A DNA stretch of 64,000 nt, from positions 1 through 64,000 of the IMG/VR virus record IMGVR_UViG_3300021364_000008; one strand, 5' to 3'. Positions within the stretch are counted from its first letter, which is position 1. Each line of letters begins with the position of its first letter. The notes beneath the pieces are model-generated. The model worked only from the letters and a program-made list of their open reading frames with translations, was not told where the DNA came from and made no database searches. A program made the position numbers and the translations under genes. The DNA comes from a virus. Below are positions 1-64,000 of this stretch, piece by piece.

Positions 1-40
1 TAACTGAAATAATGTGTGAATGTAAATTTAAGTAAATATT

Positions 41-403
41 ATGGAACTGAAAGACTGGTTAAACTCAATTAATCTTTCAAAAGAAGATTTGTCTGAAAAT
101 ATAAAACAATATCCACCATATATCATTAACAAATGCCTATCCGGTAACCTTGATTGCATTCTTTATGCAAATGAGATGAATGTGAATCATCATTTAAGTA
201 AGGATATGCAATATGCATTTTACTTACACGCCATAAGAAAAATGAGGAGATTTTCTCCTTGGATAAATAAAAAGAAAATTGAAGACATTGAGATTATCAA
301 AAAATATTATGGTTACAGTAATGAAAAGGCTATACAATCTTTGAAAATCCTAAATAATTCTCAGATTAACTTCATAAAACAAAAATTTGAAAAAGGTGGG
401 TAA
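41..403 (+). CDS. 62: Sliding-clamp loader small subunit gp62
   Basis: T4 gp62 pairs with gp44 to form the ATPase complex that loads the gp45 clamp onto primed DNA. The 120-residue product opens with MELKDWLNSIN and contains YPPYIINKCLSGNLDCILYA and a KYYGYSNEKA block, which match cyanophage gp62 as I remember it. It is shorter than T4 gp62, as is usual in cyanomyoviruses. It lies directly upstream of regA, the T4 order 44-62-regA-43. The stop codon is separated from the regA ATG by one base, so the two are probably translationally coupled. Gene 44 should lie just upstream of the window. Confidence 0.88.
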   Translation: MELKDWLNSINLSKEDLSENIKQYPPYIINKCLSGNLDCILYANEMNVNHHLSKDMQYAFYLHAIRKMRRFSPWINKKKIEDIEIIKKYYGYSNEKAIQSLKILNNSQINFIKQKFEKGG

Positions 404-404
404 A

Positions 405-845
405 ATGGTAAATCAATCAAGCGAACCTCAGGTAAAATGGTCTCCTGAGATGATGGTGGAAGTAATTCTCAATGAACCTGATGACTTTTTGAAGGTTCGT
501 GAAACACTTACCAGGATTGGAGTAGCTTCAAGAAAAGAAAAGAAATTATATCAGTCCTGCCATATTCTTCATAAACAAGGTAGATATTATATTGTTCACT
601 TTAAAGAACTTTTTGCTCTTGATGGTAAGCACGCAAATCTTACTGTAAATGATGTTCAGCGTCGCAATCGTATAGTTCGTCTTCTTGCAGACTGGGGACT
701 AATTGGGGTTGTTAAAGAAGATGCTGTAATTGACATTGCTCCTCTTAATCAAATTAAAGTTATTTCATACAAAGAAAAGGGTGAGTGGATTTTGGAACAA
801 AAATATAATATTGGGAAGAAAACAAAATCTCAAGATGAAGAATAA
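405..845 (+). CDS. regA: RegA translational repressor
   Basis: RegA binds the ribosome-binding sites of many early phage mRNAs and blocks their translation. The protein shows DDFLKVRETLTRIGVA, KLYQSCHILHKQGRYYIVHF and WGLIGVV in the same order as T4 RegA, with an N-terminal extension of about 20 residues compared with T4. I chose the ATG at 405 because it follows the AAAAGGTGGG ribosome-binding site. An in-frame TTG at 387 would overlap gp62. RegA sits between clamp-loader and polymerase genes as in T4, although here Hsp20 and two small genes intervene before gp43. Confidence 0.93.
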   Translation: MVNQSSEPQVKWSPEMMVEVILNEPDDFLKVRETLTRIGVASRKEKKLYQSCHILHKQGRYYIVHFKELFALDGKHANLTVNDVQRRNRIVRLLADWGLIGVVKEDAVIDIAPLNQIKVISYKEKGEWILEQKYNIGKKTKSQDEE

Positions 846-884
846 ATAAATCTTTTTATCTCTTTGGGGTTAAAATGGCATAAA

Positions 885-915
885 GGGAAGTAGGGTTTTT
901 ACTACTTCTTTTTTT
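885..915 (+). terminator. Intrinsic terminator after regA
   Basis: A perfect 7-bp stem (GAAGTAG / CTACTTC) with an 8-base loop is followed by eight T residues. It closes the gp62-regA unit ahead of hsp20. Confidence 0.75.
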
Positions 916-992
916 ATGTCTTGTGGTAATATATATTGTGGATGCCGAAAGGATCCACACAATCAAACCTCGCTTAACAAGGAGTTATTAAA

Positions 993-1427
993 ATGACTAA
1001 CCTAGCAAGATACACTTCTGCAGATCTTCCGCAGTTGATGGATAGAATCACTCGTAATAGTATTGGTATGGATCAATATTTTGATCGTCTCTTTAATCTT
1101 CATGAAACATCATCGAATTATCCTCCATACAATTTAGTTCATGTAAGTAATGTTGAGTCTAGATTAGAACTTGCCCTTGCCGGATTTAGAAAGAAAGAAG
1201 TCAATGTCTACACTCAAGATGGTAAACTTTTTGTCGAAGGTCAAAAAGAAGATAAAGAAACGGAAACTAACTACCTGCACAAAGGTCTGGCTCAACGGAG
1301 TTTTACTAGAGCATGGACACTCTCTGATGACACGGAAGTTAGATCAGTTGATTTTGAGGATGGGCTTTTGACAATTGTTCTTGGTAAAATTATTCCAGAT
1401 CATCATAAGAGAAAGGATTGGTTCTAA
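993..1427 (+). CDS. hsp20: Small heat-shock protein Hsp20 (alpha-crystallin type)
   Basis: This 144-residue protein has an alpha-crystallin core: a strand region ending ELALAGFRKKEVNVY, then KLFVEGQK, then LAQRSFTRAWTLSDDTEV and DGLLTIVLGKI. Small heat-shock proteins hold unfolded proteins without ATP, and one is a near-universal auxiliary gene of cyanomyoviruses. Translation starts at the ATG behind an AAGGAG site. It stands alone between two intrinsic terminators. What it protects during infection cannot be read from the sequence. Confidence 0.93.
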   Translation: MTNLARYTSADLPQLMDRITRNSIGMDQYFDRLFNLHETSSNYPPYNLVHVSNVESRLELALAGFRKKEVNVYTQDGKLFVEGQKEDKETETNYLHKGLAQRSFTRAWTLSDDTEVRSVDFEDGLLTIVLGKIIPDHHKRKDWF

Positions 1428-1461
1428 ATAATATTGGGCAATCCCCAAATATCGTCGCTGT

Positions 1462-1506
1462 AAAGAGGGGAACCTGGCAAAAACCAGGTTGACACCCCTC
1501 TTTTTT
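1462..1506 (+). terminator. Terminator with nested stems after hsp20
   Basis: An outer stem AAAGAGGGG / CCCCTCTTT encloses an inner stem AACCTGG / CCAGGTT, and a T-run follows. The four-base bulge on the 3' side, together with the end of the inner stem, spells TTGACA, the -35 box of the next promoter. Confidence 0.85.
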
Positions 1507-1516
1507 GTGGTATAAT
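1489..1516 (+). promoter_or_regulatory. Sigma70-type promoter embedded in terminator
   Basis: TTGACA (1489-1494), a 16-bp spacer and TATAAT (1511-1516) stand 22 bp before the next start codon. The -35 box lies inside the preceding terminator hairpin. This is a host-RNA-polymerase early promoter that would drive the gp43-uvsX-gp41 run. Confidence 0.85.
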
Positions 1517-1537
1517 AAATTGAGATCCAAATAGACT

Positions 1538-1894
1538 ATGACTGTAAAAATTGCTGTATTTAAATCTGGAGAGCAAGTTATTTGCGATATAAAAGAAGGA
1601 TTTGATCAAGATAAACTCATTACATATCTGTTAGAAAATCCTTGTAAAATTAAAATTAATAGTAGGCATAAGTATTCTATTAATAATGAAGATCAGAAGG
1701 AACAAATGCACATTTCTTTGGAACCTTGGCCCACTTTTTCTGGAGATTCTGTAGTTCCAATTGTTACAGACTTTTTGGTGACTGCAGTTGAACCTGCAGC
1801 AGGATTGAAAAAAATGTATGAGGAGCAATTTAAAAATGAAACCAATCAAACTGATTCTATTGATGAACAATCAGATTCTGATCAGTCAGGTTGA
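1538..1894 (+). CDS. Conserved cyanophage protein upstream of gp43
   Basis: This is a 118-residue protein without a recognised enzymatic motif. It begins TVKIAVFKSGEQVICDIKEG and has an acidic, Gln/Ser/Asp-rich C-terminal tail. The N-terminal pattern (KSGEQVICDIKE) recurs in the next gene (NNQILISQVEEV), so the two may be distant paralogues with a small SH3-like beta fold; that fold is inference. It is the first gene behind the sigma70 promoter and overlaps the next gene. Confidence 0.7.
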   Translation: MTVKIAVFKSGEQVICDIKEGFDQDKLITYLLENPCKIKINSRHKYSINNEDQKEQMHISLEPWPTFSGDSVVPIVTDFLVTAVEPAAGLKKMYEEQFKNETNQTDSIDEQSDSDQSG

Positions 1895-2093
1895 AGAAGT
1901 AACCTCTGAGCTTGGAGAACCTGATTGTAGATTAACTGAACCATTTTTAGTAGATCAATCAGGTTCAACTTTATCACCTTGGTTGATTGAGTTTACAACT
2001 GAAAATCAATATATGATATCATCAGACAAAATTATAACTCTCTCTGATCCAAAACCAACCTTACTTGAAAAATATCAGGATTTGATTAAATGA
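1836..2093 (+). CDS. Small conserved protein, gp43-adjacent
   Basis: This is an 85-residue protein of unknown function. The start at 1836 (MKPIKLILLMNNQ) was chosen because GAGGAG lies ten bases upstream. An in-frame ATG at 1818 is also possible. It overlaps the preceding gene by about 60 bases and overlaps the gp43 start by four (ATGA), so translation is probably coupled through into the polymerase. It shares an alternating hydrophobic N-terminal pattern with its neighbour. Confidence 0.6.
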   Translation: MKPIKLILLMNNQILISQVEEVTSELGEPDCRLTEPFLVDQSGSTLSPWLIEFTTENQYMISSDKIITLSDPKPTLLEKYQDLIK

Positions 2094-3565
2094 AGTTTTA
2101 TACAAACGTGCAAATGATTGGGAACAAGTTCCTAGTTCGTGGTTATGAGAATGGTGAGCACGTTATGTTCAAAGATGAATATAATCCAACACTTTATGTT
2201 AAAAGTAATAAGGAAACTAAATATAAAACATTAGATGGTGAGTATGTTGAGGCAATTCAACCGGGAACTGTGAAAGATTGTCGTGAATTTTATAAAAAGT
2301 ATGAAGGAGTTCAGAACTTTAAAATTTACGGTAATGACAGATATGTTTATCAGTATATTTCTGACAAATATCCTCAAGATGAAATTAAGTTTGATATTAA
2401 TAAAATCAAGCTTGTAACTCTTGATATTGAAGTGGGATCTGAAAATGGATTTCCTGACCCAAAAGTTTCTGATCAAGAAATTCTTCTTATTACAATTCAG
2501 GACTATTCTACTAAACAGATTATTACTTGGGGGAATGGTCCTTTTAAGAATAAGCAAAGTAATGTTTCTTATAGAGAATTTACAAATGAGTATTCTCTTC
2601 TAAATGATTTTTTATATTATTGGGAACATAATATGCCAGAAGTTGTTACTGGTTGGAATGTTCAGTTCTTTGATATTCCTTTCATTTATGGGAGATTGGA
2701 AAAAGTTCTTGGGGAAAAAAGAGCTAAATCATTTTCTCCTTGGGGATTGGTGAGTAAAGAGGAAGTATTTATCAATAATAGAACAAATTTATTGATGGAT
2801 ATTGGTGGAATTACTCAACTAGATTATCTTGATTTATATAAAAAATTTACTTATAAGGCACAAGAATCTTATCGTCTAGATCACATTGCTAATGTGGAAC
2901 TTGGGGAGAAGAAATTAGATCACTCAGAATTTGATACTTTCAAAGATTTCTACACCAATGGATGGCAAAAGTTTGTAGAATATAACATCATTGACGTGGA
3001 ACTTGTTGATAGATTGGAAGATAAGATGAAACTGATTGAACTTGCTTTAACTATGGCATTTGATGCCAAGGTTAATTTTGGAGATGTATTTTATCAGGTT
3101 CGTATGTGGGATAATATTATTTACAATTATTTGAAAAAGAGAAATATTGTAATTCCCCCAAAAGATAGGTCTGAAAAGAATGAAAAGTATGCTGGAGCTT
3201 ATGTTAAAGAACCAGTTCCTGGTATTTATGAATGGATTTTGTCTTTGGATTTGACATCTCTATATCCTTCCCTCATTATGCAATATAATATTTCTCCAGA
3301 AACTCTCCTTGATGAAAAATATTCAGGAGTATCTGTTGATAAATTATTGAATAAAGAAATTAATATTGAAAATATTGACGGAAAATGTGTATGTTCAAAT
3401 GGTTGTATGTATGATACAACTAAAAGGGGAATATTTTCAGAACTTGTGGAAAAAATTTTTAATGATAGACAGTATTTTAAAAAAGAAATGTTGAAGGAAA
3501 AAAATAGACTGGAGGAAATTGAAAGTGAATTAAAGAAAAGAGGAATTGATTTAAATACTTTATAA
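2090..3565 (+). CDS. 43A: DNA polymerase gp43, N-terminal fragment
   Basis: This is the first piece of the family B replicative polymerase. It carries the 3'-5' exonuclease motifs LDIEVGS (about residue 110), NVQFFDIPF and YNIIDVELVD, and ends shortly after polymerase motif A (DLTSLYPSLI, about residue 385). The frame stops after KKRGIDLNTL, inside the charged helical hairpin at the tip of the fingers domain. Motifs B and C are encoded by a separate frame 690 bp downstream, so neither piece alone can polymerise DNA. The stop is followed at once by a homing-endonuclease gene. Known split family B polymerases assemble non-covalently, and I infer the same here. Confidence 0.93.
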   Translation: MKFYTNVQMIGNKFLVRGYENGEHVMFKDEYNPTLYVKSNKETKYKTLDGEYVEAIQPGTVKDCREFYKKYEGVQNFKIYGNDRYVYQYISDKYPQDEIKFDINKIKLVTLDIEVGSENGFPDPKVSDQEILLITIQDYSTKQIITWGNGPFKNKQSNVSYREFTNEYSLLNDFLYYWEHNMPEVVTGWNVQFFDIPFIYGRLEKVLGEKRAKSFSPWGLVSKEEVFINNRTNLLMDIGGITQLDYLDLYKKFTYKAQESYRLDHIANVELGEKKLDHSEFDTFKDFYTNGWQKFVEYNIIDVELVDRLEDKMKLIELALTMAFDAKVNFGDVFYQVRMWDNIIYNYLKKRNIVIPPKDRSEKNEKYAGAYVKEPVPGIYEWILSLDLTSLYPSLIMQYNISPETLLDEKYSGVSVDKLLNKEINIENIDGKCVCSNGCMYDTTKRGIFSELVEKIFNDRQYFKKEMLKEKNRLEEIESELKKRGIDLNTL

Positions 3566-3588
3566 TATAAATAATAAAGAGTGTTTAA
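3551..3588 (+). promoter_or_regulatory. Late promoter inside hairpin, HNH gene in gp43
   Basis: The octamer TATAAATA (3566-3573) sits in the loop of an imperfect hairpin. Arms are 3551-3561 and 3577-3588, with one G-T pair and one bulged G. The 3' arm ends five bases before the HNH ATG at 3594. Late transcripts starting about seven bases after the octamer would lack the 5' arm. Confidence 0.7.
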
Positions 3589-3593
3589 GTCAA

Positions 3594-4268
3594 ATGAATT
3601 ATTTAAAATCTTATTGTAAGTTAATTAGAACTGCTGAAAAAAGAAATTGGAAAAGGAAAAATATTGATTTTTATATCGAAGAACATCATATTTTTCCAAT
3701 ATCAATCTATGGAAAAAATGACAGAATAGTTGGATTGACACCAAGAGAACATTTTTTGGCACATTGGTTACTTTATAAAATTTGTATGAAAAGATATGGT
3801 CTAAGAAATAATAAAACATTTAGTATGGGTTCTGCTTTTGCTATGATGTGTGTTACTAATGATTTGCAAGAAAGGAATTATACATCTAGGAAGTATGAGA
3901 TAGTTAGAAATTGTTTATCTACTATAAGAACTGGAAAGTCTAGAGACGATATGAAAGGGAAAAAATATTTTGGGGCAAGTGAAGATGTTATAAAAGAAGG
4001 TATAGAAAAGATGAGGAAAAAGAAAACGGGAATGAAGATAGAATATCCAAAAAATAGAAAATCTTCTCCCTGTTCATCAGAAAAAATAAAAAAAATATCA
4101 GAAACTAGAAAAAATACAAGAGTTAAATTTATTTCTATGAGTGAAGAAGAATTTGAATTGTGGATCTCCAAACAAAATTTTTATAGGAAAGATGGTGCGA
4201 GAAATTCAAATGTTACTCGTACATTAATGTGGAGAAATATTCCTTTGGAGAAATACTATGGGACTTGA
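3594..4268 (+). CDS. HNH homing endonuclease interrupting gp43
   Basis: The 224-residue protein has an HNH core: EEHHIFPISIYG (residues 24-35) and REHFLAHWLL (about 48-57). A Lys/Arg-rich C-terminal half contains NUMOD3-like segments (SSEKIKKISETRK). Such enzymes cut an uninterrupted copy of the target gene so that repair copies the endonuclease gene in. The flanking sequence outside the frame is under 30 bp, too little for a self-splicing intron, so this is a free-standing gene that has split the polymerase. Its last bases overlap the gp43 second-fragment start and supply that fragment's GGAG site. Confidence 0.9.
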   Translation: MNYLKSYCKLIRTAEKRNWKRKNIDFYIEEHHIFPISIYGKNDRIVGLTPREHFLAHWLLYKICMKRYGLRNNKTFSMGSAFAMMCVTNDLQERNYTSRKYEIVRNCLSTIRTGKSRDDMKGKKYFGASEDVIKEGIEKMRKKKTGMKIEYPKNRKSSPCSSEKIKKISETRKNTRVKFISMSEEEFELWISKQNFYRKDGARNSNVTRTLMWRNIPLEKYYGT

Positions 4269-5367
4269 TTATTCAAAAATTTCTACAGATGAGTTGAAAA
4301 AGCAACGTCAAAATTGTATTAAAAGTATTTCGAAATATACAAATAATCAAATGGCAAGAAAAATACAACTTAATAGTTTGTATGGGGCAATAGGAAACGC
4401 ATACTTCAGGTATTACAAACTAGCAAACGCAGAAGCAATTACTCTTTCTGGTCAACTCTCAATTCGTTGGATTGAAAATAGAATGAATCAGTTTCTAAAT
4501 AAGATTTTAAAAACTAAGGATGTAGATTATGTCATCGCATCTGACACAGATTCAATTTATCTTAATCTTGGACCTATTGTTAATAAATTTTTTAATAATA
4601 AAGTTGGGAACAAGAACAAGATTGTGGAACTCTTGGATAAGATATGTCAAGAGCAGTTTGAACCGTTCATCGAATCCAGTTATAAAGAACTTGCGTCATA
4701 TGTCAATGCATATGAGCAAAAAATGCAAATGAAGAGAGAAAATATTGCCGATCGTGGAATATGGACTGCTAAAAAAAGATATATCTTGAATGTCTGGGAT
4801 AGTGAAGGTGTTCGATATGAAGAACCTAAACTTAAGATGATGGGAATTGAAGCAGTCAAATCTTCTACTCCAGCACCTTGTCGTAAGATGATTAAAAATG
4901 CTCTTAAGTTGATGATGAGTGGTACTGAGGATGATGTAATTGATTTTATTGAGAAATGTCGCTCTCAATTTAATAAATTTTCGCCAGAAGAAATAGCATT
5001 TCCTAGAACTGTAACTGATGTGGAAAAATGGAAATCATCATCTGGAATCTATAGTAAGGGAACACCCATTCACGTTCGTGGAGCACTTCTTTTCAATCAT
5101 TATATTAAAGAGAAAAAATTAACTAACAAATACTCTTTGATTCAAAATGGCGAAAAGATTAAATTTTGCTACTTAAAAAAACCAAACATTATTCATGAGA
5201 ATGTGATATCTTTTATATCAGATTTTCCGAAGGAATTTGGTATTGACAAGTATATTGATTATGAACTACAATTTGAAAAAGCATTCTTAGAACCACTTAA
5301 ATCAATTCTTGATGCTATTGGATGGAAAACAGAAAAAACAACTAGTCTGGAGGACTTTTTTTCATAA
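4258..5367 (+). CDS. 43B: DNA polymerase gp43, C-terminal fragment
   Basis: This second piece of the polymerase (369 residues) carries motif B KIQLNSLYGAIGN (about residues 35-47), motif C ASDTDSIYLN (about 92-101) and the thumb. It ends SLEDFFS, close to the clamp-binding tail of T4 gp43. The start ATG follows GGAG by seven bases, so it has its own translation start. RGID at the end of fragment A and GLDYSKIST here are remnants of one continuous loop. It overlaps uvsX by one base. The palm aspartates of motif A and motif C are on different polypeptides. Confidence 0.93.
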   Translation: MGLDYSKISTDELKKQRQNCIKSISKYTNNQMARKIQLNSLYGAIGNAYFRYYKLANAEAITLSGQLSIRWIENRMNQFLNKILKTKDVDYVIASDTDSIYLNLGPIVNKFFNNKVGNKNKIVELLDKICQEQFEPFIESSYKELASYVNAYEQKMQMKRENIADRGIWTAKKRYILNVWDSEGVRYEEPKLKMMGIEAVKSSTPAPCRKMIKNALKLMMSGTEDDVIDFIEKCRSQFNKFSPEEIAFPRTVTDVEKWKSSSGIYSKGTPIHVRGALLFNHYIKEKKLTNKYSLIQNGEKIKFCYLKKPNIIHENVISFISDFPKEFGIDKYIDYELQFEKAFLEPLKSILDAIGWKTEKTTSLEDFFS

Positions 5368-6284
5368 TGGATTTTTTAAAGGACATTGTAAAGGAAATTG
5401 GTGACGATTACACACAACTTGCATCTGAAATTGATGAAACTGAAACTTATGTAGACACAGGTTCATATATTTTTAACGCATTAGTTTCTGGTAGTGTATT
5501 TGGTGGTGTATCTGGAAATAAAATTACTGCCATTGCTGGTGAGTCTTCTACTGGCAAAACTTTCTTTTCTCTTGCTGTTGTTAAAAATTTTCTTGATAGT
5601 AACCCAGATGGTTACTGCCTGTATTTTGATACTGAAGCAGCGATCACTAAATCTCTTTTGGAGAGTCGTGGAGTTGATACAACCAGAACTGTTGTTGTCA
5701 ATGTCGTAACAATTGAAGACTTTCGTACCAAAGCATTGAAAGCTGTAGATATCTACTTAAAGAAACCTGTAGAAGAACGCAAACCTTGTATGTTTGTGCT
5801 AGACTCTTTGGGTATGCTCTCAACTGAGAAAGAAATCAAAGATGCTCTAGATGATAAGCAAGTTCGTGATATGACCAAATCACAACTTGTAAAGGGTGCA
5901 TTCCGAATGCTAACTCTCAAGTTGGGTCAAGCAAAAATTCCAATGATTGTGACTAATCACGTATATTCCGTAATTGGACAATATGTTCCTATGCAGGAAA
6001 TGGGTGGGGGTTGTTTAGTTGCGGGAACTAAGATACAAACAGAAAATGGTTCTATTCCTATTGAATCTATTCAAGTTGGTGACAAAGTGAGAACTATGTT
6101 TGGTTATTCATCAGTTACTCACACTTTCCATTTCACCGACAAAGATGTTTATGAATTGGAATTGGAGGATGGAGAAACTATTAGATGTTCTGGTGAACAT
6201 AAATTTTTAGTAGATACTGGAGATGGTTATGAATGGAAATCTGTTACTGAGTTATTACCTTCAGATACTATCAAATCTATGTGA
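5367..6284 (+). CDS. uvsX-N: UvsX recombinase N-fragment fused to N-intein
   Basis: Residues 1-215 are the RecA-like UvsX ATPase with Walker A GESSTGKTF and Walker B MFVLDSLG. Cys216 starts a 90-residue N-intein with block A (CLVAGTKIQTENG), block B (ETIRCSGEHKFLV) and VGDKV between them. The frame stops after SDTIKSM, so the intein C-terminal blocks are not in this protein. The insertion point is after MQEMGGG, in the conserved glycine-rich DNA-binding loop region. UvsX does strand exchange in T4-type recombination-dependent replication. Function requires trans-splicing with the product starting at 6961. Confidence 0.93.
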   Translation: MDFLKDIVKEIGDDYTQLASEIDETETYVDTGSYIFNALVSGSVFGGVSGNKITAIAGESSTGKTFFSLAVVKNFLDSNPDGYCLYFDTEAAITKSLLESRGVDTTRTVVVNVVTIEDFRTKALKAVDIYLKKPVEERKPCMFVLDSLGMLSTEKEIKDALDDKQVRDMTKSQLVKGAFRMLTLKLGQAKIPMIVTNHVYSVIGQYVPMQEMGGGCLVAGTKIQTENGSIPIESIQVGDKVRTMFGYSSVTHTFHFTDKDVYELELEDGETIRCSGEHKFLVDTGDGYEWKSVTELLPSDTIKSM

Positions 6285-6289
6285 AAGTT

Positions 6290-6326
6290 GGTTCTGGACT
6301 AAATAATAATAGTTTAGTCCAGAACC
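6290..6326 (+). promoter_or_regulatory. Perfect 14-bp hairpin with late promoter, HNH gene in uvsX
   Basis: Arms 6290-6303 and 6313-6326 are perfect complements around a 9-base loop. ACTAAATA (6298-6305), a late-promoter-like octamer, spans the end of the 5' arm and the loop. The 3' arm abuts the TTG start codon of the HNH gene. A short T-run follows, so the element could also act as a weak terminator for read-through transcripts. Confidence 0.75.
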
Positions 6327-7001
6327 TTGTTTTTATCAAATAAGTATACTGATTGTTATTTCCGTATTATTAATAAGGCAAATCTTAGGAAACTTCCTCA
6401 AATTACTGAATGTCATCATATTATACCTAAATCATTAGGTGGAGGGGAAGAAGCAGAAAACAAAGTATATTTAACACCAAGAGAACATTTTGTCTGTCAC
6501 CATCTTCTTCTGAAAATGTTGGAGGGAAAATTAAAGCAGAAAATGTGTTATGCCTTTTATAATATGAAACGTAGTAATGGTAATGGTGTTAGATGTAAAA
6601 ATGTCAATTCTTATGATAGAATAAGATCACACTACTCACATCTTACTTCGGGTGAAAACAATCCATTTTATGGTAAGGGACATTATGGATTTTCTAACCC
6701 GATGTCAAACCCTGAAGTTCGGGAGAAACATAAACAAATCGTTTCTTCACCTGAACATAGAAAGAAGATGAGTGATAAAATGTCTGGTGAAAATAATCCA
6801 TTTTACGGAAGAACTCATTCAGATGAAACCAAGAAACATCTTTCTGAGTTGGCGTCTCAGAGAATAGGTAAAAACTCTCCCCGTTATGGGAAGAAACACA
6901 AACAAGTTGTTTGTGAACACTGCCAAAAACAAATCACTTACCCAATGTATAAGAGGTGGCATGGAACGAACTGTAAAATCTATAAAGAAAATAAAAACTG
7001 A
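6327..7001 (+). CDS. HNH homing endonuclease inside the uvsX split intein
   Basis: The 224-residue protein has the HNH core [13 protein letters not shown] (about residues 28-40) and [11 protein letters not shown] (about 52-62), then repeated NUMOD3-like DNA-binding motifs (SGENNPFYG twice, [11 protein letters not shown]). The start is TTG: the protein then begins MFLSNKYTD, the form I know from related phage HNH proteins, and no ATG is available. No clear Shine-Dalgarno sequence precedes it. It is a separate gene, not fused to either intein half, and its 3' end overlaps the uvsX C-fragment by 41 bases in another frame. Confidence 0.88.
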
Positions 7002-7431
7002 AGATGTTTATGACATCACTGTTGAGGGAGAACATCATTATATTCTTGATAATGGTGTTGTGTCTCATAACTCTGGTCTTAAATATGCTGCTTCTACAAT
7101 CATTTATCTTTCTAAAAAGAAGGAGAAAGATGGAACAGAAGTCATTGGAAATATTATTAAAGCAAAGACTGCAAAATCACGCTTGAGTAAAGAAAATAAG
7201 GAAGTAGAGATTCGCTTGTATTATGATGAGAGGGGGCTAGACCGATACTATGGTCTCTTGGAGCTTGGAGAAATCGGTGGACTTTGGAAAAATGTAGCAG
7301 GACGCTATGAAATTGATGGTAAGAAAATTTATGGGAAACAAATTCTTGCAGAACCTGAAAAATATTTTACGCCCGAATTAATGGAGAAACTTGATGAAAT
7401 TGCGAGACACGAATTTAGTTACGGTAAGTAA
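6961..7431 (+). CDS. uvsX-C: C-intein fused to UvsX C-fragment
   Basis: Residues 1-37 are a C-intein with block F ([16 protein letters not shown]) and block G (DNGVVSHN). The +1 extein residue is Ser38. From there [13 protein letters not shown] continues UvsX exactly where the N-fragment stops. The ATG at 6961 was chosen because GAGG lies just upstream and the C-intein then has a normal length. Splicing would join MGGG to SGLKYAAS, recreating the RecA L2-like segment. The gene overlaps the HNH gene at its 5' end and the oxygenase gene at its 3' end. Confidence 0.92.
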
Positions 7432-8080
7432 AACACCATTATCACTATTTCCAATACCTGTTGAAATCTTTAATTTTAATAATCATTATCACGATTTAAA
7501 TGTATCTTTAATTGAAGATATAATTAAAGAAAAGAATAATGATCCTTCTGGTGCTAATCACAGCAATATGTGGGGGTGGCACAGTAAAACAAATTTGGAA
7601 AGAGTTTATGAGAGTTTTACTAGACTCAAAGATATAATTGAATCATGTGGAAATGAGTATTGTAAACAGTATGGATATAAAGATGGTTTAGTATGCTCAG
7701 ATCTTTGGGCAAATGTGAATGGTCCTAATGATTTAAATTTTAATCATCACCACGGAACTTCTGCTCTTGCTGGTGTTTATTATCCAGTCGAATCAATACT
7801 TGACTGTGGTTGTATTTTCAACTACACTAATAATAACCCATTAAAAGGTGGCACTTGGAATAATGTTGATGGGGGATCTCTTGTTTTTCAAGATCCTTCC
7901 TACGGAAAGAAAATCCATCTCATAAAGGATAAAGATTCTCCGTATAATGTAGATTTTTATCATTTATATCCAACTTCTGGAGTTTTGGTTTTATTTCCAA
8001 CCTACTTATTGCATAGTGTACTTCCATTCAGAGATGATAAAACTAGGGTAAGTATATCTTTTGCATTTATCTATGGATAA
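7394..8080 (+). CDS. 2OG-Fe(II) oxygenase
   Basis: This is a putative 2-oxoglutarate/iron dioxygenase of the type common in cyanophages. [15 protein letters not shown] and the distal HSVLPF...TRVSISFAF blocks match the double-stranded beta-helix family in which the first motif and the distal His bind iron and the Arg binds 2-oxoglutarate. Length (about 228) is normal. The start is uncertain: ATG 7394 overlaps uvsX-C by 38 bases, and the family-like sequence begins about ten residues later. The substrate is unknown. It overlaps gp41-N by eight bases. Confidence 0.78.
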
Positions 8081-8702
8081 AATTGAATTTTTAATATTGA
8101 AGTGTCTTATTAACAATGAAGAATATGCTAGAAAAGTTTTACCCTTTATTAAGGAAGAATATTTTGAAGAATTTGAGCAAAAGGTAGTATTTCAAGAAAT
8201 TTCTAAGTTTATTCTTGAGTATAATAAAATTCCCACAAAGCAAATTCTTGATATTGAAGTTGAAAAACGTAATGATATCAATGGAGATCAATATAAATCC
8301 ATAAGCCAACTAGTTGATAATCTTGATGAAATTGCTGTTGAATATAAATGGTTGATTGATTGTACAGAAAAATGGTGTAGAGATCGTGCAATTTATCTTG
8401 CCCTGATTGAATCTATTCAACTGGTAGATGATAAGGGTGATAAAAATAGAGATGCAATTCCATCAATATTGCAAGATGCTCTTTCAGTTTCATTTGACAA
8501 TCACGTAGGCCATGATTATCTTCAGGACTACAAAGGAAGATTTGAATTTTATAATAAAAAGGAGGAACGAGTTGAATTTGATTTGGAATATTTTAACAAA
8601 ATTACCAAAGGTGGTCTCCCTAATAAAACTCTCAATATCGCACTTGCTGGTTGTGTTCACCCAGAAACCAAAGTTAAGATTAGATTTAGGAAGATTTCTT
8701 GA
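8073..8702 (+). CDS. 41-N: Replicative helicase gp41 N-fragment with 16-residue N-intein
   Basis: Residues 1-193 are the N-terminal domain and linker of the DnaB-like helicase gp41, ending NKTLNIALAG just before the Walker A loop. Cys194 begins CVHPETKVKIRFRKIS and the frame stops after these 16 residues. CVHPETKV matches intein block A. The rest of the intein and the ATPase domain are encoded from 9389. An N-intein this short identifies the atypical split class. The last 17 bases overlap, in antisense, the end of the HNH gene. Without splicing the helicase has no complete P-loop. Confidence 0.9.
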   Translation: MDKIEFLILKCLINNEEYARKVLPFIKEEYFEEFEQKVVFQEISKFILEYNKIPTKQILDIEVEKRNDINGDQYKSISQLVDNLDEIAVEYKWLIDCTEKWCRDRAIYLALIESIQLVDDKGDKNRDAIPSILQDALSVSFDNHVGHDYLQDYKGRFEFYNKKEERVEFDLEYFNKITKGGLPNKTLNIALAGCVHPETKVKIRFRKIS

Positions 8703-9354
8703 TTTTGGAGTTTGGTGCTGGTTCTCCTGTTCCAAATTTCCAACCTTCGTTTAATTTAGTATCAACATCTTCTGGAAGTATTCTTTTCCATCCTTTTGTT
8801 CCTGGTAAGTGCATTACCTTTTTGCCTTTGTGTGCCTTTCCTCCAAGAGATGCTCTTTCCCTTCTTCCTTGATTTGATGCCCAGTAATTAAATTCTTTTG
8901 ATGCTCTCTTTTTTCCTCCAAGAGATGCTCTTTCTTTTCTGCCTTCTTCTGTGCTCCAATAATAAAAATTTTTAACTTTATTGTTTAGATATTCTTGTTT
9001 TTGAGTTTCTATTCCTTTAATCATCCATTCTTTTCTTTCTTCTACTGGTGTTGAAAAGAAACCAAGTTGATTATCTCTACAAAACTCTCCAATTATTTTT
9101 CTATGTTGTGGTGATAAATTAGCACCTAACATTTTCATAGATCTTAAATCATTTGGATTTTTGTAAATCTTCCAAAGTAAATAGTGTGCTATGATGTGTT
9201 CTCTAACATTCAAGTATGTGAGGTTGCAATCATCATCTGTTCCTCCCATATGTTTAGGAACAATATGATGCTCGTGTAGTCCTGAATATTTCTTATAGTT
9301 TTCTCTTCTTAACTTATTGCCTTCGCATAAGTTAGAATAGATACGATCAAACAT
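8686..9354 (-). CDS. HNH homing endonuclease, antisense, within split gp41
   Basis: This is the only convincing protein gene on the minus strand in this window. It encodes 222 residues with HNH core LHEHHIVPKHMGGT (about residues 26-39) and REHIIAHYLLW (about 52-62). Three related C-terminal repeats follow (EEGRKERASLGGK, NQGRRERASLGGK), which are probably NUMOD-type DNA-binding units. A GGGACAGGGA stretch precedes the ATG. It lies between the two halves of a fractured helicase gene but is transcribed against them and converges on gp41-N with a 17-base overlap. Confidence 0.9.
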   Translation of the reverse strand: MFDRIYSNLCEGNKLRRENYKKYSGLHEHHIVPKHMGGTDDDCNLTYLNVREHIIAHYLLWKIYKNPNDLRSMKMLGANLSPQHRKIIGEFCRDNQLGFFSTPVEERKEWMIKGIETQKQEYLNNKVKNFYYWSTEEGRKERASLGGKKRASKEFNYWASNQGRRERASLGGKAHKGKKVMHLPGTKGWKRILPEDVDTKLNEGWKFGTGEPAPNSKIKKSS

Positions 9355-9376
9355 TCCCTGTCCCTGCTACTGTTAT

Positions 9377-9384
9377 TATTTATA
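9377..9384 (-). promoter_or_regulatory. Late promoter for the antisense HNH gene
   Basis: TATAAATA on the minus strand lies 22 bases upstream of the HNH start codon at 9354. Unlike the + strand endonuclease genes, no hairpin spans it. Confidence 0.75.
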
Positions 9385-9388
9385 TAAA

Positions 9389-10561
9389 ATGTGGATTGAA
9401 AAAGAAACATCAATTGCTGAAATCAAAACATTACTTGATAATGGATATGAGGTAGAAGTTGATTCGCCTGATGGATATGTTCCAGTCAATTTCTTTATTA
9501 ACAAAGGAATGTATGATGAATATGTTTTAAAGGTTGATGGTGAAGAACCAATTAGGTGTAATGCCGATCATTTATTTGAAACATCTTTTGGGTGGATGAA
9601 AGCATCGCATCTTTTTGAAAAATATAAGACAAATCATTTTTTAACTAAAAATGATTATAAACTTGGTAGTGTCTTTAAAACAGGAAATCAAATACCTATT
9701 GTTGATATTAATGTAAATCACCCAAATCATAGGTATTATACTAATGGTGTTTCTTCTCATAATACTGGTGTGGGTAAATCTCTATTCATGTGCCATGTGG
9801 CTAGCTCCGTCTTGCTCCAAGGGAGGAATGTACTCTACATTACAATGGAAATGGCAGAGGAGAAAATTGCTGAGCGAATTGATGCAAACCTTTTAAATAT
9901 CCCAATTCAGCAATTGACAGATCTTCCAAAGTCAATGTTTGAAACCAAAGTTACAAACATTTCTAAAAAAACTCAGGGAACTTTTATAATTAAAGAGTAT
10001 CCAACTGCTTCTGCACATGCTGGACACTTTAAATCACTTCTTAATGAACTTGCACTTAAGAAATCATTTAGACCTGATATTATTTTCATTGATTACCTTA
10101 ATATTTGTGCTTCCTCTAGATATAGGGGAAACCTTTCTGTCAATTCTTATTCGTATATTAAGGCAATTGCTGAAGAACTTCGAGGATTGGCGGTGGAATT
10201 CAATGTCCCCATCGTTTCTGCTACTCAAACCACTCGCAGTGGTTATGGTAGTTCTGATGTTGAACTTACTGATACTTCTGAATCCTTTGGTCTCCCTGCT
10301 ACTGCTGATCTTATGTTTGCCCTTATTAGCACTGAAGAGTTGGAGGAGTTGGGGCAGATTATGGTAAAGCAACTGAAGAATCGTTATGCTTCAACTGATA
10401 AATATAGAAGGTTCGTCTTAGGAATTGATAGGTCAAAAATGAGATTATATGACTGCGAGCAATCAGCTCAAGAAGATATTCTTGACAACAGCAAAGAAGA
10501 CGAGTATGATTTCCATGAGGAAAACAAACCCAAGAAAACATTTGAAGGATTTAAATTCTAA
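9389..10561 (+). CDS. 41-C: 125-residue C-intein fused to gp41 helicase C-domain
   Basis: Residues 1-125 are a large C-intein: block B EEPIRCNADHLFE, block F PIVDINVNHPNHRYY and block G TNGVSSHN. Thr126 is the +1 residue and starts TGVGKSLFMCHVA, the Walker A loop. The rest is the RecA-type helicase core with IIFIDYLNICASS (Walker B) and PIVSATQTTRSGYG. Joined to the N-fragment the loop reads ALAG-TGVGKS. No clear Shine-Dalgarno precedes ATG 9389, and the sequence there is AT-rich. T4 gp41 unwinds the fork and carries the gp61 primase. Confidence 0.92.
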   Translation: MWIEKETSIAEIKTLLDNGYEVEVDSPDGYVPVNFFINKGMYDEYVLKVDGEEPIRCNADHLFETSFGWMKASHLFEKYKTNHFLTKNDYKLGSVFKTGNQIPIVDINVNHPNHRYYTNGVSSHNTGVGKSLFMCHVASSVLLQGRNVLYITMEMAEEKIAERIDANLLNIPIQQLTDLPKSMFETKVTNISKKTQGTFIIKEYPTASAHAGHFKSLLNELALKKSFRPDIIFIDYLNICASSRYRGNLSVNSYSYIKAIAEELRGLAVEFNVPIVSATQTTRSGYGSSDVELTDTSESFGLPATADLMFALISTEELEELGQIMVKQLKNRYASTDKYRRFVLGIDRSKMRLYDCEQSAQEDILDNSKEDEYDFHEENKPKKTFEGFKF

Positions 10562-10562
10562 T

Positions 10563-10973
10563 ATGACTAAAGAAATTGATACTAAAAAGTACATCGAATT
10601 TGTTTCTAAAACTACAAGTGCTCCAAGTTCTGATTATGCTGCACTTATGACTCGACTGACTCAACTAGAAACAGAAGATGCAAATGTTCCAAAACTTATG
10701 ACTGCCGCATTTGGACTTTCTGCTGAAGCAGGTGAATTTACTGAAGTTGTAAAAAAGATTTTCCTTCAAGGCAAACCATACAATGAAGAAAATGTATTTC
10801 ATATGAAAAGAGAACTTGGAGATATTTGTTGGTACATGGCCCAAGCATGTATGGCACTTGATACTTCATTTGAAGAACTGATGCAAATGAATTATGAGAA
10901 GCTAAGTGCAAGATATCCAGAAGGAACTTTTGATGTATGGCGTTCTGAAAATCGTAAGGATGGAGATCTTTAA
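10563..10973 (+). CDS. mazG: MazG-like nucleotide pyrophosphohydrolase
   Basis: The 136-residue protein carries the all-alpha NTP pyrophosphohydrolase pattern: FGLSAEAGEFTEVVKK supplies the ExxE metal ligands and MKRELGDICWYMAQ the ExxD pair. MazG is a widespread cyanophage auxiliary protein, proposed to hydrolyse nucleotides or alarmones. The ATG at 10563 lies one base after the gp41 stop. It ends at a terminator and is the last gene of this early run. Confidence 0.88.
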   Translation: MTKEIDTKKYIEFVSKTTSAPSSDYAALMTRLTQLETEDANVPKLMTAAFGLSAEAGEFTEVVKKIFLQGKPYNEENVFHMKRELGDICWYMAQACMALDTSFEELMQMNYEKLSARYPEGTFDVWRSENRKDGDL

Positions 10974-10978
10974 TACTT

Positions 10979-10999
10979 AGACCCTTAAGGGTCTTTTTT
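10979..10999 (+). terminator. Intrinsic terminator after mazG
   Basis: Perfect 6-bp stem AGACCC / GGGTCT with loop TTAA, then a T-run whose last T starts the TATAAATA late promoter. Confidence 0.85.
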
Positions 11000-11007
11000 T
11001 ATAAATA
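11000..11007 (+). promoter_or_regulatory. Late promoter TATAAATA
   Basis: A perfect octamer directly fused to the preceding terminator T-run, 27 bases before the start codon of the internal-protein gene. Confidence 0.85.
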
Positions 11008-11034
11008 TCCATAGAACAATATAAAGTATTTCAA

Positions 11035-12531
11035 ATGGATTCTAGAGAACTTTTGGGACTTATAGAAGCATATACTGCAGTATATAATGAAGATCTTCGT
11101 GAAGATCTTTATGAGGAGTATGAGTATGTTGATAATCTTTACGATGAAGAACTGGAAGAAGTTGTAGAAGAAGTTATCTACGATCTTCTTGATGAAGGAT
11201 ATGATTTTGAAGATGTCGAAGATATTCTCAAAGTAAATCTTATTGGAGAAGTTCTTTCCGAAGCAAGAGTTGATATGGCAGCTCGTGCAGCAAGACGTAA
11301 GGAAGCAGATGCAGCATCTGAAAGATCTGCTAAAGAGGCAAGAGGTAGAGCAGCAGCAAAAGAGAGATCTGAAAAAAGAGCAGAAAGAATTGCAAGAGTT
11401 AAGGGTGCAATTAAAGGTGGGATTGATAAAGTAAAATCTGCTATTAGGTCTGGAGTTTCTAAAGCAAAGGAAGCTGGAAGACAGGCTAAATTCCAAGCAG
11501 TAGATAAAAGAGTTGCTAAATATGCAACTGATAGGAATCTTCATCCATCTGCAGGAATGGCAGCAAGATCTAAGGATCCTGAAAAGAGAAGAGCATTAAG
11601 AAAAAAAGTTGCTGGTGATATTGCATCTAGAGCACAAGTTGCTGCATATAATAGAGGAAGAGAAGTTGCTCAATCTGCAAGTGATACTGCAAGAAGAGCA
11701 AAGCAAGGTGCTAAAAATTTGGCAACAAGAGCTGGCAGAGAAGTATCTGGTGCTAAGTCAGCAGTTAAGAGTGGAGTAAAGGGGGCAATTAGAAGAGCAG
11801 CAGAGAAAGTTGCTTCTGGTGCTTCTAGAGTTGCTAAGAGAATGAGTGAGGATTTTGAAGTTTGGGTAGAAGATCTTTTAAATGAAGGATATGATCTTTC
11901 TGAATATACTTGGGAAGAACTTGGTGATATCTATCTGTCTGAAGCAAAAAAATTAAGACCTGCGTCAGAAAGAATGGCAAGAACAATGACTTCTGCAGAT
12001 AGAAAAAGGCAAAAAAGAGAACGTGAATTGAGAGATGCTGGACAGCAAGCATTGGCAGATATTCGTGCATTGTCTAAAGCAGAAAGAGATAGATCTTCTG
12101 TAAATAACCAATCTTCTTCTAATCGTTCTACTCCTGATGCAGAAGTTCGCAGGATTCCAAAAGGACAAAAGGTTGATAGACTTGCAATGCAAGCAAAGAA
12201 AGCAATGGGTGAAGAAGTTGAAGTTTTTGATGTTGTTTTAGATTTTCTTTATTCTGAAGGTTACGTAGAAACTTTGGAAGAAGCAGAGTGGATTATGGCA
12301 AATGAATTTGACTCTGAAGATATTGATGCCATTTTAGAGGTATATGAATTGACTGAAGCAGGAAGAATGCATAGTTCATCTGCACAACAAGCAGGATTCA
12401 AGAAAATTAAAGATATGGAATCTGGTGGACCAGGTGCTGGTAAAGTTAGAAGTGATGGTGAAATCAGAAACGAAAGGGGTGGACAAGCATTTTTAGATAA
12501 AATTGCTGCAGCAAAGAAAAAAATGAAGTGA
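11035..12531 (+). CDS. Basic virion internal protein with protease-type cleavage sites
   Basis: This 498-residue protein alternates strongly acidic helical modules (residues about 1-76, 275-303 and 395-441) with long Ala/Lys/Arg-rich segments like histone H1 (for example KGGIDKVKSAIRSGVSKAK). Each acidic module ends in L-x-E-A: LSEA at 74-77, LSEA at 301-304, LTEA at 439-442. L/I-x-E before A or G is the cleavage consensus of the T4 prohead protease gp21. I infer a prohead core or internal protein cut into basic DNA-binding peptides that are packaged with the genome. It is expressed from a perfect late promoter. Confidence 0.72.
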   Translation: MDSRELLGLIEAYTAVYNEDLREDLYEEYEYVDNLYDEELEEVVEEVIYDLLDEGYDFEDVEDILKVNLIGEVLSEARVDMAARAARRKEADAASERSAKEARGRAAAKERSEKRAERIARVKGAIKGGIDKVKSAIRSGVSKAKEAGRQAKFQAVDKRVAKYATDRNLHPSAGMAARSKDPEKRRALRKKVAGDIASRAQVAAYNRGREVAQSASDTARRAKQGAKNLATRAGREVSGAKSAVKSGVKGAIRRAAEKVASGASRVAKRMSEDFEVWVEDLLNEGYDLSEYTWEELGDIYLSEAKKLRPASERMARTMTSADRKRQKRERELRDAGQQALADIRALSKAERDRSSVNNQSSSNRSTPDAEVRRIPKGQKVDRLAMQAKKAMGEEVEVFDVVLDFLYSEGYVETLEEAEWIMANEFDSEDIDAILEVYELTEAGRMHSSSAQQAGFKKIKDMESGGPGAGKVRSDGEIRNERGGQAFLDKIAAAKKKMK

Positions 12532-12540
12532 CATAGTAAG

Positions 12541-12576
12541 ACCCCCCCCCTTGACAAATCTGTTGAGGGGGTTTTA
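12541..12576 (+). terminator. GC-rich terminator with C9 tract
   Basis: A run of nine C and CTTGACA pair with TGTTGAG plus five G, then TTTT. The 5' arm contains TTGACA, the -35 box of the next promoter. Confidence 0.75.
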
Positions 12577-12580
12577 TACT
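12551..12580 (+). promoter_or_regulatory. Sigma70-type promoter overlapping terminator
   Basis: TTGACA (12551-12556), an 18-bp spacer and TATACT (12575-12580), 20 bp before the methyltransferase ATG. The -35 box is in the terminator 5' arm. Confidence 0.72.
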
Positions 12581-12600
12581 ATTAGAACTTACATGAGATT

Positions 12601-13365
12601 ATGGTAGATCTAAGAATTGGCAATTGCATTGAATTGGCAAAAAATCTTGAAGATAATTCTATTGATTGTATAGTAACTTCTCCCCCATACAATAAGTGTG
12701 GTGTTGGTGGAGGATTATTTCGTAAAATTGAATATGCAGATTTTGATGATACTCTTCCAGAACAAGAGTATCAGATTCAGCAAATCGAACTTTTAAATAT
12801 TTTATTTGAAAAAATAAAAACTTCGGGATCTTTATTTTATAATCATAAAGTTAGATACTACAAAGGCAGTGCAATTTCTCCCTGGGAATGGTTGACTAAA
12901 ACTAAGTGGAATATTCGGGAAGAGATAGTTTGGAATCGTGGCAGTGGCCCCGAAATTTCTGGATATAGATTTATTCAAACAGATGAAAGAATTTATTGGT
13001 TGTGTAAAGGAGATAAACATCCACGTTTACCTAGACGTTGTGCTGAATGGACTAGTGTTTGGAAATTTAACCCTGAAATGAAAAATCCTCATCCTGCTCC
13101 ATATCCAATTCAACTTCCTGCAAGATGCATTCATGCTGTAATGCAAGAACCTGGTGTTGTTCTTGATCCGTATAGTGGATCTGGAACAACTGGACTTGCT
13201 GCAACTCTATTGGGACATCAATACATAGGATTTGATTTGTCTGAAAAATATCATGAAATGGCTAGGAAAAGAATTGAAAATCCATCTGAAACTGATATTA
13301 AAAAGTTTTTTGATGAAGTTGGAAATAATGTTCAAACTTCTACAAGTATATTTGATAGATTGTAA
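12601..13365 (+). CDS. DNA methyltransferase (amino-group type)
   Basis: The 254-residue protein has catalytic motif IV TSPPYN near residue 26 and the SAM-binding motif I region DPYSGSGTTGLAA near residue 183. Motif IV before motif I with a recognition region between is the beta-class order of N4-cytosine or N6-adenine methyltransferases. SPPY is more usual for N4-cytosine enzymes but does not settle the base. No restriction partner is nearby, so it is an orphan, perhaps for protection from host enzymes. It has its own early promoter in the middle of a late region. Confidence 0.85.
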   Translation: MVDLRIGNCIELAKNLEDNSIDCIVTSPPYNKCGVGGGLFRKIEYADFDDTLPEQEYQIQQIELLNILFEKIKTSGSLFYNHKVRYYKGSAISPWEWLTKTKWNIREEIVWNRGSGPEISGYRFIQTDERIYWLCKGDKHPRLPRRCAEWTSVWKFNPEMKNPHPAPYPIQLPARCIHAVMQEPGVVLDPYSGSGTTGLAATLLGHQYIGFDLSEKYHEMARKRIENPSETDIKKFFDEVGNNVQTSTSIFDRL

Positions 13366-13366
13366 A

Positions 13367-13374
13367 TATAAATA
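13367..13374 (+). promoter_or_regulatory. Late promoter TATAAATA
   Basis: A perfect octamer two bases after the methyltransferase stop, 41 bases before the next start codon. Confidence 0.75.
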
Positions 13375-13415
13375 ATTTTAGGATATAAAATCTAAAAAGT
13401 TTGTAGTCAAATATT

Positions 13416-13844
13416 ATGGCTAGAAAACTAAGAAAGAGCTCTGTAAAATTAAAGCCACTTTTAGTTTCACAAAGAGAAAAATTAAAAAAGCAAAGATCTA
13501 AAAGTAGAATTGAAATACTTCAGGAAAATATAAAATATATTAGTGATCCTGAAGATATAATGATAGAAATTATTGATTTATTTAAAGAAACTCATGTAAT
13601 TCCTGAAGTTGGAAATTATTATACTTTCATATATAATGCAAAAACTCCAAATTTACTATATGATCAACATCCATTAATTGCCGCAATAGAGAATCATAGA
13701 TGGGGATTTAGAGGTTTAAATTTTCATTGGAATGAAATTAGAAATTATACTTGGAATGAAGTTGCTGGATTTTTGCATGTAGTGGAGGATGATGAAATTA
13801 TGTCCATGAGAAATATAAATTATGCCAAATATATGAGAAAATAA
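13416..13844 (+). CDS. Conserved cyanophage late protein
   Basis: This 142-residue protein has a basic N-terminus (ARKLRKSSVKLKP) and a conserved-looking core with YTFIYNAKTPNLLYDQHP, RWGFRGLNFHW and NYTWNEVAGFLHVV. I recognise the core as common to cyanomyoviruses but know no function. It stands behind a late promoter among virion genes, so a structural or assembly role is likely. Confidence 0.7.
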   Translation: MARKLRKSSVKLKPLLVSQREKLKKQRSKSRIEILQENIKYISDPEDIMIEIIDLFKETHVIPEVGNYYTFIYNAKTPNLLYDQHPLIAAIENHRWGFRGLNFHWNEIRNYTWNEVAGFLHVVEDDEIMSMRNINYAKYMRK

Positions 13845-13866
13845 ATATAGTATAATAAAAAAAAGT

Positions 13867-15024
13867 ATGAAAAAATTCTCTGCATTTATATCAGAAGCAA
13901 AAGAATCTCTTGCATCTCAAAGAGCCAAAAAGATGGGTCTTAGGGGAGATGGTCATGGATCGTGGTATAATGCAGCTGGAGAATTTATTGCTAAAACTGA
14001 AGGTGGGGAATTAAAATTTTATACCAAGGGGCAGAGAACTCCTGGAAAAGATGTTCCTCCAGACCAGCAAAAAAAACCTCAAGAATTTCAAAAAGTTCAG
14101 CAGCAAGAACCGGCACCAGAAGATAGTGAAGGTAAAAAAGTAACTTTAGTATTTGGTAAGTTCAATCCACCAACTAAAAAGAATCTGCAATTGTTCAACT
14201 ATGCAAAAATGGTTGCTGCTGGATCTGATTTGAGGATTTATCCTTCTAGGTCACAAGACTCTAATATGAATCCTTTAAAACCAGATACTAAAATTGAGTT
14301 TATGAAAAAAATGTTTCCATCATTTAAAGATAATATTGTAAATGATGATGAGTCTAATACTATTTTTGATGTTCTCAAAAAAGTTGAAAATGATGGATAT
14401 AGTGATGTAACTATTGTGGTTGGATCTGATAGACTTGGTGAATTTAAAAGTCTTGCTCAAAAATATAATGGAACTCTTTATAACTTTGATGATATTAGTG
14501 TAGTTGCTGGTACTGAGAAAGATGGCGATAATGAAATGTCATCCAAAATGAGGGAGTTTGTTTCCCAAGACAATTTTGCTTCGTTTAAGTCTGGACTCCC
14601 TTCTAATTTTAAAGATGGTGAAAAATTATTTAAAAAAGTAAAGTCTGGAATGGGATTAGATGCTAAAAAAGAGGGAGTTGAATTGTGGAGAATTGCTCCC
14701 AAATTAAGATATAAAAATCTCAGAGACAATTATATTGGAGGTAATATTTTTAAGAGTGGAACAATTGTGGAAAATATTAATACTGGATTGAGGGGTAAGA
14801 TTATTCGTCGTGGAACTAACTATCTCATCTGTGCTACTGAAGAAAATCTAATGTTCAAATCTTGGATTACTGATGTAGTAGAGAAAAAATCATTTACTGA
14901 TGTATCTGGTGTTCCTGCAGATCAAAGAGAAGTTGGAACTCCAGCACTTACCAAATACACAATGAAAATGGCAGATGTGAAGAAAATTCGCAATTTCATA
15001 AATAAGTATAAGGCTAAAAAGTAA
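13867..15024 (+). CDS. Nucleotidyltransferase-like internal protein, degenerate active site
   Basis: Residues 1-11 (MKKFSAFISEA) resemble the T4 capsid-targeting sequence of internal proteins, with an I-x-E/A cleavage point after residue 10. A linker rich in Pro and Gln follows. From about residue 94 comes a cytidylyltransferase-like domain: LVFGKFNPPTKKN, then IYPSRSQDSNMNPL, VTIVVGSDRLGEF and MSSKMREF. In active enzymes the first motif ends in (H/T)xGH; here it reads TKKN, so both the glycine and the second histidine are missing. The C-terminal part (about 270-385) is unassigned. It is probably packaged and possibly no longer catalytic. Confidence 0.72.
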   Translation: MKKFSAFISEAKESLASQRAKKMGLRGDGHGSWYNAAGEFIAKTEGGELKFYTKGQRTPGKDVPPDQQKKPQEFQKVQQQEPAPEDSEGKKVTLVFGKFNPPTKKNLQLFNYAKMVAAGSDLRIYPSRSQDSNMNPLKPDTKIEFMKKMFPSFKDNIVNDDESNTIFDVLKKVENDGYSDVTIVVGSDRLGEFKSLAQKYNGTLYNFDDISVVAGTEKDGDNEMSSKMREFVSQDNFASFKSGLPSNFKDGEKLFKKVKSGMGLDAKKEGVELWRIAPKLRYKNLRDNYIGGNIFKSGTIVENINTGLRGKIIRRGTNYLICATEENLMFKSWITDVVEKKSFTDVSGVPADQREVGTPALTKYTMKMADVKKIRNFINKYKAKK

Positions 15025-15038
15025 AACATTTTATACTC

Positions 15039-17177
15039 ATGACTCATCTTAACGATATTAGTAAAGTTTACTTGGAAGAAGTTGCCAAGAAAAAGGAAGA
15101 CAACCAATATCTTGAGACTGACTTTAAAAAACGTCAAGAAAATAATGAGAAAGCTCGTAAGGATCTTATGAAAGGTCCTCAGATGAAAAATCCACATTTT
15201 GAAGAGAAAGATCCATTTGGCAGACCTGGTGGCAAGTATGGTGGTGTTCCCAAAAAGGGTGGTGGATATGATAGGGCATATCAAGCTAACATGAAAAAGA
15301 TTAAAGAGTTGGAACAGAAAGAAGCACTTGATCCAGTAGGGCAAGAAGATGCAGATGTTGACAATGATGGTAAGGAGAATACTAAGTCTGATAAGTATCT
15401 TCTAAAACGCCGTAAGGCAATTTCTAAAGCAATGAAAGAGGCAGTTCATTCTACTGCTAAGCAGATGCATTCTCCGCACGAAGTTCCTTCTGGAAATCTA
15501 AAAGATCTTGTAAAGAAGGCAGTCAAGAGAATTGATACTGATGTTGATGGTGATACTGACAACAATGATAAGGCAAAGGGAGAACTTGGTGAGTTTATTC
15601 CTGGTGTAGGAAATAAAAGATTATATTCAACAACTAGAACTACAACAGCAAAAGAATCATTCTCTAATTGGAGAAATGATCTTCGTGAAATTGCTGGGGA
15701 AATTAGAGGATATGAAAAGAAAACTGGAAAGAAAAATGAAAGAACTAATGTAAATAATACAATCAATATTAATCCAAAACTTTCTGAAGGAGTAACCATT
15801 CTTGAAATGGTTGAAATTTCTGAAGAGCAAGAAATTCAAACTCTAAGTCATGCAGTTGATTTCTTTTTTGAGGAAGGTATCAATGAAGATGGTCTTGAAA
15901 TGATTATTGAAGATTTGGGTCTTGAAGAGTTTGTTGACTTAGTATATGAAATTGGATATGAAACTTTAACTGAAGCAAGAACTCTTGTTACTAAGAAAAA
16001 AACTCCTAAGAAACTTCCTAAAGGAACTGCTCCAGCAAAAACAACCAAAGCAAGAGTTGTTAAATCTGGCACAACAATGAAAGCAGCAGCACCTTCTGGT
16101 GCATTTAAGAGAAGACCTGCTGCAGCTAAAGCAGTGGAAACTGCTAAGCAAGAGCAACCTAAGAAAAAACCAGTTAGAGATGCTATTGCAAGAGGTATCT
16201 TTAGAGCAGTTGACGCATACAAAGCAGGTATGGAACGTCATAGGCAGGCAACTAAGGGAATGGGTAAAGCAGCAAAAGAAACTGGTAAGACCATTGCCAA
16301 AGCTGCAAAAGTAACTCATGAAGCTGGTCGTCGTGCTGGTGAATCTAAAGTAGGGCAGGCAGTTAAGAAAGCAGGTGCTGCTGCTATTAAGACTGGAGTT
16401 AAAAAGGCAAAGGAAGGTATTAAGTCTTTGAAAAAAGAAGAACTTGAACTTCAAGAAAAACCTTTTGATGTCTATGATACTAGAAATGATGTGTATCTAG
16501 CTAGAGGATTAAAAACTAGAAAGGGGGCAAGAAGAAGAGCTGATAGAGCAGATACAGAATATGGTGCTATTACAACTAAAGTGATTCCTACTGGTGATGA
16601 TAGACCAGAAGTTAAATATAAAACTAAAAAAGAAGAACTTGAACTTCAAGAAAAATCTATGAGTGTTTCTCAGCAGCAAGCAGCAGGTGCAGCACTTGCA
16701 GCAAAGAGGGGTGAGATTGATCCATCTGAACTTAAGGGTGCATCAATTCAAATGTATAAGTCTATGTCTGAAAAAGAACTTCGTGACTTTGCTAAGACTA
16801 AGCATAAAGGTCTTCCTAAGAAAAAGGAAGTTGAAGAAGCAGTGGAAGCTCCAAAGAAAAATGATAAAAAAGAAGAGCAAATGAAAAAGCAGCAACTTGC
16901 AAAACAGCAAGAAATGATTAAAAAACTCCAAATGCTTCAAAGACAAAAACTTCAAATGCAGAGGCAAGGAAGACTTCCTATGGGAACTGCTATGGAAGAA
17001 ACTGCAATTGATAAGGTAAGAAAAAGTATTGAAAAGGAGTATGGAAAAGGTATGATCTATGATCCCAATAAACCAAAACCAAAAAGAACTCCAAAAAATC
17101 CAGTTGATTCTCGTACTACAAGAGAGAAAGAAACGCAGGGAAGATATCTTGGTGGTGGTAGATACGCTGGAGACTGA
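15039..17177 (+). CDS. Large basic virion protein with EF-hand-like loops and DUF3008-like segment
   Basis: The 712-residue protein is a mosaic. Two Asp-rich loops (DADVDNDGKEN near 104 and DTDVDGDTDNND near 166) look like calcium-binding EF-hand or dockerin loops. An acidic module near 265-313 ends YETLTEA, a prohead-protease-type site. Ala/Lys-rich basic stretches follow, then two copies of KKEELELQEK. A segment near 550-595 (QQQAAGAALAAKRGE and AKTKHKGLPKKK) resembles DUF3008. The C-terminus is rich in Gln and Met. Together with the gene at 11035 this suggests a family of cleaved internal or scaffold proteins. Confidence 0.7.
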   Translation: MTHLNDISKVYLEEVAKKKEDNQYLETDFKKRQENNEKARKDLMKGPQMKNPHFEEKDPFGRPGGKYGGVPKKGGGYDRAYQANMKKIKELEQKEALDPVGQEDADVDNDGKENTKSDKYLLKRRKAISKAMKEAVHSTAKQMHSPHEVPSGNLKDLVKKAVKRIDTDVDGDTDNNDKAKGELGEFIPGVGNKRLYSTTRTTTAKESFSNWRNDLREIAGEIRGYEKKTGKKNERTNVNNTININPKLSEGVTILEMVEISEEQEIQTLSHAVDFFFEEGINEDGLEMIIEDLGLEEFVDLVYEIGYETLTEARTLVTKKKTPKKLPKGTAPAKTTKARVVKSGTTMKAAAPSGAFKRRPAAAKAVETAKQEQPKKKPVRDAIARGIFRAVDAYKAGMERHRQATKGMGKAAKETGKTIAKAAKVTHEAGRRAGESKVGQAVKKAGAAAIKTGVKKAKEGIKSLKKEELELQEKPFDVYDTRNDVYLARGLKTRKGARRRADRADTEYGAITTKVIPTGDDRPEVKYKTKKEELELQEKSMSVSQQQAAGAALAAKRGEIDPSELKGASIQMYKSMSEKELRDFAKTKHKGLPKKKEVEEAVEAPKKNDKKEEQMKKQQLAKQQEMIKKLQMLQRQKLQMQRQGRLPMGTAMEETAIDKVRKSIEKEYGKGMIYDPNKPKPKRTPKNPVDSRTTREKETQGRYLGGGRYAGD

Positions 17178-17178
17178 T

Positions 17179-17568
17179 ATGGCCATTTATGGTGGAAATG
17201 ATCCTGAATATTTAAAAAAACAAAAACTGAAAAAAATTAAAAAGAGTCTTCCTCCTGGAGTTGGATTTCAGGGAAGGTATGATCAATATGGTAGAGAATA
17301 TGACACTACTGCTGGTAAACTAAAAGAAGCTCTTTCAAGATCAACATATCATTCTGATTTTGCAAAAAAAGACTCAGAAAAAGAGGAAGAGCATCGTCAA
17401 AGAGATGCTCGTATGAAGCATGGTAAGAGTTGGAAAGAATTTACTGACGATGTTGAGAGTGCTAAAAGTAGAGTTGGTAAAGGTGAGGTTAAATGGTATG
17501 ATAAAAAAAATAAAACTTGGAAATCATCAAAATTCGAACGTGTCCCAAAACCATTTTCTGATAAATAA
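17179..17568 (+). CDS. Basic conserved late protein
   Basis: This 129-residue, highly charged protein starts with the ATG one base after the preceding stop. It contains LPPGVGFQGRYDQYGREYDT and a Lys-rich C-terminus, with no recognisable domain. Its position directly behind the large basic virion protein and the lack of a separate promoter suggest co-expression and a virion role. Confidence 0.62.
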   Translation: MAIYGGNDPEYLKKQKLKKIKKSLPPGVGFQGRYDQYGREYDTTAGKLKEALSRSTYHSDFAKKDSEKEEEHRQRDARMKHGKSWKEFTDDVESAKSRVGKGEVKWYDKKNKTWKSSKFERVPKPFSDK

Positions 17569-17615
17569 TTGAGGAATTAATTTTCTCGATATTCAATTTA
17601 TTAAAGGAGGGTACA

Positions 17616-17786
17616 GTGTCTAAAATAGTAGAACTAGTTAAGCCTGTAGTATTTGCATTCATTGGGTCAAGAGAAGTAAAAGAATTTGTTATTCAACTTC
17701 TAGAAAAATATGTTTCTAGAACAGATAACTCAGTTGATGATGTTGCAGTTCAACTCATCAAAGAAAAACTTCTTCCTAACGAGTGA
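17616..17786 (+). CDS. Small conserved protein, GTG start
   Basis: This 56-residue protein starts MSKIVELVKPVVFAFIGS. GTG 17616 follows a strong AAAGGAGGG site by five bases, which fixes this start. An N-terminal hydrophobic stretch (VVFAFIG) is followed by an amphipathic helix (KEFVIQLLEKYV). It may associate with membrane, but the stretch is too short for a confident transmembrane call. Function is unknown. Confidence 0.65.
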   Translation: MSKIVELVKPVVFAFIGSREVKEFVIQLLEKYVSRTDNSVDDVAVQLIKEKLLPNE

Positions 17787-17827
17787 TAGGGTTTTAAACT
17801 CTATTAAACAAAATAGAATAATTTAGG

Positions 17828-17852
17828 AGAGAAGTAAGCACTTCTCTTTTTT
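17828..17852 (+). terminator. Intrinsic terminator
   Basis: Perfect 8-bp stem AGAGAAGT / ACTTCTCT, loop AAGC, then a T-run that continues into TATAAATA. Confidence 0.85.
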
Positions 17853-17860
17853 TATAAATA
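17853..17860 (+). promoter_or_regulatory. Late promoter TATAAATA
   Basis: A perfect octamer starting within the terminator T-run, 30 bases before ATG 17891. Confidence 0.85.
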
Positions 17861-17890
17861 TTTTTAGTTAAAACATTTAAAGGTAAAAAG

Positions 17891-18445
17891 ATGGCACTCT
17901 GGGGCAATAAGGATTCAGTTTACTCTGACGGTACTATTTCAGTAAATCTTGAAACTAATACTATAGAGGGTGGCGTTGGTGTTGTCACTTTCACTACCTC
18001 CGGAATTAGTACCGGTGACGTAATCGCAGTGGGAACTGGTGCTACCTACGGATATGCAATAGTAGCAGGATTTACATCCACCACAATTTCTATTGCTAAC
18101 ACTGCAGATTTTGTTTCTGGACTTACAACTGTTCCTTCAGGAACTTCATACTTTATTTCTCAAGAACCAGTATACACTCTTGGAGATTCTACTTACAGAG
18201 CACCTGAGTCTAAAACTGTTGGATATTCTACAAGTCCAGTATTCACTGGGGTATTTGGTGTGGATGAAATTGAGGTTGGAATAGCAGCAACAACTGCCTA
18301 TGCAGTCACTCACGGTGGATGGGTTGGACTCACAACCTATATTGATATGCATGGAAATTTGAGAGTTAAGAATGAAGTTTTAGTTGCTGGTGGCATTCTT
18401 ACTACTACTGATGCTCCTGATGATACCTACTTCCCAGATGCTTGA
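17891..18445 (+). CDS. Virion structural protein (MALWGNKD family)
   Basis: The 184-residue protein begins MALWGNKDSVYSDGTISVN, an N-terminus I associate with cyanomyovirus structural proteins. It is Gly/Thr/Ser-rich with predicted beta-strands throughout and ends VKNEVLVAGGILTTTDAP followed by DDTYFPDA. The conserved TAYAVTHGGWVGLTTY segment lies near residue 135. The exact location in the virion is not clear from sequence. It follows a perfect late promoter. Confidence 0.72.
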   Translation: MALWGNKDSVYSDGTISVNLETNTIEGGVGVVTFTTSGISTGDVIAVGTGATYGYAIVAGFTSTTISIANTADFVSGLTTVPSGTSYFISQEPVYTLGDSTYRAPESKTVGYSTSPVFTGVFGVDEIEVGIAATTAYAVTHGGWVGLTTYIDMHGNLRVKNEVLVAGGILTTTDAPDDTYFPDA

Positions 18446-18470
18446 TAAATATAAGAACTGAAAATTAAAT

Positions 18471-18863
18471 ATGCACTTTAATGAATTAAACCGAGATAAT
18501 TTTTTATTATTTGCAATAAAAAATTATGAGAATCCTCAGGCAGTTACAAAAGATGATTTTAACAAAGACCTGAATCATTTTAAGTATATTAAAAGATTAC
18601 TTAAAAGATATAAAAAAACTGGTGAAATTAAAAGTCATCTTTTGATTAATCATTTTTTAATTTTGTATAATGTTTTTGGTGAAGCTACTACTCCAATGTT
18701 ATTTTGTAAATTAGATCCTGAGTATTGGCCACAAATAAAAACTTTTTTAGTATTTTTAAATAGACTTCCGGAATATCCAAAGTCAGATATTCATGATATA
18801 ATGGTCGATATTGAATGCCTAAAGCAGCTAAATAAAATTTACAAATCAGATGGAAAAAGTTGA
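18471..18863 (+). CDS. Conserved cyanophage hypothetical protein
   Basis: This 130-residue helical protein has KYIKRLLKRYKKTGEIKSHL LLINHFLILYNVFG-like hydrophobic and charged helices and a FCKLDPEYWPQIKTFLVFL segment. A GATAAATA late-promoter variant precedes it. No function is known to me. It overlaps the next gene by 14 bases. Confidence 0.65.
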   Translation: MHFNELNRDNFLLFAIKNYENPQAVTKDDFNKDLNHFKYIKRLLKRYKKTGEIKSHLLINHFLILYNVFGEATTPMLFCKLDPEYWPQIKTFLVFLNRLPEYPKSDIHDIMVDIECLKQLNKIYKSDGKS

Positions 18864-19044
18864 TAGAGTAATTGAATATTTTAGATCTCTTAGAGAAGAT
18901 GCTCCGACTATGAATGTTGGATCTGGAAAAATTGCAGGAACTCGTGAAGCTGGTGATGATCCTCCTGTTTTTAATAGAAAGAAAAAGAAAAAGTATATCT
19001 ATGGTCCTCGTAAAGTTTGGATAGATCACCTGAAAGATAAATAA
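18850..19044 (+). CDS. Small basic late protein
   Basis: This 64-residue protein begins MEKVDRVIEYFRSLREDAP, has a Gly-rich middle (MNVGSGKIAG) and a Lys-run (NRKKKKKYIYGPRK). The pattern of a short helix, a Gly/Thr linker and a basic tail is typical of small cyanophage late proteins, possibly prohead-associated. Its start overlaps the upstream gene. Confidence 0.62.
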   Translation: MEKVDRVIEYFRSLREDAPTMNVGSGKIAGTREAGDDPPVFNRKKKKKYIYGPRKVWIDHLKDK

Positions 19045-19085
19045 TTAAAAATGGCAAAGTGAGAAAACGCTATAGGATTCTCATA

Positions 19086-19541
19086 ATGTCTCCTTTCAAA
19101 AAAAATATCAAATTAGATACAGATCAAGAATCAGTCAGAGTTGCTATTCTTGAGCAAAAACTTACAGATTTTGTTGATGTCGTAGGAAAACTTGATGCTG
19201 CTATTGAAAAGTTAAGTGAAGTTAATGGTAATATTTCAAAAATGCTTGCAGTTCACGATGAAAAATTGACACAATCTGCAAAAGATGATTATCTAATTAT
19301 GAAATCAATTGAAGAAATTAAAGAGCAAAATAATGCTGATCACAATAAAGTTTTAGATAGAATTGAAAAAATAGAATATAAAATTCAAGATTTTGGTAAA
19401 TTTAGATGGATGACTATTGGAATTGGAGTTGCCATAATGGTTGGGATTAGTGGATTGACAACTTTGGCATCTGGAATAATTAGAATGGAAAATAAAAATT
19501 CATCTCAAAGTAGTTATGTCAAACAAATCAGTCAGATATAG
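19086..19541 (+). CDS. Coiled-coil protein with C-terminal membrane anchor
   Basis: The 151-residue protein starts at ATG 19086; an upstream alternative at 19059 looks unlikely. Residues 15-110 are heptad-rich (ILEQKLTDFVDVVGKLDAAIEKL and following). One transmembrane segment near 115-135 (MTIGIGVAIMVGISGLTTLA) comes before a short hydrophilic tail. The topology resembles anchored spanin or holin accessory proteins, but nothing proves a lysis role. Confidence 0.65.
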   Translation: MSPFKKNIKLDTDQESVRVAILEQKLTDFVDVVGKLDAAIEKLSEVNGNISKMLAVHDEKLTQSAKDDYLIMKSIEEIKEQNNADHNKVLDRIEKIEYKIQDFGKFRWMTIGIGVAIMVGISGLTTLASGIIRMENKNSSQSSYVKQISQI

Positions 19542-19624
19542 TTTGATATCATATTGTCTTCACAAAATCTCAAACTCTGTGGCTAAGTGGACAAGTTTAA
19601 TCTCAGATATATGTAAGCAGATAC

Positions 19625-19653
19625 TTGACTGATATCATAATAGTTGCTATACT
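19625..19653 (+). promoter_or_regulatory. Sigma70-type promoter before primase
   Basis: TTGACT (19625-19630), a 17-bp spacer and TATACT (19648-19653), 22 bp before the gp61 ATG. It would drive the primase-nrdA-nrdB unit. Confidence 0.75.
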
Positions 19654-19675
19654 TTTCTGAGGGCATTTTCTCCAA

Positions 19676-20644
19676 ATGGATTTTATTGACATAAAATATA
19701 TTAATATCATTTCAACAAGACTTTCTAAGTTTAAAAAAGTTAAAGCCAATTTATACAATTTTAGATGTCCAATTTGTGGAGATTCTAGGAAAAATAAAAA
19801 CAAAGCGAGGGGATACTTATATGAAGTAAAAAACAATACAAATTATAAGTGTCATAATTGTGGAATAAATATTTCATTCTCAAATTTCTTAAAGGAAATT
19901 GATAATACTATTCATAAAGAATATTCTTTTGATAAATTTAAAGAAGGCAAAACTGGTAAAAATTTTGTAGTAGAAGAACCCAAGTTTAATTTTGAAAGTC
20001 CAAAGTTTAAAACTCGAATAAATTTACCTAAGGCATCTGAAAATGAAGATGCAAGGAAGTATTTGGAAAATAGAAAATTAGATCCTGATAAATTTTATTA
20101 TGCCGAAAAATTTAAATATTGGACAAATACTCTTAAGAAAACATTTGATAATATTGATTATGATGAACCTAGAATAATAATTCCACTATTTTATGAGAAA
20201 AAATTGATTGGATTTCAAGGTAGAGCACTAGGTAACAGTAAGATTAAATATATAACTATAATGTTAGATGAAAATGCGCCAAAAATTTATGGACTTGATA
20301 CTATTGATGAGAAAAAACCAATCTATGTGGTCGAAGGACCCTTTGACAGCACTTTTGTCAGCAATTGTGTGGCATTGTGTGGCAGTGACGGTGATGTGGG
20401 TTGTCTTAAGGGAAGCGATATTATTTTTGTGTATGATAATGAACCCCGTAATAAAGAAATTGTTGATAGAATTGACAGAATTATTGAAAGAGGATATAAA
20501 TCAGTCATCTGGCCGAGTAACATAAAGGAGAAGGACATAAACGATATGGTATTGGCTGGACTGGATGTTCAGTCTGTGATAGAATTAAATACTTATTCTG
20601 GATTACAAGCAAAAATAAAGTTTACTACTTGGAAAAAAATATGA
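19676..20644 (+). CDS. 61: DNA primase gp61
   Basis: The 322-residue protein has an N-terminal zinc ribbon (FRCPICGDSRKNK and YKCHNCGINISF) and a TOPRIM-type core: PIYVVEGPFDSTF, a Gly/Asp segment CGSDGDVG and IIFVYDNEPRNK. Gp61 makes RNA primers and works with gp41. Length matches T4 gp61 (342). It overlaps nrdA-a by four bases (ATGA), implying translational coupling. Unlike its helicase partner it is uninterrupted. Confidence 0.92.
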   Translation: MDFIDIKYINIISTRLSKFKKVKANLYNFRCPICGDSRKNKNKARGYLYEVKNNTNYKCHNCGINISFSNFLKEIDNTIHKEYSFDKFKEGKTGKNFVVEEPKFNFESPKFKTRINLPKASENEDARKYLENRKLDPDKFYYAEKFKYWTNTLKKTFDNIDYDEPRIIIPLFYEKKLIGFQGRALGNSKIKYITIMLDENAPKIYGLDTIDEKKPIYVVEGPFDSTFVSNCVALCGSDGDVGCLKGSDIIFVYDNEPRNKEIVDRIDRIIERGYKSVIWPSNIKEKDINDMVLAGLDVQSVIELNTYSGLQAKIKFTTWKKI

Positions 20645-22095
20645 GCAACCAATCAAATGTAATTAAGAGAAATGGTGAAGTGGAAATCCTTAACCTAGAC
20701 AAGATGCATGTTATGGTGGAGGAAGCTTGTAGGGGAATTTCTGGAGTTTCTGCAAGTCAAGTTGAAATGAAGTCTGGAATACAATTTTACGATGGAATTA
20801 CTACTAAGGAAATTCAAGAAATTCTTATTCGTAGTGCTAGTGATTTGATCGATCTGGATCATCCAAATTATCAATATGTTGCTGCAAGACTACTTTTATT
20901 TTCTATTCGTAAGCAACTTTATGCCAGACAGTTTGAATTGCCCCATCTTGAAGATCACATTATAAATTGTGTAAATGCTGAAGTTTACGATAATGAAATC
21001 TTTACAAAATATTCTAAAGAAGAAATTGATAAGGTAAATAGTTTCATTGATCATGATAGAGATCTTCTTTTTACTTATGCAGGTCTTCGTCAAGTAGTTG
21101 ATAAGTATTTGGTTCAAGATAGAAGTTCTGGTGGAGTATATGAAACTCCGCAGTTTATGTACATTATGATTGCTTTGACTATTTTTGCGGAATATCCAAA
21201 ACAAACTCGTTTACTTTATGTAAAAAGGTATTATGACGCAATCAGCAAACACAAGATCAACATTCCAACACCAATTATGGCAGGTGTTAGAACCCCACTT
21301 CGCCAATTTGCAAGTTGTGTTCTTGTTGATGTCGATGATACCATGCGTAGTATCGAGTCAAGTGATGCTGCTATTTTTAGGTACGTTGCTCAAAGAGCTG
21401 GAATTGGTATCAACGCAGGTCGAATCAGGGGTATCAACAGCAAAATCAGAGGGGGAGAAGTTATTCATACAGGTGTTGTCCCATTCCTCAAAAAGTTTGA
21501 AGCAACTGTTAGAAGTTGTACACAGAACGGGATTCGCGGTGGAAGTGCTACGGTCCACTTTCCAATCTGGCACCAAGAAATAGAAGACATCATTGTCTTA
21601 AAAAATAATAAAGGAACTGAGGATAATCGTGTTCGTAAGTTAGACTACAGCATTCAGATTAGTAAACTGTTCTATGAACGTTTCATTCAAGACAAAGAAA
21701 TTTCTCTCTTCAGTCCGCATGACGTTCCTGGTTTGTATGATGCTTTTGGCACTGATAGATTTGACGATCTATATTGCCATTACGAACGAGCTCAAGATGT
21801 TCCAAGAAAGACTGTCCGTGCTCAAGAACTCATTCTGGATCTTCTAAAAGAACGTGCTGAGACTGGTCGTATTTACATTATGAATATTGACCATTGTAAT
21901 TCTCATAGTTCTTTTAAGGATCAAATTACAATGTCAAACCTCTGCCAAGAAATTTGTCTGCCGACTGTACCAATTCAGCATATTGATCAAAAACCAAATA
22001 CGATGAAAATGAAAGTAAAAGTTAAAAAAGATAAAGTTAATGATTATAAAAAATATATTCAAAATACCGGAGGAGTTCTATATGACCATGAATAA
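20641..22095 (+). CDS. nrdA-a: Ribonucleotide reductase large subunit, N-fragment
   Basis: This is the class Ia alpha subunit up to just after the radical cysteine. It has the ATP-cone start (VIKRNGEVEILNLDKMHVMV), FASCVLVDVDDTM holding the first redox cysteine (E. coli C225 equivalent), GIGINAGRIRG, and SNLCQEICLPT holding the thiyl-radical cysteine (C439 equivalent). The frame stops after NTGGVLYDHE. The partner redox cysteine (C462 equivalent) is encoded by the next fragment, so the active site is shared between two polypeptides. There is no intein motif at the break. Confidence 0.92.
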   Translation: MSNQSNVIKRNGEVEILNLDKMHVMVEEACRGISGVSASQVEMKSGIQFYDGITTKEIQEILIRSASDLIDLDHPNYQYVAARLLLFSIRKQLYARQFELPHLEDHIINCVNAEVYDNEIFTKYSKEEIDKVNSFIDHDRDLLFTYAGLRQVVDKYLVQDRSSGGVYETPQFMYIMIALTIFAEYPKQTRLLYVKRYYDAISKHKINIPTPIMAGVRTPLRQFASCVLVDVDDTMRSIESSDAAIFRYVAQRAGIGINAGRIRGINSKIRGGEVIHTGVVPFLKKFEATVRSCTQNGIRGGSATVHFPIWHQEIEDIIVLKNNKGTEDNRVRKLDYSIQISKLFYERFIQDKEISLFSPHDVPGLYDAFGTDRFDDLYCHYERAQDVPRKTVRAQELILDLLKERAETGRIYIMNIDHCNSHSSFKDQITMSNLCQEICLPTVPIQHIDQKPNTMKMKVKVKKDKVNDYKKYIQNTGGVLYDHE

Positions 22096-22099
22096 TTAA

Positions 22100-22243
22100 T
22101 ACCAGAAAAGTTTTGGGTCTAAAAATGGTTGGAGTAAAAAGGTTAAAATTGGAGAAGTTGTGTATGATTGTATGAGAGAAGCATCAGAAAAAACCGGTTT
22201 AAGTTTACATTTAATTAGAAAAAAAGGAGATTTCAATGTCTAA
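22100..22243 (+). pseudogene. Homing-endonuclease remnant (NUMOD1-like) within nrdA
   Basis: Between the nrdA pieces, an open stretch in another frame reads YQKSFGSKNGWSKKVKIGEV, then VYDCMREASEKTGLSLHLIR. This is the NUMOD1-type helix-turn-helix unit that forms the C-terminal end of many phage GIY-YIG and HNH endonucleases. It has no nuclease domain and no start codon. The stop overlaps the nrdA-b ATG, and its last codons hold the AAGGAG site of nrdA-b. It is the scar of the element that broke nrdA. Confidence 0.72.
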
Positions 22244-23276
22244 TAAATTGTACGAATTTGTATTTGAAAATGAAATAGAAGATAATGAAAATTATGAATA
22301 TTTTTATGAAGATGTAGTAGTTGATGATAATCCAGCATCAATTCAGCTATGCATTCTTTCGGCAATTAATGTCGGAAAAGTAAAATCTGATGAAGAACTT
22401 GAAGAACTTTGCGATCTTTCGGTTCGTGGATTGGATGAATTGATTGATTATCAGAAATATCCTGTAAAGGCAGCTGAAATAGCTACAAAGGCACGTAGAT
22501 CCCTTGGAATAGGTTTTATTGGGTTGGCACACTATTTGGCAAAACTTGGGTTTAATTATGCAGATCAAGAAGCATGGGACGCTGTTCATGGTCTTTCAGA
22601 ATCTTTTCAGTACTATCTTTTGAAAGCATCAAATCAACTTGCTAAAGAAAAGGGATATTGTGAGTACTTTGGACGTACTAAGTATGCTGATGGTATTTTG
22701 CCAATTGATACTTATAAGAAAGATGTGGATGAGATTTCTTCAATTCCTCTTCAGCATAACTGGGAAGAACTTAGGAAGAATATTTTGGAGTATGGGTTGC
22801 GCCATAGTACATTGACTGCTCAAATGCCCTCAGAGTCATCTTCAGTGGTCTCTAATGCAACCAATGGAATAGAACCTCCTCGTGGATTCCTGTCCATTAA
22901 GAAGTCTAAGAAAGGGCCTCTTAAGCAGATTGTTCCCCAATATTCTACCTTAAAAAATAATTACACACTTTTGTGGGACATGAAATCTAATGAGGGATAC
23001 ATTAATATAGTTGCAGTAATGCAAAAGTTTTTCGATCAAGCAATCAGTGGCAATACCAGTTACAATCCAGAGAACTATCCAAATAATGAGGTCCCTGTAA
23101 GTGTCTTGGCACAAGATCTGCTTACTTGTTTTCGTACTGGATGGAAAACACTTTATTATCAAAATACTTATGATATTAAAACTGATGATTTTTCGGATAA
23201 GTCTTCAGAAATTGAAAGACTTATAAATGATATTATGGAGTCTGATGAAAATGATTGCGAATCATGTAAAGTTTAG
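22236..23276 (+). CDS. nrdA-b: Ribonucleotide reductase large subunit, C-fragment
   Basis: The 346-residue protein begins at an ATG six bases after AAGGAG and continues NrdA: IQLCILSAINVGK (redox cysteine, C462 equivalent), GFIGLAHYLAKLG, STLTAQMPSESSS, and the C-terminal ESCKV tail, which is short but keeps one cysteine. It must pair with nrdA-a to form the active site. Aeromonas phage Aeh1 has a comparable gene-in-pieces NrdA that keeps activity. The first 35 residues are acidic and poorly conserved. Confidence 0.92.
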   Translation: MSNKLYEFVFENEIEDNENYEYFYEDVVVDDNPASIQLCILSAINVGKVKSDEELEELCDLSVRGLDELIDYQKYPVKAAEIATKARRSLGIGFIGLAHYLAKLGFNYADQEAWDAVHGLSESFQYYLLKASNQLAKEKGYCEYFGRTKYADGILPIDTYKKDVDEISSIPLQHNWEELRKNILEYGLRHSTLTAQMPSESSSVVSNATNGIEPPRGFLSIKKSKKGPLKQIVPQYSTLKNNYTLLWDMKSNEGYINIVAVMQKFFDQAISGNTSYNPENYPNNEVPVSVLAQDLLTCFRTGWKTLYYQNTYDIKTDDFSDKSSEIERLINDIMESDENDCESCKV

Positions 23277-23345
23277 ATCTTACAAAGTATTAAAGAATTA
23301 AATATATTATATGAAGGTGAGGATAGATTTGTATAGAGGAATTAA

Positions 23346-24527
23346 ATGAAGTACAATTTTACATCAAAAGAAGAGCAAAAAAATTCAATTAAAGGTATGA
23401 CTGTTTTCAACACGGATCAAGTCGATACTAAAAAGCAGCCAATGTTCTTCGGTAAACCTTTGGGGATTCAAAGGTATGATTCATATAAGTATCCAATTTT
23501 TGAAAAACTTACAGTTCAACAATTGGGATATTTTTGGAGACCAGAAGAGGTTTCACTTCAAAAGGATCGTGGAGACTATCAGACACTTAGACCAGAGCAA
23601 AAACACATTTATACTTCAAATTTGAAGTATCAAATTATGCTTGATTCGGTTCAAGGTCGTGGTCCTGGACTTGCATTTCTTCCATATTGTTCAATACCTG
23701 AGTTGGAAGCTTGTATGACTGTATGGGAATTTATGGAAATGATTCACAGTCGTTCATACACATATATTATAAAAAACATATACTCAAATCCGAGTGAAGT
23801 TTTTGATACTATAATTGATGACGAATATATTTTAGAACGTGCAAAAAGTGTTACAGATTCTTATAATCAATTTATAGATTCTGCTCATCAGTATGACTCT
23901 TCTAATACTTGGATTCATAATCTCGAAGAAGTTACTTACGCACAGGAGTCATTGTATGAAACTAAACGAAAATTATACAGAGCAATTGCAAATGTTAACA
24001 TTCTTGAAGGTATTCGCTTCTACGTTAGTTTTGCTTGTTCTTTCGCCTTTGGTGAACTCAAGATCATGGAAGGATCAGCTAAAATTATCTCTCTTATTGC
24101 AAGAGACGAAAACCAACACTTAGCAATTACTCAAAATATTTTGAATAAGTGGAAGCAAGGTGATGATCCTGATATGAAAAAAATTGCTAAAGAAGAAGAA
24201 GAGTGGACTTATAAAATGTTTGATCGTGCTGTAAATGAAGAAAAAAGATGGGCAGATTATCTGTTCAAAGATGGCAGTATGATTGGACTAAATGATAAAC
24301 TTCTTCAGCAATATGTTGAGTGGATTGCAAATAGAAGATTAAAAGCAATTGGTTTAAAACCAGTTTACGATATTCCTGCAAGGAATAATCCACTTCCTTG
24401 GACTTCACATTGGATTAATTCTAAATCAGTTCAAATCGCACCTCAGGAAACGCAGATAACCAGTTATTTGGTCGGAGGAATTAAACAAGATGTTTCTGCG
24501 AATACATTTTCTGATTTCAAACTTTGA
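23346..24527 (+). CDS. nrdB: Ribonucleotide reductase small subunit
   Basis: The 393-residue class Ia beta subunit has the di-iron motif helices: ACMTVWEFMEMIHSRSYTYI (E and ExxH), LEGIRFYVSFACSFAFGE and ISLIARDENQHLA (ExxH). It generates the tyrosyl radical used by NrdA. A clear GAGGAA site precedes the ATG. It is uninterrupted, but a GIY-YIG endonuclease gene follows directly. Confidence 0.95.
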   Translation: MKYNFTSKEEQKNSIKGMTVFNTDQVDTKKQPMFFGKPLGIQRYDSYKYPIFEKLTVQQLGYFWRPEEVSLQKDRGDYQTLRPEQKHIYTSNLKYQIMLDSVQGRGPGLAFLPYCSIPELEACMTVWEFMEMIHSRSYTYIIKNIYSNPSEVFDTIIDDEYILERAKSVTDSYNQFIDSAHQYDSSNTWIHNLEEVTYAQESLYETKRKLYRAIANVNILEGIRFYVSFACSFAFGELKIMEGSAKIISLIARDENQHLAITQNILNKWKQGDDPDMKKIAKEEEEWTYKMFDRAVNEEKRWADYLFKDGSMIGLNDKLLQQYVEWIANRRLKAIGLKPVYDIPARNNPLPWTSHWINSKSVQIAPQETQITSYLVGGIKQDVSANTFSDFKL

Positions 24528-24534
24528 CAAATAC

Positions 24535-24584
24535 AACAAACTGAAATATATTATTATATAAATAGTTGTGGAGTTCAGTTTGTT
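24535..24584 (+). promoter_or_regulatory. Hairpin with late promoter in loop, GIY-YIG gene
   Basis: Perfect 11-bp arms (AACAAACTGAA at 24535-24545 and TTCAGTTTGTT at 24574-24584) enclose TATAAATA (24557-24564). The 3' arm ends three bases before the ATG. Late transcripts start inside the loop and cannot form the hairpin. Confidence 0.8.
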
Positions 24585-24587
24585 AAA

Positions 24588-25322
24588 ATGTATTATGTTT
24601 ACGAATTAATAGACCCGAGAGTTAATCTTCCTTTTTATGTTGGAAAGGGGAAAGACAAACGGGTCTATTTTCATTTGTCTGAAAAATCAAGGGCAAAAAG
24701 TGAAAACAAGAGGAAATATAATAAGATACAAAAAATGAGAGAAAATGGATGTGAACCTGAAATAAAAATAGTAAAATATTTTGAAAATGAGAATGATGCT
24801 TATGATTACGAGGAACTATTAATAGAAAAATATGGAAGAATAAGATATGATGAAAATGGAATATTAACAAATATTTGTGAAAGTTCCAGACCACCTAAGC
24901 ATAAAGGAAAAACATATCAAGAAATATATGGAGATAAGTGGGAAGAACAAATTCAAAAAAGAATGAAAACAAAAGAAAAGAGAGGAAACTATGGTGGAGT
25001 GAGAAAACATACAGAAGAAACTAAGAGAAAAATAAGTGAAAAAGTAGCAGGAAAAAATAATCCAAGTTATGGTGTTCCTTGTAGTGAAGAACGAAAAAGA
25101 AAAATAAGTGAAAGAGCAAAAGAAAGATTTGCTGGAGGTTTTAAATCGCCATCATCAGTAACTTATCTTCTAACAAGTCCTTCTGGGGAAAAATTTGAGG
25201 TGTTTGGAGAACTTAAAAAGTTTTGTAAATCTCAAAACATTTCTTATGCTACTATGCACGCAGCAATACTTTATGAAAGAAAGGGGCCAAGAAGAAATGG
25301 ATGGAGTATTGAGAAAGTTTAG
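24588..25322 (+). CDS. GIY-YIG homing endonuclease after nrdB
   Basis: The 244-residue protein has an N-terminal GIY-YIG nuclease: MYYVYELIDP and PFYVGKGKDKRVYFHL, with a catalytic-type Glu in YEELLIEKYG. Two NUMOD3-like repeats follow (HTEETKRKISEKVAGKNNPS and CSEERKRKISERAKERF), then a helix-turn-helix end (FGELKKFCKSQNISYATMHA). It is free-standing, next to a gene type (nrd) often targeted by such elements. Its 3' end overlaps the next gene by 26 bases. Confidence 0.9.
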   Translation: MYYVYELIDPRVNLPFYVGKGKDKRVYFHLSEKSRAKSENKRKYNKIQKMRENGCEPEIKIVKYFENENDAYDYEELLIEKYGRIRYDENGILTNICESSRPPKHKGKTYQEIYGDKWEEQIQKRMKTKEKRGNYGGVRKHTEETKRKISEKVAGKNNPSYGVPCSEERKRKISERAKERFAGGFKSPSSVTYLLTSPSGEKFEVFGELKKFCKSQNISYATMHAAILYERKGPRRNGWSIEKV

Positions 25323-25710
25323 AGTGTCACTACCAGATGATGAGTGTGTAATCAAACTCCAAGAGTATTGTAAGTTTTCTTCTACACTTTTAAAAATACC
25401 AGTCATATCAAAACCTTTGTGTGTTGATGCAAACTGCCACAATAATGTAAATCATTATGTGGAAACTTATGGTGGAGAAAAAATAAGTGGTTATTATTTG
25501 ATTACAGATACTGAAGATGTGAACTATGGATGTGCGATATATCATAGTATTTGGAAAAATACTTATGGAGATTTGGTGGATATAACACCATTTGGAGATG
25601 GTAGAGAATATAACATGTTTTCTGTATCAAATACTGAAGAGTATTTCTCTGGTGTTGCTTATGATGGTAGTGATTATAAAATATTAGAACCAGGACTTAA
25701 TGTTGTTTAA
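25297..25710 (+). CDS. Conserved protein with Cys/His-rich SEC-C-like neighbourhood
   Basis: The 137-residue protein contains CVDANCHNNVNHYVETYGGE, then YGCAIYHSIW and GDLVDITPFGDG. This order of CHxNV, GG, HxxWxN and DITP resembles an uncharacterised family found in many bacteria and phages. The His and Cys residues might bind metal. The start at 25297 lies inside the end of the endonuclease gene; later starts are possible because the homologous part begins about residue 9. Confidence 0.55.
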   Translation: MDGVLRKFRVSLPDDECVIKLQEYCKFSSTLLKIPVISKPLCVDANCHNNVNHYVETYGGEKISGYYLITDTEDVNYGCAIYHSIWKNTYGDLVDITPFGDGREYNMFSVSNTEEYFSGVAYDGSDYKILEPGLNVV

Positions 25711-25772
25711 GTGTCAGCAAAGACACATTTAGTGGATTTAAACTCTGACAAAGTAGCAAAAATATGCTTAAA

Positions 25773-25799
25773 TAGGAGGTAGCAACACCTCCTATTTTT
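25773..25799 (+). terminator. Intrinsic terminator carrying an SD-like arm
   Basis: Perfect 8-bp stem TAGGAGGT / ACCTCCTA with loop AGCAAC, then five T. The 5' arm is also a consensus Shine-Dalgarno sequence, sequestered by the stem, and the next ATG begins at 25800 immediately after the T-run. Confidence 0.78.
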
Positions 25800-25955
25800 A
25801 TGCCTAGAAATAGAATAGACAAGCACGAACTCACTGCAAGAATTCATAAACTTAAGCATCAATTGTATGAGGAACCATATTTAAATACTCATAAAGAACT
25901 GGCACATAAATATTTGAACGCAGTTCTTGGTATCATTGAAGAATATAGATATTGA
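25800..25955 (+). CDS. Small conserved helical protein
   Basis: This 51-residue protein begins MPRNRIDKHELTARIHKLKH and ends ILGIIEEYRY-like (VLGIIEEYRY). It is fully helical and charged. It starts directly at the end of a terminator hairpin, so it is either leaderless-like from a read-through transcript or translated inefficiently. I regard it as real because the composition and helix pattern are protein-like and the reading frame is compactly placed. Confidence 0.55.
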   Translation: MPRNRIDKHELTARIHKLKHQLYEEPYLNTHKELAHKYLNAVLGIIEEYRY

Positions 25956-26376
25956 CTATGAAAATCCTTGGATCTATAATGGGAAACCCTTTACTAGTGC
26001 TGATATTGGGGAGTACTTTGGTTTTGTTTATCTCATTACCAACAAGACCAACGGTAGAAAATATATCGGGAGAAAGTACCTATGGCAGTTTAGAACTCCA
26101 AAGGGAAAGAAACGCAAAGTAAAATCAGAATCTGACTGGAAGAAATACTATGGATCTTGTCCAGAACTTAAGGAAGATATTGATCGAATCGGGAAAGATA
26201 ATTTTTCACGGACTATACTCTCATTACATAAAACCAAAGGGAAAACCAACTACGAAGAAACAAGACAACTCTTCACCAACGGAGTTTTGACTGAAGCATT
26301 AGAGGACGGAACACCTGCTTTTTATAATTCGAATATACTTTCGAGATATTTTAGAAAAGATTACTTTGATAAATAA
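25936..26376 (+). CDS. SegE-like GIY-YIG endonuclease-family protein
   Basis: The core reads WIYNGKPFTSADIGEYFG, then GFVYLITNKTNGRKYIGRKY and a charged middle with ESDWKKYYGSCPELKEDIDR. This is the T4-like SegE/GIY-YIG arrangement in which GFVYL and KYIGRKY form the three-stranded GIY-YIG sheet. There is no obvious DNA-binding tail. I place the start at TTG 25936 (KNIDIDYENPW); TTG 25927 is an alternative and no ATG is available. It overlaps the small gene upstream by 20 bases. Confidence 0.72.
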   Translation: MKNIDIDYENPWIYNGKPFTSADIGEYFGFVYLITNKTNGRKYIGRKYLWQFRTPKGKKRKVKSESDWKKYYGSCPELKEDIDRIGKDNFSRTILSLHKTKGKTNYEETRQLFTNGVLTEALEDGTPAFYNSNILSRYFRKDYFDK

Positions 26377-26403
26377 TTAAGTATAATTCTAATATCTTAA
26401 TTA
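26368..26403 (+). promoter_or_regulatory. Late-promoter variant overlapping hairpin, HNH gene
   Basis: GATAAATA (26368-26375) overlaps the 5' arm of a perfect 8-bp hairpin (TAATTAAG 26374-26381 / CTTAATTA 26396-26403). The 3' arm ends two bases before ATG 26406. It has the same logic as the other endonuclease leaders. Confidence 0.68.
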
Positions 26404-26405
26404 CT

Positions 26406-26984
26406 ATGATACACAGACATCATATTATTCCAAGACATATGGGTGGTGATGATAGTGAGGGAAATATTGTGGAATTGCCTTATTGGGCACATATAGAAGT
26501 TCATAAAAGATTGTGGGAAGTGTGTGGAAGGTTGGAAGATAAACTTGCATATTGTATGCTTTCGGGAAAAACAGAAGAGGCTGAAAAAGTAAGAATAGAA
26601 CTTGCCAAAACAAAATATCAAAAATGGTTAAAAGAAAAACCAGAAGAAGTTGAAAGGTGGAAGAAAAATATTAGCAAATCCAAAAAAGGAGTAAAATGTC
26701 TTCCTGATGAACACTATAAAAAACTTGGTAATGATTTAAAAGGTATTCCAAGAAGTCAAGAAGTTAGAGATAAAATTAGTAAAGCAAAGAAAGGAAAATC
26801 TGTTGCCCAACCAAATCAAATGAAAACTTATGAAATTATAAAACCTAATGGTGAAGTTTTGATTGTTAAAGGATTGAATGAGTTTTGTAAAAATGAAGGA
26901 ATTGATGCTTCAAATATGTGTAATGTTGCTAAAGGAAAGTTTAAGCAACATAAAGGATACAAGTGTAGATTAATAAATACCTAA
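26406..26984 (+). CDS. HNH homing endonuclease
   Basis: The 192-residue protein starts at the HNH motif itself (MIHRHHIIPRHMGGDDSEGN and WAHIEVHKRLW). NUMOD3-like repeats follow (SKSKKGVKCLP and DKISKAKKGK), then a C-terminal helix-turn-helix (LNEFCKNEGIDASNMCNVAK). It lacks the short N-terminal extension of the other HNH proteins here, so it may be slightly truncated. It follows the SegE-like gene and precedes the ADP-ribosyltransferase-like gene. Confidence 0.85.
   Translation: MIHRHHIIPRHMGGDDSEGNIVELPYWAHIEVHKRLWEVCGRLEDKLAYCMLSGKTEEAEKVRIELAKTKYQKWLKEKPEEVERWKKNISKSKKGVKCLPDEHYKKLGNDLKGIPRSQEVRDKISKAKKGKSVAQPNQMKTYEIIKPNGEVLIVKGLNEFCKNEGIDASNMCNVAKGKFKQHKGYKCRLINT
26972..26979 (+). promoter_or_regulatory. 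Late-promoter variant AATAAATA
   Basis: The octamer lies 19 bases before the ADP-ribosyltransferase-like gene, inside the end of the HNH gene. Confidence 0.55.
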
Positions 26985-26998
26985 AAAGTGTAATATAA

Positions 26999-27454
26999 AT
27001 GAAAACATTCCAAGAATTTATTGCAGAGGTAAAAAGATTAAGATATGTAAAAATGTATCACGGAACTTCTGCATCTTCTGCGGATAAAATTAAAAAATCT
27101 GGGTTCAATACTCCAGAAGTTTATACTTCAACATCAAAAGAAACTGCAAAATCTTTTGGACAAAGAAAGGGTGAGGATACTAAAGTAATATCTTTTAGGG
27201 TTCCTAAAAAAGACATTAAAGATAAATCTCCAGGAAAAGTTGTAAAAACAGATGGGCAAAGGGGAACAGATAGATGGGGAAGGAAACATTATTCCTCTAC
27301 TATGGATAGTGATTATGCAAAAAAACACATATCAAAAGAAAAGCAAGGTGTAATTGATGCACCAAAAATTCCTAAAAAATATCAAAGTTTATTACCGGCA
27401 AATAGTAGATTTAAGAGAAGAACAGAAACACAACCAAAGAAAAAAGAAATTTAA
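26999..27454 (+). CDS. ADP-ribosyltransferase-like internal protein
   Basis: Residues 1-11 (MKTFQEFIAEV) nearly match the capsid-targeting sequence of T4 internal proteins (MKTYQEFIAEA as I remember it). Next, KMYHGTSASSADKIKKSGF, YTSTSKETAKSFGQRKG and a strand VISFRVPKK resemble the R/H-Y-[EQ] ADP-ribosyltransferase fold (HGT for NAD binding, then the STS-like strand). The third catalytic motif (ExE or QxE) is not obvious. The C-terminus is basic. I infer a small Alt-like protein packaged in the head and injected. Family assignment is moderate. Confidence 0.6.
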   Translation: MKTFQEFIAEVKRLRYVKMYHGTSASSADKIKKSGFNTPEVYTSTSKETAKSFGQRKGEDTKVISFRVPKKDIKDKSPGKVVKTDGQRGTDRWGRKHYSSTMDSDYAKKHISKEKQGVIDAPKIPKKYQSLLPANSRFKRRTETQPKKKEI

Positions 27455-27463
27455 TTTTTTTTT

Positions 27464-27763
27464 ATGAAACCTTTAAAATGGATTAAAAATCTTTTGGAGC
27501 ACTTGACGGAAGAAACAAGTGCTCCTATAGTGGAGGAACCTACTTCAGGAAAGATTATTATGGAAAAGACGACTGAAGATATCGTCGCACATGTTCGTGA
27601 ATGGGCAATTGATAGAGTTGGTGATCTTCACGAAGAAGTTTATAAAAATCAAAAAGATGTTGGAAATCTTGATGATGCATGTGCAATTTACCAAGAATTT
27701 GTGGAATGGATTGAACCAGAGACAAAAGAACTTGATATCCTTTCTCTAGAACAAGAAACTTGA
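27464..27763 (+). CDS. Conserved cyanophage hypothetical protein
   Basis: This 99-residue acidic protein begins MKPLKWIKNLLEHLTEETS and has helices with TEDIVAHVREWAIDRVGDLH and WIEPETKELDIL. No domain is recognised. It lies nine bases after the ADP-ribosyltransferase-like gene and ends before a dual promoter. Confidence 0.6.
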   Translation: MKPLKWIKNLLEHLTEETSAPIVEEPTSGKIIMEKTTEDIVAHVREWAIDRVGDLHEEVYKNQKDVGNLDDACAIYQEFVEWIEPETKELDILSLEQET

Positions 27764-27788
27764 CAGAGTATAAATACTCACTTATAAT
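27760..27788 (+). promoter_or_regulatory. Overlapping early and late promoter
   Basis: TTGACA (27760-27765), a 17-bp spacer and TATAAT (27783-27788) form a consensus sigma70 promoter. The spacer contains a perfect TATAAATA late octamer (27769-27776) within a near-palindrome. Host sigma and the phage late factor would compete for the same DNA. Confidence 0.78.
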
Positions 27789-27889
27789 ATGAAATCCCAC
27801 ATTGGGAAATGATTTAGAGCCGTGGAAGGTGCCCCTTGAGAAAGGGTTGGACCCCCCTTCTAAACGGATGTAGAGTTCAATTTAATTCA

Positions 27890-28252
27890 GTGCGTTTATT
27901 TTCAACTTTTCTTTTTGCCGTAGCAACACTGGGACTTGCAACCCCACAAGCACAGGCAGCAAGCGGATGTACTTCCGCATCACATTATGGAGTGGGTGAT
28001 GGTTATCATGGTAGAACAACTGCCAATGGAGAAACCTACAATGCATATGGTAATTCAGTAGCACATCGTTGGCTACCATTTGGAACCAGACTGAAAGTGA
28101 CGAATCAGTCAAATGGTAGGTCAGTGATTGTCAGAGTCAATGACCGAGGACCATATGTTGGGGGAAGAGATCTTGACCTTTCTTATGGTGCATTTTCTTC
28201 TATAGCAAGCCCATCTCAAGGAATTGCAAGAGTTTGTTATACTTTAGTTTAA
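27890..28252 (+). CDS. RlpA-like double-psi beta-barrel protein, secreted
   Basis: From GTG 27890 the product has a clear signal peptide (FSTFLFAVATLGLATPQAQA, cleavage about residue 23). An RlpA-like barrel follows: ASHYGVGDGYHGRTTANGE, LPFGTRLKVTNQSNGRS and VRVNDRGPYVGGRDLDLS. RlpA proteins bind or cleave peptidoglycan. The conserved Asp of VNDRGP is present. Upstream codons as far as 27836 are open, but their peptide does not look like a leader. About 100 bases between promoter and start fold well and may be regulatory. It is probably acquired from a bacterial host. Confidence 0.8.
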   Translation: MRLFSTFLFAVATLGLATPQAQAASGCTSASHYGVGDGYHGRTTANGETYNAYGNSVAHRWLPFGTRLKVTNQSNGRSVIVRVNDRGPYVGGRDLDLSYGAFSSIASPSQGIARVCYTLV

Positions 28253-28266
28253 TCTATTCTTGGGGG

Positions 28267-28290
28267 GAGAAAGTACTTTCTTCTCCATTT
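28267..28290 (+). terminator. Possible terminator after rlpA-like gene
   Basis: GGAGAA / TTCTCC arms around GAAAGTACTTTC-type symmetry, followed by ATTTT. The T-run is weak. It is directly followed by a TCTAAATA octamer. Confidence 0.5.
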
Positions 28291-28298
28291 TCTAAATA
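28291..28298 (+). promoter_or_regulatory. Late-promoter variant TCTAAATA
   Basis: The octamer stands 28 bases before the peptidase ATG. The same TCTAAATA form recurs before several fibre genes in this window. Confidence 0.6.
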
Positions 28299-28326
28299 GT
28301 ATGTAATTCTGATTGGATAATAAAAG

Positions 28327-29016
28327 ATGAAAATAGATTTACATAACTTTTTTAGATTTTACGATCAAAAAAACCCAAAGCACGTTGCAGCAGTAGAACA
28401 GCTTGAAATTGATCTTGCAAGCTCTCCATTGATTGAGGATACTGCAAATTGGGTACGAATTTATAGAACACCAATAGATAAACCAAGATCAAATATTCTA
28501 GAAGTACCTTATTATCCACAAACAGATAATTATAGAGATCCCCAAAGGACTTGCAATTCTTCTGCTTGTGCAATGTGTCTTGAGTATTTTAAACCAGGCA
28601 CTTTAAAGGGGGCAAAGGGAGACAATGCCTACATTAGAAAAGTTTTTGCAATTGGTGATACAACAGATCACTCAGTTCAGACAAGAGTATTGTCTGGATA
28701 TGGTGTCAATAGCAAGTTTAGTTATAATCTTTCTTTCACAGATCTTGATATTCAACTTAATTCTGGGAAGCCAGTTGTTATTGGCATTTTACATAGAGGT
28801 AGCTTGTCTTATCCTACTGGCGGCCACATGTGCGTCGTGATTGGAAAAACTGAATCTGGTAATTATGTTGTGAATGATCCGTATGGAAACCTGAATGATG
28901 GATATACTTCTTCGGTATATAATGGTAAAGGTGCTGTTTATTCCAAATATGTTCTGGAAAAAAGGTGGACTCCTGATGGTCCTAATAGTGGATGGGGGAG
29001 AGTTTTCTTTAAATGA
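28327..29016 (+). CDS. C39-like cysteine peptidase
   Basis: The 229-residue protein has LEVPYYPQTDNYRDPQRTCN with a catalytic-type Cys in CNSSACAMCLEYF, and later GGHMCVVIGKT with the catalytic-type His and YVVNDPYGN with Asp. This is the PYYxQ...C...GxH...ND pattern of papain-like C39-type peptidases, often linked to cell-wall degradation or bacteriocin processing. It has no signal peptide. With the RlpA-like protein upstream and a membrane protein downstream it could be part of a lysis or entry module. Confidence 0.75.
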   Translation: MKIDLHNFFRFYDQKNPKHVAAVEQLEIDLASSPLIEDTANWVRIYRTPIDKPRSNILEVPYYPQTDNYRDPQRTCNSSACAMCLEYFKPGTLKGAKGDNAYIRKVFAIGDTTDHSVQTRVLSGYGVNSKFSYNLSFTDLDIQLNSGKPVVIGILHRGSLSYPTGGHMCVVIGKTESGNYVVNDPYGNLNDGYTSSVYNGKGAVYSKYVLEKRWTPDGPNSGWGRVFFK

Positions 29017-29300
29017 ATAATTTCCCGGATTCTCAAGAAGATATTGTGGATATTCTTGCAAAAGCTGGATATTTAAAGGCATCAAATGATAAAGTAGAAC
29101 TTTCTATGAAAGATTCTAAAACTATGGATATTCAGATCAAAGATAATATTTTTGGAACTCAAATTGAGTTGGAAGATGATGGAAATCTTGCATTGAGTTT
29201 AACATTTGACACAAAAAAACTTAGAAATTCTAATCACTTTGATGCAAAAAAATCTATAGATATTGCAATAAAAAGTTTCTTAGAGGATAATAATGTTTAA
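29013..29300 (+). CDS. Small acidic hypothetical protein
   Basis: This 95-residue protein overlaps the peptidase stop by four bases (ATGA). It begins with a helix (QEDIVDILAKAGYLK) and continues with beta-like VELSMKDSKTMDIQIKD and IELEDDGNLALSLTFD. No family is recognised. It is co-translated between the peptidase and a membrane protein. Confidence 0.6.
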   Translation: MNNFPDSQEDIVDILAKAGYLKASNDKVELSMKDSKTMDIQIKDNIFGTQIELEDDGNLALSLTFDTKKLRNSNHFDAKKSIDIAIKSFLEDNNV

Positions 29301-29721
29301 ACTTTTTGAAATAAAGGAGGGTAAATTAAAAGTTCTCCCAATCTTAAGTAAAAGAAAATTTAAGGGTTTTTTACTATCTTCTATTCTTTTGTTGATTATT
29401 GCTGGAGTTTCTGGATGGTTGAAGATTGATGAAAATGAGTTATTTAAGTTGTATAATGCAATAATCAATCATTTTGAAATGCAATATGATGTTCCTCAAG
29501 AACATAAAGAAAGAGTATTAGATTCTAAAGTTGAAACTGAAGTTGATAATGCCATAAAGGAATATCAAGACTTGACAGGTGATGATGGGAGGGTTAGAAT
29601 ACAGGGGCCTACATATGTTGAAGAAGAAGCAAAACCAGAAAATCAAACTGGTGATGCTGGACTTCTTGGACCACCTATGAGACTCTGTGCTCCCTGGGTT
29701 GACAACTGTCCCAAGGAGTGA
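29293..29721 (+). CDS. Single-span membrane protein
   Basis: The 142-residue protein has a basic N-terminus (KVLPILSKRKFK), one transmembrane helix at about residues 26-43 (GFLLSSILLLIIAGVSGW), a predicted helical segment (HKERVLDSKVETEVDNAIKE) and a Pro/Glu-rich tail with two Cys near the end (RLCAPWVDNCPKE). Type II topology with a periplasmic domain is plausible. It could act with the peptidase upstream, but spanin-type identity is not proven. Confidence 0.62.
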   Translation: MFKLFEIKEGKLKVLPILSKRKFKGFLLSSILLLIIAGVSGWLKIDENELFKLYNAIINHFEMQYDVPQEHKERVLDSKVETEVDNAIKEYQDLTGDDGRVRIQGPTYVEEEAKPENQTGDAGLLGPPMRLCAPWVDNCPKE

Positions 29722-29815
29722 TATACTAAACACATTGGCAGCAAGGGTCCAAACCTTGTGTAAGTCCTACCCCTCCCAAGCCTATCAACGATGCTCAAAC
29801 AGGGAGGACTCTTAT
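29722..29815 (+). other. Non-coding stretch before tRNA cluster
   Basis: There is no plausible gene. CCTCCC and GGGAGG form a possible long-range stem (about 29770-29808), which may be a processing signal for the tRNA transcript. Confidence 0.35.
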
Positions 29816-29888
29816 GGGCGTATGGTGAAGTGGATTATCACTAGGAGCTTCTACCTCCTCATCCCTGGTTCGAATCCGGGTACGCCTG
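29816..29888 (+). tRNA. tRNA-Arg (TCT)
   Basis: Acceptor GGGCGTA / TACGCCT (one G-T pair), anticodon stem AGGAG / CTCCT with loop CTTCTAC (anticodon TCT), and T-loop TTCGAAT. It reads AGA codons, which are frequent in this phage. Confidence 0.9.
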
Positions 29889-29925
29889 TTATAAGTAACA
29901 GCAGAAAATTATATGAAAATACCCA

Positions 29926-29954
29926 TTGACACCAACCCAAAATAATGCTACTAT
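29926..29954 (+). promoter_or_regulatory. Probable sigma70 promoter
   Basis: TTGACA (29926-29931), a 17-bp spacer and TACTAT (29949-29954). It lies between the tRNA-Arg and tRNA-Gly genes. Confidence 0.5.
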
Positions 29955-30022
29955 ATAAAATGATAGAGGGTAAGTCCCTGTTATATCCTTATGAGGTATA
30001 TCACACTTACTCCATTAAACAC

Positions 30023-30051
30023 TTGACAATCAAATTAGAATAGTTTATGAT
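30023..30051 (+). promoter_or_regulatory. Sigma70-type promoter before tRNA-Gly
   Basis: TTGACA (30023-30028), a 17-bp spacer and TATGAT (30046-30051), ending eight bases before the mature 5' end of tRNA-Gly. Confidence 0.75.
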
Positions 30052-30059
30052 TGTCTTAT

Positions 30060-30131
30060 GCGAAAGTAACTCAACGGTAGAGTCCCTGCCTTCCAAGCAG
30101 GTTGTTGCGAGTTCGAATCTCGTCTTTCGCT
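30060..30131 (+). tRNA. tRNA-Gly (TCC)
   Basis: Acceptor GCGAAAG / CTTTCGC, anticodon stem CCTGC / GCAGG with loop CTTCCAA (anticodon TCC), and T-loop TTCGAAT. It reads GGA codons. Confidence 0.9.
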
Positions 30132-30154
30132 CTGAACCCCTAAGGTTCTTTATT

Positions 30155-30224
30155 GGGGTGTAGCTCAGCGGTAGTAGAGGGAGCTGTTAACATCTAGGTC
30201 GCAGGTTCGATCCATGCCGCCCCA
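30155..30224 (+). tRNA. Degenerate tRNA-Asn-like gene (GTT)
   Basis: The overall order matches tRNA-Asn: GGGGTGTAGCTCAGCGGTAG, then CTGTTAA loop with anticodon GTT, then GGTCGCAGGTTCGATCC. The anticodon stem (GGGAG / CATCT) and T-stem (GCAGG / CATGC) each hold a mismatch, and the last acceptor pair fails. It may be decaying or edited. Confidence 0.6.
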
Positions 30225-30381
30225 GTTGGTAGTCCTTAGCGATTAACTAAGTAGACGCCAACCTTACCAAAAGTTTTATTGATGCCTGTGGGGAGTCAAT
30301 AAATTACTATGGTATTGTACACCTTCTACCCAGCGTATCTTGCTGGGGGTCGTAAGGGGAGGGCATTGTTCTCCCCATCAA
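30225..30381 (+). other. Structured non-coding spacer between tRNA genes
   Basis: There is no gene. It holds a perfect hairpin CCCAGC / GCTGGG (about 30330-30348) and a GTTGG / CCAAC pairing close to the tRNA-Asn 3' end. The base composition is less AT-rich than the surroundings. It may be a tRNA relic or a processing element. Confidence 0.35.
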
Positions 30382-30455
30382 GCCCGAGTGACCCAGAGGA
30401 ATGAGGTTCTCGACTTAAAATCGAGCAGTCGTGGGTTCGAATCCCACCTCGGGTA
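30382..30455 (+). tRNA. tRNA-Leu (TAA) with short variable arm
   Basis: Acceptor GCCCGAG / CTCGGGT, anticodon stem CTCGA / TCGAG with loop CTTAAAA (anticodon TAA), and T-arm GTGGG TTCGAAT CCCAC. Only five bases (CAGTC) lie between anticodon and T-stems, whereas leucine tRNAs normally carry a long variable arm. Confidence 0.85.
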
Positions 30456-30509
30456 TTCTTGGAAAGAATTTGATTTTTATTGAATAAATATAAGAAGTTA
30501 TTAGATTTG

Positions 30510-30773
30510 ATGATGATTAGGGTAAGATGTAAGGTATGTTCTAAAGAAGTTGGAGATTTCTATGGAGACCTTGGTTGTTGCGGATGTCACAATTTAACTT
30601 CAGTTAGAAATGGTAAAATTATTGCCAAAGATTTAACAAAAGTTGTTATTATAGACTCTCCTAAAAAAGATAATAAATCAAATAAAGGTGGTGTTTTATC
30701 ATCAGAAGATATTTCATGGCAAGAATCTAGACGTAATCGTAAAATTCGTAAGCTTGATTTTGAAGTTAGATAA
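30510..30773 (+). CDS. Small zinc-finger-like conserved protein
   Basis: The core MIRVRCKVCSKEVGDFYGDL then GCCGCHNL gives a CxxC...CCxC pattern that could bind zinc. A C-terminal basic part (SWQESRRNRKIRKLDFEVR) follows. It is familiar from cyanomyoviruses but without known role. Translation starts at ATG 30510 or 30513; an in-frame TTG at 30480 is less likely. Confidence 0.65.
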   Translation: MMIRVRCKVCSKEVGDFYGDLGCCGCHNLTSVRNGKIIAKDLTKVVIIDSPKKDNKSNKGGVLSSEDISWQESRRNRKIRKLDFEVR

Positions 30774-30845
30774 AGGTATATTTAAATACCATAAGTTTTC
30801 TTAAAAGATGTAAAATTGTTATATACTATAAATGTTATTAATTTT

Positions 30846-30992
30846 ATGGATCAACATACATATGACAATTGGCTGAAAATAAAAGAAACTTTTGAAAAAT
30901 CTGGAAATACTTCTAATTCATTTTACAAAAGGGCATGTACAATTGTAAAAACAAAAACTGATCCTCTTAAAAAATATTTGGGAGATGAATGA
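30846..30992 (+). CDS. Very small conserved protein (48 aa)
   Basis: The product begins MDQHTYDNWLKIKETFEKSG and contains FYKRACTIVKTKTDPLKKYL. The pattern YxxWLKxKE...FYKRA...DPL recurs in cyanophage small proteins as I remember them. It overlaps the next gene by eight bases (ATGAATGA). Confidence 0.6.
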   Translation: MDQHTYDNWLKIKETFEKSGNTSNSFYKRACTIVKTKTDPLKKYLGDE

Positions 30993-31122
30993 ACAAGAAG
31001 AAAACAGAGAATTTTACAAACAGTTGATGGAAAGAGTCAAACAACTTAGAATGAGAGAACTGTTTGAAGAACCTTCTACATACGAGGACGATGATGACGA
31101 CGATTTCAACTTTGTTATCTAA
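30985..31122 (+). CDS. Very small acidic protein (45 aa)
   Basis: It begins MNEQEENREFYKQLMERVKQ, is helical, and ends in a run of six Asp before FNFVI. The start codon overlaps the previous stop, suggesting coupled translation. Function is unknown. Confidence 0.5.
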   Translation: MNEQEENREFYKQLMERVKQLRMRELFEEPSTYEDDDDDDFNFVI

Positions 31123-31204
31123 CGATTTATTTCTTGCAGCACTGTGTTACCTCTTGACAATGACACCAATCATAGGTATAATGATCATACATTCAAGGAA
31201 ATAA
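31094..31204 (+). CDS. Possible 36-residue membrane peptide
   Basis: An ATG-initiated frame encodes TTISTLLSNDLFLAALCYLL followed by TMTPIIGIMIIHSRK: one hydrophobic span of about 25 residues and a basic end. It overlaps the acidic gene in another frame and contains a consensus promoter, so coding is uncertain. Holin-like small peptides have this shape. Confidence 0.35.
   Translation: MTTISTLLSNDLFLAALCYLLTMTPIIGIMIIHSRK
31154..31182 (+). promoter_or_regulatory. Perfect consensus sigma70 promoter
   Basis: TTGACA (31154-31159), 17 bp, TATAAT (31177-31182): the full consensus with optimal spacing. Confidence 0.88.
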
Positions 31205-31253
31205 CGAGATGTGAGTCAGCAGTAGACAGCATCTTTTGGGAGCAATCCCGACT

Positions 31254-31261
31254 TATAAATA
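31254..31261 (+). promoter_or_regulatory. Late promoter TATAAATA
   Basis: A perfect octamer ten bases before ATG 31272, so the late transcript leader would be only a few bases. Confidence 0.7.
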
Positions 31262-31271
31262 TCCTTAATCA

Positions 31272-31451
31272 ATGAACAACATCTCTTTTTACACTGTGGA
31301 ATACTGGCAAAACAACTGGGACGAAATGATTACAAGAGTTGAAAATGGAGAAACTCTTGGAATAGAAGACAAAGGAAATAGAGCAATAATGATACCTGCG
31401 GATGATGAACTCATACGCATATACAACGAGCAAAATAACGAAGCACCTTAA
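31272..31451 (+). CDS. Small Phd/antitoxin-like protein
   Basis: This 59-residue protein begins MNNISFYTVEYWQNNWDEMI, then TRVENGETLGIEDKGNRAIM and IPADDELIRIYNEQ. The order (helix, RVENGETL turn, beta hairpin ending IMIPADDE) resembles the N-terminal half of Phd/YefM-type antitoxins, which fold around V(E)xGE and a strand ending in vP. No toxin gene is adjacent, so this is a resemblance only. Confidence 0.58.
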   Translation: MNNISFYTVEYWQNNWDEMITRVENGETLGIEDKGNRAIMIPADDELIRIYNEQNNEAP

Positions 31452-31459
31452 TTTTTCTT

Positions 31460-31531
31460 GCTTCTGTTGCTTATTGGTTAAAGCCCATGCCTTATAAGCG
31501 TGTGAACCGAGTTCAATTCTCGGCAGAAGCA
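31460..31531 (+). tRNA. tRNA-Ile (TAT)
   Basis: Acceptor GCTTCTG / CAGAAGC, anticodon stem CATGC / GCGTG with loop CTTATAA (anticodon TAT), T-arm CCGAG TTCAATT CTCGG. It reads AUA directly, a rare bacterial tRNA type that suits an AT-rich genome in a host that reads AUA with a modified CAT tRNA. Confidence 0.85.
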
Positions 31532-31534
31532 CTT

Positions 31535-31610
31535 TGCAGGTTTAGCCATCTGGAGAAGGCAGCGTTCTCATAAAGCGCCATCAGGAGAGTTCGATCCTCT
31601 CAACCTGCAC
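31535..31610 (+). tRNA. tRNA-Met (CAT)
   Basis: Acceptor TGCAGGT / ACCTGCA, anticodon stem GCGTT / AGCGC with loop CTCATAA (anticodon CAT), T-arm GAGAG TTCGATC CTCTC. Elongator Met or lysidine-modified Ile2 cannot be told apart here. Only three bases separate it from tRNA-Ile. Confidence 0.85.
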
Positions 31611-31640
31611 TTGACAGAATACCTGTCAAACCACTATAAT
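31611..31640 (+). promoter_or_regulatory. Sigma70-type promoter
   Basis: TTGACA (31611-31616) begins at the base after tRNA-Met; an 18-bp spacer and TATAAT (31635-31640) follow, 23 bp before the next ATG. Confidence 0.8.
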
Positions 31641-31662
31641 ATCAAAGTCAACATTCAAAAAG

Positions 31663-31878
31663 ATGACTCTCATTTCAAAATTCAAGAAAGATGTTCAAAC
31701 CCTTCGTGGTGCTGCTAATGGCGAATTTTTCCTTGATGTAAAGAATCCAAAACTTTATAAAAAGGTTCGTCGGTATTATGAAAGTAATGGTGTAGTTTTT
31801 TCTGGTGATCCTATGGATGATTATGATATCCTAATGGAATATATTTATAATGATCTTGAAACTGTTGAAGTTGCTTAA
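31663..31878 (+). CDS. Small conserved cyanophage protein
   Basis: The 71-residue protein reads MTLISKFKKDVQTLRGAANG, EFFLDVKNPKLYKKVRRYY, then GVVFSGDPMDDYDILMEYI. I recognise it as a conserved cyanophage protein but know no function. The mixture of basic helix and acidic C-terminus suggests an RNA- or protein-binding helper. It has its own strong early promoter. Confidence 0.65.
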   Translation: MTLISKFKKDVQTLRGAANGEFFLDVKNPKLYKKVRRYYESNGVVFSGDPMDDYDILMEYIYNDLETVEVA

Positions 31879-31921
31879 GTAGTCACGGATGGACTATAAC
31901 AGAACTGGTGGAGCCAATCCA

Positions 31922-31945
31922 TATAAATATTCTTATATTTAAGAA
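31922..31945 (+). promoter_or_regulatory. Late promoter and hairpin, frameshifted GIY-YIG gene
   Basis: TATAAATA (31922-31929) is followed at once by a small hairpin TTCTTA / TAAGAA (31930-31935 and 31940-31945). The late start site is expected near the end of the 5' arm, so late transcripts would lose it. Confidence 0.6.
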
Positions 31946-31954
31946 AATAAAATT

Positions 31955-32547
31955 ATGGAGACCTATTATACTTATGCTTATTTGAGAGAAGATGGAACAC
32001 CTTATTACATTGGAAAAGGTAAAGGTCGTAGAGCATTTCATAAAAATCATAATGTTCCTCGCCCAAACAAAGATAAAATTTTGTTCTTAAAACAAAATCT
32101 CTCTGAAGAAAATGCTTTAAAACACGAAAAATATTTAATATCAATCTTAAATAATTTGTTAAATAAAAAAAGTGGTGGTAAATCTGGTAGTCGTTCTTCA
32201 CTAACAGAAGAGCATAAAAATAAAATCAGTGCAAAATTAAAAATTGTCAGACCACTACAAATTATTACAGAAGATCATAAAAAAATATCAGTAATTCCGT
32301 AAAATCTCATTGGAAAAGTTTAACAATAGAGCAAAGAGAACAAAGAAATAAAAAAGCAGCGGAAAGAAGAAAAGAAGTTTTATCTTTGAAGACTAATTAT
32401 CAATATAAGTATTTGATAGATAATAAATCATTTAATACTTTAAATGAAGTTAGTCAAGTGTATAATGTGTCATTAGCATCTGTTAGAAATAGATGTTTGT
32501 CTAAAAATTTTCCTAATTGGAAAAGAATATCTTTTAATCTGACATAA
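31955..32547 (+). pseudogene. GIY-YIG homing endonuclease with A7 frameshift
   Basis: The first frame reads TYAYLREDGTPYYIGKGKGR (GIY-YIG core), ELLIS-like EKYLISILNN and NUMOD3-like LTEEHKNKISAKLK, then stops at 32302. After an A7 run near 32280 a second frame continues ISNSVKSHWKSLTIEQREQR and a helix-turn-helix ending SLASVRNRCLSKNFPNW. One extra A would restore a single protein of about 196 residues. It is either a recently broken gene, a slippage-dependent one, or a homopolymer sequencing error. Confidence 0.8.
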
Positions 32548-32662
32548 TTTTATTATGAGTTTACGTTATCTCTAAAATGCCGTTGGTGCGGATGTGGAGT
32601 TTACTCCCGCCTGGTTTCCAATTTCCATTCAAAGAATTGGTGGCGAGCCTTAAGACCTTCAG
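32548..32662 (+). other. Non-coding stretch before the glycan cassette
   Basis: There is no gene. The segment 32575-32662 is less AT-rich and has several short complementary pieces (GGTG, GCGG, CCGCC, GGCGAGCC). It could be a small RNA or tRNA relic, but I cannot fold it into a known class. Confidence 0.3.
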
Positions 32663-32691
32663 AGGAGAGTTGCAAAAACTCTCCTTTTTTA
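32663..32691 (+). terminator. Strong intrinsic terminator
   Basis: Perfect 9-bp stem AGGAGAGTT / AACTCTCCT, loop GCAAA, then six T. Confidence 0.88.
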
Positions 32692-32698
32692 TTATAAT
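32670..32698 (+). promoter_or_regulatory. Promoter of the glycan cassette, inside the terminator
   Basis: TTGCAA (32670-32675) in the terminator loop, a 17-bp spacer and TATAAT (32693-32698), 26 bp before the first cassette gene. No late octamer is seen inside the cassette. Confidence 0.68.
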
Positions 32699-32724
32699 AT
32701 ATAATATACACAAGCATTGGATTT

Positions 32725-33777
32725 ATGAGTGAATATAAGAAGACAGCATTGGTTCTTGGTGCTGGAGGATTTATTGGAAGTCACATGGTAAAAAGACTTC
32801 GCGAGGAGGGTTATTGGGTTCGCGGGGTCGATCTTAAACGACCAGAATTTTCTGAAACTTGGGCAAATGAATTTATCCAAGGGGATCTTCGTGATGTAAA
32901 TTTCGTAAGTCGCGTGATTAAATTTGCGGGATATAGTGGAAATTTTTATCATCAAATTGTGGATAAATTTCTAAGTCCATTTGATGAGATCTATCAGTTT
33001 GCTGCTGATATGGGTGGTGCTGGATTTGTTTTTACTGGTGAAAATGATGCAGATATTATGCACAATTCTGTATCTATTAATTTAAATGTTCTTGAAGAAC
33101 AAAGAAAATTCAACGAATTAAAAGGATGTAATGTAACTAAAATTTTCTATTCTGGGTCAGCATGTATGTATCCAGAACATAATCAACTTGATCCAGATAA
33201 TCCAGATTGCCGTGAAGAGTCAGCTTACCCAGCAAACCCAGATTCAGAATATGGATGGGAAAAACTATTCAGTGAGCGTCTTTACCTTGCTTACAACCGC
33301 AATTATAGTATTCCTGTTCGTATTGCCCGTTATCATAATATTTTTGGACCAGAAGGAACTTGGGAAGGAGGAAGAGAAAAAGCTCCTGCCGCCATCTGTC
33401 GTAAAGTCGCATATCTTCCCGAAGAGGGTGGATCAATTGAAGTATGGGGTGATGGAAAACAAACACGATCCTTTCTATACATTAATGGGTGTATTGAAGC
33501 AACTCGTAGAATGATGGAATCTGACTTTATTGGTCCTGTAAATATTGGATCTGAAGAAATGGTTACTATTAATCAACTTGTAGATACTGCTGCTAAAGTT
33601 TCCAATAAAGAAGTAAATAAAATTCATATTGACGGTCCTCTTGGAGTTCGTGGTCGCAACTCTAACAACGACTTGATTCGCGAAAAACTCGGATGGGATT
33701 ATTCGCAGAGTTTGGAGGAAGGTATCCGCCTGACATATTCTTGGATTGAAGAACAAATCGCCAAAAAGACATCATAA
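32725..33777 (+). CDS. GDP-mannose 3,5-epimerase-like SDR enzyme
   Basis: The 350-residue protein belongs to the extended short-chain dehydrogenase/reductases: GAGGFIGSHMVKRL (NAD-binding GxxGxxG), DxD-type GDLRD, SACMYPE, and catalytic YGWEK (YxxxK). The blocks ARYHNIFGPEGTW, GGREKAPAAICRK, WGDGKQTRSF and GPLGVRGRNSNN match plant GDP-D-mannose 3',5'-epimerase as I remember it, which makes GDP-L-galactose. It is the first gene of the cassette. Bacterial relatives feed polysaccharide synthesis. Confidence 0.85.
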   Translation: MSEYKKTALVLGAGGFIGSHMVKRLREEGYWVRGVDLKRPEFSETWANEFIQGDLRDVNFVSRVIKFAGYSGNFYHQIVDKFLSPFDEIYQFAADMGGAGFVFTGENDADIMHNSVSINLNVLEEQRKFNELKGCNVTKIFYSGSACMYPEHNQLDPDNPDCREESAYPANPDSEYGWEKLFSERLYLAYNRNYSIPVRIARYHNIFGPEGTWEGGREKAPAAICRKVAYLPEEGGSIEVWGDGKQTRSFLYINGCIEATRRMMESDFIGPVNIGSEEMVTINQLVDTAAKVSNKEVNKIHIDGPLGVRGRNSNNDLIREKLGWDYSQSLEEGIRLTYSWIEEQIAKKTS

Positions 33778-33781
33778 GAAA

Positions 33782-34579
33782 ATGACAATAAGTTTTAATA
33801 TGCTTGGACATCATGGTAGACTCGGTAACCAGATGTTTCAATATGCAACTCTAAAATCAATTGCAACTAAGCATGGTTATGAATTCACCATCCCCCCAAG
33901 TGAATTTAATGATCCTTGGCATGATCATCAACTTTTTGAAGGATTTGAACTTCCCAGTGTCACGGAAAAAAATATTCGATTTAATGATGTAAAAACCCGA
34001 GTAGAAGAGGGGCATTTTCATTTTAATCAAAATCTTTATGACAATTGTCCTGATGATGTTGATCTTTTTGGATATTTTCAAACTGAAAAATATTTTTTAG
34101 ATATTGCTGATGATGTAAAAAAGGAGTTTACTTTTAAGGATCAAATTCTTTCTGTTGCCAAAGATTATAGAAATCAAATTGATAGTGATGAGATAATTTC
34201 TTTACATATTCGTAGGGGTGATTATGTAAATCAACCTTGGCATGGATGTTGCTCTCTAGAATACTATGAAAGTGCTCTTTCAATGCTTGATACAAATCTC
34301 CCAGTAATTATCTTCACGGACGACCCGAATTGGGCTTTAAGTCAAAATATATTTGATTCTGATAGATTTTATGTCTCTCAAGGAAATGGTAATTTATTTG
34401 ATATGTGCTTAATGACACTCTGTGATTATCACATCATTGCAAACTCTTCATTTTCTTGGTGGGGTGCTTGGTTAGCAGATAGTAAAAAAGTTATTGCTCC
34501 TCAAAGATGGTTTGGGCCTCCTTTGAGTGAACAAAATGACACTAAAGATTTGATTCCTGAGAGGTGGGTTAAGATATGA
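33782..34579 (+). CDS. GT11-type fucosyltransferase
   Basis: From ATG 33782 the protein has GHHGRLGNQMFQYATLKSIA at the N-terminus, SLHIRRGDYV (the HxRRGDY donor motif) and ANSSFSWWGAWLA. These are the three signature motifs of glycosyltransferase family 11, alpha-1,2-fucosyltransferases using GDP-L-fucose. It starts four bases after the epimerase stop. The adjacent epimerase would make GDP-L-galactose, a close analogue of GDP-fucose. Confidence 0.9.
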   Translation: MTISFNMLGHHGRLGNQMFQYATLKSIATKHGYEFTIPPSEFNDPWHDHQLFEGFELPSVTEKNIRFNDVKTRVEEGHFHFNQNLYDNCPDDVDLFGYFQTEKYFLDIADDVKKEFTFKDQILSVAKDYRNQIDSDEIISLHIRRGDYVNQPWHGCCSLEYYESALSMLDTNLPVIIFTDDPNWALSQNIFDSDRFYVSQGNGNLFDMCLMTLCDYHIIANSSFSWWGAWLADSKKVIAPQRWFGPPLSEQNDTKDLIPERWVKI

Positions 34580-35451
34580 TTGATCTTAGAAATGTTACTT
34601 TCATCATCCCTCTCAGAATTGATAGTGATGATCGTCTTCGAAATATTATTCTATCGACTTCCTTTTTATTGAATAAATTTGATTGCAAAGTTATAATTAA
34701 AGAATCAGATGAAATGTCTAAATTTGAGGCATGGGCTCTTCCTCTCATCAAAAAGATTTCAGATACTAAAAATTTGGAATATATTTTTGAAGAAAATTAC
34801 GATGAGCATTTTCATCGCACAAGACTTTTAAATGATATGATCATGAAGACCGCAACTGATATTGTGGTTAATTATGATAGTGATATTATACTTCCCGTAG
34901 AATCTTACATTAAAGCAAAAGAAATGCTAGATTCTAAAAAATATGATGTGGTATATCCATATAGATTTGGTGAAAAAGGTGAAAGAAAGGCAATTCTCGA
35001 CACTGTAGTTGAAGATGAACATGACCTTAATCAACTTTTAGATCATCCAATAATTAGAGAATTTATTATTGATTATGATCCAGACTCATTTAAAAATTCT
35101 TATGGATATGCTCAAAATGTAAATGGAATTGGATGGGCTGAATACGGAATGGTTCAATTTTTTAATACTGAAGTTTATAAAGATGGATATTTAGAGAATG
35201 AAAACTTCATAGCATATGCACCAGAAGATGTTGAAAGGCATCATAGATGGAATATGCTTGGATATACAATAGGTAGAGTTGATAATTATGCATACCATTT
35301 AGAACATAAGAGAACTCAAAACTCTTGGTTCAATAATCCATTTATGCAAAAAAATAATCAACTCTGGGAGTATCTTAAGTCACTATCAAAAGACGAACTT
35401 ATAGAATATTATGAATCCCAAGATTATGTAAAGGGGAGGATGAAAAAATGA
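34576..35451 (+). CDS. GT-A fold glycosyltransferase
   Basis: The 291-residue protein opens VTFIIPLRIDSDDRLRNI, has DIVVNYDSDIILP as its DxD-type metal site, and carries NGIGWAEYG and YHLEHKRTQNSWF as acceptor-side motifs. It is family 2/7-like. It overlaps both neighbours by four bases. Donor and acceptor sugars are unknown. Confidence 0.8.
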   Translation: MIDLRNVTFIIPLRIDSDDRLRNIILSTSFLLNKFDCKVIIKESDEMSKFEAWALPLIKKISDTKNLEYIFEENYDEHFHRTRLLNDMIMKTATDIVVNYDSDIILPVESYIKAKEMLDSKKYDVVYPYRFGEKGERKAILDTVVEDEHDLNQLLDHPIIREFIIDYDPDSFKNSYGYAQNVNGIGWAEYGMVQFFNTEVYKDGYLENENFIAYAPEDVERHHRWNMLGYTIGRVDNYAYHLEHKRTQNSWFNNPFMQKNNQLWEYLKSLSKDELIEYYESQDYVKGRMKK

Positions 35452-36185
35452 ACTGGCATTTAGTATCGTATGCTGATGACAAATTTAAAGATGAGCAAAA
35501 ATTTTTAGAAAAAAATCATTCAGAAAATTTTAATATTAAATCATATGATAGAGACTGGTTAGTCTCTACAAATTTTTATGAAGATAATCAAACTCTTCTT
35601 GACGAAGAGAAAGGTGGTGGATGGTGGGCATGGAAACCTTATGTGATTTTGGATGCTCTCAGGAATGTGCAAGAGAATGATTATATTCTTTATTGTGATT
35701 GTGGGGACATGATTTCACCAAGTATTAAAGAATTTGTAGAGAATACCTTAAGTGATGATGATTTTTGCTTACTTCTTTTGGGTGGCAATCTCAATAAAGA
35801 ATACACGAAAAGAGATTGTTTTATTTTAATGGAATGTGATGAAGATGATTATTGGAACTCTAATCAATTAGAAGCTGGAGTTCAAGTGTGGAAAGCAACG
35901 GAACAATCAATTAAAGTAGTTTCCGATTGGATGAAGTTTTGTATTGATAGTAGAATTATTAAAGATGATGAGAGTGTGTTGGGGGAAAATTTCCCATCCT
36001 TCAAATCACATAGAAATGATCAAAGCATTTTAACAAATATTGCAATTAAGGAAGGTCTGAGTGTTAGTAATCATGAATTTAGAAACTTTATTGAATGTGA
36101 TTATGATTATTGGTATGAACGATATCCTAGATCTGATCTAGGTAGAGATATTGATAAATTTTTGGTGAGTATTAAAGATGCATAG
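35448..36185 (+). CDS. Putative glycosyltransferase
   Basis: The 245-residue protein contains GGGWWAWKPYVILDALRNV and YILYCDCGDMI. This WWxWKP...DxG(D) arrangement is seen in uncharacterised GT-A-like enzymes of capsule and LPS loci. Later motifs are KRDCFILMECDEDDYW and SHRNDQSILTNIA. It is translationally coupled at both ends. Reaction unknown. Confidence 0.7.
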   Translation: MNWHLVSYADDKFKDEQKFLEKNHSENFNIKSYDRDWLVSTNFYEDNQTLLDEEKGGGWWAWKPYVILDALRNVQENDYILYCDCGDMISPSIKEFVENTLSDDDFCLLLLGGNLNKEYTKRDCFILMECDEDDYWNSNQLEAGVQVWKATEQSIKVVSDWMKFCIDSRIIKDDESVLGENFPSFKSHRNDQSILTNIAIKEGLSVSNHEFRNFIECDYDYWYERYPRSDLGRDIDKFLVSIKDA

Positions 36186-36993
36186 TATTATCTTAACAGT
36201 TCACAATAAAGAATGGTTGATTGATAAAGTAATTGAATCGATAGTTAAAAATACTATCGAATCTTACGAACTTATTGTTGTTATTGATGGTTGTACAGAT
36301 AATACTGAAAAAATTGTTTTTGAAACTTTAAAAAATAGTCAAGTTAACTATAAAGTAATTTTTACTCCTGATGTGTTTGAAACTAAAGCAAATAATGCCG
36401 GACTAAAACTTGCGAAAGGTGATAAAGTCATAATCATTCAGGATGATATGATTATTAAGGAGTATGGTTGGAACAAAAGAATGCAAAAACCATTTGATGA
36501 ATTTAATGATGTTTTTGCGGTAACTTCCAGAACTGCTCATAATTGGTCTTTCAATCCAAATACACAACACTTAAATATGAGAGAAAATCTCGATAACTGC
36601 TGGTGTGATATTTGCCTACATAATAATCATGCAGACAAGTCAAATATTTCAAGGGATGTATTTGCAGTTCGTGCCTCTGTAAATAGAGGTCCTTTGATGA
36701 TTGATCATGATGATTTGAAAGTTATGAATTATTTTGATGAAAATTTTTCTCCACAAGACATGGATGATCATGATTTAATGTATAGAATGCATAAAAAACT
36801 TGATAAGGTTTGTGGGTGTTATTGGATTGATTTTGAATCTAGAGATGTGTGGGGTGGAACTAGAGTTTCTGGATCTCCTGCTCCTTGGTTATTAAAGGCA
36901 AACCACAAAAACATGAAAATTTTTTACGAAAGGCATAAAGATCTGATAAATTTAAATTACCAAAACGAAAATAGGATGTTAAATGATGGTTGA
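36178..36993 (+). CDS. GT2-family glycosyltransferase
   Basis: It has the N-terminal MHSIILTVHNKEWLIDKVI, the YELIVVIDGCTDNTEKIV nucleotide-binding strand-turn and DKVIIIQDDMII metal site of family 2. The C-terminal part has RGPLMIDHDDLKVMNYFDEN and DMDDHDLMYRMH. Its stop overlaps the methyltransferase start. The sugar is not predictable. Confidence 0.85.
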   Translation: MHSIILTVHNKEWLIDKVIESIVKNTIESYELIVVIDGCTDNTEKIVFETLKNSQVNYKVIFTPDVFETKANNAGLKLAKGDKVIIIQDDMIIKEYGWNKRMQKPFDEFNDVFAVTSRTAHNWSFNPNTQHLNMRENLDNCWCDICLHNNHADKSNISRDVFAVRASVNRGPLMIDHDDLKVMNYFDENFSPQDMDDHDLMYRMHKKLDKVCGCYWIDFESRDVWGGTRVSGSPAPWLLKANHKNMKIFYERHKDLINLNYQNENRMLNDG

Positions 36994-37610
36994 ATCTATT
37001 AATCCAATTAGTTCTGAAAGATGGGTCCAAGCACAATCTGGTGAAGTTGCACATTATGATTATGAAAATGTTGATAATTATAAAAATTCCGCAATGGTTA
37101 TTTTAAAAGATCATTTTGGAATTGATGTTGAGAAAGATTTGATGGGTAAAAAAAGTTTTAGAATCTGGTGGTGGATGTCATCCCGCTATCAGTTTTTGTA
37201 GTGGATTGAAGAAAGCGGTGAATGTTGAACCACTTTATGATAAGTTTCCTGAAAATATTAAAGAAAATTTGAATAATTTGAATATTGAATGCGTATCTAA
37301 AGCATTTGAAGATTATAAAAGTCTAGTTAAGTTTGATGAAGTTTGGCTTTTTAATGTTCTTCAACATGTACGGGATCCTTTTATGCAAATTGAAAATGCG
37401 AAAAAACTAGGAAATATTGTTAGAATCTTTGAACCTATTGACACTGCAATTAATAATGAACATCCCCACAGCTTTACAATGAAATTTTTTGAAGAACAGT
37501 TCCCAGATGCTGATGTTAAAATGTATCAAGGTGGATCTGTTGCTAGATTTCATGGAGCAAATTGTGCATATTTGACTTGGACTAAAACTAATGAAAAAAA
37601 ATCTTCATAA
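36983..37610 (+). pseudogene. SAM methyltransferase interrupted at an A7 run
   Basis: The first frame (36983-37201) encodes NPISSERWVQAQSGEVAHYD and then LMGKK. After an A7 run at 37148-37154 it changes meaning and stops. Read with six A, the protein continues GKKVLESGGGCHPAISFCSG (SAM motif I) into a second open frame through KAVNVEPLYDKFP, VWLFNVLQHVRDP and RIFEPIDTAINNEHP-like motifs to 37610. A single protein of about 208 residues is implied. It may be decayed, slippage-expressed or a sequencing error. Confidence 0.8.
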
Positions 37611-38295
37611 TATTGATTTAATTTCAATTAATTGTGTTGATCCATATCAATCAGCAGCAGCAATTAATTATTGTCAAAAATTTTTTAATTTTGGTAATAG
37701 TATTTTAATTACTCATCAAGATATTGATGTAGATAATATTGAACTTCATCTAATTGATAAGCTCGATTGGTATCAATACAACGATCATGTTTTAAAACTA
37801 ATTGATCACACGGATAACGATTATGTTCTACTAATTCAAGATGATGGGCACATTGTAAACTCGGATTTGTGGGATGATGAATTTTTAAAATATGACTATA
37901 TTGGAGCTCCATGGCCAAATGAAGAAAGTTGGATTACTTTGCAGCATAAAGATCAGCAAGATCACATGAGAAAAGTATTTTTACAAAATCGTGTTGGTAA
38001 TGGTGGTTTTTGTTTGAGGAGTAAAAAATTTCTTGAATTTTCATCGCAGTATGATACTTGTGATGGATTGGGTGAAGATAGTTTTCTTTGTACTAGAAAG
38101 TATGAAGAAGCAATTCAATATGGAATTAAGTTTGCCCCTTTGGAAGTTGCTGTAAAATTTGCATATGAAAATCCTTGTATTGAATTTGGAACTACTTGGA
38201 ATCAACCTATTTTATTTGATAAGGAAAAGCATTTTGGGTGGCATGGTAAAAACTTCTTAAATACTCATGAGTTAATGAATTTAAAGTATCATTGA
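37591..38295 (+). CDS. DUF5672-type glycosyltransferase
   Basis: The 234-residue protein shows VLLIQDDGHIVNSDLWDDEF (DxD), YDYIGAPWPNE, GNGGFCLRSKKFLEF and GEDSFLCTRKYEEA, which is the DUF5672 pattern of putative glycosyltransferases. It overlaps the interrupted methyltransferase by 20 bases. It sits between a methyltransferase and an epimerase in the cassette. Confidence 0.8.
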   Translation: MKKNLHNIDLISINCVDPYQSAAAINYCQKFFNFGNSILITHQDIDVDNIELHLIDKLDWYQYNDHVLKLIDHTDNDYVLLIQDDGHIVNSDLWDDEFLKYDYIGAPWPNEESWITLQHKDQQDHMRKVFLQNRVGNGGFCLRSKKFLEFSSQYDTCDGLGEDSFLCTRKYEEAIQYGIKFAPLEVAVKFAYENPCIEFGTTWNQPILFDKEKHFGWHGKNFLNTHELMNLKYH

Positions 38296-38296
38296 T

Positions 38297-39286
38297 ATGA
38301 AAATATTAGTCACAGGATCTGCAGGTTTATTGGGCGCAAATTACACGAGACATCTTTTAAATCGAGGCCATACTGTAATCGGAGTTGATAATTTTTCTGG
38401 AGGATATAAAGCATTTCTCCCTAAAAATGATCAATTTAAGTTTTATAAAGTAAATTTGGAAAATAGAAAAAAAGTAAAAGAAGTTTTTGAAAAAGAAAAT
38501 CCGGAAATAACATATCACTTTGCTGCATATGCTGCAGAAGGATTATCTCCTTTTATCAGAAATTATAATTATCGTAATAATGTCATTTGTTCTGCAAATA
38601 TTATTAACGAGTGTATTAATTATGATTCAAAACTGGTTTTTACTTCAAGTATGGCAGTTTATGGAGAACAGCAACCTCCATTTACTGAAGACTTGAGACC
38701 AATGCCAGTAGATCCGTATGGTGTTGCAAAATATTCTGTAGAAGTTGATTTGAAACTTGCGGGAAATCAATTTGGATTAAAATATAATATAGTCAGACCT
38801 CATAATGTTCTTGGAAAATATCAAAACATTTGGGACAGATATCGTAATGTAATTGGAATCTTTATTCGTAAAGCAATTTTAGGCAAACCTTTATTGGTAT
38901 ATGGTGATGGTACTCAGACAAGAGCATTCTCTGACATTAAATATTATATGGATCCATTTGATAAATTGCTAGATAATTTTCATGGAGAGACATTCAATAT
39001 TGGAGCAGATAGATATTTTGCAATTAATGAAGCGGCAGAAACTGTAAAAAATGTTGCGGCAAAATATGGATATTCTACTACCATAGAACATGGTGAGCCA
39101 AGACATGAGGTTAAACATGCTTATTGTGATCATACAAAGGCAAAAACACTTTTAAACTTTGTTGATAATACGGAACTAGAACCTTTAATTGATAGTATGT
39201 TTGAGTGGGCAATTAAGCAACCGAACAGAAAAGTTAAAGATATGGAGTATGAAGTAACAAAAGACATTTACGATTATTGGAAATGA
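38297..39286 (+). CDS. NAD-dependent sugar epimerase/dehydratase
   Basis: The 329-residue protein has GSAGLLGANYTRHLL (NAD-binding), VTGS at the start, FTSSMAVYGEQQPP and catalytic YGVAKY, then NIVRPHNVLG and YGDGTQTRAFSDI. This matches UDP-glucose 4-epimerase-like extended SDRs. Substrate specificity cannot be set from sequence alone. It overlaps the next gene by four bases (ATGA). Confidence 0.85.
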   Translation: MKILVTGSAGLLGANYTRHLLNRGHTVIGVDNFSGGYKAFLPKNDQFKFYKVNLENRKKVKEVFEKENPEITYHFAAYAAEGLSPFIRNYNYRNNVICSANIINECINYDSKLVFTSSMAVYGEQQPPFTEDLRPMPVDPYGVAKYSVEVDLKLAGNQFGLKYNIVRPHNVLGKYQNIWDRYRNVIGIFIRKAILGKPLLVYGDGTQTRAFSDIKYYMDPFDKLLDNFHGETFNIGADRYFAINEAAETVKNVAAKYGYSTTIEHGEPRHEVKHAYCDHTKAKTLLNFVDNTELEPLIDSMFEWAIKQPNRKVKDMEYEVTKDIYDYWK

Positions 39287-39987
39287 AACCTATTCATGTA
39301 TTTTTAAGACAATGTTATTATTCGCCAAATAGTGCATTGCCCAACAGACACAGACCAGATTGGTTTGATAAAGAAAAAATTTTTAATAACTTTAAAAAAA
39401 CTATCGATACAAATCTTGCAGATTATACGATTGTATATGATGAGAAGTATGGATCAATAAAAGATACATTTTTAAAAGATGAGCAAAATGTAGAGATTGT
39501 TAATTTTGGATATGAAGCGGGAAGTTTTTCAAGAACTGTTGATATTGCTTTAGAAAAAGGATTATCAAACGACACTGTTGTTTATTTTTTAGAGGACGAT
39601 TATCTTCATCGTCCTGGATGGTGCAAAATCCTTTTAGAGGGTTTCACTCTTCCGACACAATATATTTCGTTATATGATCATCTTGACAAATATCTTGACG
39701 GTGGGTATGATACTCTCGTGTCAAAAATTTTAATAAGTGAAAGCATTCATTGGAGAACAACTCCATCAACATGTAATACTTATGCCACAAAGATTCAAAC
39801 ACTAATTGAAGATTATTCAATTCATAAGCATTATAGCGATGCTTCTCCGGATGGAGTATCTATGGACCATGCTAAATTTGTACATCTTGGAAATAATGGT
39901 AAAAGATTAATCACATCCATTCCTGGATATTCGACTCATTGTGATCACTTACAATCTCCTACTATTGATTGGAAAACTTATCTATGA
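39283..39987 (+). CDS. Putative glycosyltransferase
   Basis: From ATG 39283 the protein begins KPIHVFLRQCYYSPNSALP and RPDWF. It has SNDTVVYFLEDDYLHRPGWC as a probable metal-binding site and RTTPSTCNTYATK and IPGYSTHCDH further on. The layout fits a small GT-A enzyme. Coupled ATGA overlaps occur on both sides. Confidence 0.7.
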   Translation: MKPIHVFLRQCYYSPNSALPNRHRPDWFDKEKIFNNFKKTIDTNLADYTIVYDEKYGSIKDTFLKDEQNVEIVNFGYEAGSFSRTVDIALEKGLSNDTVVYFLEDDYLHRPGWCKILLEGFTLPTQYISLYDHLDKYLDGGYDTLVSKILISESIHWRTTPSTCNTYATKIQTLIEDYSIHKHYSDASPDGVSMDHAKFVHLGNNGKRLITSIPGYSTHCDHLQSPTIDWKTYL

Positions 39988-40769
39988 ATTGTATTCTGTA
40001 TCTTGTCAGATCTTCTGATAAAGATTTGATTGATTTTAATAAATCATTAGAACTATTGGAAAAAAACTTGATCCCATTTACAAAAAATGTGGATTTAGTT
40101 GTTTTTTGTGAAAATTCTTTTGACGAATATAAGTCTGAAGTTAAAACAAATTTGAATATTAAATATCAAGAAATTGAGTTCAAAGTTCCAGATTATCCTA
40201 AAGAAATTAAAGATAATATTCCCGATTTTTTCCCACATCCAACTCATGGAAATGGTCCAGTTGCTTGGGGACATCCTGGATTTTCTATGGGATATCGTCA
40301 TATGTGTAGATTTTTCTCTGGACAAATTTATGAATTTGATATTCTTAAAGCATATGACTATTACTTAAGACTCGATACAGATTCATTTATTCATACTCCT
40401 CTCAATTATGATATCTTTGAGTGGGCTAAAAAGAATGAGTGTTATTATGGATACATTTCTCCAGCGGTTCAGAGAGATAATGAAAAAGTTATTGATGGAC
40501 TTTGGGAGTATGTGAACCAGTTTTATCCTAATAATATTTCTAATGGAATGATGTTTTATACAAATTTTGAATTAGCAAAAACATCTTGGTTTTCTACAAG
40601 TCAATATAAAAACTTTTATAACTTAATTGATAAATGTGGTGGAATTTATACCAAAAGATGGGGAGATGCTCCTATTAAATTTTTGGGCATAAATTTATTC
40701 ATGGATAAAAAACATATTATTCCTGTACAGGGATTCACTTATCAACATGGCGCAATTTATACGGTATGA
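39984..40769 (+). CDS. GT15-like alpha-mannosyltransferase
   Basis: The 261-residue protein contains FSMGYRHMCRFFSGQIY, YDYYLRLDTDSFIHTPL, NGMMFYTNFELAKTSWF and CGGIYTKRWGDAPIKFLGIN. The GYRHMCRF...LRxDxD...SNFE...GGxYxxRWGDAPI series is the signature of family GT15 (yeast KRE2/MNT1 alpha-1,2-mannosyltransferases), which is unusual in phages. It lacks the membrane anchor of the yeast enzymes. Mannose as donor sugar is inferred. Confidence 0.85.
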   Translation: MNCILYLVRSSDKDLIDFNKSLELLEKNLIPFTKNVDLVVFCENSFDEYKSEVKTNLNIKYQEIEFKVPDYPKEIKDNIPDFFPHPTHGNGPVAWGHPGFSMGYRHMCRFFSGQIYEFDILKAYDYYLRLDTDSFIHTPLNYDIFEWAKKNECYYGYISPAVQRDNEKVIDGLWEYVNQFYPNNISNGMMFYTNFELAKTSWFSTSQYKNFYNLIDKCGGIYTKRWGDAPIKFLGINLFMDKKHIIPVQGFTYQHGAIYTV

Positions 40770-41560
40770 TGGATAAAAATAAATCTGCATATAAATTTAA
40801 ATCAATCCCCCCAATATATTACTTAAATCTTGATGATCAACCAGAAAGAAAAGATTATATGGAGGATCAATTTAAGTATTGGGAGATTGATAATTATACT
40901 CGCATTTCTGCATATGATGGTAGGGATGATGATTTGAGTGATATTATCAAAGGAAGATATCCAGAAATGATGTCTTCTAGTGAAATAGGTTGTACTACTT
41001 CTCATCTCAAGGCAATTAAACATTGGATGGAAACATCAGATAGTCCATATGCAATCATTATGGAAGATGATTGTAACTTAGAAAGTGCCAGTTATTGGAA
41101 CTTTTCTTTGGCAGATTTTATTGCTCGTGCTCCTTATGCCTGGGATGTTCTTCAAATAGCAATTATTTGTACTGGAAATATTGTTGTTCCAGTACACAAT
41201 AGATTTGTAAATGAGTTTTCTACTGCTTGTTATATTATTACTAGACACCATGCAGAAAAACTTATAAGAAATCACGTTCGAGGAAATAAATATAAACTTG
41301 ATAATGGAGTCAAACCAAGAGCTGTTGCTGATGATTTAATTTACAATTCTGGGTGTACTTATTCTTGTCCCCTATTATTGTATAAAATTGACCTTGGATC
41401 TTCTATTCATCCAGATCATGTTGACATTTTTCATAAAAACAGTTATGATGGTATTCTGAACTTTTGGAAAACCCAGGGATATCAACTTGGTATAGAACAT
41501 ATCACTAAGTATGATCCATATTTTGGAAGAGTTTCTGAAAGTTCCCATCAAGATACTTGA
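40766..41560 (+). CDS. GT25-type LPS glycosyltransferase
   Basis: The 264-residue protein begins with PPIYYLNLDDQPERKDYMED, the NLDxxxxR motif of family 25. It has SSSEIGCTTSHLKAIKHW and YAIIMEDDCNLESASYW (ExDD metal site) and STACYIITRHHAEKLI. These enzymes add galactose or glucose to LPS core or proteins. It is the last cassette gene. Its stop codon overlaps the -35 box of the porin promoter. Confidence 0.88.
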   Translation: MMDKNKSAYKFKSIPPIYYLNLDDQPERKDYMEDQFKYWEIDNYTRISAYDGRDDDLSDIIKGRYPEMMSSSEIGCTTSHLKAIKHWMETSDSPYAIIMEDDCNLESASYWNFSLADFIARAPYAWDVLQIAIICTGNIVVPVHNRFVNEFSTACYIITRHHAEKLIRNHVRGNKYKLDNGVKPRAVADDLIYNSGCTYSCPLLLYKIDLGSSIHPDHVDIFHKNSYDGILNFWKTQGYQLGIEHITKYDPYFGRVSESSHQDT

Positions 41561-41590
41561 CATTTGTTAAGTAATCCTTTATACTAAATA
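41557..41590 (+). promoter_or_regulatory. Early promoter with overlapping late octamer
   Basis: TTGACA (41557-41562), a 17-bp spacer and TATACT (41580-41585). ACTAAATA, a late variant, overlaps the -10 box (41583-41590). A perfect 8-bp hairpin CTTAAGAG / CTCTTAAG (41595-41618) stands in the leader. Confidence 0.72.
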
Positions 41591-41643
41591 CTCCCTTAAG
41601 AGTTAATATTCTCTTAAGATTCCCGTTATTTTTAGCTTAATTT

Positions 41644-42468
41644 ATGAAATTTTCTAATCTTTTTGCAACTGCAGTAATTGCATCTTCTACTATTGCTGCT
41701 CCCGCAATGGCAACTCCACAGGGACAGTTTCCTGATGTCCAGCCTACTAACTGGGCATATCAAGCTATCCTGAACCTCAAGGAGCGTTATGGTTGTGCTG
41801 AAGGGTTTCCTAATGGCACCTTTCGTCCAGGTCAACCAGCCACTCGTGCTGAACTTGCAGCACTAACCAACCATTGTCTTGATAATATCACCCAGTTCTA
41901 TAGTGCTGCTGATGCTAAACTAGCTGCTGCTCTTCGTGCAGAATTCAATCCTCGTCTAACTTCACTTGAAGTTGCTGCTGAGCGTAAAGAACTTGGAGTT
42001 GGTAACTATGCAGGTCTTGCATTCAGTGGTTATTCTACTGATGGCAATTCTGACGGTAATGACTATGCTGCTGGTGCAACTCTGACTGGTCGTGCTCGTC
42101 TTTATGAGTGGGATAATAATGTAGCAGTTTCTCTGCGTCCTGAACTCTCCTTCATGGATAATAATCAAACTACTCTGGGTGGTGCTGCAACCATTGACTT
42201 CCCTGTAGGTCGTCGTACTCTGAGTGATGGTTCTAAGGTTGCTTCTTGGAATGTCTATGCAGGTGCTGGTGTTGGTGGTGCTATTGGTGCTGCCGATAAT
42301 ACCTACAACATGTACGGTGAAAATACTGATGGTTATGGTGTTCTTGGTACTGAGGTCAGTGTCAGTAATAACTTTGTTGCCTTTGCAAATGTGAAGTTTC
42401 CCTTTGGTGACAATAGTGTAGATAGTTACTCTCCTGTTGGCACTGTCGGAGGAGGATTCAAGTTTTAA
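41644..42468 (+). CDS. SLH-domain porin-like outer-membrane protein
   Basis: The 274-residue protein has a signal peptide (residues about 1-23, ending APAMA), an S-layer homology domain (FPDVQPTNWAYQAILNLKER and FPNGTFRPGQPATRAELAAL), and a coiled-coil-like linker. The C-terminal half is Gly-rich and beta-barrel-like (GLAFSGYSTDGNSDGNDYAA to the final VGGGFKF, with the aromatic C-terminal residue typical of outer-membrane proteins). Cyanobacterial porins have this SLH-barrel order but are much longer. It is probably derived from a cyanobacterial host. Confidence 0.82.
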   Translation: MKFSNLFATAVIASSTIAAPAMATPQGQFPDVQPTNWAYQAILNLKERYGCAEGFPNGTFRPGQPATRAELAALTNHCLDNITQFYSAADAKLAAALRAEFNPRLTSLEVAAERKELGVGNYAGLAFSGYSTDGNSDGNDYAAGATLTGRARLYEWDNNVAVSLRPELSFMDNNQTTLGGAATIDFPVGRRTLSDGSKVASWNVYAGAGVGGAIGAADNTYNMYGENTDGYGVLGTEVSVSNNFVAFANVKFPFGDNSVDSYSPVGTVGGGFKF

Positions 42469-42495
42469 TTTTATCTTAAAATCTAAATAAAATGC

Positions 42496-42534
42496 AAAGA
42501 GGTGCTTGACACCTCTTTCTTTTTGATCTACAAT
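42496..42534 (+). promoter_or_regulatory. Terminator-promoter fusion before hli
   Basis: A perfect 9-bp terminator stem AAAGAGGTG / CACCTCTTT (42496-42504, 42510-42518) with a T-rich tail contains TTGACA (42506-42511) in its loop and 3' arm. With 17 bp spacing, TACAAT (42529-42534) completes a sigma70 promoter 23 bp before the hli start codon. Confidence 0.85.
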
Positions 42535-42557
42535 ACTCTTGTAAATCTTCATATATT

Positions 42558-42767
42558 ATGACTGTTACAACTGAAGACGGTGGACGCCAAAACATGTTTG
42601 CCGTTGAACCACAAATGTACATTACGGAGGAAGACATGGAAAATCATGTAACTGAAACTCATAACGAAAGGGCTGAAAAACTGAATGGAAGAGTTGCTAT
42701 GGTGTCAATTATGTTGGCATTTATTTCCTACTTTACTACAGGAACACTTGCATTTGGTTTGTTTTGA
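42558..42767 (+). CDS. hli: High-light-inducible protein
   Basis: The 69-residue protein has a hydrophilic start and one transmembrane helix with the chlorophyll-binding signature ERAEKLNGRVAMVSIMLAFI (ExxNGRxAM). Cyanophage Hli proteins are thought to protect host photosystems during infection. It has its own early promoter fused to a terminator. Its TTGTGF-type end is TTGTLAFGLF here. Confidence 0.95.
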   Translation: MTVTTEDGGRQNMFAVEPQMYITEEDMENHVTETHNERAEKLNGRVAMVSIMLAFISYFTTGTLAFGLF

Positions 42768-42783
42768 TATAGAATGAGTATTT

Positions 42784-42832
42784 AAAACTTCGAGCATTAT
42801 AAATAATAATATATTAATGCTCGGAGTTTTTT
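42784..42832 (+). promoter_or_regulatory. Terminator hairpin with late promoter in its loop
   Basis: A 16-bp stem with one G-T pair (42784-42799 / 42815-42830) and following T residues ends the hli transcript. The loop contains TATAAATA starting at 42798, and the lysozyme gene starts at 42874. Confidence 0.82.
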
Positions 42833-42873
42833 ATGCTTCCAAAGTAGAGACAATTCTGGAAGATTTGTGAAAA

Positions 42874-43509
42874 ATGACTATTAAAATACTGGATGCTGTA
42901 AAATATCATAAAGATTTACCACATCAAATAGATGCCTGGGAGTACCTACAAAAAAATATTAATGATGAAACGCTATATGAATTTGCAAGCATATACAGGA
43001 ATCTAAAAGTAGAATCGCCAACCAATAATCCTAATGAAGTACCGTTGGTTGGCGTTAATTTAATTAAAGAGTTTGAGGGGTGTCATCTGGAGGCATATCC
43101 TGACCCTCTTACAGGAGGACTCCCAATCACAATCGGTTGGGGGTCCACAAGAGACGAAAACGGAAAACCATTCAAGTTGGGTACAAAGATTTCTCAGCAA
43201 ACTGCTGACGATCTTCTCATTTCACAAATAAAGAATGAGTTTCTTCCTCCATTGACTCAGATTCCTTATTGGAATCGAATGAATATGAATCAGAGAGGAG
43301 CACTTCTCTCATTTGCATATAACTTGGGTGCAAGATTCTATGGTTCTTCTGGTTTTAATACAATCAGTAGAGTCCTGAAGAATAGACAGTGGAATAAAGT
43401 TCCTGATGCACTATATCTTTATCGTAATCCGGGAACAAATGTAGAAGCTGGATTGAAAAGGAGGAGAATTGCTGAAGGGAAACTTTTTCTGGAAGGACTT
43501 AATAAATAA
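42874..43509 (+). CDS. e: T4-type lysozyme (GH24 endolysin)
   Basis: The 211-residue protein has an N-terminal helical extension of about 60 residues, then GVNLIKEFEGCHLEAYPDPL and LPITIGWGST, holding the Glu, Asp and Thr of the GH24 catalytic triad. MNQRGALLSFAYNLGARFYG and YRNPGTNVEAGLKRRRIAE follow. It cuts peptidoglycan for lysis. The Glu-to-Asp spacing matches T4 lysozyme; the Asp-to-Thr loop is three residues longer. It follows a late promoter. Confidence 0.93.
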   Translation: MTIKILDAVKYHKDLPHQIDAWEYLQKNINDETLYEFASIYRNLKVESPTNNPNEVPLVGVNLIKEFEGCHLEAYPDPLTGGLPITIGWGSTRDENGKPFKLGTKISQQTADDLLISQIKNEFLPPLTQIPYWNRMNMNQRGALLSFAYNLGARFYGSSGFNTISRVLKNRQWNKVPDALYLYRNPGTNVEAGLKRRRIAEGKLFLEGLNK

Positions 43510-43581
43510 TTGTTCTTATGTGTGTCCCAATCAGAAGCAAAGATTGAGTGTTTTCTGGCATTCTACGCAAACGAGAAAGAC

Positions 43582-43589
43582 TATAAATA
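43582..43589 (+). promoter_or_regulatory. Late promoter TATAAATA
   Basis: A perfect octamer 15 bases before ATG 43605; it opens the fibre gene region. Confidence 0.8.
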
Positions 43590-43604
43590 CTTAAAAAACT
43601 TCCC

Positions 43605-43940
43605 ATGGCATCAGTAAGTTCAGTTAATTTAGTTATTCAAAAAGGAACTTATTTTGAAGAAACTATTTCACTAACCGCTGAAGATGGATTTGGATTAAAT
43701 TTAAATAATGCGACAGCGACTTGCAAATTGAGAAAGTATCCTACTGCAGGAATTGCTTATACATTTTCAACAACAACGACTGTTTCTGATAGTACTGTTA
43801 AAATCATAATGACATCTGATAAAACTGCAGAACTGCCGAGTGGAAGGTGCTATTATGACATTCTTATAACATATTCAAGTGGTCTTATTTCTAAAGTTTT
43901 GGAAGGAAATGTTCTGGTACAGGAGACCGCATCCCTATGA
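43605..43940 (+). CDS. Virion structural protein, Ig-like
   Basis: This 111-residue beta-rich protein begins ASVSSVNLVIQKGTYFEETI and has CKLRKYPTAGIAYTFSTT and GRCYYDILITYSSGLISKVL. The fold pattern is like small Ig or BppU-N-type baseplate domains found in phage proteins. It is probably an adaptor between baseplate and fibres. It overlaps the next gene by four bases. Confidence 0.65.
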   Translation: MASVSSVNLVIQKGTYFEETISLTAEDGFGLNLNNATATCKLRKYPTAGIAYTFSTTTTVSDSTVKIIMTSDKTAELPSGRCYYDILITYSSGLISKVLEGNVLVQETASL

Positions 43941-44236
43941 CTATCAATGTCAGAGTTGTAACCAGTAAAGAAAAAATCAAAGCAACAGTAGCATCAGGAG
44001 TAATCATGCCACGAACTCTAGATGAGTTATTAGATGTAGATGTTTCTGGAGTGAGTGATAAATATGTGATTATGTATGATGCAACTACTCAGAAATATAC
44101 TGCAGTAAATCCCGACGAAGTTCTTTCTGCATCATCTACTACAGAACCTGAGCAACCTGGATTGCCGAATGATTTTGTAGATACATTAGATACTGATCTT
44201 GATGATCGTATTGATCTTGATGCAGGAACTTTTTAG
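43937..44236 (+). CDS. Small fibre-region structural protein
   Basis: The 99-residue protein begins TINVRVVTSKEKIKATVASG and contains LDVDVSGVSDKYVIMYDATT, a short repeat typical of cyanophage fibre proteins (GVSDxYVLxYD...YxxVxP). It ends with an acidic DLDDRIDLDAGTF. The DxGTF ending recurs in the next gene. Confidence 0.65.
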   Translation: MTINVRVVTSKEKIKATVASGVIMPRTLDELLDVDVSGVSDKYVIMYDATTQKYTAVNPDEVLSASSTTEPEQPGLPNDFVDTLDTDLDDRIDLDAGTF

Positions 44237-44238
44237 AG

Positions 44239-44246
44239 TCTAAATA
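44239..44246 (+). promoter_or_regulatory. Late-promoter variant TCTAAATA
   Basis: The octamer lies 25 bases before ATG 44272. Confidence 0.55.
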
Positions 44247-44271
44247 GTGATATAAACACGAATAAAAGAAG

Positions 44272-45591
44272 ATGGCAGCTCCTGTTCTGCAGTTTAAGAG
44301 GGGTCTTCTTACTAATCTTCCCGGTTTGAGGGCAGGTGAACCTGGATTTACTACAGATAGTTACGATTTTTATGTTGGTCTTACCTCAGAAACTTCAACT
44401 AATAAATTCTTTGGATCTCATCGTTACTGGATCAAAGAAACAACTTCTACTGGTAGTGCAGTTAATCTGGTAGAAGGAACTTCTAATGGTTCGGATTATA
44501 TTAGTATTAAATCTCCAGATTCTCTTGCTGGAATTGTAACTTATGTTCTTCCAGGAACTCAAGGAAACTCTTCTACGGTACTTACAAATGATGGAAGTGG
44601 AAATCTAAGTTGGGCAGGCGGTTCTGCAAACCCAGTATTTACAGGTATTGCAACTTTTTCGGACACAACAGATAATACTTTAGGTGATTCTGATACTGGT
44701 TCCGTTCAGATTGATGGTGGACTTGGAATTGATAAGAACACTACAGTTGGTGCCAACCTGAATGTTCAAGGATATTCTGAATTTGTTGGAGTCTCAACTT
44801 TCGGTAGTGATCTTGATGTTAACGCATCAGCAGATATCTCTACCGATTTAAGTGTAGGACAAAATCTTTCAGTTACTGGTGTTTCTACATTTACTGGAGC
44901 AATTGATGCCAATGGTGGTGCAGATATTTCTGGCGGTGAAACTATATTATCTTCTGCAACTGTTAGTGACTTAACATCAGGTAGAGTTGTTCTTGCAGGA
45001 ATTTCTGGTGCATTAGAAGACAGTGGAAACTTAACTTTTAATGGTTCAACTTTAACCGTAGTTGGATATGCTGATTTAGATGATGTAAATGTTTCATCTG
45101 CACTTTCAGCACCAACAATAAGTGTAACCAACATAAAAGCAGCAGATGATACTGCAGGATTAACAATTGCAAATTCAACTGGTGCAGTTACAGCAAGTCA
45201 TAACTTAATAGTTCAAGGAAATCTTTATATAAATGGTTCTACAACTCAAGTCAATACAACTTCCTTAACTGTTGAAGATACATTAGTTGAACTTGGTTTA
45301 GTTGATGGTAGTCTTCCTACAACTGATGTAAATCGTGATTTGGGAATTATCTTTAATTATTATACGGTTTCTGCAAAGAAAGCAGCAGTTTATTGGGACG
45401 ACAGTACAAGTCGTATTGCTCTTGCTGCTGAAGTCAGTGAAAGTTCAAGTGTATTAACTGCATCAACTTATGCACCAATTGAAGTTGGTGCTCTTTGGGT
45501 TAATGACTGTGCGGGTCAATCACAAGTCATTTCTTGTACTGGAAGTGAAAGATTCTTGGAAAATATTACAATTGATTGTGGAACTTTTTGA
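44272..45591 (+). CDS. Repetitive tail-fibre protein
   Basis: This 439-residue protein has an N-terminal module (APVLQFKRGLLTNLPGLRAG and EPGFTTDSYDFYVGL) that I associate with attachment to the tail, then imperfect beta-helical repeats around LNVQGYSEFVGVSTFG, LSVTGVSTFTGAI and similar. It ends CTGSERFLENITIDCGTF with two Cys. The composition (Ser, Thr, Gly, Asn) fits a trimeric fibre. Host receptor is unknown. Confidence 0.75.
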   Translation: MAAPVLQFKRGLLTNLPGLRAGEPGFTTDSYDFYVGLTSETSTNKFFGSHRYWIKETTSTGSAVNLVEGTSNGSDYISIKSPDSLAGIVTYVLPGTQGNSSTVLTNDGSGNLSWAGGSANPVFTGIATFSDTTDNTLGDSDTGSVQIDGGLGIDKNTTVGANLNVQGYSEFVGVSTFGSDLDVNASADISTDLSVGQNLSVTGVSTFTGAIDANGGADISGGETILSSATVSDLTSGRVVLAGISGALEDSGNLTFNGSTLTVVGYADLDDVNVSSALSAPTISVTNIKAADDTAGLTIANSTGAVTASHNLIVQGNLYINGSTTQVNTTSLTVEDTLVELGLVDGSLPTTDVNRDLGIIFNYYTVSAKKAAVYWDDSTSRIALAAEVSESSSVLTASTYAPIEVGALWVNDCAGQSQVISCTGSERFLENITIDCGTF

Positions 45592-45594
45592 TAA

Positions 45595-45792
45595 ATGAAC
45601 GAAGAAGATTATAAAGCAATTATTGCAACCTATCAACAGAAAGCATTTGAGTTATTCAATCAAAATATTGTATTGGAAACTCAATTGAATTCTTTTAAGC
45701 AAAAAGTTGAGACTTTAACTCAAGAAAATGTAAAATTAAAAGCAGCAAAAGCAAGAAAAACCAAAGCAACAGAAAGTGAGGACTTTACATAA
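45595..45792 (+). CDS. Small coiled-coil protein
   Basis: The 65-residue protein is a continuous heptad helix (AIIATYQQKAFELFNQNIVL and QLNSFKQKVETLTQENVKL) with a basic tail (KAAKARKTKATES). It lies three bases after the fibre gene. It could be a fibre assembly chaperone or a trimerisation helper; neither is shown. Confidence 0.6.
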   Translation: MNEEDYKAIIATYQQKAFELFNQNIVLETQLNSFKQKVETLTQENVKLKAAKARKTKATESEDFT

Positions 45793-45854
45793 ATAATAAA
45801 AATAACCCATTATATAATGGGAAGAAATCACAGTATATACCGATATGAAGATAT

Positions 45855-46433
45855 ATGGCGAATCCAAATGTAAGAATTAAAAGGTCCTCTGTTGCAGGAA
45901 AAAGACCAACAATAGCACAACTTGAATTGGGAGAATTAGCTCTTAATACAAATGATGGTAGATTATTTACAAGAAAAGATAATGTCGGTATAGGTACTAC
46001 TGTTACATTATTAAATCCCTGGACGGAAAATATTGGTGGTGGTACATATTATAATGATGGAAATGTTGGAATAGGGGTAACTGTTCCAACAACAGAATTA
46101 GAAGTTTCTGGAACAATCAAAGCAAATGACTTTGATTCATTGTCAGATCAAAATTTAAAAGAAAACATAAGAACTTTAGAAAATCCACTAGAAAAAATAT
46201 TATCAATTAATGGAGTATCATTTAATTGGAGACATAGCAAAGAACCATCAATTGGAGTAATCGCACAAGAAGTAGAAGAGATATTCCCAGAACTTGTAAA
46301 TACAAATGAATTCAAATCGGTTAATTATAATGGATTGATTGGAGTTTTAATTGAGGCAGTTAAAGAACTTAAGACTGAAGTCAACGAACTCAGGTCACAA
46401 ATAAATAGTACCATAAGAAATGATGTATCATAA
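45855..46433 (+). CDS. Short fibre protein with S74 peptidase chaperone domain
   Basis: The 192-residue protein has an N-terminal fibre cap (NVRIKRSSVAGKRPTIAQLE and LGELALNTNDGRLF), a short shaft (NVGIGVTVPTTELEVSG), and a C-terminal intramolecular chaperone: SLSDQNLKENI with the catalytic-type Ser and Lys, GVSFNWR, SIGVIAQEVEEIFPELV and NYNGLIGVLIEAVKEL. S74 domains trimerise the fibre and then cut themselves off. Confidence 0.85.
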   Translation: MANPNVRIKRSSVAGKRPTIAQLELGELALNTNDGRLFTRKDNVGIGTTVTLLNPWTENIGGGTYYNDGNVGIGVTVPTTELEVSGTIKANDFDSLSDQNLKENIRTLENPLEKILSINGVSFNWRHSKEPSIGVIAQEVEEIFPELVNTNEFKSVNYNGLIGVLIEAVKELKTEVNELRSQINSTIRNDVS

Positions 46434-46435
46434 AA

Positions 46436-48361
46436 ATGCCTCTTAAGAAACCTTCACAATTATTTGAATCACCAAGAAAATTAATCACGGAAGACTATTC
46501 TCCATTAGTTTCTGTATCTCCCGCTGAGAATAATTTTAGTGATACTTTTGAATCATTTAAAGGAAATCTAAATAAGCTTGAAAGTTTAAGTGAGAAAGTA
46601 GAGTCTATTGCGGAATCTTTAAATAATAAGCTATCAAAAAGTGACCTTGATAGCTCATTATTCTCATACTTGGTTATTGTTGATGAAAACTTCAAGAAAT
46701 TGGAGGATAGAGTCAGTGGCCTTAATAAAAAGCACATTAGAGAATTTAAAGAAGATATTTCAAATGCAATTGAAATAGTTGAAGACTTATCAAAAAATCA
46801 GTTTCCAAAATATAAAAGAAAAATTGTAGATACTGAAGTCAAAATCAGTGAAAAATTTAATGTATTTAAAGAAGAAGTAGCGCAAAGTCAAGAAATCGCT
46901 GAAAATAAGATACAAGAAAAGATTAATAATTTCGCTGATGTTGTAGACAATAATTTCTCAATTTTTAATGAAAATATTCAACAAACAAAAAATTATGTTA
47001 ATGAAACAGTAGAAACTTATAAAAAACTTCATAAGATTTTAGAAAATAAAACTGAAAAAGAGAATGAAAGATTAAATGAATATTCATCTGTTCTTGAGAA
47101 CTTTAATAATGATTTCCTTAAGTTTCAAGAGAATATTCAAGAACAAATTAAAGAATATGAAAAAATCAATTCAGTTCTTGATGAAAGATTTGAGTCTTTT
47201 GGAAATGAACTTAATGAGTGGAAAGATAACAATAAAACTGAGTTAGAAAATTTTAAGTCGCAGACAAACAATACAATAGTAGAATTCAAAAGTGATATTG
47301 GCTCATTAAAAGCAGATATTGTTATTTTTGAAAACCACAATAAATCTTTAGTCAGTAAAGTTGATAATTTTCAGGAGAGTCTTGATTCAGTTCAAGAAAA
47401 TTTTTCTGGTCTTGAGACACTAAAAGAAAGTCAAGTAGAACTCAAAGAACATCTAAGTGAGACTAAAAAAGATTTGAATATTGTTGAAAGATACATTCAA
47501 AATCATCATAATGATATTGAAGAACTCAAAGAAGAAGTTTTTACTGAAATTGAAGGTCTTCCTTTTGGAAATATTCAAGAGAACATCCAAAGACTAGAAA
47601 GTAAGATAGACTTCATTCGTGAAACTTATTCAAAAATTGAACCAGAAGTTATTGTAAAAGAAGTTATTAAAGAAGGACTTACCGAACCACCTTCTACAAA
47701 TAATCAAGATCCACTAACTCCATTAGACCAAAACTTTGTTACATTAGATCAATTACAACAGCACTATCGTTTATTTCTCAATCGTATTCAACAACAGTTG
47801 TCCACTTTAGGTGGAGGTGGTGAAACGCAATTAAAATATCTTGATGATATTGTTGGTATTGCAACGAATGCAAGTGCTTATGATGGTAAGTATCTTAAGT
47901 ACAATCATTCTTTAGGAAAGTTTGAGTTTGATAGTGTAGATATTACTAATGATAGTTGGGCTGATGGAATCAATGGACCATATACCAATGGTAGTGTCGG
48001 CATTGGAACCTCTGTTGCAAATTGTGAACTTGATGTTGTTGGTAATGTTTGTGTTACTGGTGTTGTAACTGCAACTGATTTTAATTCTTTGTCTGATTTG
48101 AAACTCAAAGAGAATGTAGAAATCATTGAAAAACCAGTAGATACTATAATGAAAATTGAAGGTGTAAACTTCAATTGGAAAGAGTCTGGTAAATTATCAA
48201 TGGGTGTCATCGCACAACAACTTGAAGAGACACTCCCACAATTAGTATCAGGTGATGAAATCAAGACAGTGAATTATAATGGTCTTGTTGGTTTGCTAAT
48301 TGAAGTTGTAAAAGACCAACAAAAGCAGATTGACGAATTAAAAGATCTTTTAGATAAATAA
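46436..48361 (+). CDS. Coiled-coil fibre protein with S74 peptidase domain
   Basis: The 641-residue protein has a short N-terminus (PLKKPSQLFESPRKL) followed by about 350 residues of heptad helix. A Pro-rich linker (TEPPSTNNQDPLTPLDQN) leads to a beta shaft with GSVGIGTSVANCELDV, and a C-terminal S74 domain holds SLSDLKLKENV, GVNFNWKESG and MGVIAQQLEETLPQLV. This is a long, thin trimeric fibre, self-processed at the C-terminus. The chaperone domain is a paralogue of that in the preceding gene. Confidence 0.85.
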   Translation: MPLKKPSQLFESPRKLITEDYSPLVSVSPAENNFSDTFESFKGNLNKLESLSEKVESIAESLNNKLSKSDLDSSLFSYLVIVDENFKKLEDRVSGLNKKHIREFKEDISNAIEIVEDLSKNQFPKYKRKIVDTEVKISEKFNVFKEEVAQSQEIAENKIQEKINNFADVVDNNFSIFNENIQQTKNYVNETVETYKKLHKILENKTEKENERLNEYSSVLENFNNDFLKFQENIQEQIKEYEKINSVLDERFESFGNELNEWKDNNKTELENFKSQTNNTIVEFKSDIGSLKADIVIFENHNKSLVSKVDNFQESLDSVQENFSGLETLKESQVELKEHLSETKKDLNIVERYIQNHHNDIEELKEEVFTEIEGLPFGNIQENIQRLESKIDFIRETYSKIEPEVIVKEVIKEGLTEPPSTNNQDPLTPLDQNFVTLDQLQQHYRLFLNRIQQQLSTLGGGGETQLKYLDDIVGIATNASAYDGKYLKYNHSLGKFEFDSVDITNDSWADGINGPYTNGSVGIGTSVANCELDVVGNVCVTGVVTATDFNSLSDLKLKENVEIIEKPVDTIMKIEGVNFNWKESGKLSMGVIAQQLEETLPQLVSGDEIKTVNYNGLVGLLIEVVKDQQKQIDELKDLLDK

Positions 48362-48388
48362 TAATAACCCCTAGTGTAAACGAAGACG

Positions 48389-49579
48389 GTGGCAATTAAA
48401 ATTAAAAATTCTACTATTATTGATGATAGTAGAAATCTAGTTGATGTAGGAATATCAACTATTACTTCTTTAAGTATTGGAAGTACCGAAGTTATAAGTT
48501 CTTCAAGACAACTCAAGAATATTGATTCTCTTGATGCAACGACAACTGCAACTATTGAGAGTGCAATAGCGAATGCTCCAAATACATTTACTGACTTAAA
48601 TGTAACTGGAATTTCAACTCTTAATGTTGTAAGTGCAAATTCACTGAATGTGGTTGGTGTCATAACTGCTGGTGGATTTGATGGTGGTCCACTCTCTGGT
48701 TCCAGTGGTTCTTTTACACAAATTGATGTAAGTGGTATTGGAACAATTGCGACTCTAGATACCAATAACGGAACAATTGATTTCTTATCGGGAACTAACA
48801 TCAATGCTTCTGGTATTGTAACTGCAAATACATTTAGTGGCAATTTAGAAAATACATTAACACTTAATACATCGGGTACTGGACTTTCTGGTTCTACTAC
48901 ATTTAATAATTCTGGTGCTGCTACATTCACTGTAACCTCTAATGCAACCAGTAATAATACTGGTGGAACAATAGTTGCTCGTGATGGCTCTGGTAATTTT
49001 AGTGCTGGTATTATTACTGCAACCAGATTTGTTTCTACACAAACCACAGGAACTGCACCATTTACAGTTTCTTCTACTACTAAAGTCACTAATTTAAATG
49101 CAGATTTATTAGATGGTTATAATACTGCATCTACAAATACTGCGAGTACAGTTGTTATAAGAGATGGTTCAGGTAATTTTAGTGCTGGAACAATTACTGC
49201 AAGTCTTTCTGGTAATGTAGATGCAACAACAGTAGATACTGATGATTTAAATATTGGAACTCAATCAGTCTCTAATACAACAACGACAAACCTTTCTACA
49301 TTATCAGCAACAACGATTGAAAGTTTTGCGATTGCTACTTATCGTTCTGCAAGAGTTCAAGTACAAATCACACAAGGAACTGATTACCAGACAAGTGATG
49401 TATTAATTATACACGATGGTTCTACTGCATCAGTTATTGAATATGCTTCTATTGCGACTGATGATTACTTAGGAACATTTACTGGAGCAGTTTCTGGTGG
49501 TAATTGTTTATTACAGATAAATATGAGTAGTTCATCATCTGCAACTGTGAAAGTTTTGTCTCAACTCATAACAGTCTAA
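48389..49579 (+). CDS. Repetitive fibre protein
   Basis: From GTG 48389 the 396-residue product begins MAIKIKNSTIIDDSRNLVDV and has many short beta repeats (LNVTGISTLNVVSANSL, VVIRDGSGNFSAG twice). Thr and Ser exceed a quarter of the residues in parts. It ends with a globular domain near 300-396 (SFAIATYRSARVQVQITQGT). A GATAAATA variant overlaps the upstream stop region. It is probably a tail or whisker fibre. Confidence 0.72.
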   Translation: MAIKIKNSTIIDDSRNLVDVGISTITSLSIGSTEVISSSRQLKNIDSLDATTTATIESAIANAPNTFTDLNVTGISTLNVVSANSLNVVGVITAGGFDGGPLSGSSGSFTQIDVSGIGTIATLDTNNGTIDFLSGTNINASGIVTANTFSGNLENTLTLNTSGTGLSGSTTFNNSGAATFTVTSNATSNNTGGTIVARDGSGNFSAGIITATRFVSTQTTGTAPFTVSSTTKVTNLNADLLDGYNTASTNTASTVVIRDGSGNFSAGTITASLSGNVDATTVDTDDLNIGTQSVSNTTTTNLSTLSATTIESFAIATYRSARVQVQITQGTDYQTSDVLIIHDGSTASVIEYASIATDDYLGTFTGAVSGGNCLLQINMSSSSSATVKVLSQLITV

Positions 49580-49582
49580 ATA
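49575..49582 (+). promoter_or_regulatory. Late-promoter variant TCTAAATA
   Basis: The octamer lies 25 bases before ATG 49608, with AAGGAG between. Confidence 0.6.
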
Positions 49583-49607
49583 GTCTTATAAGGAGTAAGA
49601 AAAGAAG

Positions 49608-51083
49608 ATGGCGAAAAATCGCATTACATTTACTGATGATTTTGTCTTAAGAAATGAACAAGTTGGTATTGGAACGACAAATCCATTTGCAACTTTAACA
49701 GTTGTTGGTGATACTAATATTTCTGGTGTTGTAACTGCATCTTCATTTTCTGGTGATGCATTTAATGCTTATCCATTCTACTCTGGAATCACAAGTTCAG
49801 TTTTTGTATCTCCAACTGGTGTTCTCAATCCGGTTATAGAGTTTCCATCAACTGCAGATAAAAGATACATTATTCACTCAATTAATGTTGCAAATGTAGC
49901 AAGAGTTCAACCACAAGTTGCTGGTGCAACTGTTGATATTGATATGAATGCAGGTGCTGTTACATCACTTACGATTGATGGTGTTGGCGTAGGATATACT
50001 GATGGAGATCTTGGTTCTCCAAGTAATCTTAATGTTTCTTTCGCAACAACTTCTTATGTTGGTGTTGGAACTACTGGTGATCCAGCATACTCTGGTATTA
50101 CAAGTGCATTAGGTTACATTACATCAGTATCTGGTGGTGCTGTGACTGGTGTTGCAATTACTTTTGGTGGATTTGGTTATACTTCTGCTCCTGCCGTAAC
50201 TTTTGACCCACCAGCAGCAGGAGGAACCACAGAAACAGGAACAGCAGTTCTTACTCTTGGAGAAGTCACTGCAGCAAACTTGAATGTTCCTGGTGAAGGT
50301 TATACTGAACCTCCAACGGTTTCTATTGCATCAACAGCAGGAACTGGAGCAGTCATCACAGCAGATGTAGATAGTGATGGAAAGGTTATAAGACTGAATC
50401 TACTTGCACGAGGTTATGGTTATTCTACGAATAATTCTCTTGGAAATAATGAAGAAAACGAAGTTTATATTTCACAACCACCACTTGCTAAAACAGAAGT
50501 TGGTGTTGATGTAGAAATGGATCGTGTTCCTGTTGGTGGTGGAACTACTGTTGCATCATATCTTGCATTTGATGTTCCTATTCCTGTTGGTGGTGTCCTT
50601 GAAGTTCTCAAGCAACCAGCAGTAATGAATCCTGGTGATGTAATGAAAATTCGTGGTATTGATGCTGATGGTTCTGGTCTAAGTGATGCAATTGATGTAT
50701 GTATTTCTTATGAAGAAACTCACGACAATTATATTGGTTATGGAACTGCAACACCAGCAAATGTGGGTCTTGGAACCACTGTTGCAAATATTGGAATCAT
50801 AAGTGCAACAACAAATCCAGTGATGGTACAATCCATAAGACTTACAAATACCGAATTCGTTGGTGATTATGATGTCTCAGTCAAAGTCATCACAGGTGCA
50901 GGACAAACATTCTATCTTGCAAGGAATCTTATGATTCCATCATTCGCATCAGTAGAACTTTGTGATACACCAAAGAGAATTGAAGCAGGTTCTTATATAT
51001 TGATGGACGCAGAAACTGTTGGTATTGATGCGAATGAAGCAAGTACCATAGATATACAAGTATCAGGAAGACAGATTGTATGA
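49608..51083 (+). CDS. Structural fibre/baseplate-associated protein
   Basis: The 491-residue protein begins AKNRITFTDDFVLRNEQVGI. A short fibre repeat (VVGDTNISGVVTASSFSG) precedes Gly/Thr-rich beta domains with three related segments (LTIDGVGVGYTDGDLG, VAITFGGFGYTSAPAVTFDP, LNVPGEGYTEPPTVSIAS). The last pattern, a GxGYTxxP repeat, is common in phage fibres. The C-terminal 150 residues look like a jelly-roll head. It overlaps the glycosyltransferase by four bases. Confidence 0.7.
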   Translation: MAKNRITFTDDFVLRNEQVGIGTTNPFATLTVVGDTNISGVVTASSFSGDAFNAYPFYSGITSSVFVSPTGVLNPVIEFPSTADKRYIIHSINVANVARVQPQVAGATVDIDMNAGAVTSLTIDGVGVGYTDGDLGSPSNLNVSFATTSYVGVGTTGDPAYSGITSALGYITSVSGGAVTGVAITFGGFGYTSAPAVTFDPPAAGGTTETGTAVLTLGEVTAANLNVPGEGYTEPPTVSIASTAGTGAVITADVDSDGKVIRLNLLARGYGYSTNNSLGNNEENEVYISQPPLAKTEVGVDVEMDRVPVGGGTTVASYLAFDVPIPVGGVLEVLKQPAVMNPGDVMKIRGIDADGSGLSDAIDVCISYEETHDNYIGYGTATPANVGLGTTVANIGIISATTNPVMVQSIRLTNTEFVGDYDVSVKVITGAGQTFYLARNLMIPSFASVELCDTPKRIEAGSYILMDAETVGIDANEASTIDIQVSGRQIV

Positions 51084-51736
51084 GTATTTTTATAGCATTA
51101 CCTTGTTATGGCGGAGTGGTTTGTGAGAAGACCACAATGAGTTTGTTTAATCTTGGAAAACTCTTTGTAAGAGAAGGAGTACCACACGGATTATTTACAG
51201 TTGCAAATTCTTCTTTGATTAGTCAAGGAAGAAGTAAGATTGCAAACTTCTTTCTAAATAATACAGACCACGAGTACTTGTTCTTCCTTGATAGTGATAT
51301 TGGATTTGATCCAACTTCAGTATTAAAACTTCTAAGTCATCAAAAGGATATTGTCGCAGCACCTTATCCTATGAAATCAATACCATTACGATACAATTAT
51401 AAACTTGCAGTTCCAGAAGAACGACAAGGTGATCTAGTTAAAATAGAACATAATGGTATGGGATTTGTAATGATTCATCGTAAAGTATTTTATGATATTG
51501 CTGCTGCTTATCCTGAACTGAAATATTATCCATCACTTGACGATAGTAATGTAAGACCAAGTGAACAAGAATATCATAACTCTTATCATTACTTTTTGGA
51601 ACATAAGAATGGACCAAGTTTTATGCCTGAGGATATTAGTTTCTTTTGGAGAGCAAGAAGTTTAGGTTATGAATGTTGGTTAGATAAAAGTGTACATCTC
51701 TCACACACTGGATCTCACTTATTTGAGGAACGATAA
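51080..51736 (+). CDS. GT-A glycosyltransferase in the adhesin locus
   Basis: The 218-residue protein has an N-terminal strand MSIFIALPCYGGVVCEKTTM, EYLFFLDSDIGFDPTSVLKL (DxD), VAAPYPMKSIPLRYNY and a C-terminal MPEDISFFWRARSLGYECWL. This is a phage-type glycosyltransferase. It is coupled to the structural gene upstream and overlaps the first base of the propeller gene downstream, so the adhesin itself is a plausible substrate. Confidence 0.82.
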   Translation: MSIFIALPCYGGVVCEKTTMSLFNLGKLFVREGVPHGLFTVANSSLISQGRSKIANFFLNNTDHEYLFFLDSDIGFDPTSVLKLLSHQKDIVAAPYPMKSIPLRYNYKLAVPEERQGDLVKIEHNGMGFVMIHRKVFYDIAAAYPELKYYPSLDDSNVRPSEQEYHNSYHYFLEHKNGPSFMPEDISFFWRARSLGYECWLDKSVHLSHTGSHLFEER

Positions 51737-54615
51737 TGCCGCAGACTGGAGTAAGAACTAACATCTTTGGTATTGGTGAAGTTTATGAACTTCAAAGAGA
51801 AGGTCAGTGGGTAGAAAAGAATAGAGAATCTTATAGGGAGTATGGGTATTTTGGTGGATTGAGAAATGGTCTTACAACATATTCTTTTTCAACTAGAATT
51901 GATTATTCTAACGATACATCAACAGCAAATACAAGAGGAAATTTTAATTTAAATAGAAATTATATTGCAGCAACAGGAAACTCTAATTTTGGATATTTTG
52001 GTGGTGGTGGTGCTATTTCTACTATAGAAAGAATAGATTATTCTAATGATTCTGCTTTAGCTAGTATTAGAGGTCCATTAACAATAAGTAGAATTGCTGG
52101 TTCTGCAGTGGGGAACTCTAATTTTGGTTGGTTTATTTGTGGGCAAGTATCAAATGTAGATAGAGTAGATTATGCAAATGACTTAGCAACGGCATCAATA
52201 AGAGGTAATGAATTAGCAGATTTTTCCAGATATTCTTCTTTTGGTAATTCTAATTATGGTTGGAATGGTGGTGGAAATAATGCTGTATTCAATAACCCCA
52301 CATCAATGATAAGAAGAATTGATTACTCTAATGATTTAATTGCGCCAACAATTCGTGGACCATTTAATGGTTTTAGAAGATTATTTGGAGCAACAGGAAA
52401 TTCTAATTTTGGTTATGCTGGTGGTGATTTTGGTGCATCATCAAGAATTGAACGAGTTCAATATTCAAATGATTTGGTAACTGCAAGTATAAGAGGTCCA
52501 TTAAGTTCTGGACGAGGATATTTAACAGCAACTGGAAACTCCAATTTTGGATATTTTAATGGAGGTACTAATGTACCATCACCATCAGTTATAACTTATT
52601 CACTTACAGATCGCATAGATTATTCAAATGATACAGTAACTGCAAGTGTTAGAGGTTCATCTCCTGTACCTCAATCATATCATGCATCAACCTCCTCAGC
52701 ATCATTCGGTGGTGCTCCTGTTTCATATCTTGGAGCACCTTGGACTGATACAAGTCCTTTTGGGTATTTTGGTGGTGGAAACAATCCAGGAGTTCCTGCA
52801 AGTTATTCAACAATAGATCGTGTTGATTATACAAACGATACAAATACTGCAAGTGTTCGTGGTCCATTGACTGAATTAAAATATGGATTAGCAGCAACAG
52901 GAAATTCTAATTTTGGATATTTTGGTGGTGGTCTAAATCCTTTAATTACATATCCATCTACAATAGATCGTTTAGATTATTCAAATGATTCTTCTAACTC
53001 AAGTTCAAGAGGATTTTTAACCTCTGGTAGAACCATATTAGCATCGACAGGAAATTCTAACTTTGGATACTTTGGTGGAGGTTCTCTTGGAACATTATCA
53101 ACTGTAGACAGAATACAATATTCTAATGATACTGCAACTGCATCAACCAGAGGTCCATTAAGTATAGGAAGAAGACAGTTAAGTGCTACAGGAAATTCTA
53201 ATTTTGGATATTTTGGCGGAGGAACTTTTCCCGACTTTTCAACAATAGATCGCATTGATTATTCAAATGATTTATTAACTGCAAGTGCGAGAAATAATCT
53301 TCCAGAAGTACAAAGAGCACTTGCTGCTACAGGAAACTCTAATTTTGGTTATTTTGGTGGAGGTTATACTTCGTTAGTAAGACGATTGGATTATTCAAAT
53401 GATACTTTCCCAATACTTACTAGAGGTTCTATAGCATCAAGAGGTTTAATTTCTGCAACGGGGAATTCAAACTTTGGATACTTTGGTGGAGGTCAATCTG
53501 GTGCTGGACCATTATCAACAGTAGACCGCATAGATTACTCAAACGACACCCAAACAGCATCAGCAAGAGGTCCATTGAGTGTTGCAAGGCAATATTTAGC
53601 AGCAACCTCCTCACAAGCATTTGGAGGTGCTCCAAACACCACCACAGATCCATTACCTGTGTATATAAGAGATGCTACGAAGTTTGATGATTCTAATACA
53701 CTTGATTTACCATTTAAGAGAGTATTGGGGTCTTATGGGTATTTTGGTGGTGGTAGTGTTCCTTCTTTATATTCAACAGTAAATCGCATAGACTATTCTA
53801 ACGATACAACAAATGCATCTGTTAGAGGTTCATTAAGTCAAACTAGATATTCTCACCAGGCAACAGGAAATTCTAACTTTGGTTATTTTGTGGGAGGAAG
53901 AGTTGTTGCAGAACCATCACCTATTGTTTCTTCAAATGATAGAATAAATTATTCAAATGACCTTACATCATCTGTAATAAGAGGACCACTAGCATCTACA
54001 TCTTATTTTACAAATGCAATCAGTTCAAATTCTTTTGGATATTTTGATAGTTTTGGTAATATATCAAAATTTGATTATTCTAATGATAATGCTACATCAA
54101 TACAAAGGTTTGTTAGAGTTAGAAGTCAAAATAGATATGGATTGAGTGGTAATTTGAATTTTGCATATTATGCTGGAGGTGGTGCTGGTGGAGGTGGTGG
54201 TGCAGTATCATTAATAGACAGATTAAATTTCTCAAATGATAGTGGAAATTCTGTTTATAGAGGAAATCTTACTTTTAATAAAAGTGAAACATCAAGTGTT
54301 GGAAATGATAATTTTGGATATGTTGGTGGTGCAAGAAGTCCAAGTCCAACTACCATAACTGCTGTTGATAGAATTGATTATTCAAATGATACAGCAACAG
54401 CAATTTTTAGATTTAATTTAGATAGATTTAGAAATGCCTCAACAGGAAATTCTAACTTTGGATATTTTGCTATGGGTGCTGTAACTGCTGGAAATAGTGT
54501 AAATTCGCAGATATATCGTTTAGATTATTCAAATGATACTTCTGTGGTTGTGAGATCAAACACAACTTATTCTTCTTGGTTTGCAAGAGGAACAACCAAC
54601 GCAAGATCCTCATAA
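51736..54615 (+). CDS. Adhesin 1: three six-repeat propellers
   Basis: The 959-residue protein has a 30-residue head ending ESYREYGYFGG, then 18 repeats of 43-55 residues with consensus GNSNFGYFGGG, a spacer, RIDYSNDTATASVRGPLS and a variable stretch ending AAT. Two linkers (SSASFGGAPVSYLGAPW and SSQAFGGAPNTTTDPLP) divide them into 6 + 6 + 6. It ends TTNARSS. Repeats with a Gly-rich turn and four predicted strands suggest Kelch-like beta-propellers; I infer three six-bladed units. Likely a receptor-binding fibre tip. Confidence 0.75.
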   Translation: MPQTGVRTNIFGIGEVYELQREGQWVEKNRESYREYGYFGGLRNGLTTYSFSTRIDYSNDTSTANTRGNFNLNRNYIAATGNSNFGYFGGGGAISTIERIDYSNDSALASIRGPLTISRIAGSAVGNSNFGWFICGQVSNVDRVDYANDLATASIRGNELADFSRYSSFGNSNYGWNGGGNNAVFNNPTSMIRRIDYSNDLIAPTIRGPFNGFRRLFGATGNSNFGYAGGDFGASSRIERVQYSNDLVTASIRGPLSSGRGYLTATGNSNFGYFNGGTNVPSPSVITYSLTDRIDYSNDTVTASVRGSSPVPQSYHASTSSASFGGAPVSYLGAPWTDTSPFGYFGGGNNPGVPASYSTIDRVDYTNDTNTASVRGPLTELKYGLAATGNSNFGYFGGGLNPLITYPSTIDRLDYSNDSSNSSSRGFLTSGRTILASTGNSNFGYFGGGSLGTLSTVDRIQYSNDTATASTRGPLSIGRRQLSATGNSNFGYFGGGTFPDFSTIDRIDYSNDLLTASARNNLPEVQRALAATGNSNFGYFGGGYTSLVRRLDYSNDTFPILTRGSIASRGLISATGNSNFGYFGGGQSGAGPLSTVDRIDYSNDTQTASARGPLSVARQYLAATSSQAFGGAPNTTTDPLPVYIRDATKFDDSNTLDLPFKRVLGSYGYFGGGSVPSLYSTVNRIDYSNDTTNASVRGSLSQTRYSHQATGNSNFGYFVGGRVVAEPSPIVSSNDRINYSNDLTSSVIRGPLASTSYFTNAISSNSFGYFDSFGNISKFDYSNDNATSIQRFVRVRSQNRYGLSGNLNFAYYAGGGAGGGGGAVSLIDRLNFSNDSGNSVYRGNLTFNKSETSSVGNDNFGYVGGARSPSPTTITAVDRIDYSNDTATAIFRFNLDRFRNASTGNSNFGYFAMGAVTAGNSVNSQIYRLDYSNDTSVVVRSNTTYSSWFARGTTNARSS

Positions 54616-54618
54616 ATA
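54611..54618 (+). promoter_or_regulatory. Late-promoter variant CATAAATA
   Basis: The octamer overlaps the adhesin stop codon, 24 bases before ATG 54643. Confidence 0.5.
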
Positions 54619-54642
54619 CTCACAACTACATTATCATACACA

Positions 54643-55722
54643 ATGACTATATCAGGTGCAACTGAAACCTCATACGAATATCTTTACGAACACTTTCAAC
54701 CATCACAAGATATTCATATTTCTCATCTTCCACAAGAACTTAAGACCTCAACAAAACCAATTAAGATTCTGTGGGCACATCACGCATACGATCAACAGGT
54801 TTATCAAAACTTCTCACACGAACAAGTTACTCATATCGTAACACCATCAAACTGGGCGAAACAAACACTATCTCATTTTCATAAAATACCAGAGAATAAG
54901 ATCTCAGTCATTCCAAATGGTGTAGATACTCAATATACTTATTCAAACCAAAAACAAAAACAACTGATATATACCTCAATACCTTATAAGGCACTACCAG
55001 TCTTAGCAGCAGTGATTCCTTTGGTACATTCAATTCATCCTGATGCAAAGTTTAAAATCTTTTCATCTATGAGTCTTTATGGTCCACAGAATGATCCTTT
55101 TATTGAACTTTACGATCACCTGAAGACTCTACCAAATGTAGAATACTCAAGGGCAATTGATCGTCAACAACTGATTCAACATTACCAAGAATCTGCATTC
55201 TTTATCAGTCCTTGTATCTGGGAAGAGACTTTTGGTGTTGCTATGTGTGAAGCAATGAGATGTGGTGCATATCCTATCATCACAGACATTGGAGCACTGG
55301 AAGAAGTTGCAGGACCCAATCTTGCAACAGTAGTTCCTATTGAAGGTCAAAGAACTACACAAGGTTATGAAGTCACAGAACGATTTGTGAAGCAGTTTGC
55401 AGAAGCAACTTGTGTAGCATTAGATTACTTTGATAAAGACAGAAAGACTTATGATGAGGTCTCTAAGTCTTGTAGTGATTGGGTTACAAAGCAATATGAT
55501 TGGAAGACTATTGCAGGACTATGGAAGAATCTTACAAAGTCATTACAGGGGCATACAGACACCTCTAGTGAGGTGACTACACCGAACGGAGCGACTGTAA
55601 GGAGCGGTGGTGTTGGATTTGCAAATAAGATCGTAGAAAGAAAAGGTGAGACTTATGTAGAAGATAAGGTAGTAGAAAGTTCGGTTGGGGGTTACTTCAA
55701 CTTTGATAAATACAACAGATGA
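54643..55722 (+). CDS. GT4-family glycosyltransferase
   Basis: This 359-residue GT-B enzyme has IKILWAHHAYDQQVYQNF, HIVTPSNWAKQTL and ISVIPNGVDTQY in the linker. The C-terminal donor-binding half has CIWEETFGVAMCEAMRCGAY and PIITDIGALEEVAG (the E-x7-E motif). The last 60 residues are a Thr/Gly-rich tail of unknown use. It lies between propeller adhesins 1 and 2, and I infer fibre glycosylation. Confidence 0.85.
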   Translation: MTISGATETSYEYLYEHFQPSQDIHISHLPQELKTSTKPIKILWAHHAYDQQVYQNFSHEQVTHIVTPSNWAKQTLSHFHKIPENKISVIPNGVDTQYTYSNQKQKQLIYTSIPYKALPVLAAVIPLVHSIHPDAKFKIFSSMSLYGPQNDPFIELYDHLKTLPNVEYSRAIDRQQLIQHYQESAFFISPCIWEETFGVAMCEAMRCGAYPIITDIGALEEVAGPNLATVVPIEGQRTTQGYEVTERFVKQFAEATCVALDYFDKDRKTYDEVSKSCSDWVTKQYDWKTIAGLWKNLTKSLQGHTDTSSEVTTPNGATVRSGGVGFANKIVERKGETYVEDKVVESSVGGYFNFDKYNR

Positions 55723-56654
55723 ATAAACACATAGGAATTTGGAGTTTTATGTCTATTTTACCTGAAAACAGTCTTGGTCTTCGTTCTATTGAAGAATTTT
55801 CTCAAGATAAAGATAAAGCAACAGAATACTTGAAGTCAGCATTTGATAATGTCTATAAGTACCACAAACAAGATTGTGAACTCGCTCAGGGTCGTACAAA
55901 CTTTCAGTTAGAGAAGTTTGCTCTTCTTGAGACTTATACACCAGAAACTGCTTACGAAAGTGTTCTCAAGTCTAGAAAACAAATGGGAGAGGGTTTGCTC
56001 ACACTCCTGTTAGATCTCGCTGGGGAAGTAAGATCTTTTGAATATCGTTGGAAAGATAAGGATAAAAATGAACCTATTTTCTGGGAAGAAGCAGCACCCG
56101 CTGGTGGTTCTGGTAAAAAGTTGCTTTGGTTTGATCTTGATGAAATGAGATTGGTTCATAGATTAAAGTCAGCAGAACTTGAGGTTCGTGATCGTCTTTA
56201 TCAAATGGAGCACTTAGAAAAAATGCTTCTTAAATTAAGAGAACAACTAGGTGGGGACTTGAGTAGGGAAAGATTCTTGGAAGCTGAACACAAATATTGG
56301 GAGATTCGCTTCGCAGAGCAATCGGCGGATGAAATTTTGAGTCGTGAAACGGGAATTTCAATCGGCAATATTCATAGTATGAGAAGAGCATCTGCACCTT
56401 CACTTGTTGATGATAGAAATCAATTGAAAGAAGGTTACTTACCAATTACTAAGATGCTTGAGAGTCCACAAGGAAGAATGGAATTTCTTGGAGACCTTCA
56501 ACGCAAAATTGCTGAAGGTTATGAAAATGTAATGGATATTGATCTTGGAACTGGTAGATTTATTCCTGCAGCAGAAAGAAACAAACTTCGTCAACAAAAA
56601 GAACAAGGACAAATTTCTGGTTCTCCAGAAAACACTGAGATTGTTGAGGAATAA
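55719..56654 (+). CDS. Helical phage protein of unknown function
   Basis: This 311-residue protein is nearly all alpha-helical: FDNVYKYHKQDCELAQGRTN, EMRLVHRLKSAELEVRDRLY and EILSRETGISIGNIHSM. It is coupled to the glycosyltransferase by an ATGA overlap. I recognise no domain. The long charged helices could form a coiled-coil scaffold. It is followed by a terminator. Confidence 0.6.
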   Translation: MNKHIGIWSFMSILPENSLGLRSIEEFSQDKDKATEYLKSAFDNVYKYHKQDCELAQGRTNFQLEKFALLETYTPETAYESVLKSRKQMGEGLLTLLLDLAGEVRSFEYRWKDKDKNEPIFWEEAAPAGGSGKKLLWFDLDEMRLVHRLKSAELEVRDRLYQMEHLEKMLLKLREQLGGDLSRERFLEAEHKYWEIRFAEQSADEILSRETGISIGNIHSMRRASAPSLVDDRNQLKEGYLPITKMLESPQGRMEFLGDLQRKIAEGYENVMDIDLGTGRFIPAAERNKLRQQKEQGQISGSPENTEIVEE

Positions 56655-56687
56655 ATAATATCGTTCGTGAACCGACAACCAGAACAT

Positions 56688-56716
56688 AAGGACGGGATTT
56701 ACTCTTGTCCTTTTTT
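56688..56716 (+). terminator. Intrinsic terminator
   Basis: Stem AAGGAC / GTCCTT with a 13-base loop, then a T-run. A TCTAAATA octamer follows (56721-56728). Confidence 0.65.
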
Positions 56717-56720
56717 AATA

Positions 56721-56728
56721 TCTAAATA
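56721..56728 (+). promoter_or_regulatory. Late-promoter variant TCTAAATA
   Basis: The octamer lies 20 bases before ATG 56749, directly after the terminator. Confidence 0.6.
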
Positions 56729-56748
56729 CACCAGAATATAATGATGAA

Positions 56749-57237
56749 ATGAAACATAAGATCCAAATTATAGACAACTTCCTTGACGAACCACTGACCT
56801 ACAAGAACTCCAAAGACCCCAACGCAACACAAGAAATCTCAAATAAGATCGCTCATATCCTCCAAGCAAACATAAAACTCTCCTCATCCTCAAACACACC
56901 AAATCAAATCTTTGCTGATTACTCTTGTGATTTTATTGCGATGCTTTATTTGGACTTTCCAACAGAATGTGTGAATAAAAAAGCAGTATCATTTTGGATG
57001 CATAAAGAAACACAAGATGAAGAACTACCAAATGAAACTAAATTGAAATGGTTAGGACTTCAAAGTGTTGAAGAAATTGAGAAGTGTTATGATGTAAGTA
57101 AAGTTGAGGACTGGGAGAGGTATATGAGTTATTATATCAAATATAATCGCCTGATATTATTTGATGCGAAGATGTTTCATTCCTATGGTGATGAGAGTGA
57201 TTGTAGGAAATTTAATATAGAGATAAATAATTTATAA
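56749..57237 (+). CDS. DUF6445-like (2OG oxygenase-fold) protein, divergent
   Basis: This 162-residue protein resembles the one at 60190 in layout: IQIIDNFLDEPLTYKN, AMLYLDFP, WERYMSYYIKYNRLILFDAK and MFHSYGD. The distal NRLILF...MFHSYG part matches the 2OG-Fe(II)-like DUF6445 pattern. The first HxD motif is not obvious, so it may be inactive or have another role. It stands directly before adhesin 2. Confidence 0.6.
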   Translation: MKHKIQIIDNFLDEPLTYKNSKDPNATQEISNKIAHILQANIKLSSSSNTPNQIFADYSCDFIAMLYLDFPTECVNKKAVSFWMHKETQDEELPNETKLKWLGLQSVEEIEKCYDVSKVEDWERYMSYYIKYNRLILFDAKMFHSYGDESDCRKFNIEINNL

Positions 57238-57255
57238 TAGAGTTTCTGTGTCTAA

Positions 57256-60162
57256 ATGTCTGGAATATTTGGTCTTTCTGCTTATAACGATCAAAACTTA
57301 GCAGGTCTTATACCAGATAAGACCAGAGAATCCTTTAGGGAGTATGGGTATTTTGGAGGTGGAAATGCTCCAGGAAATGTATCAACAGTAGACCGAATAG
57401 ATTACTCTAACGACACAGCAACAGCATCAGTTAGAGGTCCATTAGATATTATTAAAAGAAATGTGGAAGCAACAGGAAACTCTAACTTTGGTTATTTTGG
57501 TGGAAGTTTACCACTAAGATCAACAGTAGACCGCATAGATTACTCTAACGACACAGCAACAGCATCAGTTAGAGGTCCATTAAGTCAAGAAAAATATTCT
57601 TCTTCTGCATCTGGAAATTCAAATTTCGGTTGGTTTACTGGAGGACATACAAATGACAATATAATAGATATTAATTTTTCAATTTCAACAATAGATCGTA
57701 TTGATTATTCAAATGATTTATCTACTGCTTCTATAAGAGGAAATTTAAATCAAAATAGAACTAATCATAGTATTGCTGGAAATTCAAATTATGGATGGAT
57801 TGCTGGAGGAAATCTTGCAGTAAATGATTCTCCATTTTTTACTTCTGTTGAAAGATTGGATTATTCAAATGATGTTTCATTAACATCATTTAGATCCACA
57901 TCAAATGATATATCAGGTCAAGGTAATAGTGCGACAGGAAATAATAATTTTGGATATTATCATAGAGCAAATTTTCCTGCAGGAACTAATAGAACAGATT
58001 TGCAGCGTATTGATTATTCTAATGATTTAATTAGTCCAACATTGAGAGGCAATTTAACTTTACTTATTACTGGTAGGGCAGCATCTGGAAACTCTAACTT
58101 TGGTTATTTTAGTGGTGGATCATTAGTTCCAGCAGGTTATGAGCCTAACTCTTCGGTTGAAAGAATAGATTATTCTAACGACACCACAATAGCATCAGTT
58201 AGAGGTCCATTATCTTCTGCAAGGTCTTCATTAGCAGCAACCTCCTCACACAGTTTCGGTGGATCTCCAATCTCACAATACGGAGTGTTTCCAAAACCTT
58301 TTGGGTATTTTGGAAATAATGCAAATTTTTCAAGATTTGATTTCTCAAATGATACATCAGCATCCGTAAGTAGAACATCAATTTCTGGAGTTGTACTTGT
58401 AGCAAAAGCAACAGGAAATTCAAATTATGCCTGGATTGGTGGAGGATTATTTTCAGTAAGTTCCAAAGTATATCGTTTTGATTATTCAAATGATAATGCT
58501 GGTGGAGTACAAAGAGGACCATTAAGTGCTGCAAGAGGATCTTTTGCAGCAACTGGAAATTATAACTTTGGATATTTTAGTGGTGGAATAGATCCTGGAG
58601 TCCCACCAAAGTATTCAATAGTAGACCGCATTGATTACTCAAATGATAATGTAACTGCTTTAAGAAGAGGTTCCCTGAGTGCAGTAAATTATAACCATAC
58701 TGGAGTTTCAAATTTAAGTTATGCTTACTTTATTGGTGGAGGTGATGGACCAACAACAAAAACTTGGGTAGAAAGAATCAATTATTCTAATGATAATGCC
58801 TCAACATCTTATAGATCACCATTACAAAATTCAAGACGACTTCTTGCATCTTCAGGGAATTCTAATTTTGCATATGTTTCTGGAGGAGATGTTGGTGGAG
58901 TAGTAAATTCTATTGTAGAACGAATTGATTATGCAAGTGATACTTCTGCAACAAGTATTCGTGGACCATTAAGTTTAGCAAGAGCTGGATTTGCAGGAAC
59001 AGGAAATTCTAATTTTGGTTATTTTGGTGGTGGTGGTGCTCCTGGACTAGTATCAACAGTAGACCGCATAGATTATTCCAATGATACTGCAACTGCAACT
59101 GCAAGAACTACAAATACTTTTAGTGATGTAGTAGATTATGGTATTTCTCCACTCACACCAAGCAGTGCATTCTCACCAGACCAACTAATTAGAGGAACAT
59201 CAAACACTGACTTCCAACCAACTTCAACATTCTTTGATATTCAGTCAATGAGAAGAATTGAAGATACTACAAATGAAAGTGTGAAGAAGAGAGTGTTGGG
59301 GTCTTATGGGTATTTTGGTGGTGGTTTAAGTCCAGATGTATCAACAGTAGAAAGAATTGATTATTCCAATGATAATTCTTCTGGTTTAATTAGAGGACCA
59401 CTATCTGGAATAAAAAGACAACCAACAGGAGTTGGAAATAATAATTTTGGTTATATAGTTGCTGGTGGAATTTCTTCACCATCATTCGTATCATTAATAG
59501 AAAGAATTGACTATTCAAATGATTCTGTAAATACATCTATAAGAGGAAATATTGATAGATCTGTGGTTTCTGCATTTTCGGTTGGAAATGAAAAATATGG
59601 GTATATTGCTGGTGGATTTTTATACAATTCAAGAGTCCAAAGAATAGATTATTCTAATGATAATTCAACACCGACTATTAAAGGATCTTTAAATAAATTG
59701 ACTGCTGGTGCTGGAGCAGCAGGAAATAACAATTTTGGGTATTTTGGTGGTGGTGGAGATGCGTCTATTTATACTTCTATAGTAGAAAGAATTAATTATT
59801 CTAATGATTCAATTAAACCTTCAATTAGAGGTCCATTAAGTTTAGCAAGAAGTAGATTGGGAGCAACAGGAAATAACAATTTTGGGTATTTTGGTGGAGG
59901 TAGAAGTTCTGTAGATACTTCAATTATAGAAAGAATAGATTATTCCAATGATACTGTATTAGCATCTGTAAGATCAAATTTAGTTTTACCATCATATGCA
60001 GTATCTTCTACAGGAAATTCAAACTTTGGATACTTTATTGGGTTTCCATTTTTTAGTACACATAGATTAGATTACAATAATGATACAAATAATACTATTC
60101 TAAGAGGCGCTTTATCAGCTGTAAGATATAGAGCAGCAACAACCAACGCAAGAAACTCCTAA
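57256..60162 (+). CDS. Adhesin 2: three six-repeat propellers
   Basis: The 968-residue paralogue of adhesin 1 has a head SGIFGLSAYNDQNLAGLIP and TRESFREYGYFGGG, then 18 repeats in three sets of six separated by SSHSFGGSPISQYGVF and a longer linker near 640-690 (SSAFSPDQLIRGTSNTDFQ). It ends TTNARNS. Some neighbouring repeats are almost identical in DNA, others are diverged. Head and C-terminal heptapeptide are shared by adhesins 1 and 2, suggesting a common docking site. Confidence 0.75.
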   Translation: MSGIFGLSAYNDQNLAGLIPDKTRESFREYGYFGGGNAPGNVSTVDRIDYSNDTATASVRGPLDIIKRNVEATGNSNFGYFGGSLPLRSTVDRIDYSNDTATASVRGPLSQEKYSSSASGNSNFGWFTGGHTNDNIIDINFSISTIDRIDYSNDLSTASIRGNLNQNRTNHSIAGNSNYGWIAGGNLAVNDSPFFTSVERLDYSNDVSLTSFRSTSNDISGQGNSATGNNNFGYYHRANFPAGTNRTDLQRIDYSNDLISPTLRGNLTLLITGRAASGNSNFGYFSGGSLVPAGYEPNSSVERIDYSNDTTIASVRGPLSSARSSLAATSSHSFGGSPISQYGVFPKPFGYFGNNANFSRFDFSNDTSASVSRTSISGVVLVAKATGNSNYAWIGGGLFSVSSKVYRFDYSNDNAGGVQRGPLSAARGSFAATGNYNFGYFSGGIDPGVPPKYSIVDRIDYSNDNVTALRRGSLSAVNYNHTGVSNLSYAYFIGGGDGPTTKTWVERINYSNDNASTSYRSPLQNSRRLLASSGNSNFAYVSGGDVGGVVNSIVERIDYASDTSATSIRGPLSLARAGFAGTGNSNFGYFGGGGAPGLVSTVDRIDYSNDTATATARTTNTFSDVVDYGISPLTPSSAFSPDQLIRGTSNTDFQPTSTFFDIQSMRRIEDTTNESVKKRVLGSYGYFGGGLSPDVSTVERIDYSNDNSSGLIRGPLSGIKRQPTGVGNNNFGYIVAGGISSPSFVSLIERIDYSNDSVNTSIRGNIDRSVVSAFSVGNEKYGYIAGGFLYNSRVQRIDYSNDNSTPTIKGSLNKLTAGAGAAGNNNFGYFGGGGDASIYTSIVERINYSNDSIKPSIRGPLSLARSRLGATGNNNFGYFGGGRSSVDTSIIERIDYSNDTVLASVRSNLVLPSYAVSSTGNSNFGYFIGFPFFSTHRLDYNNDTNNTILRGALSAVRYRAATTNARNS

Positions 60163-60168
60163 TAAATA
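60161..60168 (+). promoter_or_regulatory. Late-promoter variant AATAAATA
   Basis: The octamer overlaps the adhesin 2 stop, 21 bases before ATG 60190. Confidence 0.5.
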
Positions 60169-60189
60169 CCTCAAACAACCCACTACATA

Positions 60190-60813
60190 ATGAGACGCTC
60201 TATCATAATACTTGACGATTTCCACGAGAATCCACAAGAAGTCCGTAACTACGCAATATCTGCAGAGTACTCCAAAGAAGAAACTGCAACTTTTCCAGGA
60301 TCAAACTCAACAACAGGTTTCCAAGAAGACCTACTAAAATCAAAGATAGAATCAATTCTTCAAAGACCCATAAAACCCTCAAATACTTTTGGATACTTTA
60401 GATATTCTTGGGAAACATCCAATCAAGAAAATCCAAAACTCCAAAAAGTTCATGTTGATAATGGATGGGAGTTTGGTGGAGTTTGTTACTTATCAACACC
60501 AGAACAACTCAAAGATAATCCAGATTCGGGAACATTATTCACAAGACATAAGATCTTAAAGACAGACGCAACACCAAGAACCAAAGAAGAAGCAGAACTC
60601 TTTGGTTATACTCATTATGATGAGTTAAGACAATCAATCATTTATGGTGATGGATTAGACTTGGATAAGTGGGAGGTGTATGCTCGTTGTTTGCCTAAGT
60701 TCAATCGTTTAGTCTTATTCCGTGCTTGGATGTATCATAGTCATTTTGTAAATTTTGGTCCAAAAGATCCAGCACAAAGTCGTCTAGTTCAATTATTCTT
60801 TTTTAATACTTGA
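60190..60813 (+). CDS. DUF6445-type 2OG-Fe(II) oxygenase-like protein
   Basis: The 207-residue protein has IIILDDFHENPQEVRNYA, KVHVDNGWEFGGVCYLSTPE with an HxD iron-type motif, SGTLFTRH, and FNRLVLFRAWMYHSHF with the distal His, then SRLVQLFFFN. This fits a small dioxygenase fold that might hydroxylate a peptide or sugar. It lies between adhesin 2 and a sulfotransferase, overlapping neither. Confidence 0.75.
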   Translation: MRRSIIILDDFHENPQEVRNYAISAEYSKEETATFPGSNSTTGFQEDLLKSKIESILQRPIKPSNTFGYFRYSWETSNQENPKLQKVHVDNGWEFGGVCYLSTPEQLKDNPDSGTLFTRHKILKTDATPRTKEEAELFGYTHYDELRQSIIYGDGLDLDKWEVYARCLPKFNRLVLFRAWMYHSHFVNFGPKDPAQSRLVQLFFFNT

Positions 60814-60815
60814 TT

Positions 60816-61661
60816 ATGCACTATTCATACTATTTTATGTCTGGGTTGCCCAGGAGTGGTTCTACACTCTTAAGATCCATATTAAATCAAAATGAGTCCA
60901 TATACAGTGGACCAATCTCACCATCAGTAGAACTCCTCTACTACACAGACAAATACTTTCAATCCAGTGAGATGTTACTTGCATCACCAAATCCTCAAGG
61001 TTGTTATGATGTTCTATCCAATATGATGGATCACTTCTATCATAATATAATGGAGAAAGAAGGTAAATCAAAAATCATAGAATTCAATAGAGCAATTCCA
61101 AATAACATTGAACGATTTAGAACTTATATTAAAGATGATGTAAGAATTGTATGTCCTGTAAGAAGTATACCAGAAATCCTTGCAAGTTTTATTAGTTTGA
61201 TTCACAAAAATAGTGATAAGGTTTCATTTGTGGATCAGTATTTGATTGATAAAGGTATTGAAGTGAATGATGATACTCGTTGTGATTACTTGATGAGTGA
61301 TTATGGTATTGTCGGTCAGGCATTATTTGCGATGAGTCGTCCATATTTGAGAAACGAACAGAGTCTATTGAAGATCGTTGAGTATGATGACCTTGTAGAG
61401 AATACTGATAAAGTAATGGAAGAGATCTATGACTTCTGGGGATTAGAGAAGTATTCGCATAGCTATGAGAACTTAGAGAATACTTATCCAGAGAATGATA
61501 TTTTTCAGTATAATTTAGATGGGATGCATACGATTGGTAGAACAATTAAGAAGACTTGTAAGAAACCAGAAGAAGTCTTAAGTAAGGAGATCATTGAAAA
61601 GTATAGTGGTATGGAATTTTGGAGAACTGATTGTAGTAATAAGTATTATCTTACGATCTAA
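60816..61661 (+). CDS. Sulfotransferase
   Basis: From ATG 60816 the protein begins HYSYYFMSGLPRSGSTLLRS, whose GLPRSGST is the 5'-phosphosulfate-binding loop for PAPS. It has RIVCPVRSIPEILASFI (the 3'-phosphate-binding R and S) and IVEYDDLVENTDKVMEEIYD. It is complete at about 281 residues. PAPS sulfotransferases move sulfate to hydroxyl groups of sugars, peptides or small molecules. Its place between adhesins 2 and 3 suggests fibre or receptor sulfation. Confidence 0.88.
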   Translation: MHYSYYFMSGLPRSGSTLLRSILNQNESIYSGPISPSVELLYYTDKYFQSSEMLLASPNPQGCYDVLSNMMDHFYHNIMEKEGKSKIIEFNRAIPNNIERFRTYIKDDVRIVCPVRSIPEILASFISLIHKNSDKVSFVDQYLIDKGIEVNDDTRCDYLMSDYGIVGQALFAMSRPYLRNEQSLLKIVEYDDLVENTDKVMEEIYDFWGLEKYSHSYENLENTYPENDIFQYNLDGMHTIGRTIKKTCKKPEEVLSKEIIEKYSGMEFWRTDCSNKYYLTI

Positions 61662-61667
61662 TAAATA
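61660..61667 (+). promoter_or_regulatory. Late-promoter variant AATAAATA
   Basis: The octamer overlaps the sulfotransferase stop, 22 bases before the third adhesin ATG. Confidence 0.5.
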
Positions 61668-61689
61668 ATCAATAAAGTGTCTAAAACTG

Positions 61690-64000
61690 ATGGCGGACAA
61701 TAAAAATATTCAAAAAGTGTTTGGTCTTAGTGATTATCGCAAACTTCAATTAACATCTAAAATACCTGAGAGAGGTAGAGAATCCTTCAGGGAGTATGGA
61801 TACTATTCAATGGGTGCTCCTTTTGGGCAACATGGTTTTACTAATGTCTATCGGTTAGATTTTACAAATGATACTAATATATTAAATATTCATAATTATT
61901 TAAATATTAGACGCAGTTTAGCAGCAGCAGCAGGAAACTCTAACTCTGGATATTTTGGTGGTGGTTCTTTTGGACAATCAATATCATCAATAGAACGAAT
62001 AGACTATGCAAATGATGTTGCAACTCCATCATTTAGAGGTCCATTAAGTTTAGCAAGATCTAGATTAGCAGCAACAGGAAACTCCAATTTTGGTTATTTT
62101 GCTGGGGGAATGATTTCAGAATCATCTAATAATACATCAAGAACAGATAGAATTAATTATTCAAATGATTTAGCAACTGCAGCAATAAGAGGTCCATTAT
62201 CATTCGCCAGGCAATCGGTGGGTGCAGCATTTTCTAATAGTAAATATGGTTATTTTACTGGGGGGTCATTAGTACAATATTATGCTCCAGTATTTTCTAC
62301 AATTGAAAGAATAGATTATTCCAATGATATTTTTTTACCATCAATTAGGGGTCCTTTAAGTTCTGCAAGAAGATACGCAGCAGGAATTGGAAATTTAAAT
62401 TATGGATATTCTGGTGGAGGAAGAAATACTCCAGCCAATGCTATATCTTTAGTAGATCGCATTGATTACTCAAATGATACGGCACAATCAAGTCCAAGAG
62501 GTAATTTAGTCCGGGCAAGAACTAATCTTGGTGCAACAGGAAATTCTAATTTTGCTTGGTTTATGGGTGGATTTTCCTCAATGATTGATAGAGTAGATTA
62601 TGCAAATGATACAATAACTTCAACAAGTAGAGGAAGATTAGATAGTAGTTTATATGGCGGACAAGCAACCTCCTCACACAGTTTCGGTGGATCTCCAAAC
62701 TCTTCATTTGCCTCTAACTTTACATTTCCTACTGTTCCTAATGCTGGGTATTTTGGTGGTGGTACTATTCCAGGACCAGCAGTAACAGCAAGTATTGATA
62801 AAGTAGATTATGCAAATGATACAGCAACTGCAAGTGTTCGTAGTGCTTTGAGTGTTGCAAGAAACTCAATTGGTTCTATTGGTAATAATTCTTTTGGTTA
62901 TTTTGCTGGTGGATTTATTCCAAGTCCAGCAACATTTTCAACAATAGATCGCATAGAATATTCAAGTGATACACAAAACACAATAACAAGAGGTCCATTA
63001 AGTTCTTCTAAAGGACAAATATCTGGTACAGGAAACTCAAACTTTGGTTATTTTGGTGGTGGTACTCCTGGACCAAGATCAACAGTAGACCGCATAGACT
63101 ACTCTAACGACTCAGCAACAGTAAGTGTTAGAGGTCCATTAAGTTTAGCAAAAAGATATTTTTCAACATTAAGTAATTTTAATTTTGGTTATAATTGCGG
63201 TGGTTATGTTCCTGCCGGAAATGCATCAAATGTAGACCGCATAGATTACTCCAATGATACAGCAACAGCATTAGCAAGAGGACCACTACAATCAGTATCA
63301 TCACATACAAGCGGAGGTGCAGGAAATATTAATTTTGGTTATGCATTTAATGGAATTTTTGGTGGAGATAGATCAATTATAAATCGCATAGATTATTCTA
63401 ACGATACTCAAACAGCATCAGTAAGAGGTCCTTTAAGTACATATTCTGCATTTAGAGCGATGACTGGAAGTTCCAGTTTTGGATATGTTGGTGGTGGTGA
63501 TGCAATATCAACAATAGACCGTATCAACTTCTCAAACGATACTGCAATCGCACAAGTAAGAGGACCACTACCAGTTGCTAAAAGTAGTGGAGCAGCAACC
63601 TCACCACTTGCTTATGGTGGTGCTCCAATTTATTTCACCAATCCACTTCCACAAGTCTTCCAGGACCAGATTGAGTTTGATGATTCTAATACACTTGATT
63701 TACCATTTAAGAGAGTGTTGGGGTCTTATGGGTATTTTGGTGGAGGTTCTTCTATTCTAAGTAGAATAGATTTTTCAAATGATTTAGCAACTTCATCAAG
63801 TAGATCTGTTGTTGTGATTACTAGTGATGAAGCATATGCAGGAACTGGGAATAATAATTTTGGTTATTTTGGTGGTGGGTATTTTTCTGCATTGGGAACT
63901 TCTACAGTAGGAAGAGTTGATTATTCTAATGATAATGCTATTTGTTCTATAAGAGGACCACTTACAACATCACTACGATTACAATCTGCATCAGGTACAA
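61690..64000 (+). CDS. Adhesin 3: propeller-repeat protein (runs off the window)
   Basis: The open frame starts ADNKNIQKVFGLSDYRKLQL, then GRESFREYGYYSMG, and continues without a stop to the window end (770 codons). Two full sets of six repeats are visible, separated by SSHSFGGSPNSSF and a PLAYGGAPIYFTNPLP / RVLGSYGYFGGG linker. The third set has begun with two repeats. By analogy with its two paralogues the missing part should be about 190-200 residues. Confidence 0.75.
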   Translation, partial: MADNKNIQKVFGLSDYRKLQLTSKIPERGRESFREYGYYSMGAPFGQHGFTNVYRLDFTNDTNILNIHNYLNIRRSLAAAAGNSNSGYFGGGSFGQSISSIERIDYANDVATPSFRGPLSLARSRLAATGNSNFGYFAGGMISESSNNTSRTDRINYSNDLATAAIRGPLSFARQSVGAAFSNSKYGYFTGGSLVQYYAPVFSTIERIDYSNDIFLPSIRGPLSSARRYAAGIGNLNYGYSGGGRNTPANAISLVDRIDYSNDTAQSSPRGNLVRARTNLGATGNSNFAWFMGGFSSMIDRVDYANDTITSTSRGRLDSSLYGGQATSSHSFGGSPNSSFASNFTFPTVPNAGYFGGGTIPGPAVTASIDKVDYANDTATASVRSALSVARNSIGSIGNNSFGYFAGGFIPSPATFSTIDRIEYSSDTQNTITRGPLSSSKGQISGTGNSNFGYFGGGTPGPRSTVDRIDYSNDSATVSVRGPLSLAKRYFSTLSNFNFGYNCGGYVPAGNASNVDRIDYSNDTATALARGPLQSVSSHTSGGAGNINFGYAFNGIFGGDRSIINRIDYSNDTQTASVRGPLSTYSAFRAMTGSSSFGYVGGGDAISTIDRINFSNDTAIAQVRGPLPVAKSSGAATSPLAYGGAPIYFTNPLPQVFQDQIEFDDSNTLDLPFKRVLGSYGYFGGGSSILSRIDFSNDLATSSSRSVVVITSDEAYAGTGNNNFGYFGGGYFSALGTSTVGRVDYSNDNAICSIRGPLTTSLRLQSASGT

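What the first reader, a model, noticed from the sequence alone, without database searches (positions are those of the whole stretch)
8073..10561. gp41 helicase cut by an atypically split intein (16 + 125 residues) with an antisense endonuclease gene between the halves
The helicase frame ends 16 residues into an intein (CVHPETKV...). A separate frame supplies a 125-residue C-intein ending SSHN, then Thr and the rest of the Walker A loop. The P-loop exists only after trans-splicing (ALAG + TGVGKS), so replication would depend on the intein. Conventional split inteins break near residue 90-100; breaks after 16-25 residues are known only in a small class first seen in viral metagenomes (AceL-TerL and VidaL types, from memory). 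Here the gene pair is in a phage genome context, with an HNH gene in reverse orientation between the pieces.
Basis: partly seen in the sequence, partly recalled or inferred. Interest (0 to 1): 0.95.

Follow-up and report, generated by a model that had tools for sequence, protein, structure and literature searches.

The report
Cyanophage helicase rebuilt by split intein
A cyanobacterial virus carries its essential DNA-unwinding gene in two pieces that must be spliced together as proteins, with a late-expressed DNA-cutting "homing" gene lying backwards in the gap; relatives show that this gap gene can be lost and the split protein-splicing element joined back into one piece.

Summary
gp41 is encoded as 193 extein + 16 intein residues (8073-8702) and 125 intein + 265 extein residues (9389-10561). 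An HNH endonuclease gene (HEG) lies between them on the other strand (8686-9354).

It is not an artefact: about 100 IMG/VR loci carry the same intein in the same gp41 P-loop position, nearly all broken after 14-23 residues. By sequence and predicted fold it belongs with VidaL (6vgv; TM 0.88), the known 16-residue split intein. The layout is a "fractured gene", also a known kind.

Trans-splicing itself was not tested.

The parts
8073..8651 (+). gp41 helicase N-extein (193 aa), ends ...NKTLNIALAG = start of the Walker A loop
   Evidence: phrog_19 E 1.8e-42; uninterrupted ALAGTGVGKS in P-SSM2 and Bellamy
8652..8702 (+). IntN, 16 aa CVHPETKVKIRFRKIS, and stop TGA
   Evidence: IntN 14-23 aa in all split relatives; dN/dS about 0.04
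8695..8702 (+). TTTCTTGA: the last IntN codons and stop, which are the antisense of the HEG's Lys-Lys codons (HEG-derived tail)
8686..9354 (-). HNH homing-endonuclease-like gene, 222 aa; its stop lies inside the IntN frame (17-nt overlap)
   Evidence: phrog_655 E 1.4e-15; Pfam HNH weak, E 0.005; dN/dS 0.14
8702..9390 (.). the 689 bp that are extra relative to the contiguous-intein allele L044 (TCTTG | ... | GTGGATT)
9356..9367 (+). CCCTGTCCCTGC, conserved between HEG start and IntC in close relatives; role unknown (on the minus strand GGGACAGGG may include the HEG's ribosome-binding site)
9377..9384 (-). TATAAATA, T4-type late promoter consensus, 22 nt 5' of the HEG start codon
   Evidence: present in 45 of 49 distinct antisense-HEG loci against 0.6 in shuffles, 1 of 9 in HEG-less or sense-HEG loci
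9389..9763 (+). IntC, 125 aa, ...SSHN; conserved NxxH motif at CNADH, block F VDINVNHPNHRYYTNG
   Evidence: profile hit to VidaL E 1.2e-15
9764..10561 (+). gp41 C-extein (265 aa), starts TGVGKS (Thr+1 and rest of Walker A); no insertion at the gp41-1 site (TTRSGY-GSSDVE)
   Evidence: phrog_19 E 8e-84

Best explanation
gp41 of this T4-like cyanophage is a fractured gene carrying a VidaL-type, class-1, atypically split intein in its P-loop. Two polypeptides are made. The 16-residue IntN docks on the 125-residue IntC to complete the Hint fold (inferred from the model of the contiguous relative and the VidaL structure), and the pair trans-splices ALAG to TGVGKS, restoring the Walker A motif (splicing inferred, not shown). 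The antisense HNH gene is expressed from its own T4-type late promoter (promoter shown by conservation, use inferred). The IntN-HEG-IntC cassette is mobile between gp41 genes (shown by synonymous-site contrast); the likely driver is cutting of intein-free gp41 at the P-loop by the HNH protein, followed by copying of the cassette (inferred). The HEG has been lost several times without loss of the split. In one clade the two halves were joined back into a contiguous intein whose residues 15-16 come from the HEG's tail (inferred from footprint and tree).
For: Anatomy and catalytic residues. Census of about 100 loci: 76 split with antisense HEG (6 of them with the N end off the contig, 2 with only HEG remnants), 5 with sense HEG, 7 split without a detected HEG, 7 contiguous, 5 undetermined (corrected for L070); 4 more split loci. 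Nearest solved structure VidaL with the split at the same place; AF2 pLDDT 94.7, the break falls in the loop between strands 7-13 and 19-24. Mobility: same-codon fraction in pairs with divergent exteins is 0.44 at the start of the C-extein (chance 0.41) but 0.95 at the IntC end and about 0.55-0.95 through the rest of the cassette (window superclade). Late promoter 45/49. Purifying selection: median dN/dS IntN 0.04, HEG 0.14, IntC 0.26. HEG losses with both frames kept open: L029/L031, L064, L070, L100/L103. Re-fusion: L039/L041-44/L046 have one open frame through the intein, differ from split HEG+ kin by 5 substitutions plus one codon gap in IntC, nest inside them (99/84 and 100/97), and keep ATTTCTTG, the antisense of the HEG's Lys-Lys codons, which in L091 lies in the HEG outside the IntN frame (19 matches and one gap; score 33 against a maximum of 28 in 2000 shuffles).
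Against: No splicing, cleavage or transcript data. The HNH score against Pfam is below its cut-off (17.4 of 21.4 bits). The cut site of the HEG is unknown. The IntC mid-part evolves fast, and recombination between cassettes makes trees of 138 columns rough (bootstrap not settled). The TTTCTTG footprint is only 7-8 nt.
Confidence: 0.85

Rival explanations
1. The contiguous alleles (L039 clade) are ancestral, and the HEG inserted into a contiguous intein, splitting it by bringing a stop and a start codon.
For: The insertion relative to L044 is exact at the base (TCTTG|GTGGATT). A HEG that eliminates its empty targets could make contiguous alleles look rare. A distant UvsX intein (SCTP-2) and L089 are contiguous, so at some depth the split must be derived.
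Against: The L039 clade nests inside HEG+ split alleles and all deeper gp41 lineages sampled except L089 are split (two changes for 'fused'). The IntN tail ATTTCTTG looks HEG-derived.
Confidence: 0.2
2. The HNH gene is a passenger that homes only into the intein, or is inactive; the intein spreads by ordinary phage recombination.
For: Cut site unknown; HEG replaced by distant HNH genes (L007 type, 36% identity) or in the other orientation at the same place; cargo genes also accumulate there.
Against: The synonymous step sits exactly at the splice junctions rather than decaying into the gp41 exteins; the HEG is under purifying selection and its promoter is kept.
Confidence: 0.3
3. gp41 is a two-piece enzyme that assembles without splicing, the intein pieces being remnants (as in gene-in-pieces ribonucleotide reductase, Friedrich 2007 cited in PMC10448857).
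For: gp43 in the same window is broken by an HNH gene with no intein, so bipartite enzymes are tolerated here.
Against: The break runs through Walker A; all splice-site residues are invariant across loci and IntN has dN/dS 0.04; contiguous alleles keep the intein open in frame.
Confidence: 0.04
4. Frameshift, assembly error or decayed gene.
For: None beyond the interruption itself.
Against: Same break in about 90 contigs from many assemblies with open frames on both sides.
Confidence: 0.01
5. The insert is removed at RNA level (group I or II intron), leaving a contiguous intein.
For: HNH genes of this kind also sit in introns.
Against: No Rfam match in 5000-11000 at E up to 1; the IntC piece has its own ATG; short HEG-less junctions (TAATG in L064, TGATTATG in L029) leave no room for an intron.
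Confidence: 0.01

Closest known systems
VidaL split intein (PDB 6vgv/6vgw; 16-aa IntN per PMC13014065)
   Same: Homologous sequence (profile E 1.2e-15), fold (TM 0.88), split after strand 2 at the same place, Cys1.
   Different: About 30% identity. VidaL most resembles the split UvsX intein of PA5oct-like phages (by eye); the one here is in gp41, with +1 Thr, and comes with an antisense HEG.
Fractured genes (Dassa et al. 2009; cited in PMC6892783 and PMC10448857, text not held, content from memory)
   Same: Essential phage gene in two pieces, split intein at the break, free-standing endonuclease gene between.
   Different: Break near the intein's N-end instead of the usual site near residue 100; HNH gene antisense with its own late promoter; whether antisense cases were in that paper could not be checked.
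gp41-1 split intein (6qaz, 6riz)
   Same: Also splits the cyanophage gp41 gene; Hint fold.
   Different: Other insertion site (SGY|SSSD), canonical split (88 + about 37 aa), only distantly related. Some relatives here carry both inteins in one gp41.
PolB16 OarG intein (PMC10189870; 8cpn)
   Same: Same S1-type split, 15-aa IntN.
   Different: Cysteine-less, in DNA polymerase B, weak structural similarity (TM 0.53).
PA5oct/MIJ3-type UvsX split intein (NC_071039)
   Same: 17-residue IntN in a P-loop (GESG|SGKS), IntC 34% identical.
   Different: Different host gene; the intervening 478-aa ORF is on the same strand and has no Pfam match.

Membership tests
Class 1 split intein | Cys/Ser at +1 of intein, TxxH-like block B, penultimate His, terminal Asn, Cys/Ser/Thr +1 | tested here: met
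   Cys1, N-A-D-H (NxxH in nearly all), HN invariant, Thr+1 invariant
Class 1 split intein | Hint fold | tested here: met
   AF2 model of the contiguous relative L044, pLDDT 94.7; 50 PDB hits at E<=0.001, all those listed being intein or Hint-type domains. The window's own two chains were not modelled together.
Class 1 split intein | Two separately encoded halves that trans-splice | not testable with these tools
   Two separate frames shown; splicing needs an experiment
VidaL-type atypically split intein | Split directly after strand 2, IntN about 15-17 aa | tested here: met
   16 aa in the window; 14-23 in relatives; alignment to 6vgv places the break at the same residue
VidaL-type atypically split intein | Sequence homology to VidaL above other inteins | tested here: met
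   VidaL first by profile (1.2e-15, next 1.3e-6), by phmmer and by fold
Fractured gene | Conserved enzyme gene broken by a split intein with a free-standing endonuclease gene between | tested here: met
Fractured gene | Endonuclease gene is a homing endonuclease | tested here: inconclusive
   phrog_655 homing endonuclease E 1e-15, mobility signature; Pfam HNH below cut-off; no cutting assay
AceL-TerL/GOS-TerL atypical split | Split after helix 1 (S2), IntN 25-37 aa | tested here: not met
   Split falls before the strand 19-24 and helix 27-33; S1 and S2 definitions from PMC13014065

The most novel reading that the evidence does not exclude
A naturally split intein has reverted to a contiguous intein: loss of the inserted homing endonuclease gene re-joined the two halves in frame, leaving two codons of the endonuclease gene inside the working intein, in phages whose intein otherwise differs from split relatives by five substitutions and one codon. 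Gain and loss of an antisense HEG thus toggles the same intein between cis and trans splicing.
Probability: 0.65. Interest if true: 0.72.

Novelty: new variant of a known kind. Interest (0 to 1): 0.6.

Why it matters
Split inteins are standard protein-engineering tools, but their origin and reversibility are mostly inferred from single snapshots. Here one insertion site in one gene family offers a natural series: no intein, contiguous intein, split without HEG, split with HEG, split with HEG plus cargo genes, and reversed HEG. Some of these inteins are about 98% identical. That makes it directly testable whether endonuclease genes make and unmake split inteins, and what the split costs. It also gives dozens of natural 14-20-residue IntN partners of a VidaL-like intein, the short-tag kind wanted for protein labelling, and shows an essential replication gene with an antisense late gene inside it.

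Tried and rejected
Sequence error: rejected by about 90 contigs with the same break. RNA intron: no Rfam hit. Cellular relatives: one genome-contig scan gave no confirmed match. Original papers on fractured genes and on GOS-TerL (the atypical split with Ser/Cys nucleophiles) are not held, and searches for T4Lh and UvsX-2 found nothing, so whether a gp41 P-loop member has been described before could not be settled. The extein tree is unreliable for some rows because several C-exteins contain the gp41-1 intein (found later); it is not used for conclusions. The automatic promoter test anchored on predicted HEG starts used wrong starts for some loci and was replaced. L070 was mislabelled 'fused' by the census script; it is split with overlapping frames.

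Full report
WHAT IS THERE. The gp41 N-piece (8073-8702, +) ends 16 residues into an intein, CVHPETKVKIRFRKIS. The C-piece (9389-10561, +) starts with 125 intein residues ending SSHN, followed by TGVGKS and the rest of the helicase. A 222-aa HNH protein of the phrog_655 homing-endonuclease group is encoded on the other strand between them (8686-9354). The window is part of a 99-kb IMG/VR virus record. Its gp41 C-extein is about 80% identical to those of Synechococcus and Prochlorococcus myoviruses, and other parts match Synechococcus phages, so this is a T4-like cyanophage. Uninterrupted gp41 in P-SSM2 and Bellamy reads NIALAGTGVGKSLF: the intein sits inside Walker A, and neither piece contains a complete P-loop.

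IT IS A FAMILY. A protein scan of IMG/VR with the IntC gave 80 relatives (57-97% identity for the 78 full-length matches), and wider scans added more. After removing repeated contigs, 100 loci including the window were classified (with L070 corrected). Seventy are split with an antisense HEG (in two of these only HEG remnants, L010 and L037), and six more have the HEG but lack the N end. Five are split with a sense HEG. Seven are split with no HEG detected. Seven are contiguous (L039, L041-L044, L046, L089). Five are undetermined. IntN length is 14-23 residues in all split loci. Four further loci are split too. One genome-contig scan found none in cellular genomes.

WHAT KIND OF INTEIN. All splice-site residues of a class 1 intein are conserved. 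The nearest solved protein is VidaL (6vgv), by profile (E 1.2e-15; next 1.3e-6, the gp41-1 intein) and by single sequence (3e-12), and the alignment puts the break at the same residue. The contiguous relative L044, folded with 29 relatives, gives a Hint fold at pLDDT 94.7. Residues 14-18, where the others are broken, form a loop between strands 7-13 and 19-24, and the best structural match is again VidaL (TM 0.88, next 0.6-0.75). VidaL is described as split after strand 2 with a 16-aa IntN, whereas AceL-TerL is split after helix 1 (PMC13014065). So this is a VidaL-type member in a different host gene. A UvsX version with a 17-aa IntN occurs in isolated Pseudomonas phages of the PA5oct group, also in a P-loop, and Salicola phage SCTP-2 carries a contiguous UvsX version.

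HOW IT PROBABLY WORKS. Trans-splicing is inferred, from the conserved chemistry, the fold, selection on every part (median dN/dS IntN 0.04, HEG 0.14, IntC 0.26, exteins 0.11-0.12), and from alleles that lost the HEG yet keep both halves open. In L029/L031 the HEG is deleted down to TGATTATGGAATTT, whose ATG now starts the IntC; in L064 the stop and start overlap as TAATG; in L070 the frames overlap. The HEG has its own control: TATAAATA, the T4 late-promoter consensus, on the minus strand near the IntC start in 45 of 49 distinct antisense-HEG loci against 0.6 expected, and in only one of nine loci with no HEG or a sense HEG. In many cargo-bearing loci a similar motif lies on the plus strand over the IntN end (4 of 18 exact, 10 with one mismatch). 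So late transcription units appear to sit inside an early replication gene, the HEG opposing it.

MOBILITY. For pairs of loci with divergent gp41 exteins, I counted how often the same amino acid uses the same codon. In the exteins this mostly sits near the chance level expected from codon usage (0.44 against 0.41 just after the splice junction). Inside the cassette it is about 0.55-0.95, and it is 0.95 at the very end of the IntC. The step falls exactly at the C-terminal splice junction. The cassette IntN-HEG-IntC has therefore moved between old gp41 lineages with the intein's edges as its borders. Homing driven by the HNH protein is the natural explanation, but its cut site was not determined.

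RE-FUSION. Six of the contiguous loci form one clade, at least four of them with an open frame through the intein and on into the helicase. Their IntC differs from that of split, HEG-bearing L028, L030 and L045 by five substitutions and one codon gap, and they nest inside HEG-bearing alleles in the protein tree (99/84 and 100/97). Their junction reads AGGAAG-ATTTCTTG-GTGGATT. In HEG-only loci the same ATTTCTTGA is the antisense of the HEG's final Lys-Lys codons. In cargo loci and in the deep lineage L091 the HEG tail, including TTTCTT or TTTTTT, lies outside the IntN frame, with a stop of its own; the L091 and L030 tails align over 20 columns with a single gap (score 33; maximum of 2000 shuffles 28). 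So residues 15-16 of the contiguous intein look like an HEG footprint, and the direction is split to contiguous. This is the most surprising part. It rests on a 7-8 nt footprint plus a modest tree, so I put it at about 0.65. The opposite direction is kept as a rival.

COMPARISON AND NOVELTY. Split intein with an intervening endonuclease gene (fractured genes, Dassa et al. 2009) and 15-16-residue IntN (VidaL, PolB16) are both known. Their combination in the gp41 P-loop, the antisense late-expressed HEG, and the natural series with apparent re-fusion are, as far as the held library shows, not described. The two key older papers were not available, so prior description of a gp41 member cannot be excluded. 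I rate it a new variant of a known kind.

LIMITS. No experiment; counts are contigs, not independent events, and many contigs are near-copies; trees are short; HEG-less status of L129 rests on a profile search only.

Noticed in passing
window 5367-7431: uvsX is fractured too: canonical split intein (N-part after MGGG|CLVAGTK, C-part ...[10 protein letters not shown]) with a same-strand HNH gene (about 6327-7001) between, and a strong terminator-like hairpin (6290-6326) right after the IntN stop.
   Followed up: partly
window 2090-5367: gp43 DNA polymerase is in two frames (2090-3565 and 4258-5367) with an HNH gene (3594-4268) between and no intein; the pieces match P-SSM2 gp43 residues 1-486 and 474-831, and a TATAAATA late-promoter site (3566-3573) precedes the HNH gene. 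Three successive replication genes are broken by HNH genes in three different ways.
   Followed up: partly
L008, L019, L064, L039, L042-L044, L100, L103: gp41 of these relatives also holds a gp41-1-like canonical split IntN at SGY|SSSD. With the split P-loop intein, gp41 of L008/L019/L064 would come from three polypeptides and need two trans-splicing reactions.
   Followed up: partly
L001-L006, L009, L010, L012, L013, L015, L016, L018, L020, L023, L027, L037, L040, L050, L058: Extra plus-strand cargo genes (MDAQELRNLQEAYMEV-type, phrog_3708, and a metalloprotease-like one) lie between IntN and HEG, often with a late-promoter-like motif over the IntN end.
   Followed up: partly
window 9356-9367; L119/L120/L122 just after the IntN stop: CCCTGTCCCTGC(T/C)A motif conserved near the HEG 5' end in antisense loci and at the IntN side in sense-HEG loci; its role (binding site, ribosome site, homing site) is unknown.
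   Followed up: no
L089 2415-4208 approx.: An independent, divergent contiguous gp41 P-loop intein (RYNSVEKEW junction) on a long branch; whether it is an old contiguous form or another re-fusion is open.
   Followed up: partly
L007, L021, L059, L063, L065: The antisense HEG at the same place is replaced by a different HNH gene (36% identity) whose tail also runs into the IntN frame, giving IntN end RSAI.
   Followed up: no
L068 563-757: The N-extein stretch TKGGLPNKTLNIALAG is duplicated directly before the IntN, perhaps a repair scar of homing.
   Followed up: no
window 24588-25322 and 26406-26984: Further homing-endonuclease-like genes near nrdB (GIY-YIG-like and HNH-like).
   Followed up: no

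What the first reader, a model, noticed from the sequence alone, without database searches (positions are those of the whole stretch)
26999..27454. Candidate injected ADP-ribosyltransferase
It has a T4-like capsid-targeting N-terminus (MKTFQEFIAE), an ART-like YHGTS...YTSTS pattern and a late-type promoter. T4 packages Alt in the head and injects it to modify host RNA polymerase. A 151-residue Alt-like protein would be much smaller, and I know of none described in cyanophages.
Basis: partly seen in the sequence, partly recalled or inferred. Interest (0 to 1): 0.72.

Follow-up and report, generated by a model that had tools for sequence, protein, structure and literature searches.

The report
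Cyanophage capsid-tagged ADP-ribosyltransferase, probably injected
A virus of ocean cyanobacteria carries a very small enzyme-like protein with the fold of NAD-using protein- or RNA-modifying toxins and with the address label that T4-like phages use to load proteins into their heads; it belongs to a family of interchangeable labelled cargo proteins that these viruses probably inject to reprogram the host at the start of infection.

Summary
In detail: a 151-aa gene under purifying selection, with an IPIII-type capsid-targeting N-terminus, an ART-like HGT...VYTST signature and a late-type promoter. The reading "injected ART" is largely supported by sequence and prediction, with one correction. 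It is not Alt-like: it is a minimal H-Y-type ART, nearest Tpt1/KptA and diphtheria toxin, with no third-motif glutamate. Two AlphaFold models from different family members match ART structures (P0001 to Tpt1 Z 9.7; L036 to diphtheria toxin Z 8.7, all 50 listed entries ARTs). The tag precedes at least 36 otherwise unrelated protein families in viral contigs, including annotated T4-type internal head proteins. In the published virion proteome of cyanophage S-CREM2 such N-termini are enriched (4/52 virion vs 1/167 other proteins, p=0.012) and mark its non-structural virion proteins: SAM hydrolase, kinase, NMNAT and, internally, Cas9. ART homologues sit in tandem cassettes of tagged genes (ART|ART|GNAT), and one fused form exists. 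This phage also has a tagged NMNAT homologue. Virion presence, injection, catalysis and target are inferred, not shown.

The parts
26999..27454 (+). 151-aa capsid-tagged mini-ADP-ribosyltransferase (P0001)
26999..27028 (+). capsid-targeting sequence MKTFQEFIAE; predicted prohead-protease cleavage after E10 (IAE|V)
   Evidence: Conserved in relatives. Residues 4, 7 (targeting) and 8, 10 (processing) match the T4 IPIII determinants (PMC9026906). Portable tag.
27038..27340 (+). ART-fold domain (residues 14-114)
   Evidence: AlphaFold2 pLDDT 79.5; VIA Z 9.7 to Tpt1, 7.6 to diphtheria toxin
27059..27067 (+). ART motif I, H21-G-T (H invariant in the family)
27119..27133 (+). ART motif II, V41-[Y/H]42-T-S-T
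27278..27292 (+). motif-III region G94-x-x-H97-Y98; no glutamate (H, D or S in other subfamilies)
   Evidence: alignments; position inferred from the alignment
27419..27445 (+). conserved basic C-terminal tail RTETQPKKK, shared by most members of three ART subfamilies, function unknown
26973..26979 (+). late-type promoter core ATAAATA
26406..26984 (+). HNH/NUMOD homing-endonuclease-like ORF directly upstream; probable mobility partner
   Evidence: PHROG homing/HNH endonuclease matches, kept next to the ART in L001, L002, L011
13867..15024 (+). second capsid-tagged ORF (MKKFSAFISEA), NMNAT/cytidylyltransferase homologue
   Evidence: 35% identity over 275 aa, E 3e-47, to S-CREM2 gp154, a virion-detected protein; late-type promoter 26 nt upstream

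Best explanation
The gene encodes a minimal H-Y-type ADP-ribosyltransferase that is a head-packaged, injected effector of a T4-like cyanophage. Proposed steps: (1) late transcription makes the precursor [promoter: shown by motif]; (2) the 10-residue CTS docks it into the prohead core [inferred from the T4 IPIII analogy and the virion proteomics of a relative]; (3) the gp21-type prohead protease trims it after E10 [inferred]; (4) the roughly 141-residue basic protein is ejected with the DNA [inferred]; (5) in the host it binds NAD and transfers ADP-ribose, or uses NAD in a related way, on a host macromolecule before phage genes are expressed [ART fold and NAD-site motifs shown by prediction; chemistry and target not shown]. 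Related phages carry it in cassettes with other tagged modifiers (a second ART, GNAT), so it is one of several exchangeable payloads.
For: ART fold: the profile against the PDB lists only Tpt1/KptA and PARP10/14 chains (best E 0.007). AlphaFold2 of P0001 has pLDDT 79.5; Foldseek top nine are all Tpt1/KptA; VIA Z 9.7 to Tpt1, 7.6 to diphtheria toxin. A second member, L036, gives 50 of 50 ART entries. H21 and Y/H42 are kept in all members. Tag: matches the T4 IPIII targeting and processing residues; precedes 36 unrelated sequence clusters, including T4-type proteins annotated internal head protein. Published S-CREM2 virion proteome: 4/52 virion vs 1/167 other ORFs carry it, p 0.012, among them SAM hydrolase, kinase and cytidylyltransferase. 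The virion-detected S-SCSM1 NMNAT starts MKSFLQFLKEA. Cassettes of tagged ART and GNAT genes. Four ART-bearing records over 120 kb encode the T4-type prohead protease and gp23. An ART-like segment lies inside the internal virion proteins of podoviruses P60 and S-CBP42.
Against: No direct virion data for this phage or for any family member. The third catalytic position is not E and varies (H/Y, D, S). Pfam ART matches are below the gathering cut-offs (0.017 for P0001; PARP 0.0004 for L036). P1' of the cleavage site is V here instead of A. The 99-kb record lacks the head module, so its own protease could not be examined. The S-CREM2 enrichment rests on few proteins, and its authors note that highly expressed proteins may co-purify.
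Confidence: 0.68

Rival explanations
1. An ART-fold protein packaged and injected but acting on nucleic acid or only binding ADP-ribose/NAD: a Tpt1-like RNA/DNA end-modifying enzyme, or a catalytically dead NAD/ADPr-binding effector such as a defence antagonist.
For: The closest fold and sequence matches for P0001 are Tpt1/KptA. Motif II varies Y/H (H is the Tpt1 residue), the motif-III glutamate is missing, and the protein is very basic.
Against: It lacks the N-terminal RNA-binding lobe of Tpt1 (only about 13 residues precede the ART domain). The L036 model is nearest diphtheria toxin. The co-encoded cassette partners include GNAT acetyltransferases, which often modify proteins.
Confidence: 0.17
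2. A late-expressed cytoplasmic ART in which the N-terminal tag does not lead to packaging, or a structural internal head protein that is packaged but not an effector.
For: No virion proteomics exist for this family. Some T4 internal proteins affect head assembly (PMC9026906).
Against: The tag is strictly kept at the N-terminus across divergent members and in tandem cassettes. The tagged proteins of S-CREM2 are found in virions. The diversity of cargo argues against a structural role.
Confidence: 0.11
3. A shrunken true member of the T4 Alt family.
For: Same proposed delivery route and enzyme class (Alt in the T4 head: and PMC9026906).
Against: No similarity to T4 Alt (E 0.95); H-[YH] rather than R-S-E signature; different N-terminal peptide.
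Confidence: 0.02
4. Chance resemblance: the ORF is not an ART at all.
For: Each single-sequence Pfam match is weak.
Against: Convergent profile, two-model and motif evidence; purifying selection.
Confidence: 0.02

Closest known systems
T4 Alt (head-packaged, injected mono-ART; modifies RNA polymerase)
   Same: Proposed route (prohead loading, prohead-protease trimming, injection) and enzyme class
   Different: No sequence similarity; 151 vs 682 aa; H-Y instead of R-S-E type; IPIII-type tag; target unknown
T4 internal proteins IPI/IPII/IPIII and their capsid-targeting sequence
   Same: N-terminal tag M-K-x-[FY]-x-x-F-I-x-E
   Different: T4 IPs are not ARTs; here the tag carries an enzyme fold
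Tpt1/KptA tRNA 2'-phosphotransferase (ART lobe)
   Same: Best profile and structure match; HGT motif and V[H/Y]xS motif
   Different: No N-terminal RNA lobe; delivery tag; probably different substrate
Diphtheria-type/PARP-type ARTs and small ART toxins (ParT, VPA0770, TreX)
   Same: Fold match of the two models; H-Y motifs
   Different: Motif III glutamate absent; phage head cargo
Virion-associated enzymes of cyanophages (SAM hydrolase, kinase, NMNAT; S-CREM2, S-SCSM1)
   Same: N-terminal capsid-tag-like motif; an NMNAT homologue is tagged in this phage too
   Different: The papers do not, in the passages read, link these proteins to a targeting tag, and list no ART

Membership tests
ADP-ribosyltransferase superfamily (H-Y type) | ART fold | tested here: met
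   (predicted structures)
ADP-ribosyltransferase superfamily (H-Y type) | Motif I histidine and motif II tyrosine/histidine with x-[ST] | tested here: met
   H21 invariant, Y/H42 in all members
ADP-ribosyltransferase superfamily (H-Y type) | Motif III glutamate (absent in some known members such as Tpt1 and mono-PARPs) | tested here: not met
   H/Y, D or S at the aligned position
ADP-ribosyltransferase superfamily (H-Y type) | NAD-dependent transfer activity | not testable with these tools
   needs biochemistry
T4 Alt family | Sequence homology to Alt | tested here: not met
   BLASTP E 0.95 over 24 residues
T4 Alt family | R-S-E catalytic signature | tested here: not met
   family has H-[YH]-x-[ST]
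T4 Alt family | Packaged in the head and injected | not testable with these tools
   indirect support only
T4-type capsid-targeted internal protein | Aromatic residues 4 and 7, hydrophobic 8, E10 (targeting and processing determinants) | tested here: met
   F4, F7, I8, E10; for the determinants
T4-type capsid-targeted internal protein | Small residue (A) after the scissile E | tested here: not met
   V11 in the window, A in nearly all relatives; A is not known to be strictly required
T4-type capsid-targeted internal protein | T4-type prohead protease and gp23 in the same phage | tested here: inconclusive
   Not in the 99-kb record (a fragment); present in the four ART-bearing records over 120 kb
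T4-type capsid-targeted internal protein | Late promoter | tested here: met
Tpt1/KptA | N-terminal RNA lobe carrying the R-H-R catalytic residues | tested here: not met
   ART domain starts at residue about 14, no room for the lobe

The most novel reading that the evidence does not exclude
T4-like cyanophages preload a modular, exchangeable set of injected effectors, each carrying the same roughly 10-residue capsid address tag (non-Alt mini-ARTs of at least three subfamilies, GNATs, SAM lyases, NMNATs, kinases). These are encoded singly, in tandem cassettes or fused, and swap between genomes with homing endonucleases, as a phage counterpart of a secretion-system effector repertoire. The tagged NMNAT may sustain NAD for the tagged ART in the same virion.
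Probability: 0.5. Interest if true: 0.85.

Novelty: new variant of a known kind. Interest (0 to 1): 0.72.

Why it matters
Packaged host-modifying enzymes are best known from T4 Alt. If a short readable tag predicts injected proteins in cyanophages, which are abundant marine viruses, their earliest-acting effectors can be listed from sequence alone and tested. A mini-ART of a different lineage, paired with acetyltransferases, suggests that post-translational takeover before phage gene expression is widespread and that the payload is rapidly exchanged.

Tried and rejected
Direct homologue in isolated phages: none good for P0001; L031 finds only podovirus internal virion proteins, L038 none. Bacterial homologues: none in 84,980 species genomes at the sensitivity of the pattern scan. 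Alt homology: rejected. gp21 by Pfam in the own record: nothing, but the control did not ring either; repeated with S-CREM2 protease and capsid proteins. A shared C-terminal tag: the RTKTQPKKK tail occurs in the ART subfamilies but no other tagged ORF with it was found in this genome, so it is not a general cargo tag. The S-PM2 annotated cytidylyltransferase start does not show the tag; not pursued. Synechococcus phage B23, nearest isolate to L018, shows no annotated equivalent of the cassette beside its gp25/gp6/gp7 genes. The L036 model has low confidence overall (pLDDT 60), so it is used only as supporting evidence.

Full report
What is there. The ORF at 26999-27454 encodes 151 residues. 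It has 39 homologous loci in IMG/VR, changes mostly synonymously (dN/dS about 0.09-0.33 against relatives at 66-96% identity) and stands 26 nt behind an ATAAATA late-type element. That element is strongly biased to the coding strand in this record (64 vs 14, about 44 expected per strand) and precedes many tail and structural ORFs. The record is a 99-kb fragment of a T4-like Synechococcus phage (nrdA/nrdB nearest S-PM2 and relatives).

The enzyme domain. Single-sequence Pfam hits are weak: ART-PolyVal 0.017 for P0001, PARP 0.0004 and ART-PolyVal 0.006 for L036. The family profile, however, finds only ART-superfamily chains in the PDB (Tpt1/KptA, PARP14, PARP10). AlphaFold2 on the natural alignment gives pLDDT 79.5. 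The first nine Foldseek hits are Tpt1/KptA, and VIA gives Z 9.7 to Tpt1 (84 residues, 3.3 A) and 7.6 to diphtheria toxin. A second model from a distant subfamily (about 41% identity to P0001) is less confident (pLDDT 60), but all 50 entries listed are ARTs, led by diphtheria toxin at Z 8.7. H21 is invariant and residue 42 is Y or H in every member; position 44 is S/T in nearly all (the third subfamily reads VYTTP there). The motif-III glutamate is absent (H/Y, D or S). Known active ARTs also lack it (Tpt1, mono-PARPs; own knowledge), so this leaves the chemistry open rather than excluding activity.

The tag. T4 IPIII needs only its first 10 residues for packaging; residues 4 and 7 matter for targeting, 8 and 10 for processing (PMC9026906). 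The window protein has F4, F7, I8 and E10. A scan for M-K-[TS]-[FY]-x-x-F-I-x-E-A in viral contigs returned 73 distinct proteins. After removing the first 12 residues they fall into 36 unrelated clusters, including T4-type proteins annotated internal head protein, glucosaminidase and DPBB domains, GNATs and this ART family.

Link to virions. The published S-CREM2 virion proteome (PMC10665884, Table 3) was mapped onto its genome. With a pattern fixed beforehand (V and L allowed at the first position for alternative starts), 4 of 52 virion ORFs and 1 of 167 others carry the tag at the N-terminus (Fisher p 0.012). The tagged ones include the SAM hydrolase, the kinase and the cytidylyltransferase. 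Cas9, also detected, has a similar motif (RFASFMAEA) at about residues 18-26, outside the strict count. The virion-detected NMNAT of S-SCSM1 starts MKSFLQFLKEA (PMC9602691). The window phage has its own tagged homologue of this enzyme at 13867-15024 (35% identity over 275 aa).

Cassettes. Around the homologues, tagged ORFs stand in tandem, often with overlapping start and stop: ART|ART|GNAT (L024; also L047/L048, whose third ORF is GNAT-like by resemblance only, with no Pfam match), ART|GNAT (L049, L050, L053, L062), several tagged ORFs in a row (L018, L060/L198), and an ART-GNAT fusion (L010) (GNAT above Pfam cut-offs in L024, L018, L010 and L198). In L018 the flanking DNA matches the baseplate-wedge region of Synechococcus phage B23. 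Genome G001 carries a tagged SAM-lyase-like ORF, two ARTs and a GNAT-like ORF; G003 carries NMNAT and ART. Four ART-bearing records over 120 kb encode the T4-type prohead protease and gp23. Close relatives of the window carry the ART either after nrdB beside the same HNH endonuclease or between nrdA and nrdB, and different ART subfamilies occupy the latter place, which suggests cassette exchange.

Convergent hint. In Synechococcus podoviruses P60 and S-CBP42 an ART-like segment with an apparent H-Y-E triad lies inside a large protein annotated internal virion protein. The similarity to this family is weak (E 0.002-0.03).

What is shown and what is inferred. Shown by sequence or prediction: coding gene, ART fold, NAD-site motifs, tag, late promoter, cassette context. 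Inferred: packaging, trimming, injection, catalysis, target. By function it is proposed to work like Alt; it is not a member of the Alt family. No paper in the library searched describes such a protein in cyanophages; subscription journals are not covered.

Noticed in passing
window 13867-15024: NMNAT/cytidylyltransferase homologue with a capsid-tag N-terminus and late-type promoter; homologues are virion-detected in S-CREM2 and S-SCSM1.
   Followed up: yes
OR473000 (S-CREM2) gp6, gp12, gp13, gp14, gp136, gp154: Non-structural proteins found in virions by MS share a capsid-tag-like N-terminus; Cas9 (gp12) has it at about residue 18.
   Followed up: yes
L010:5001-6389: Polyprotein ART + GNAT + further C-terminal region, with possible prohead-protease sites between the domains.
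   Followed up: partly
L037:2164-3552: 462-aa protein with one capsid tag at its N-terminus and a second tag-like segment directly before an internal ART domain.
   Followed up: partly
L004, L006, L030, L036, L190: Site between nrdA and nrdB holds different ART subfamilies in related phages: allele swapping at one locus, with homing endonucleases nearby.
   Followed up: partly
L063:5983-6492 and L064:5986-6453: ART-like segment with apparent H-Y-E triad inside the large internal virion protein of podoviruses S-CBP42 and P60.
   Followed up: partly
L004:4675-5235 and G001:62910: Tagged SAM-lyase family protein (Pfam above cut-off in L004), similar at its start to the virion SAM hydrolase of S-CREM2.
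   Followed up: partly
window 20629-32302: Region around nrdA/nrdB is rich in GIY-YIG, SegE-like and HNH endonuclease ORFs; the nrdA gene appears split.
   Followed up: no
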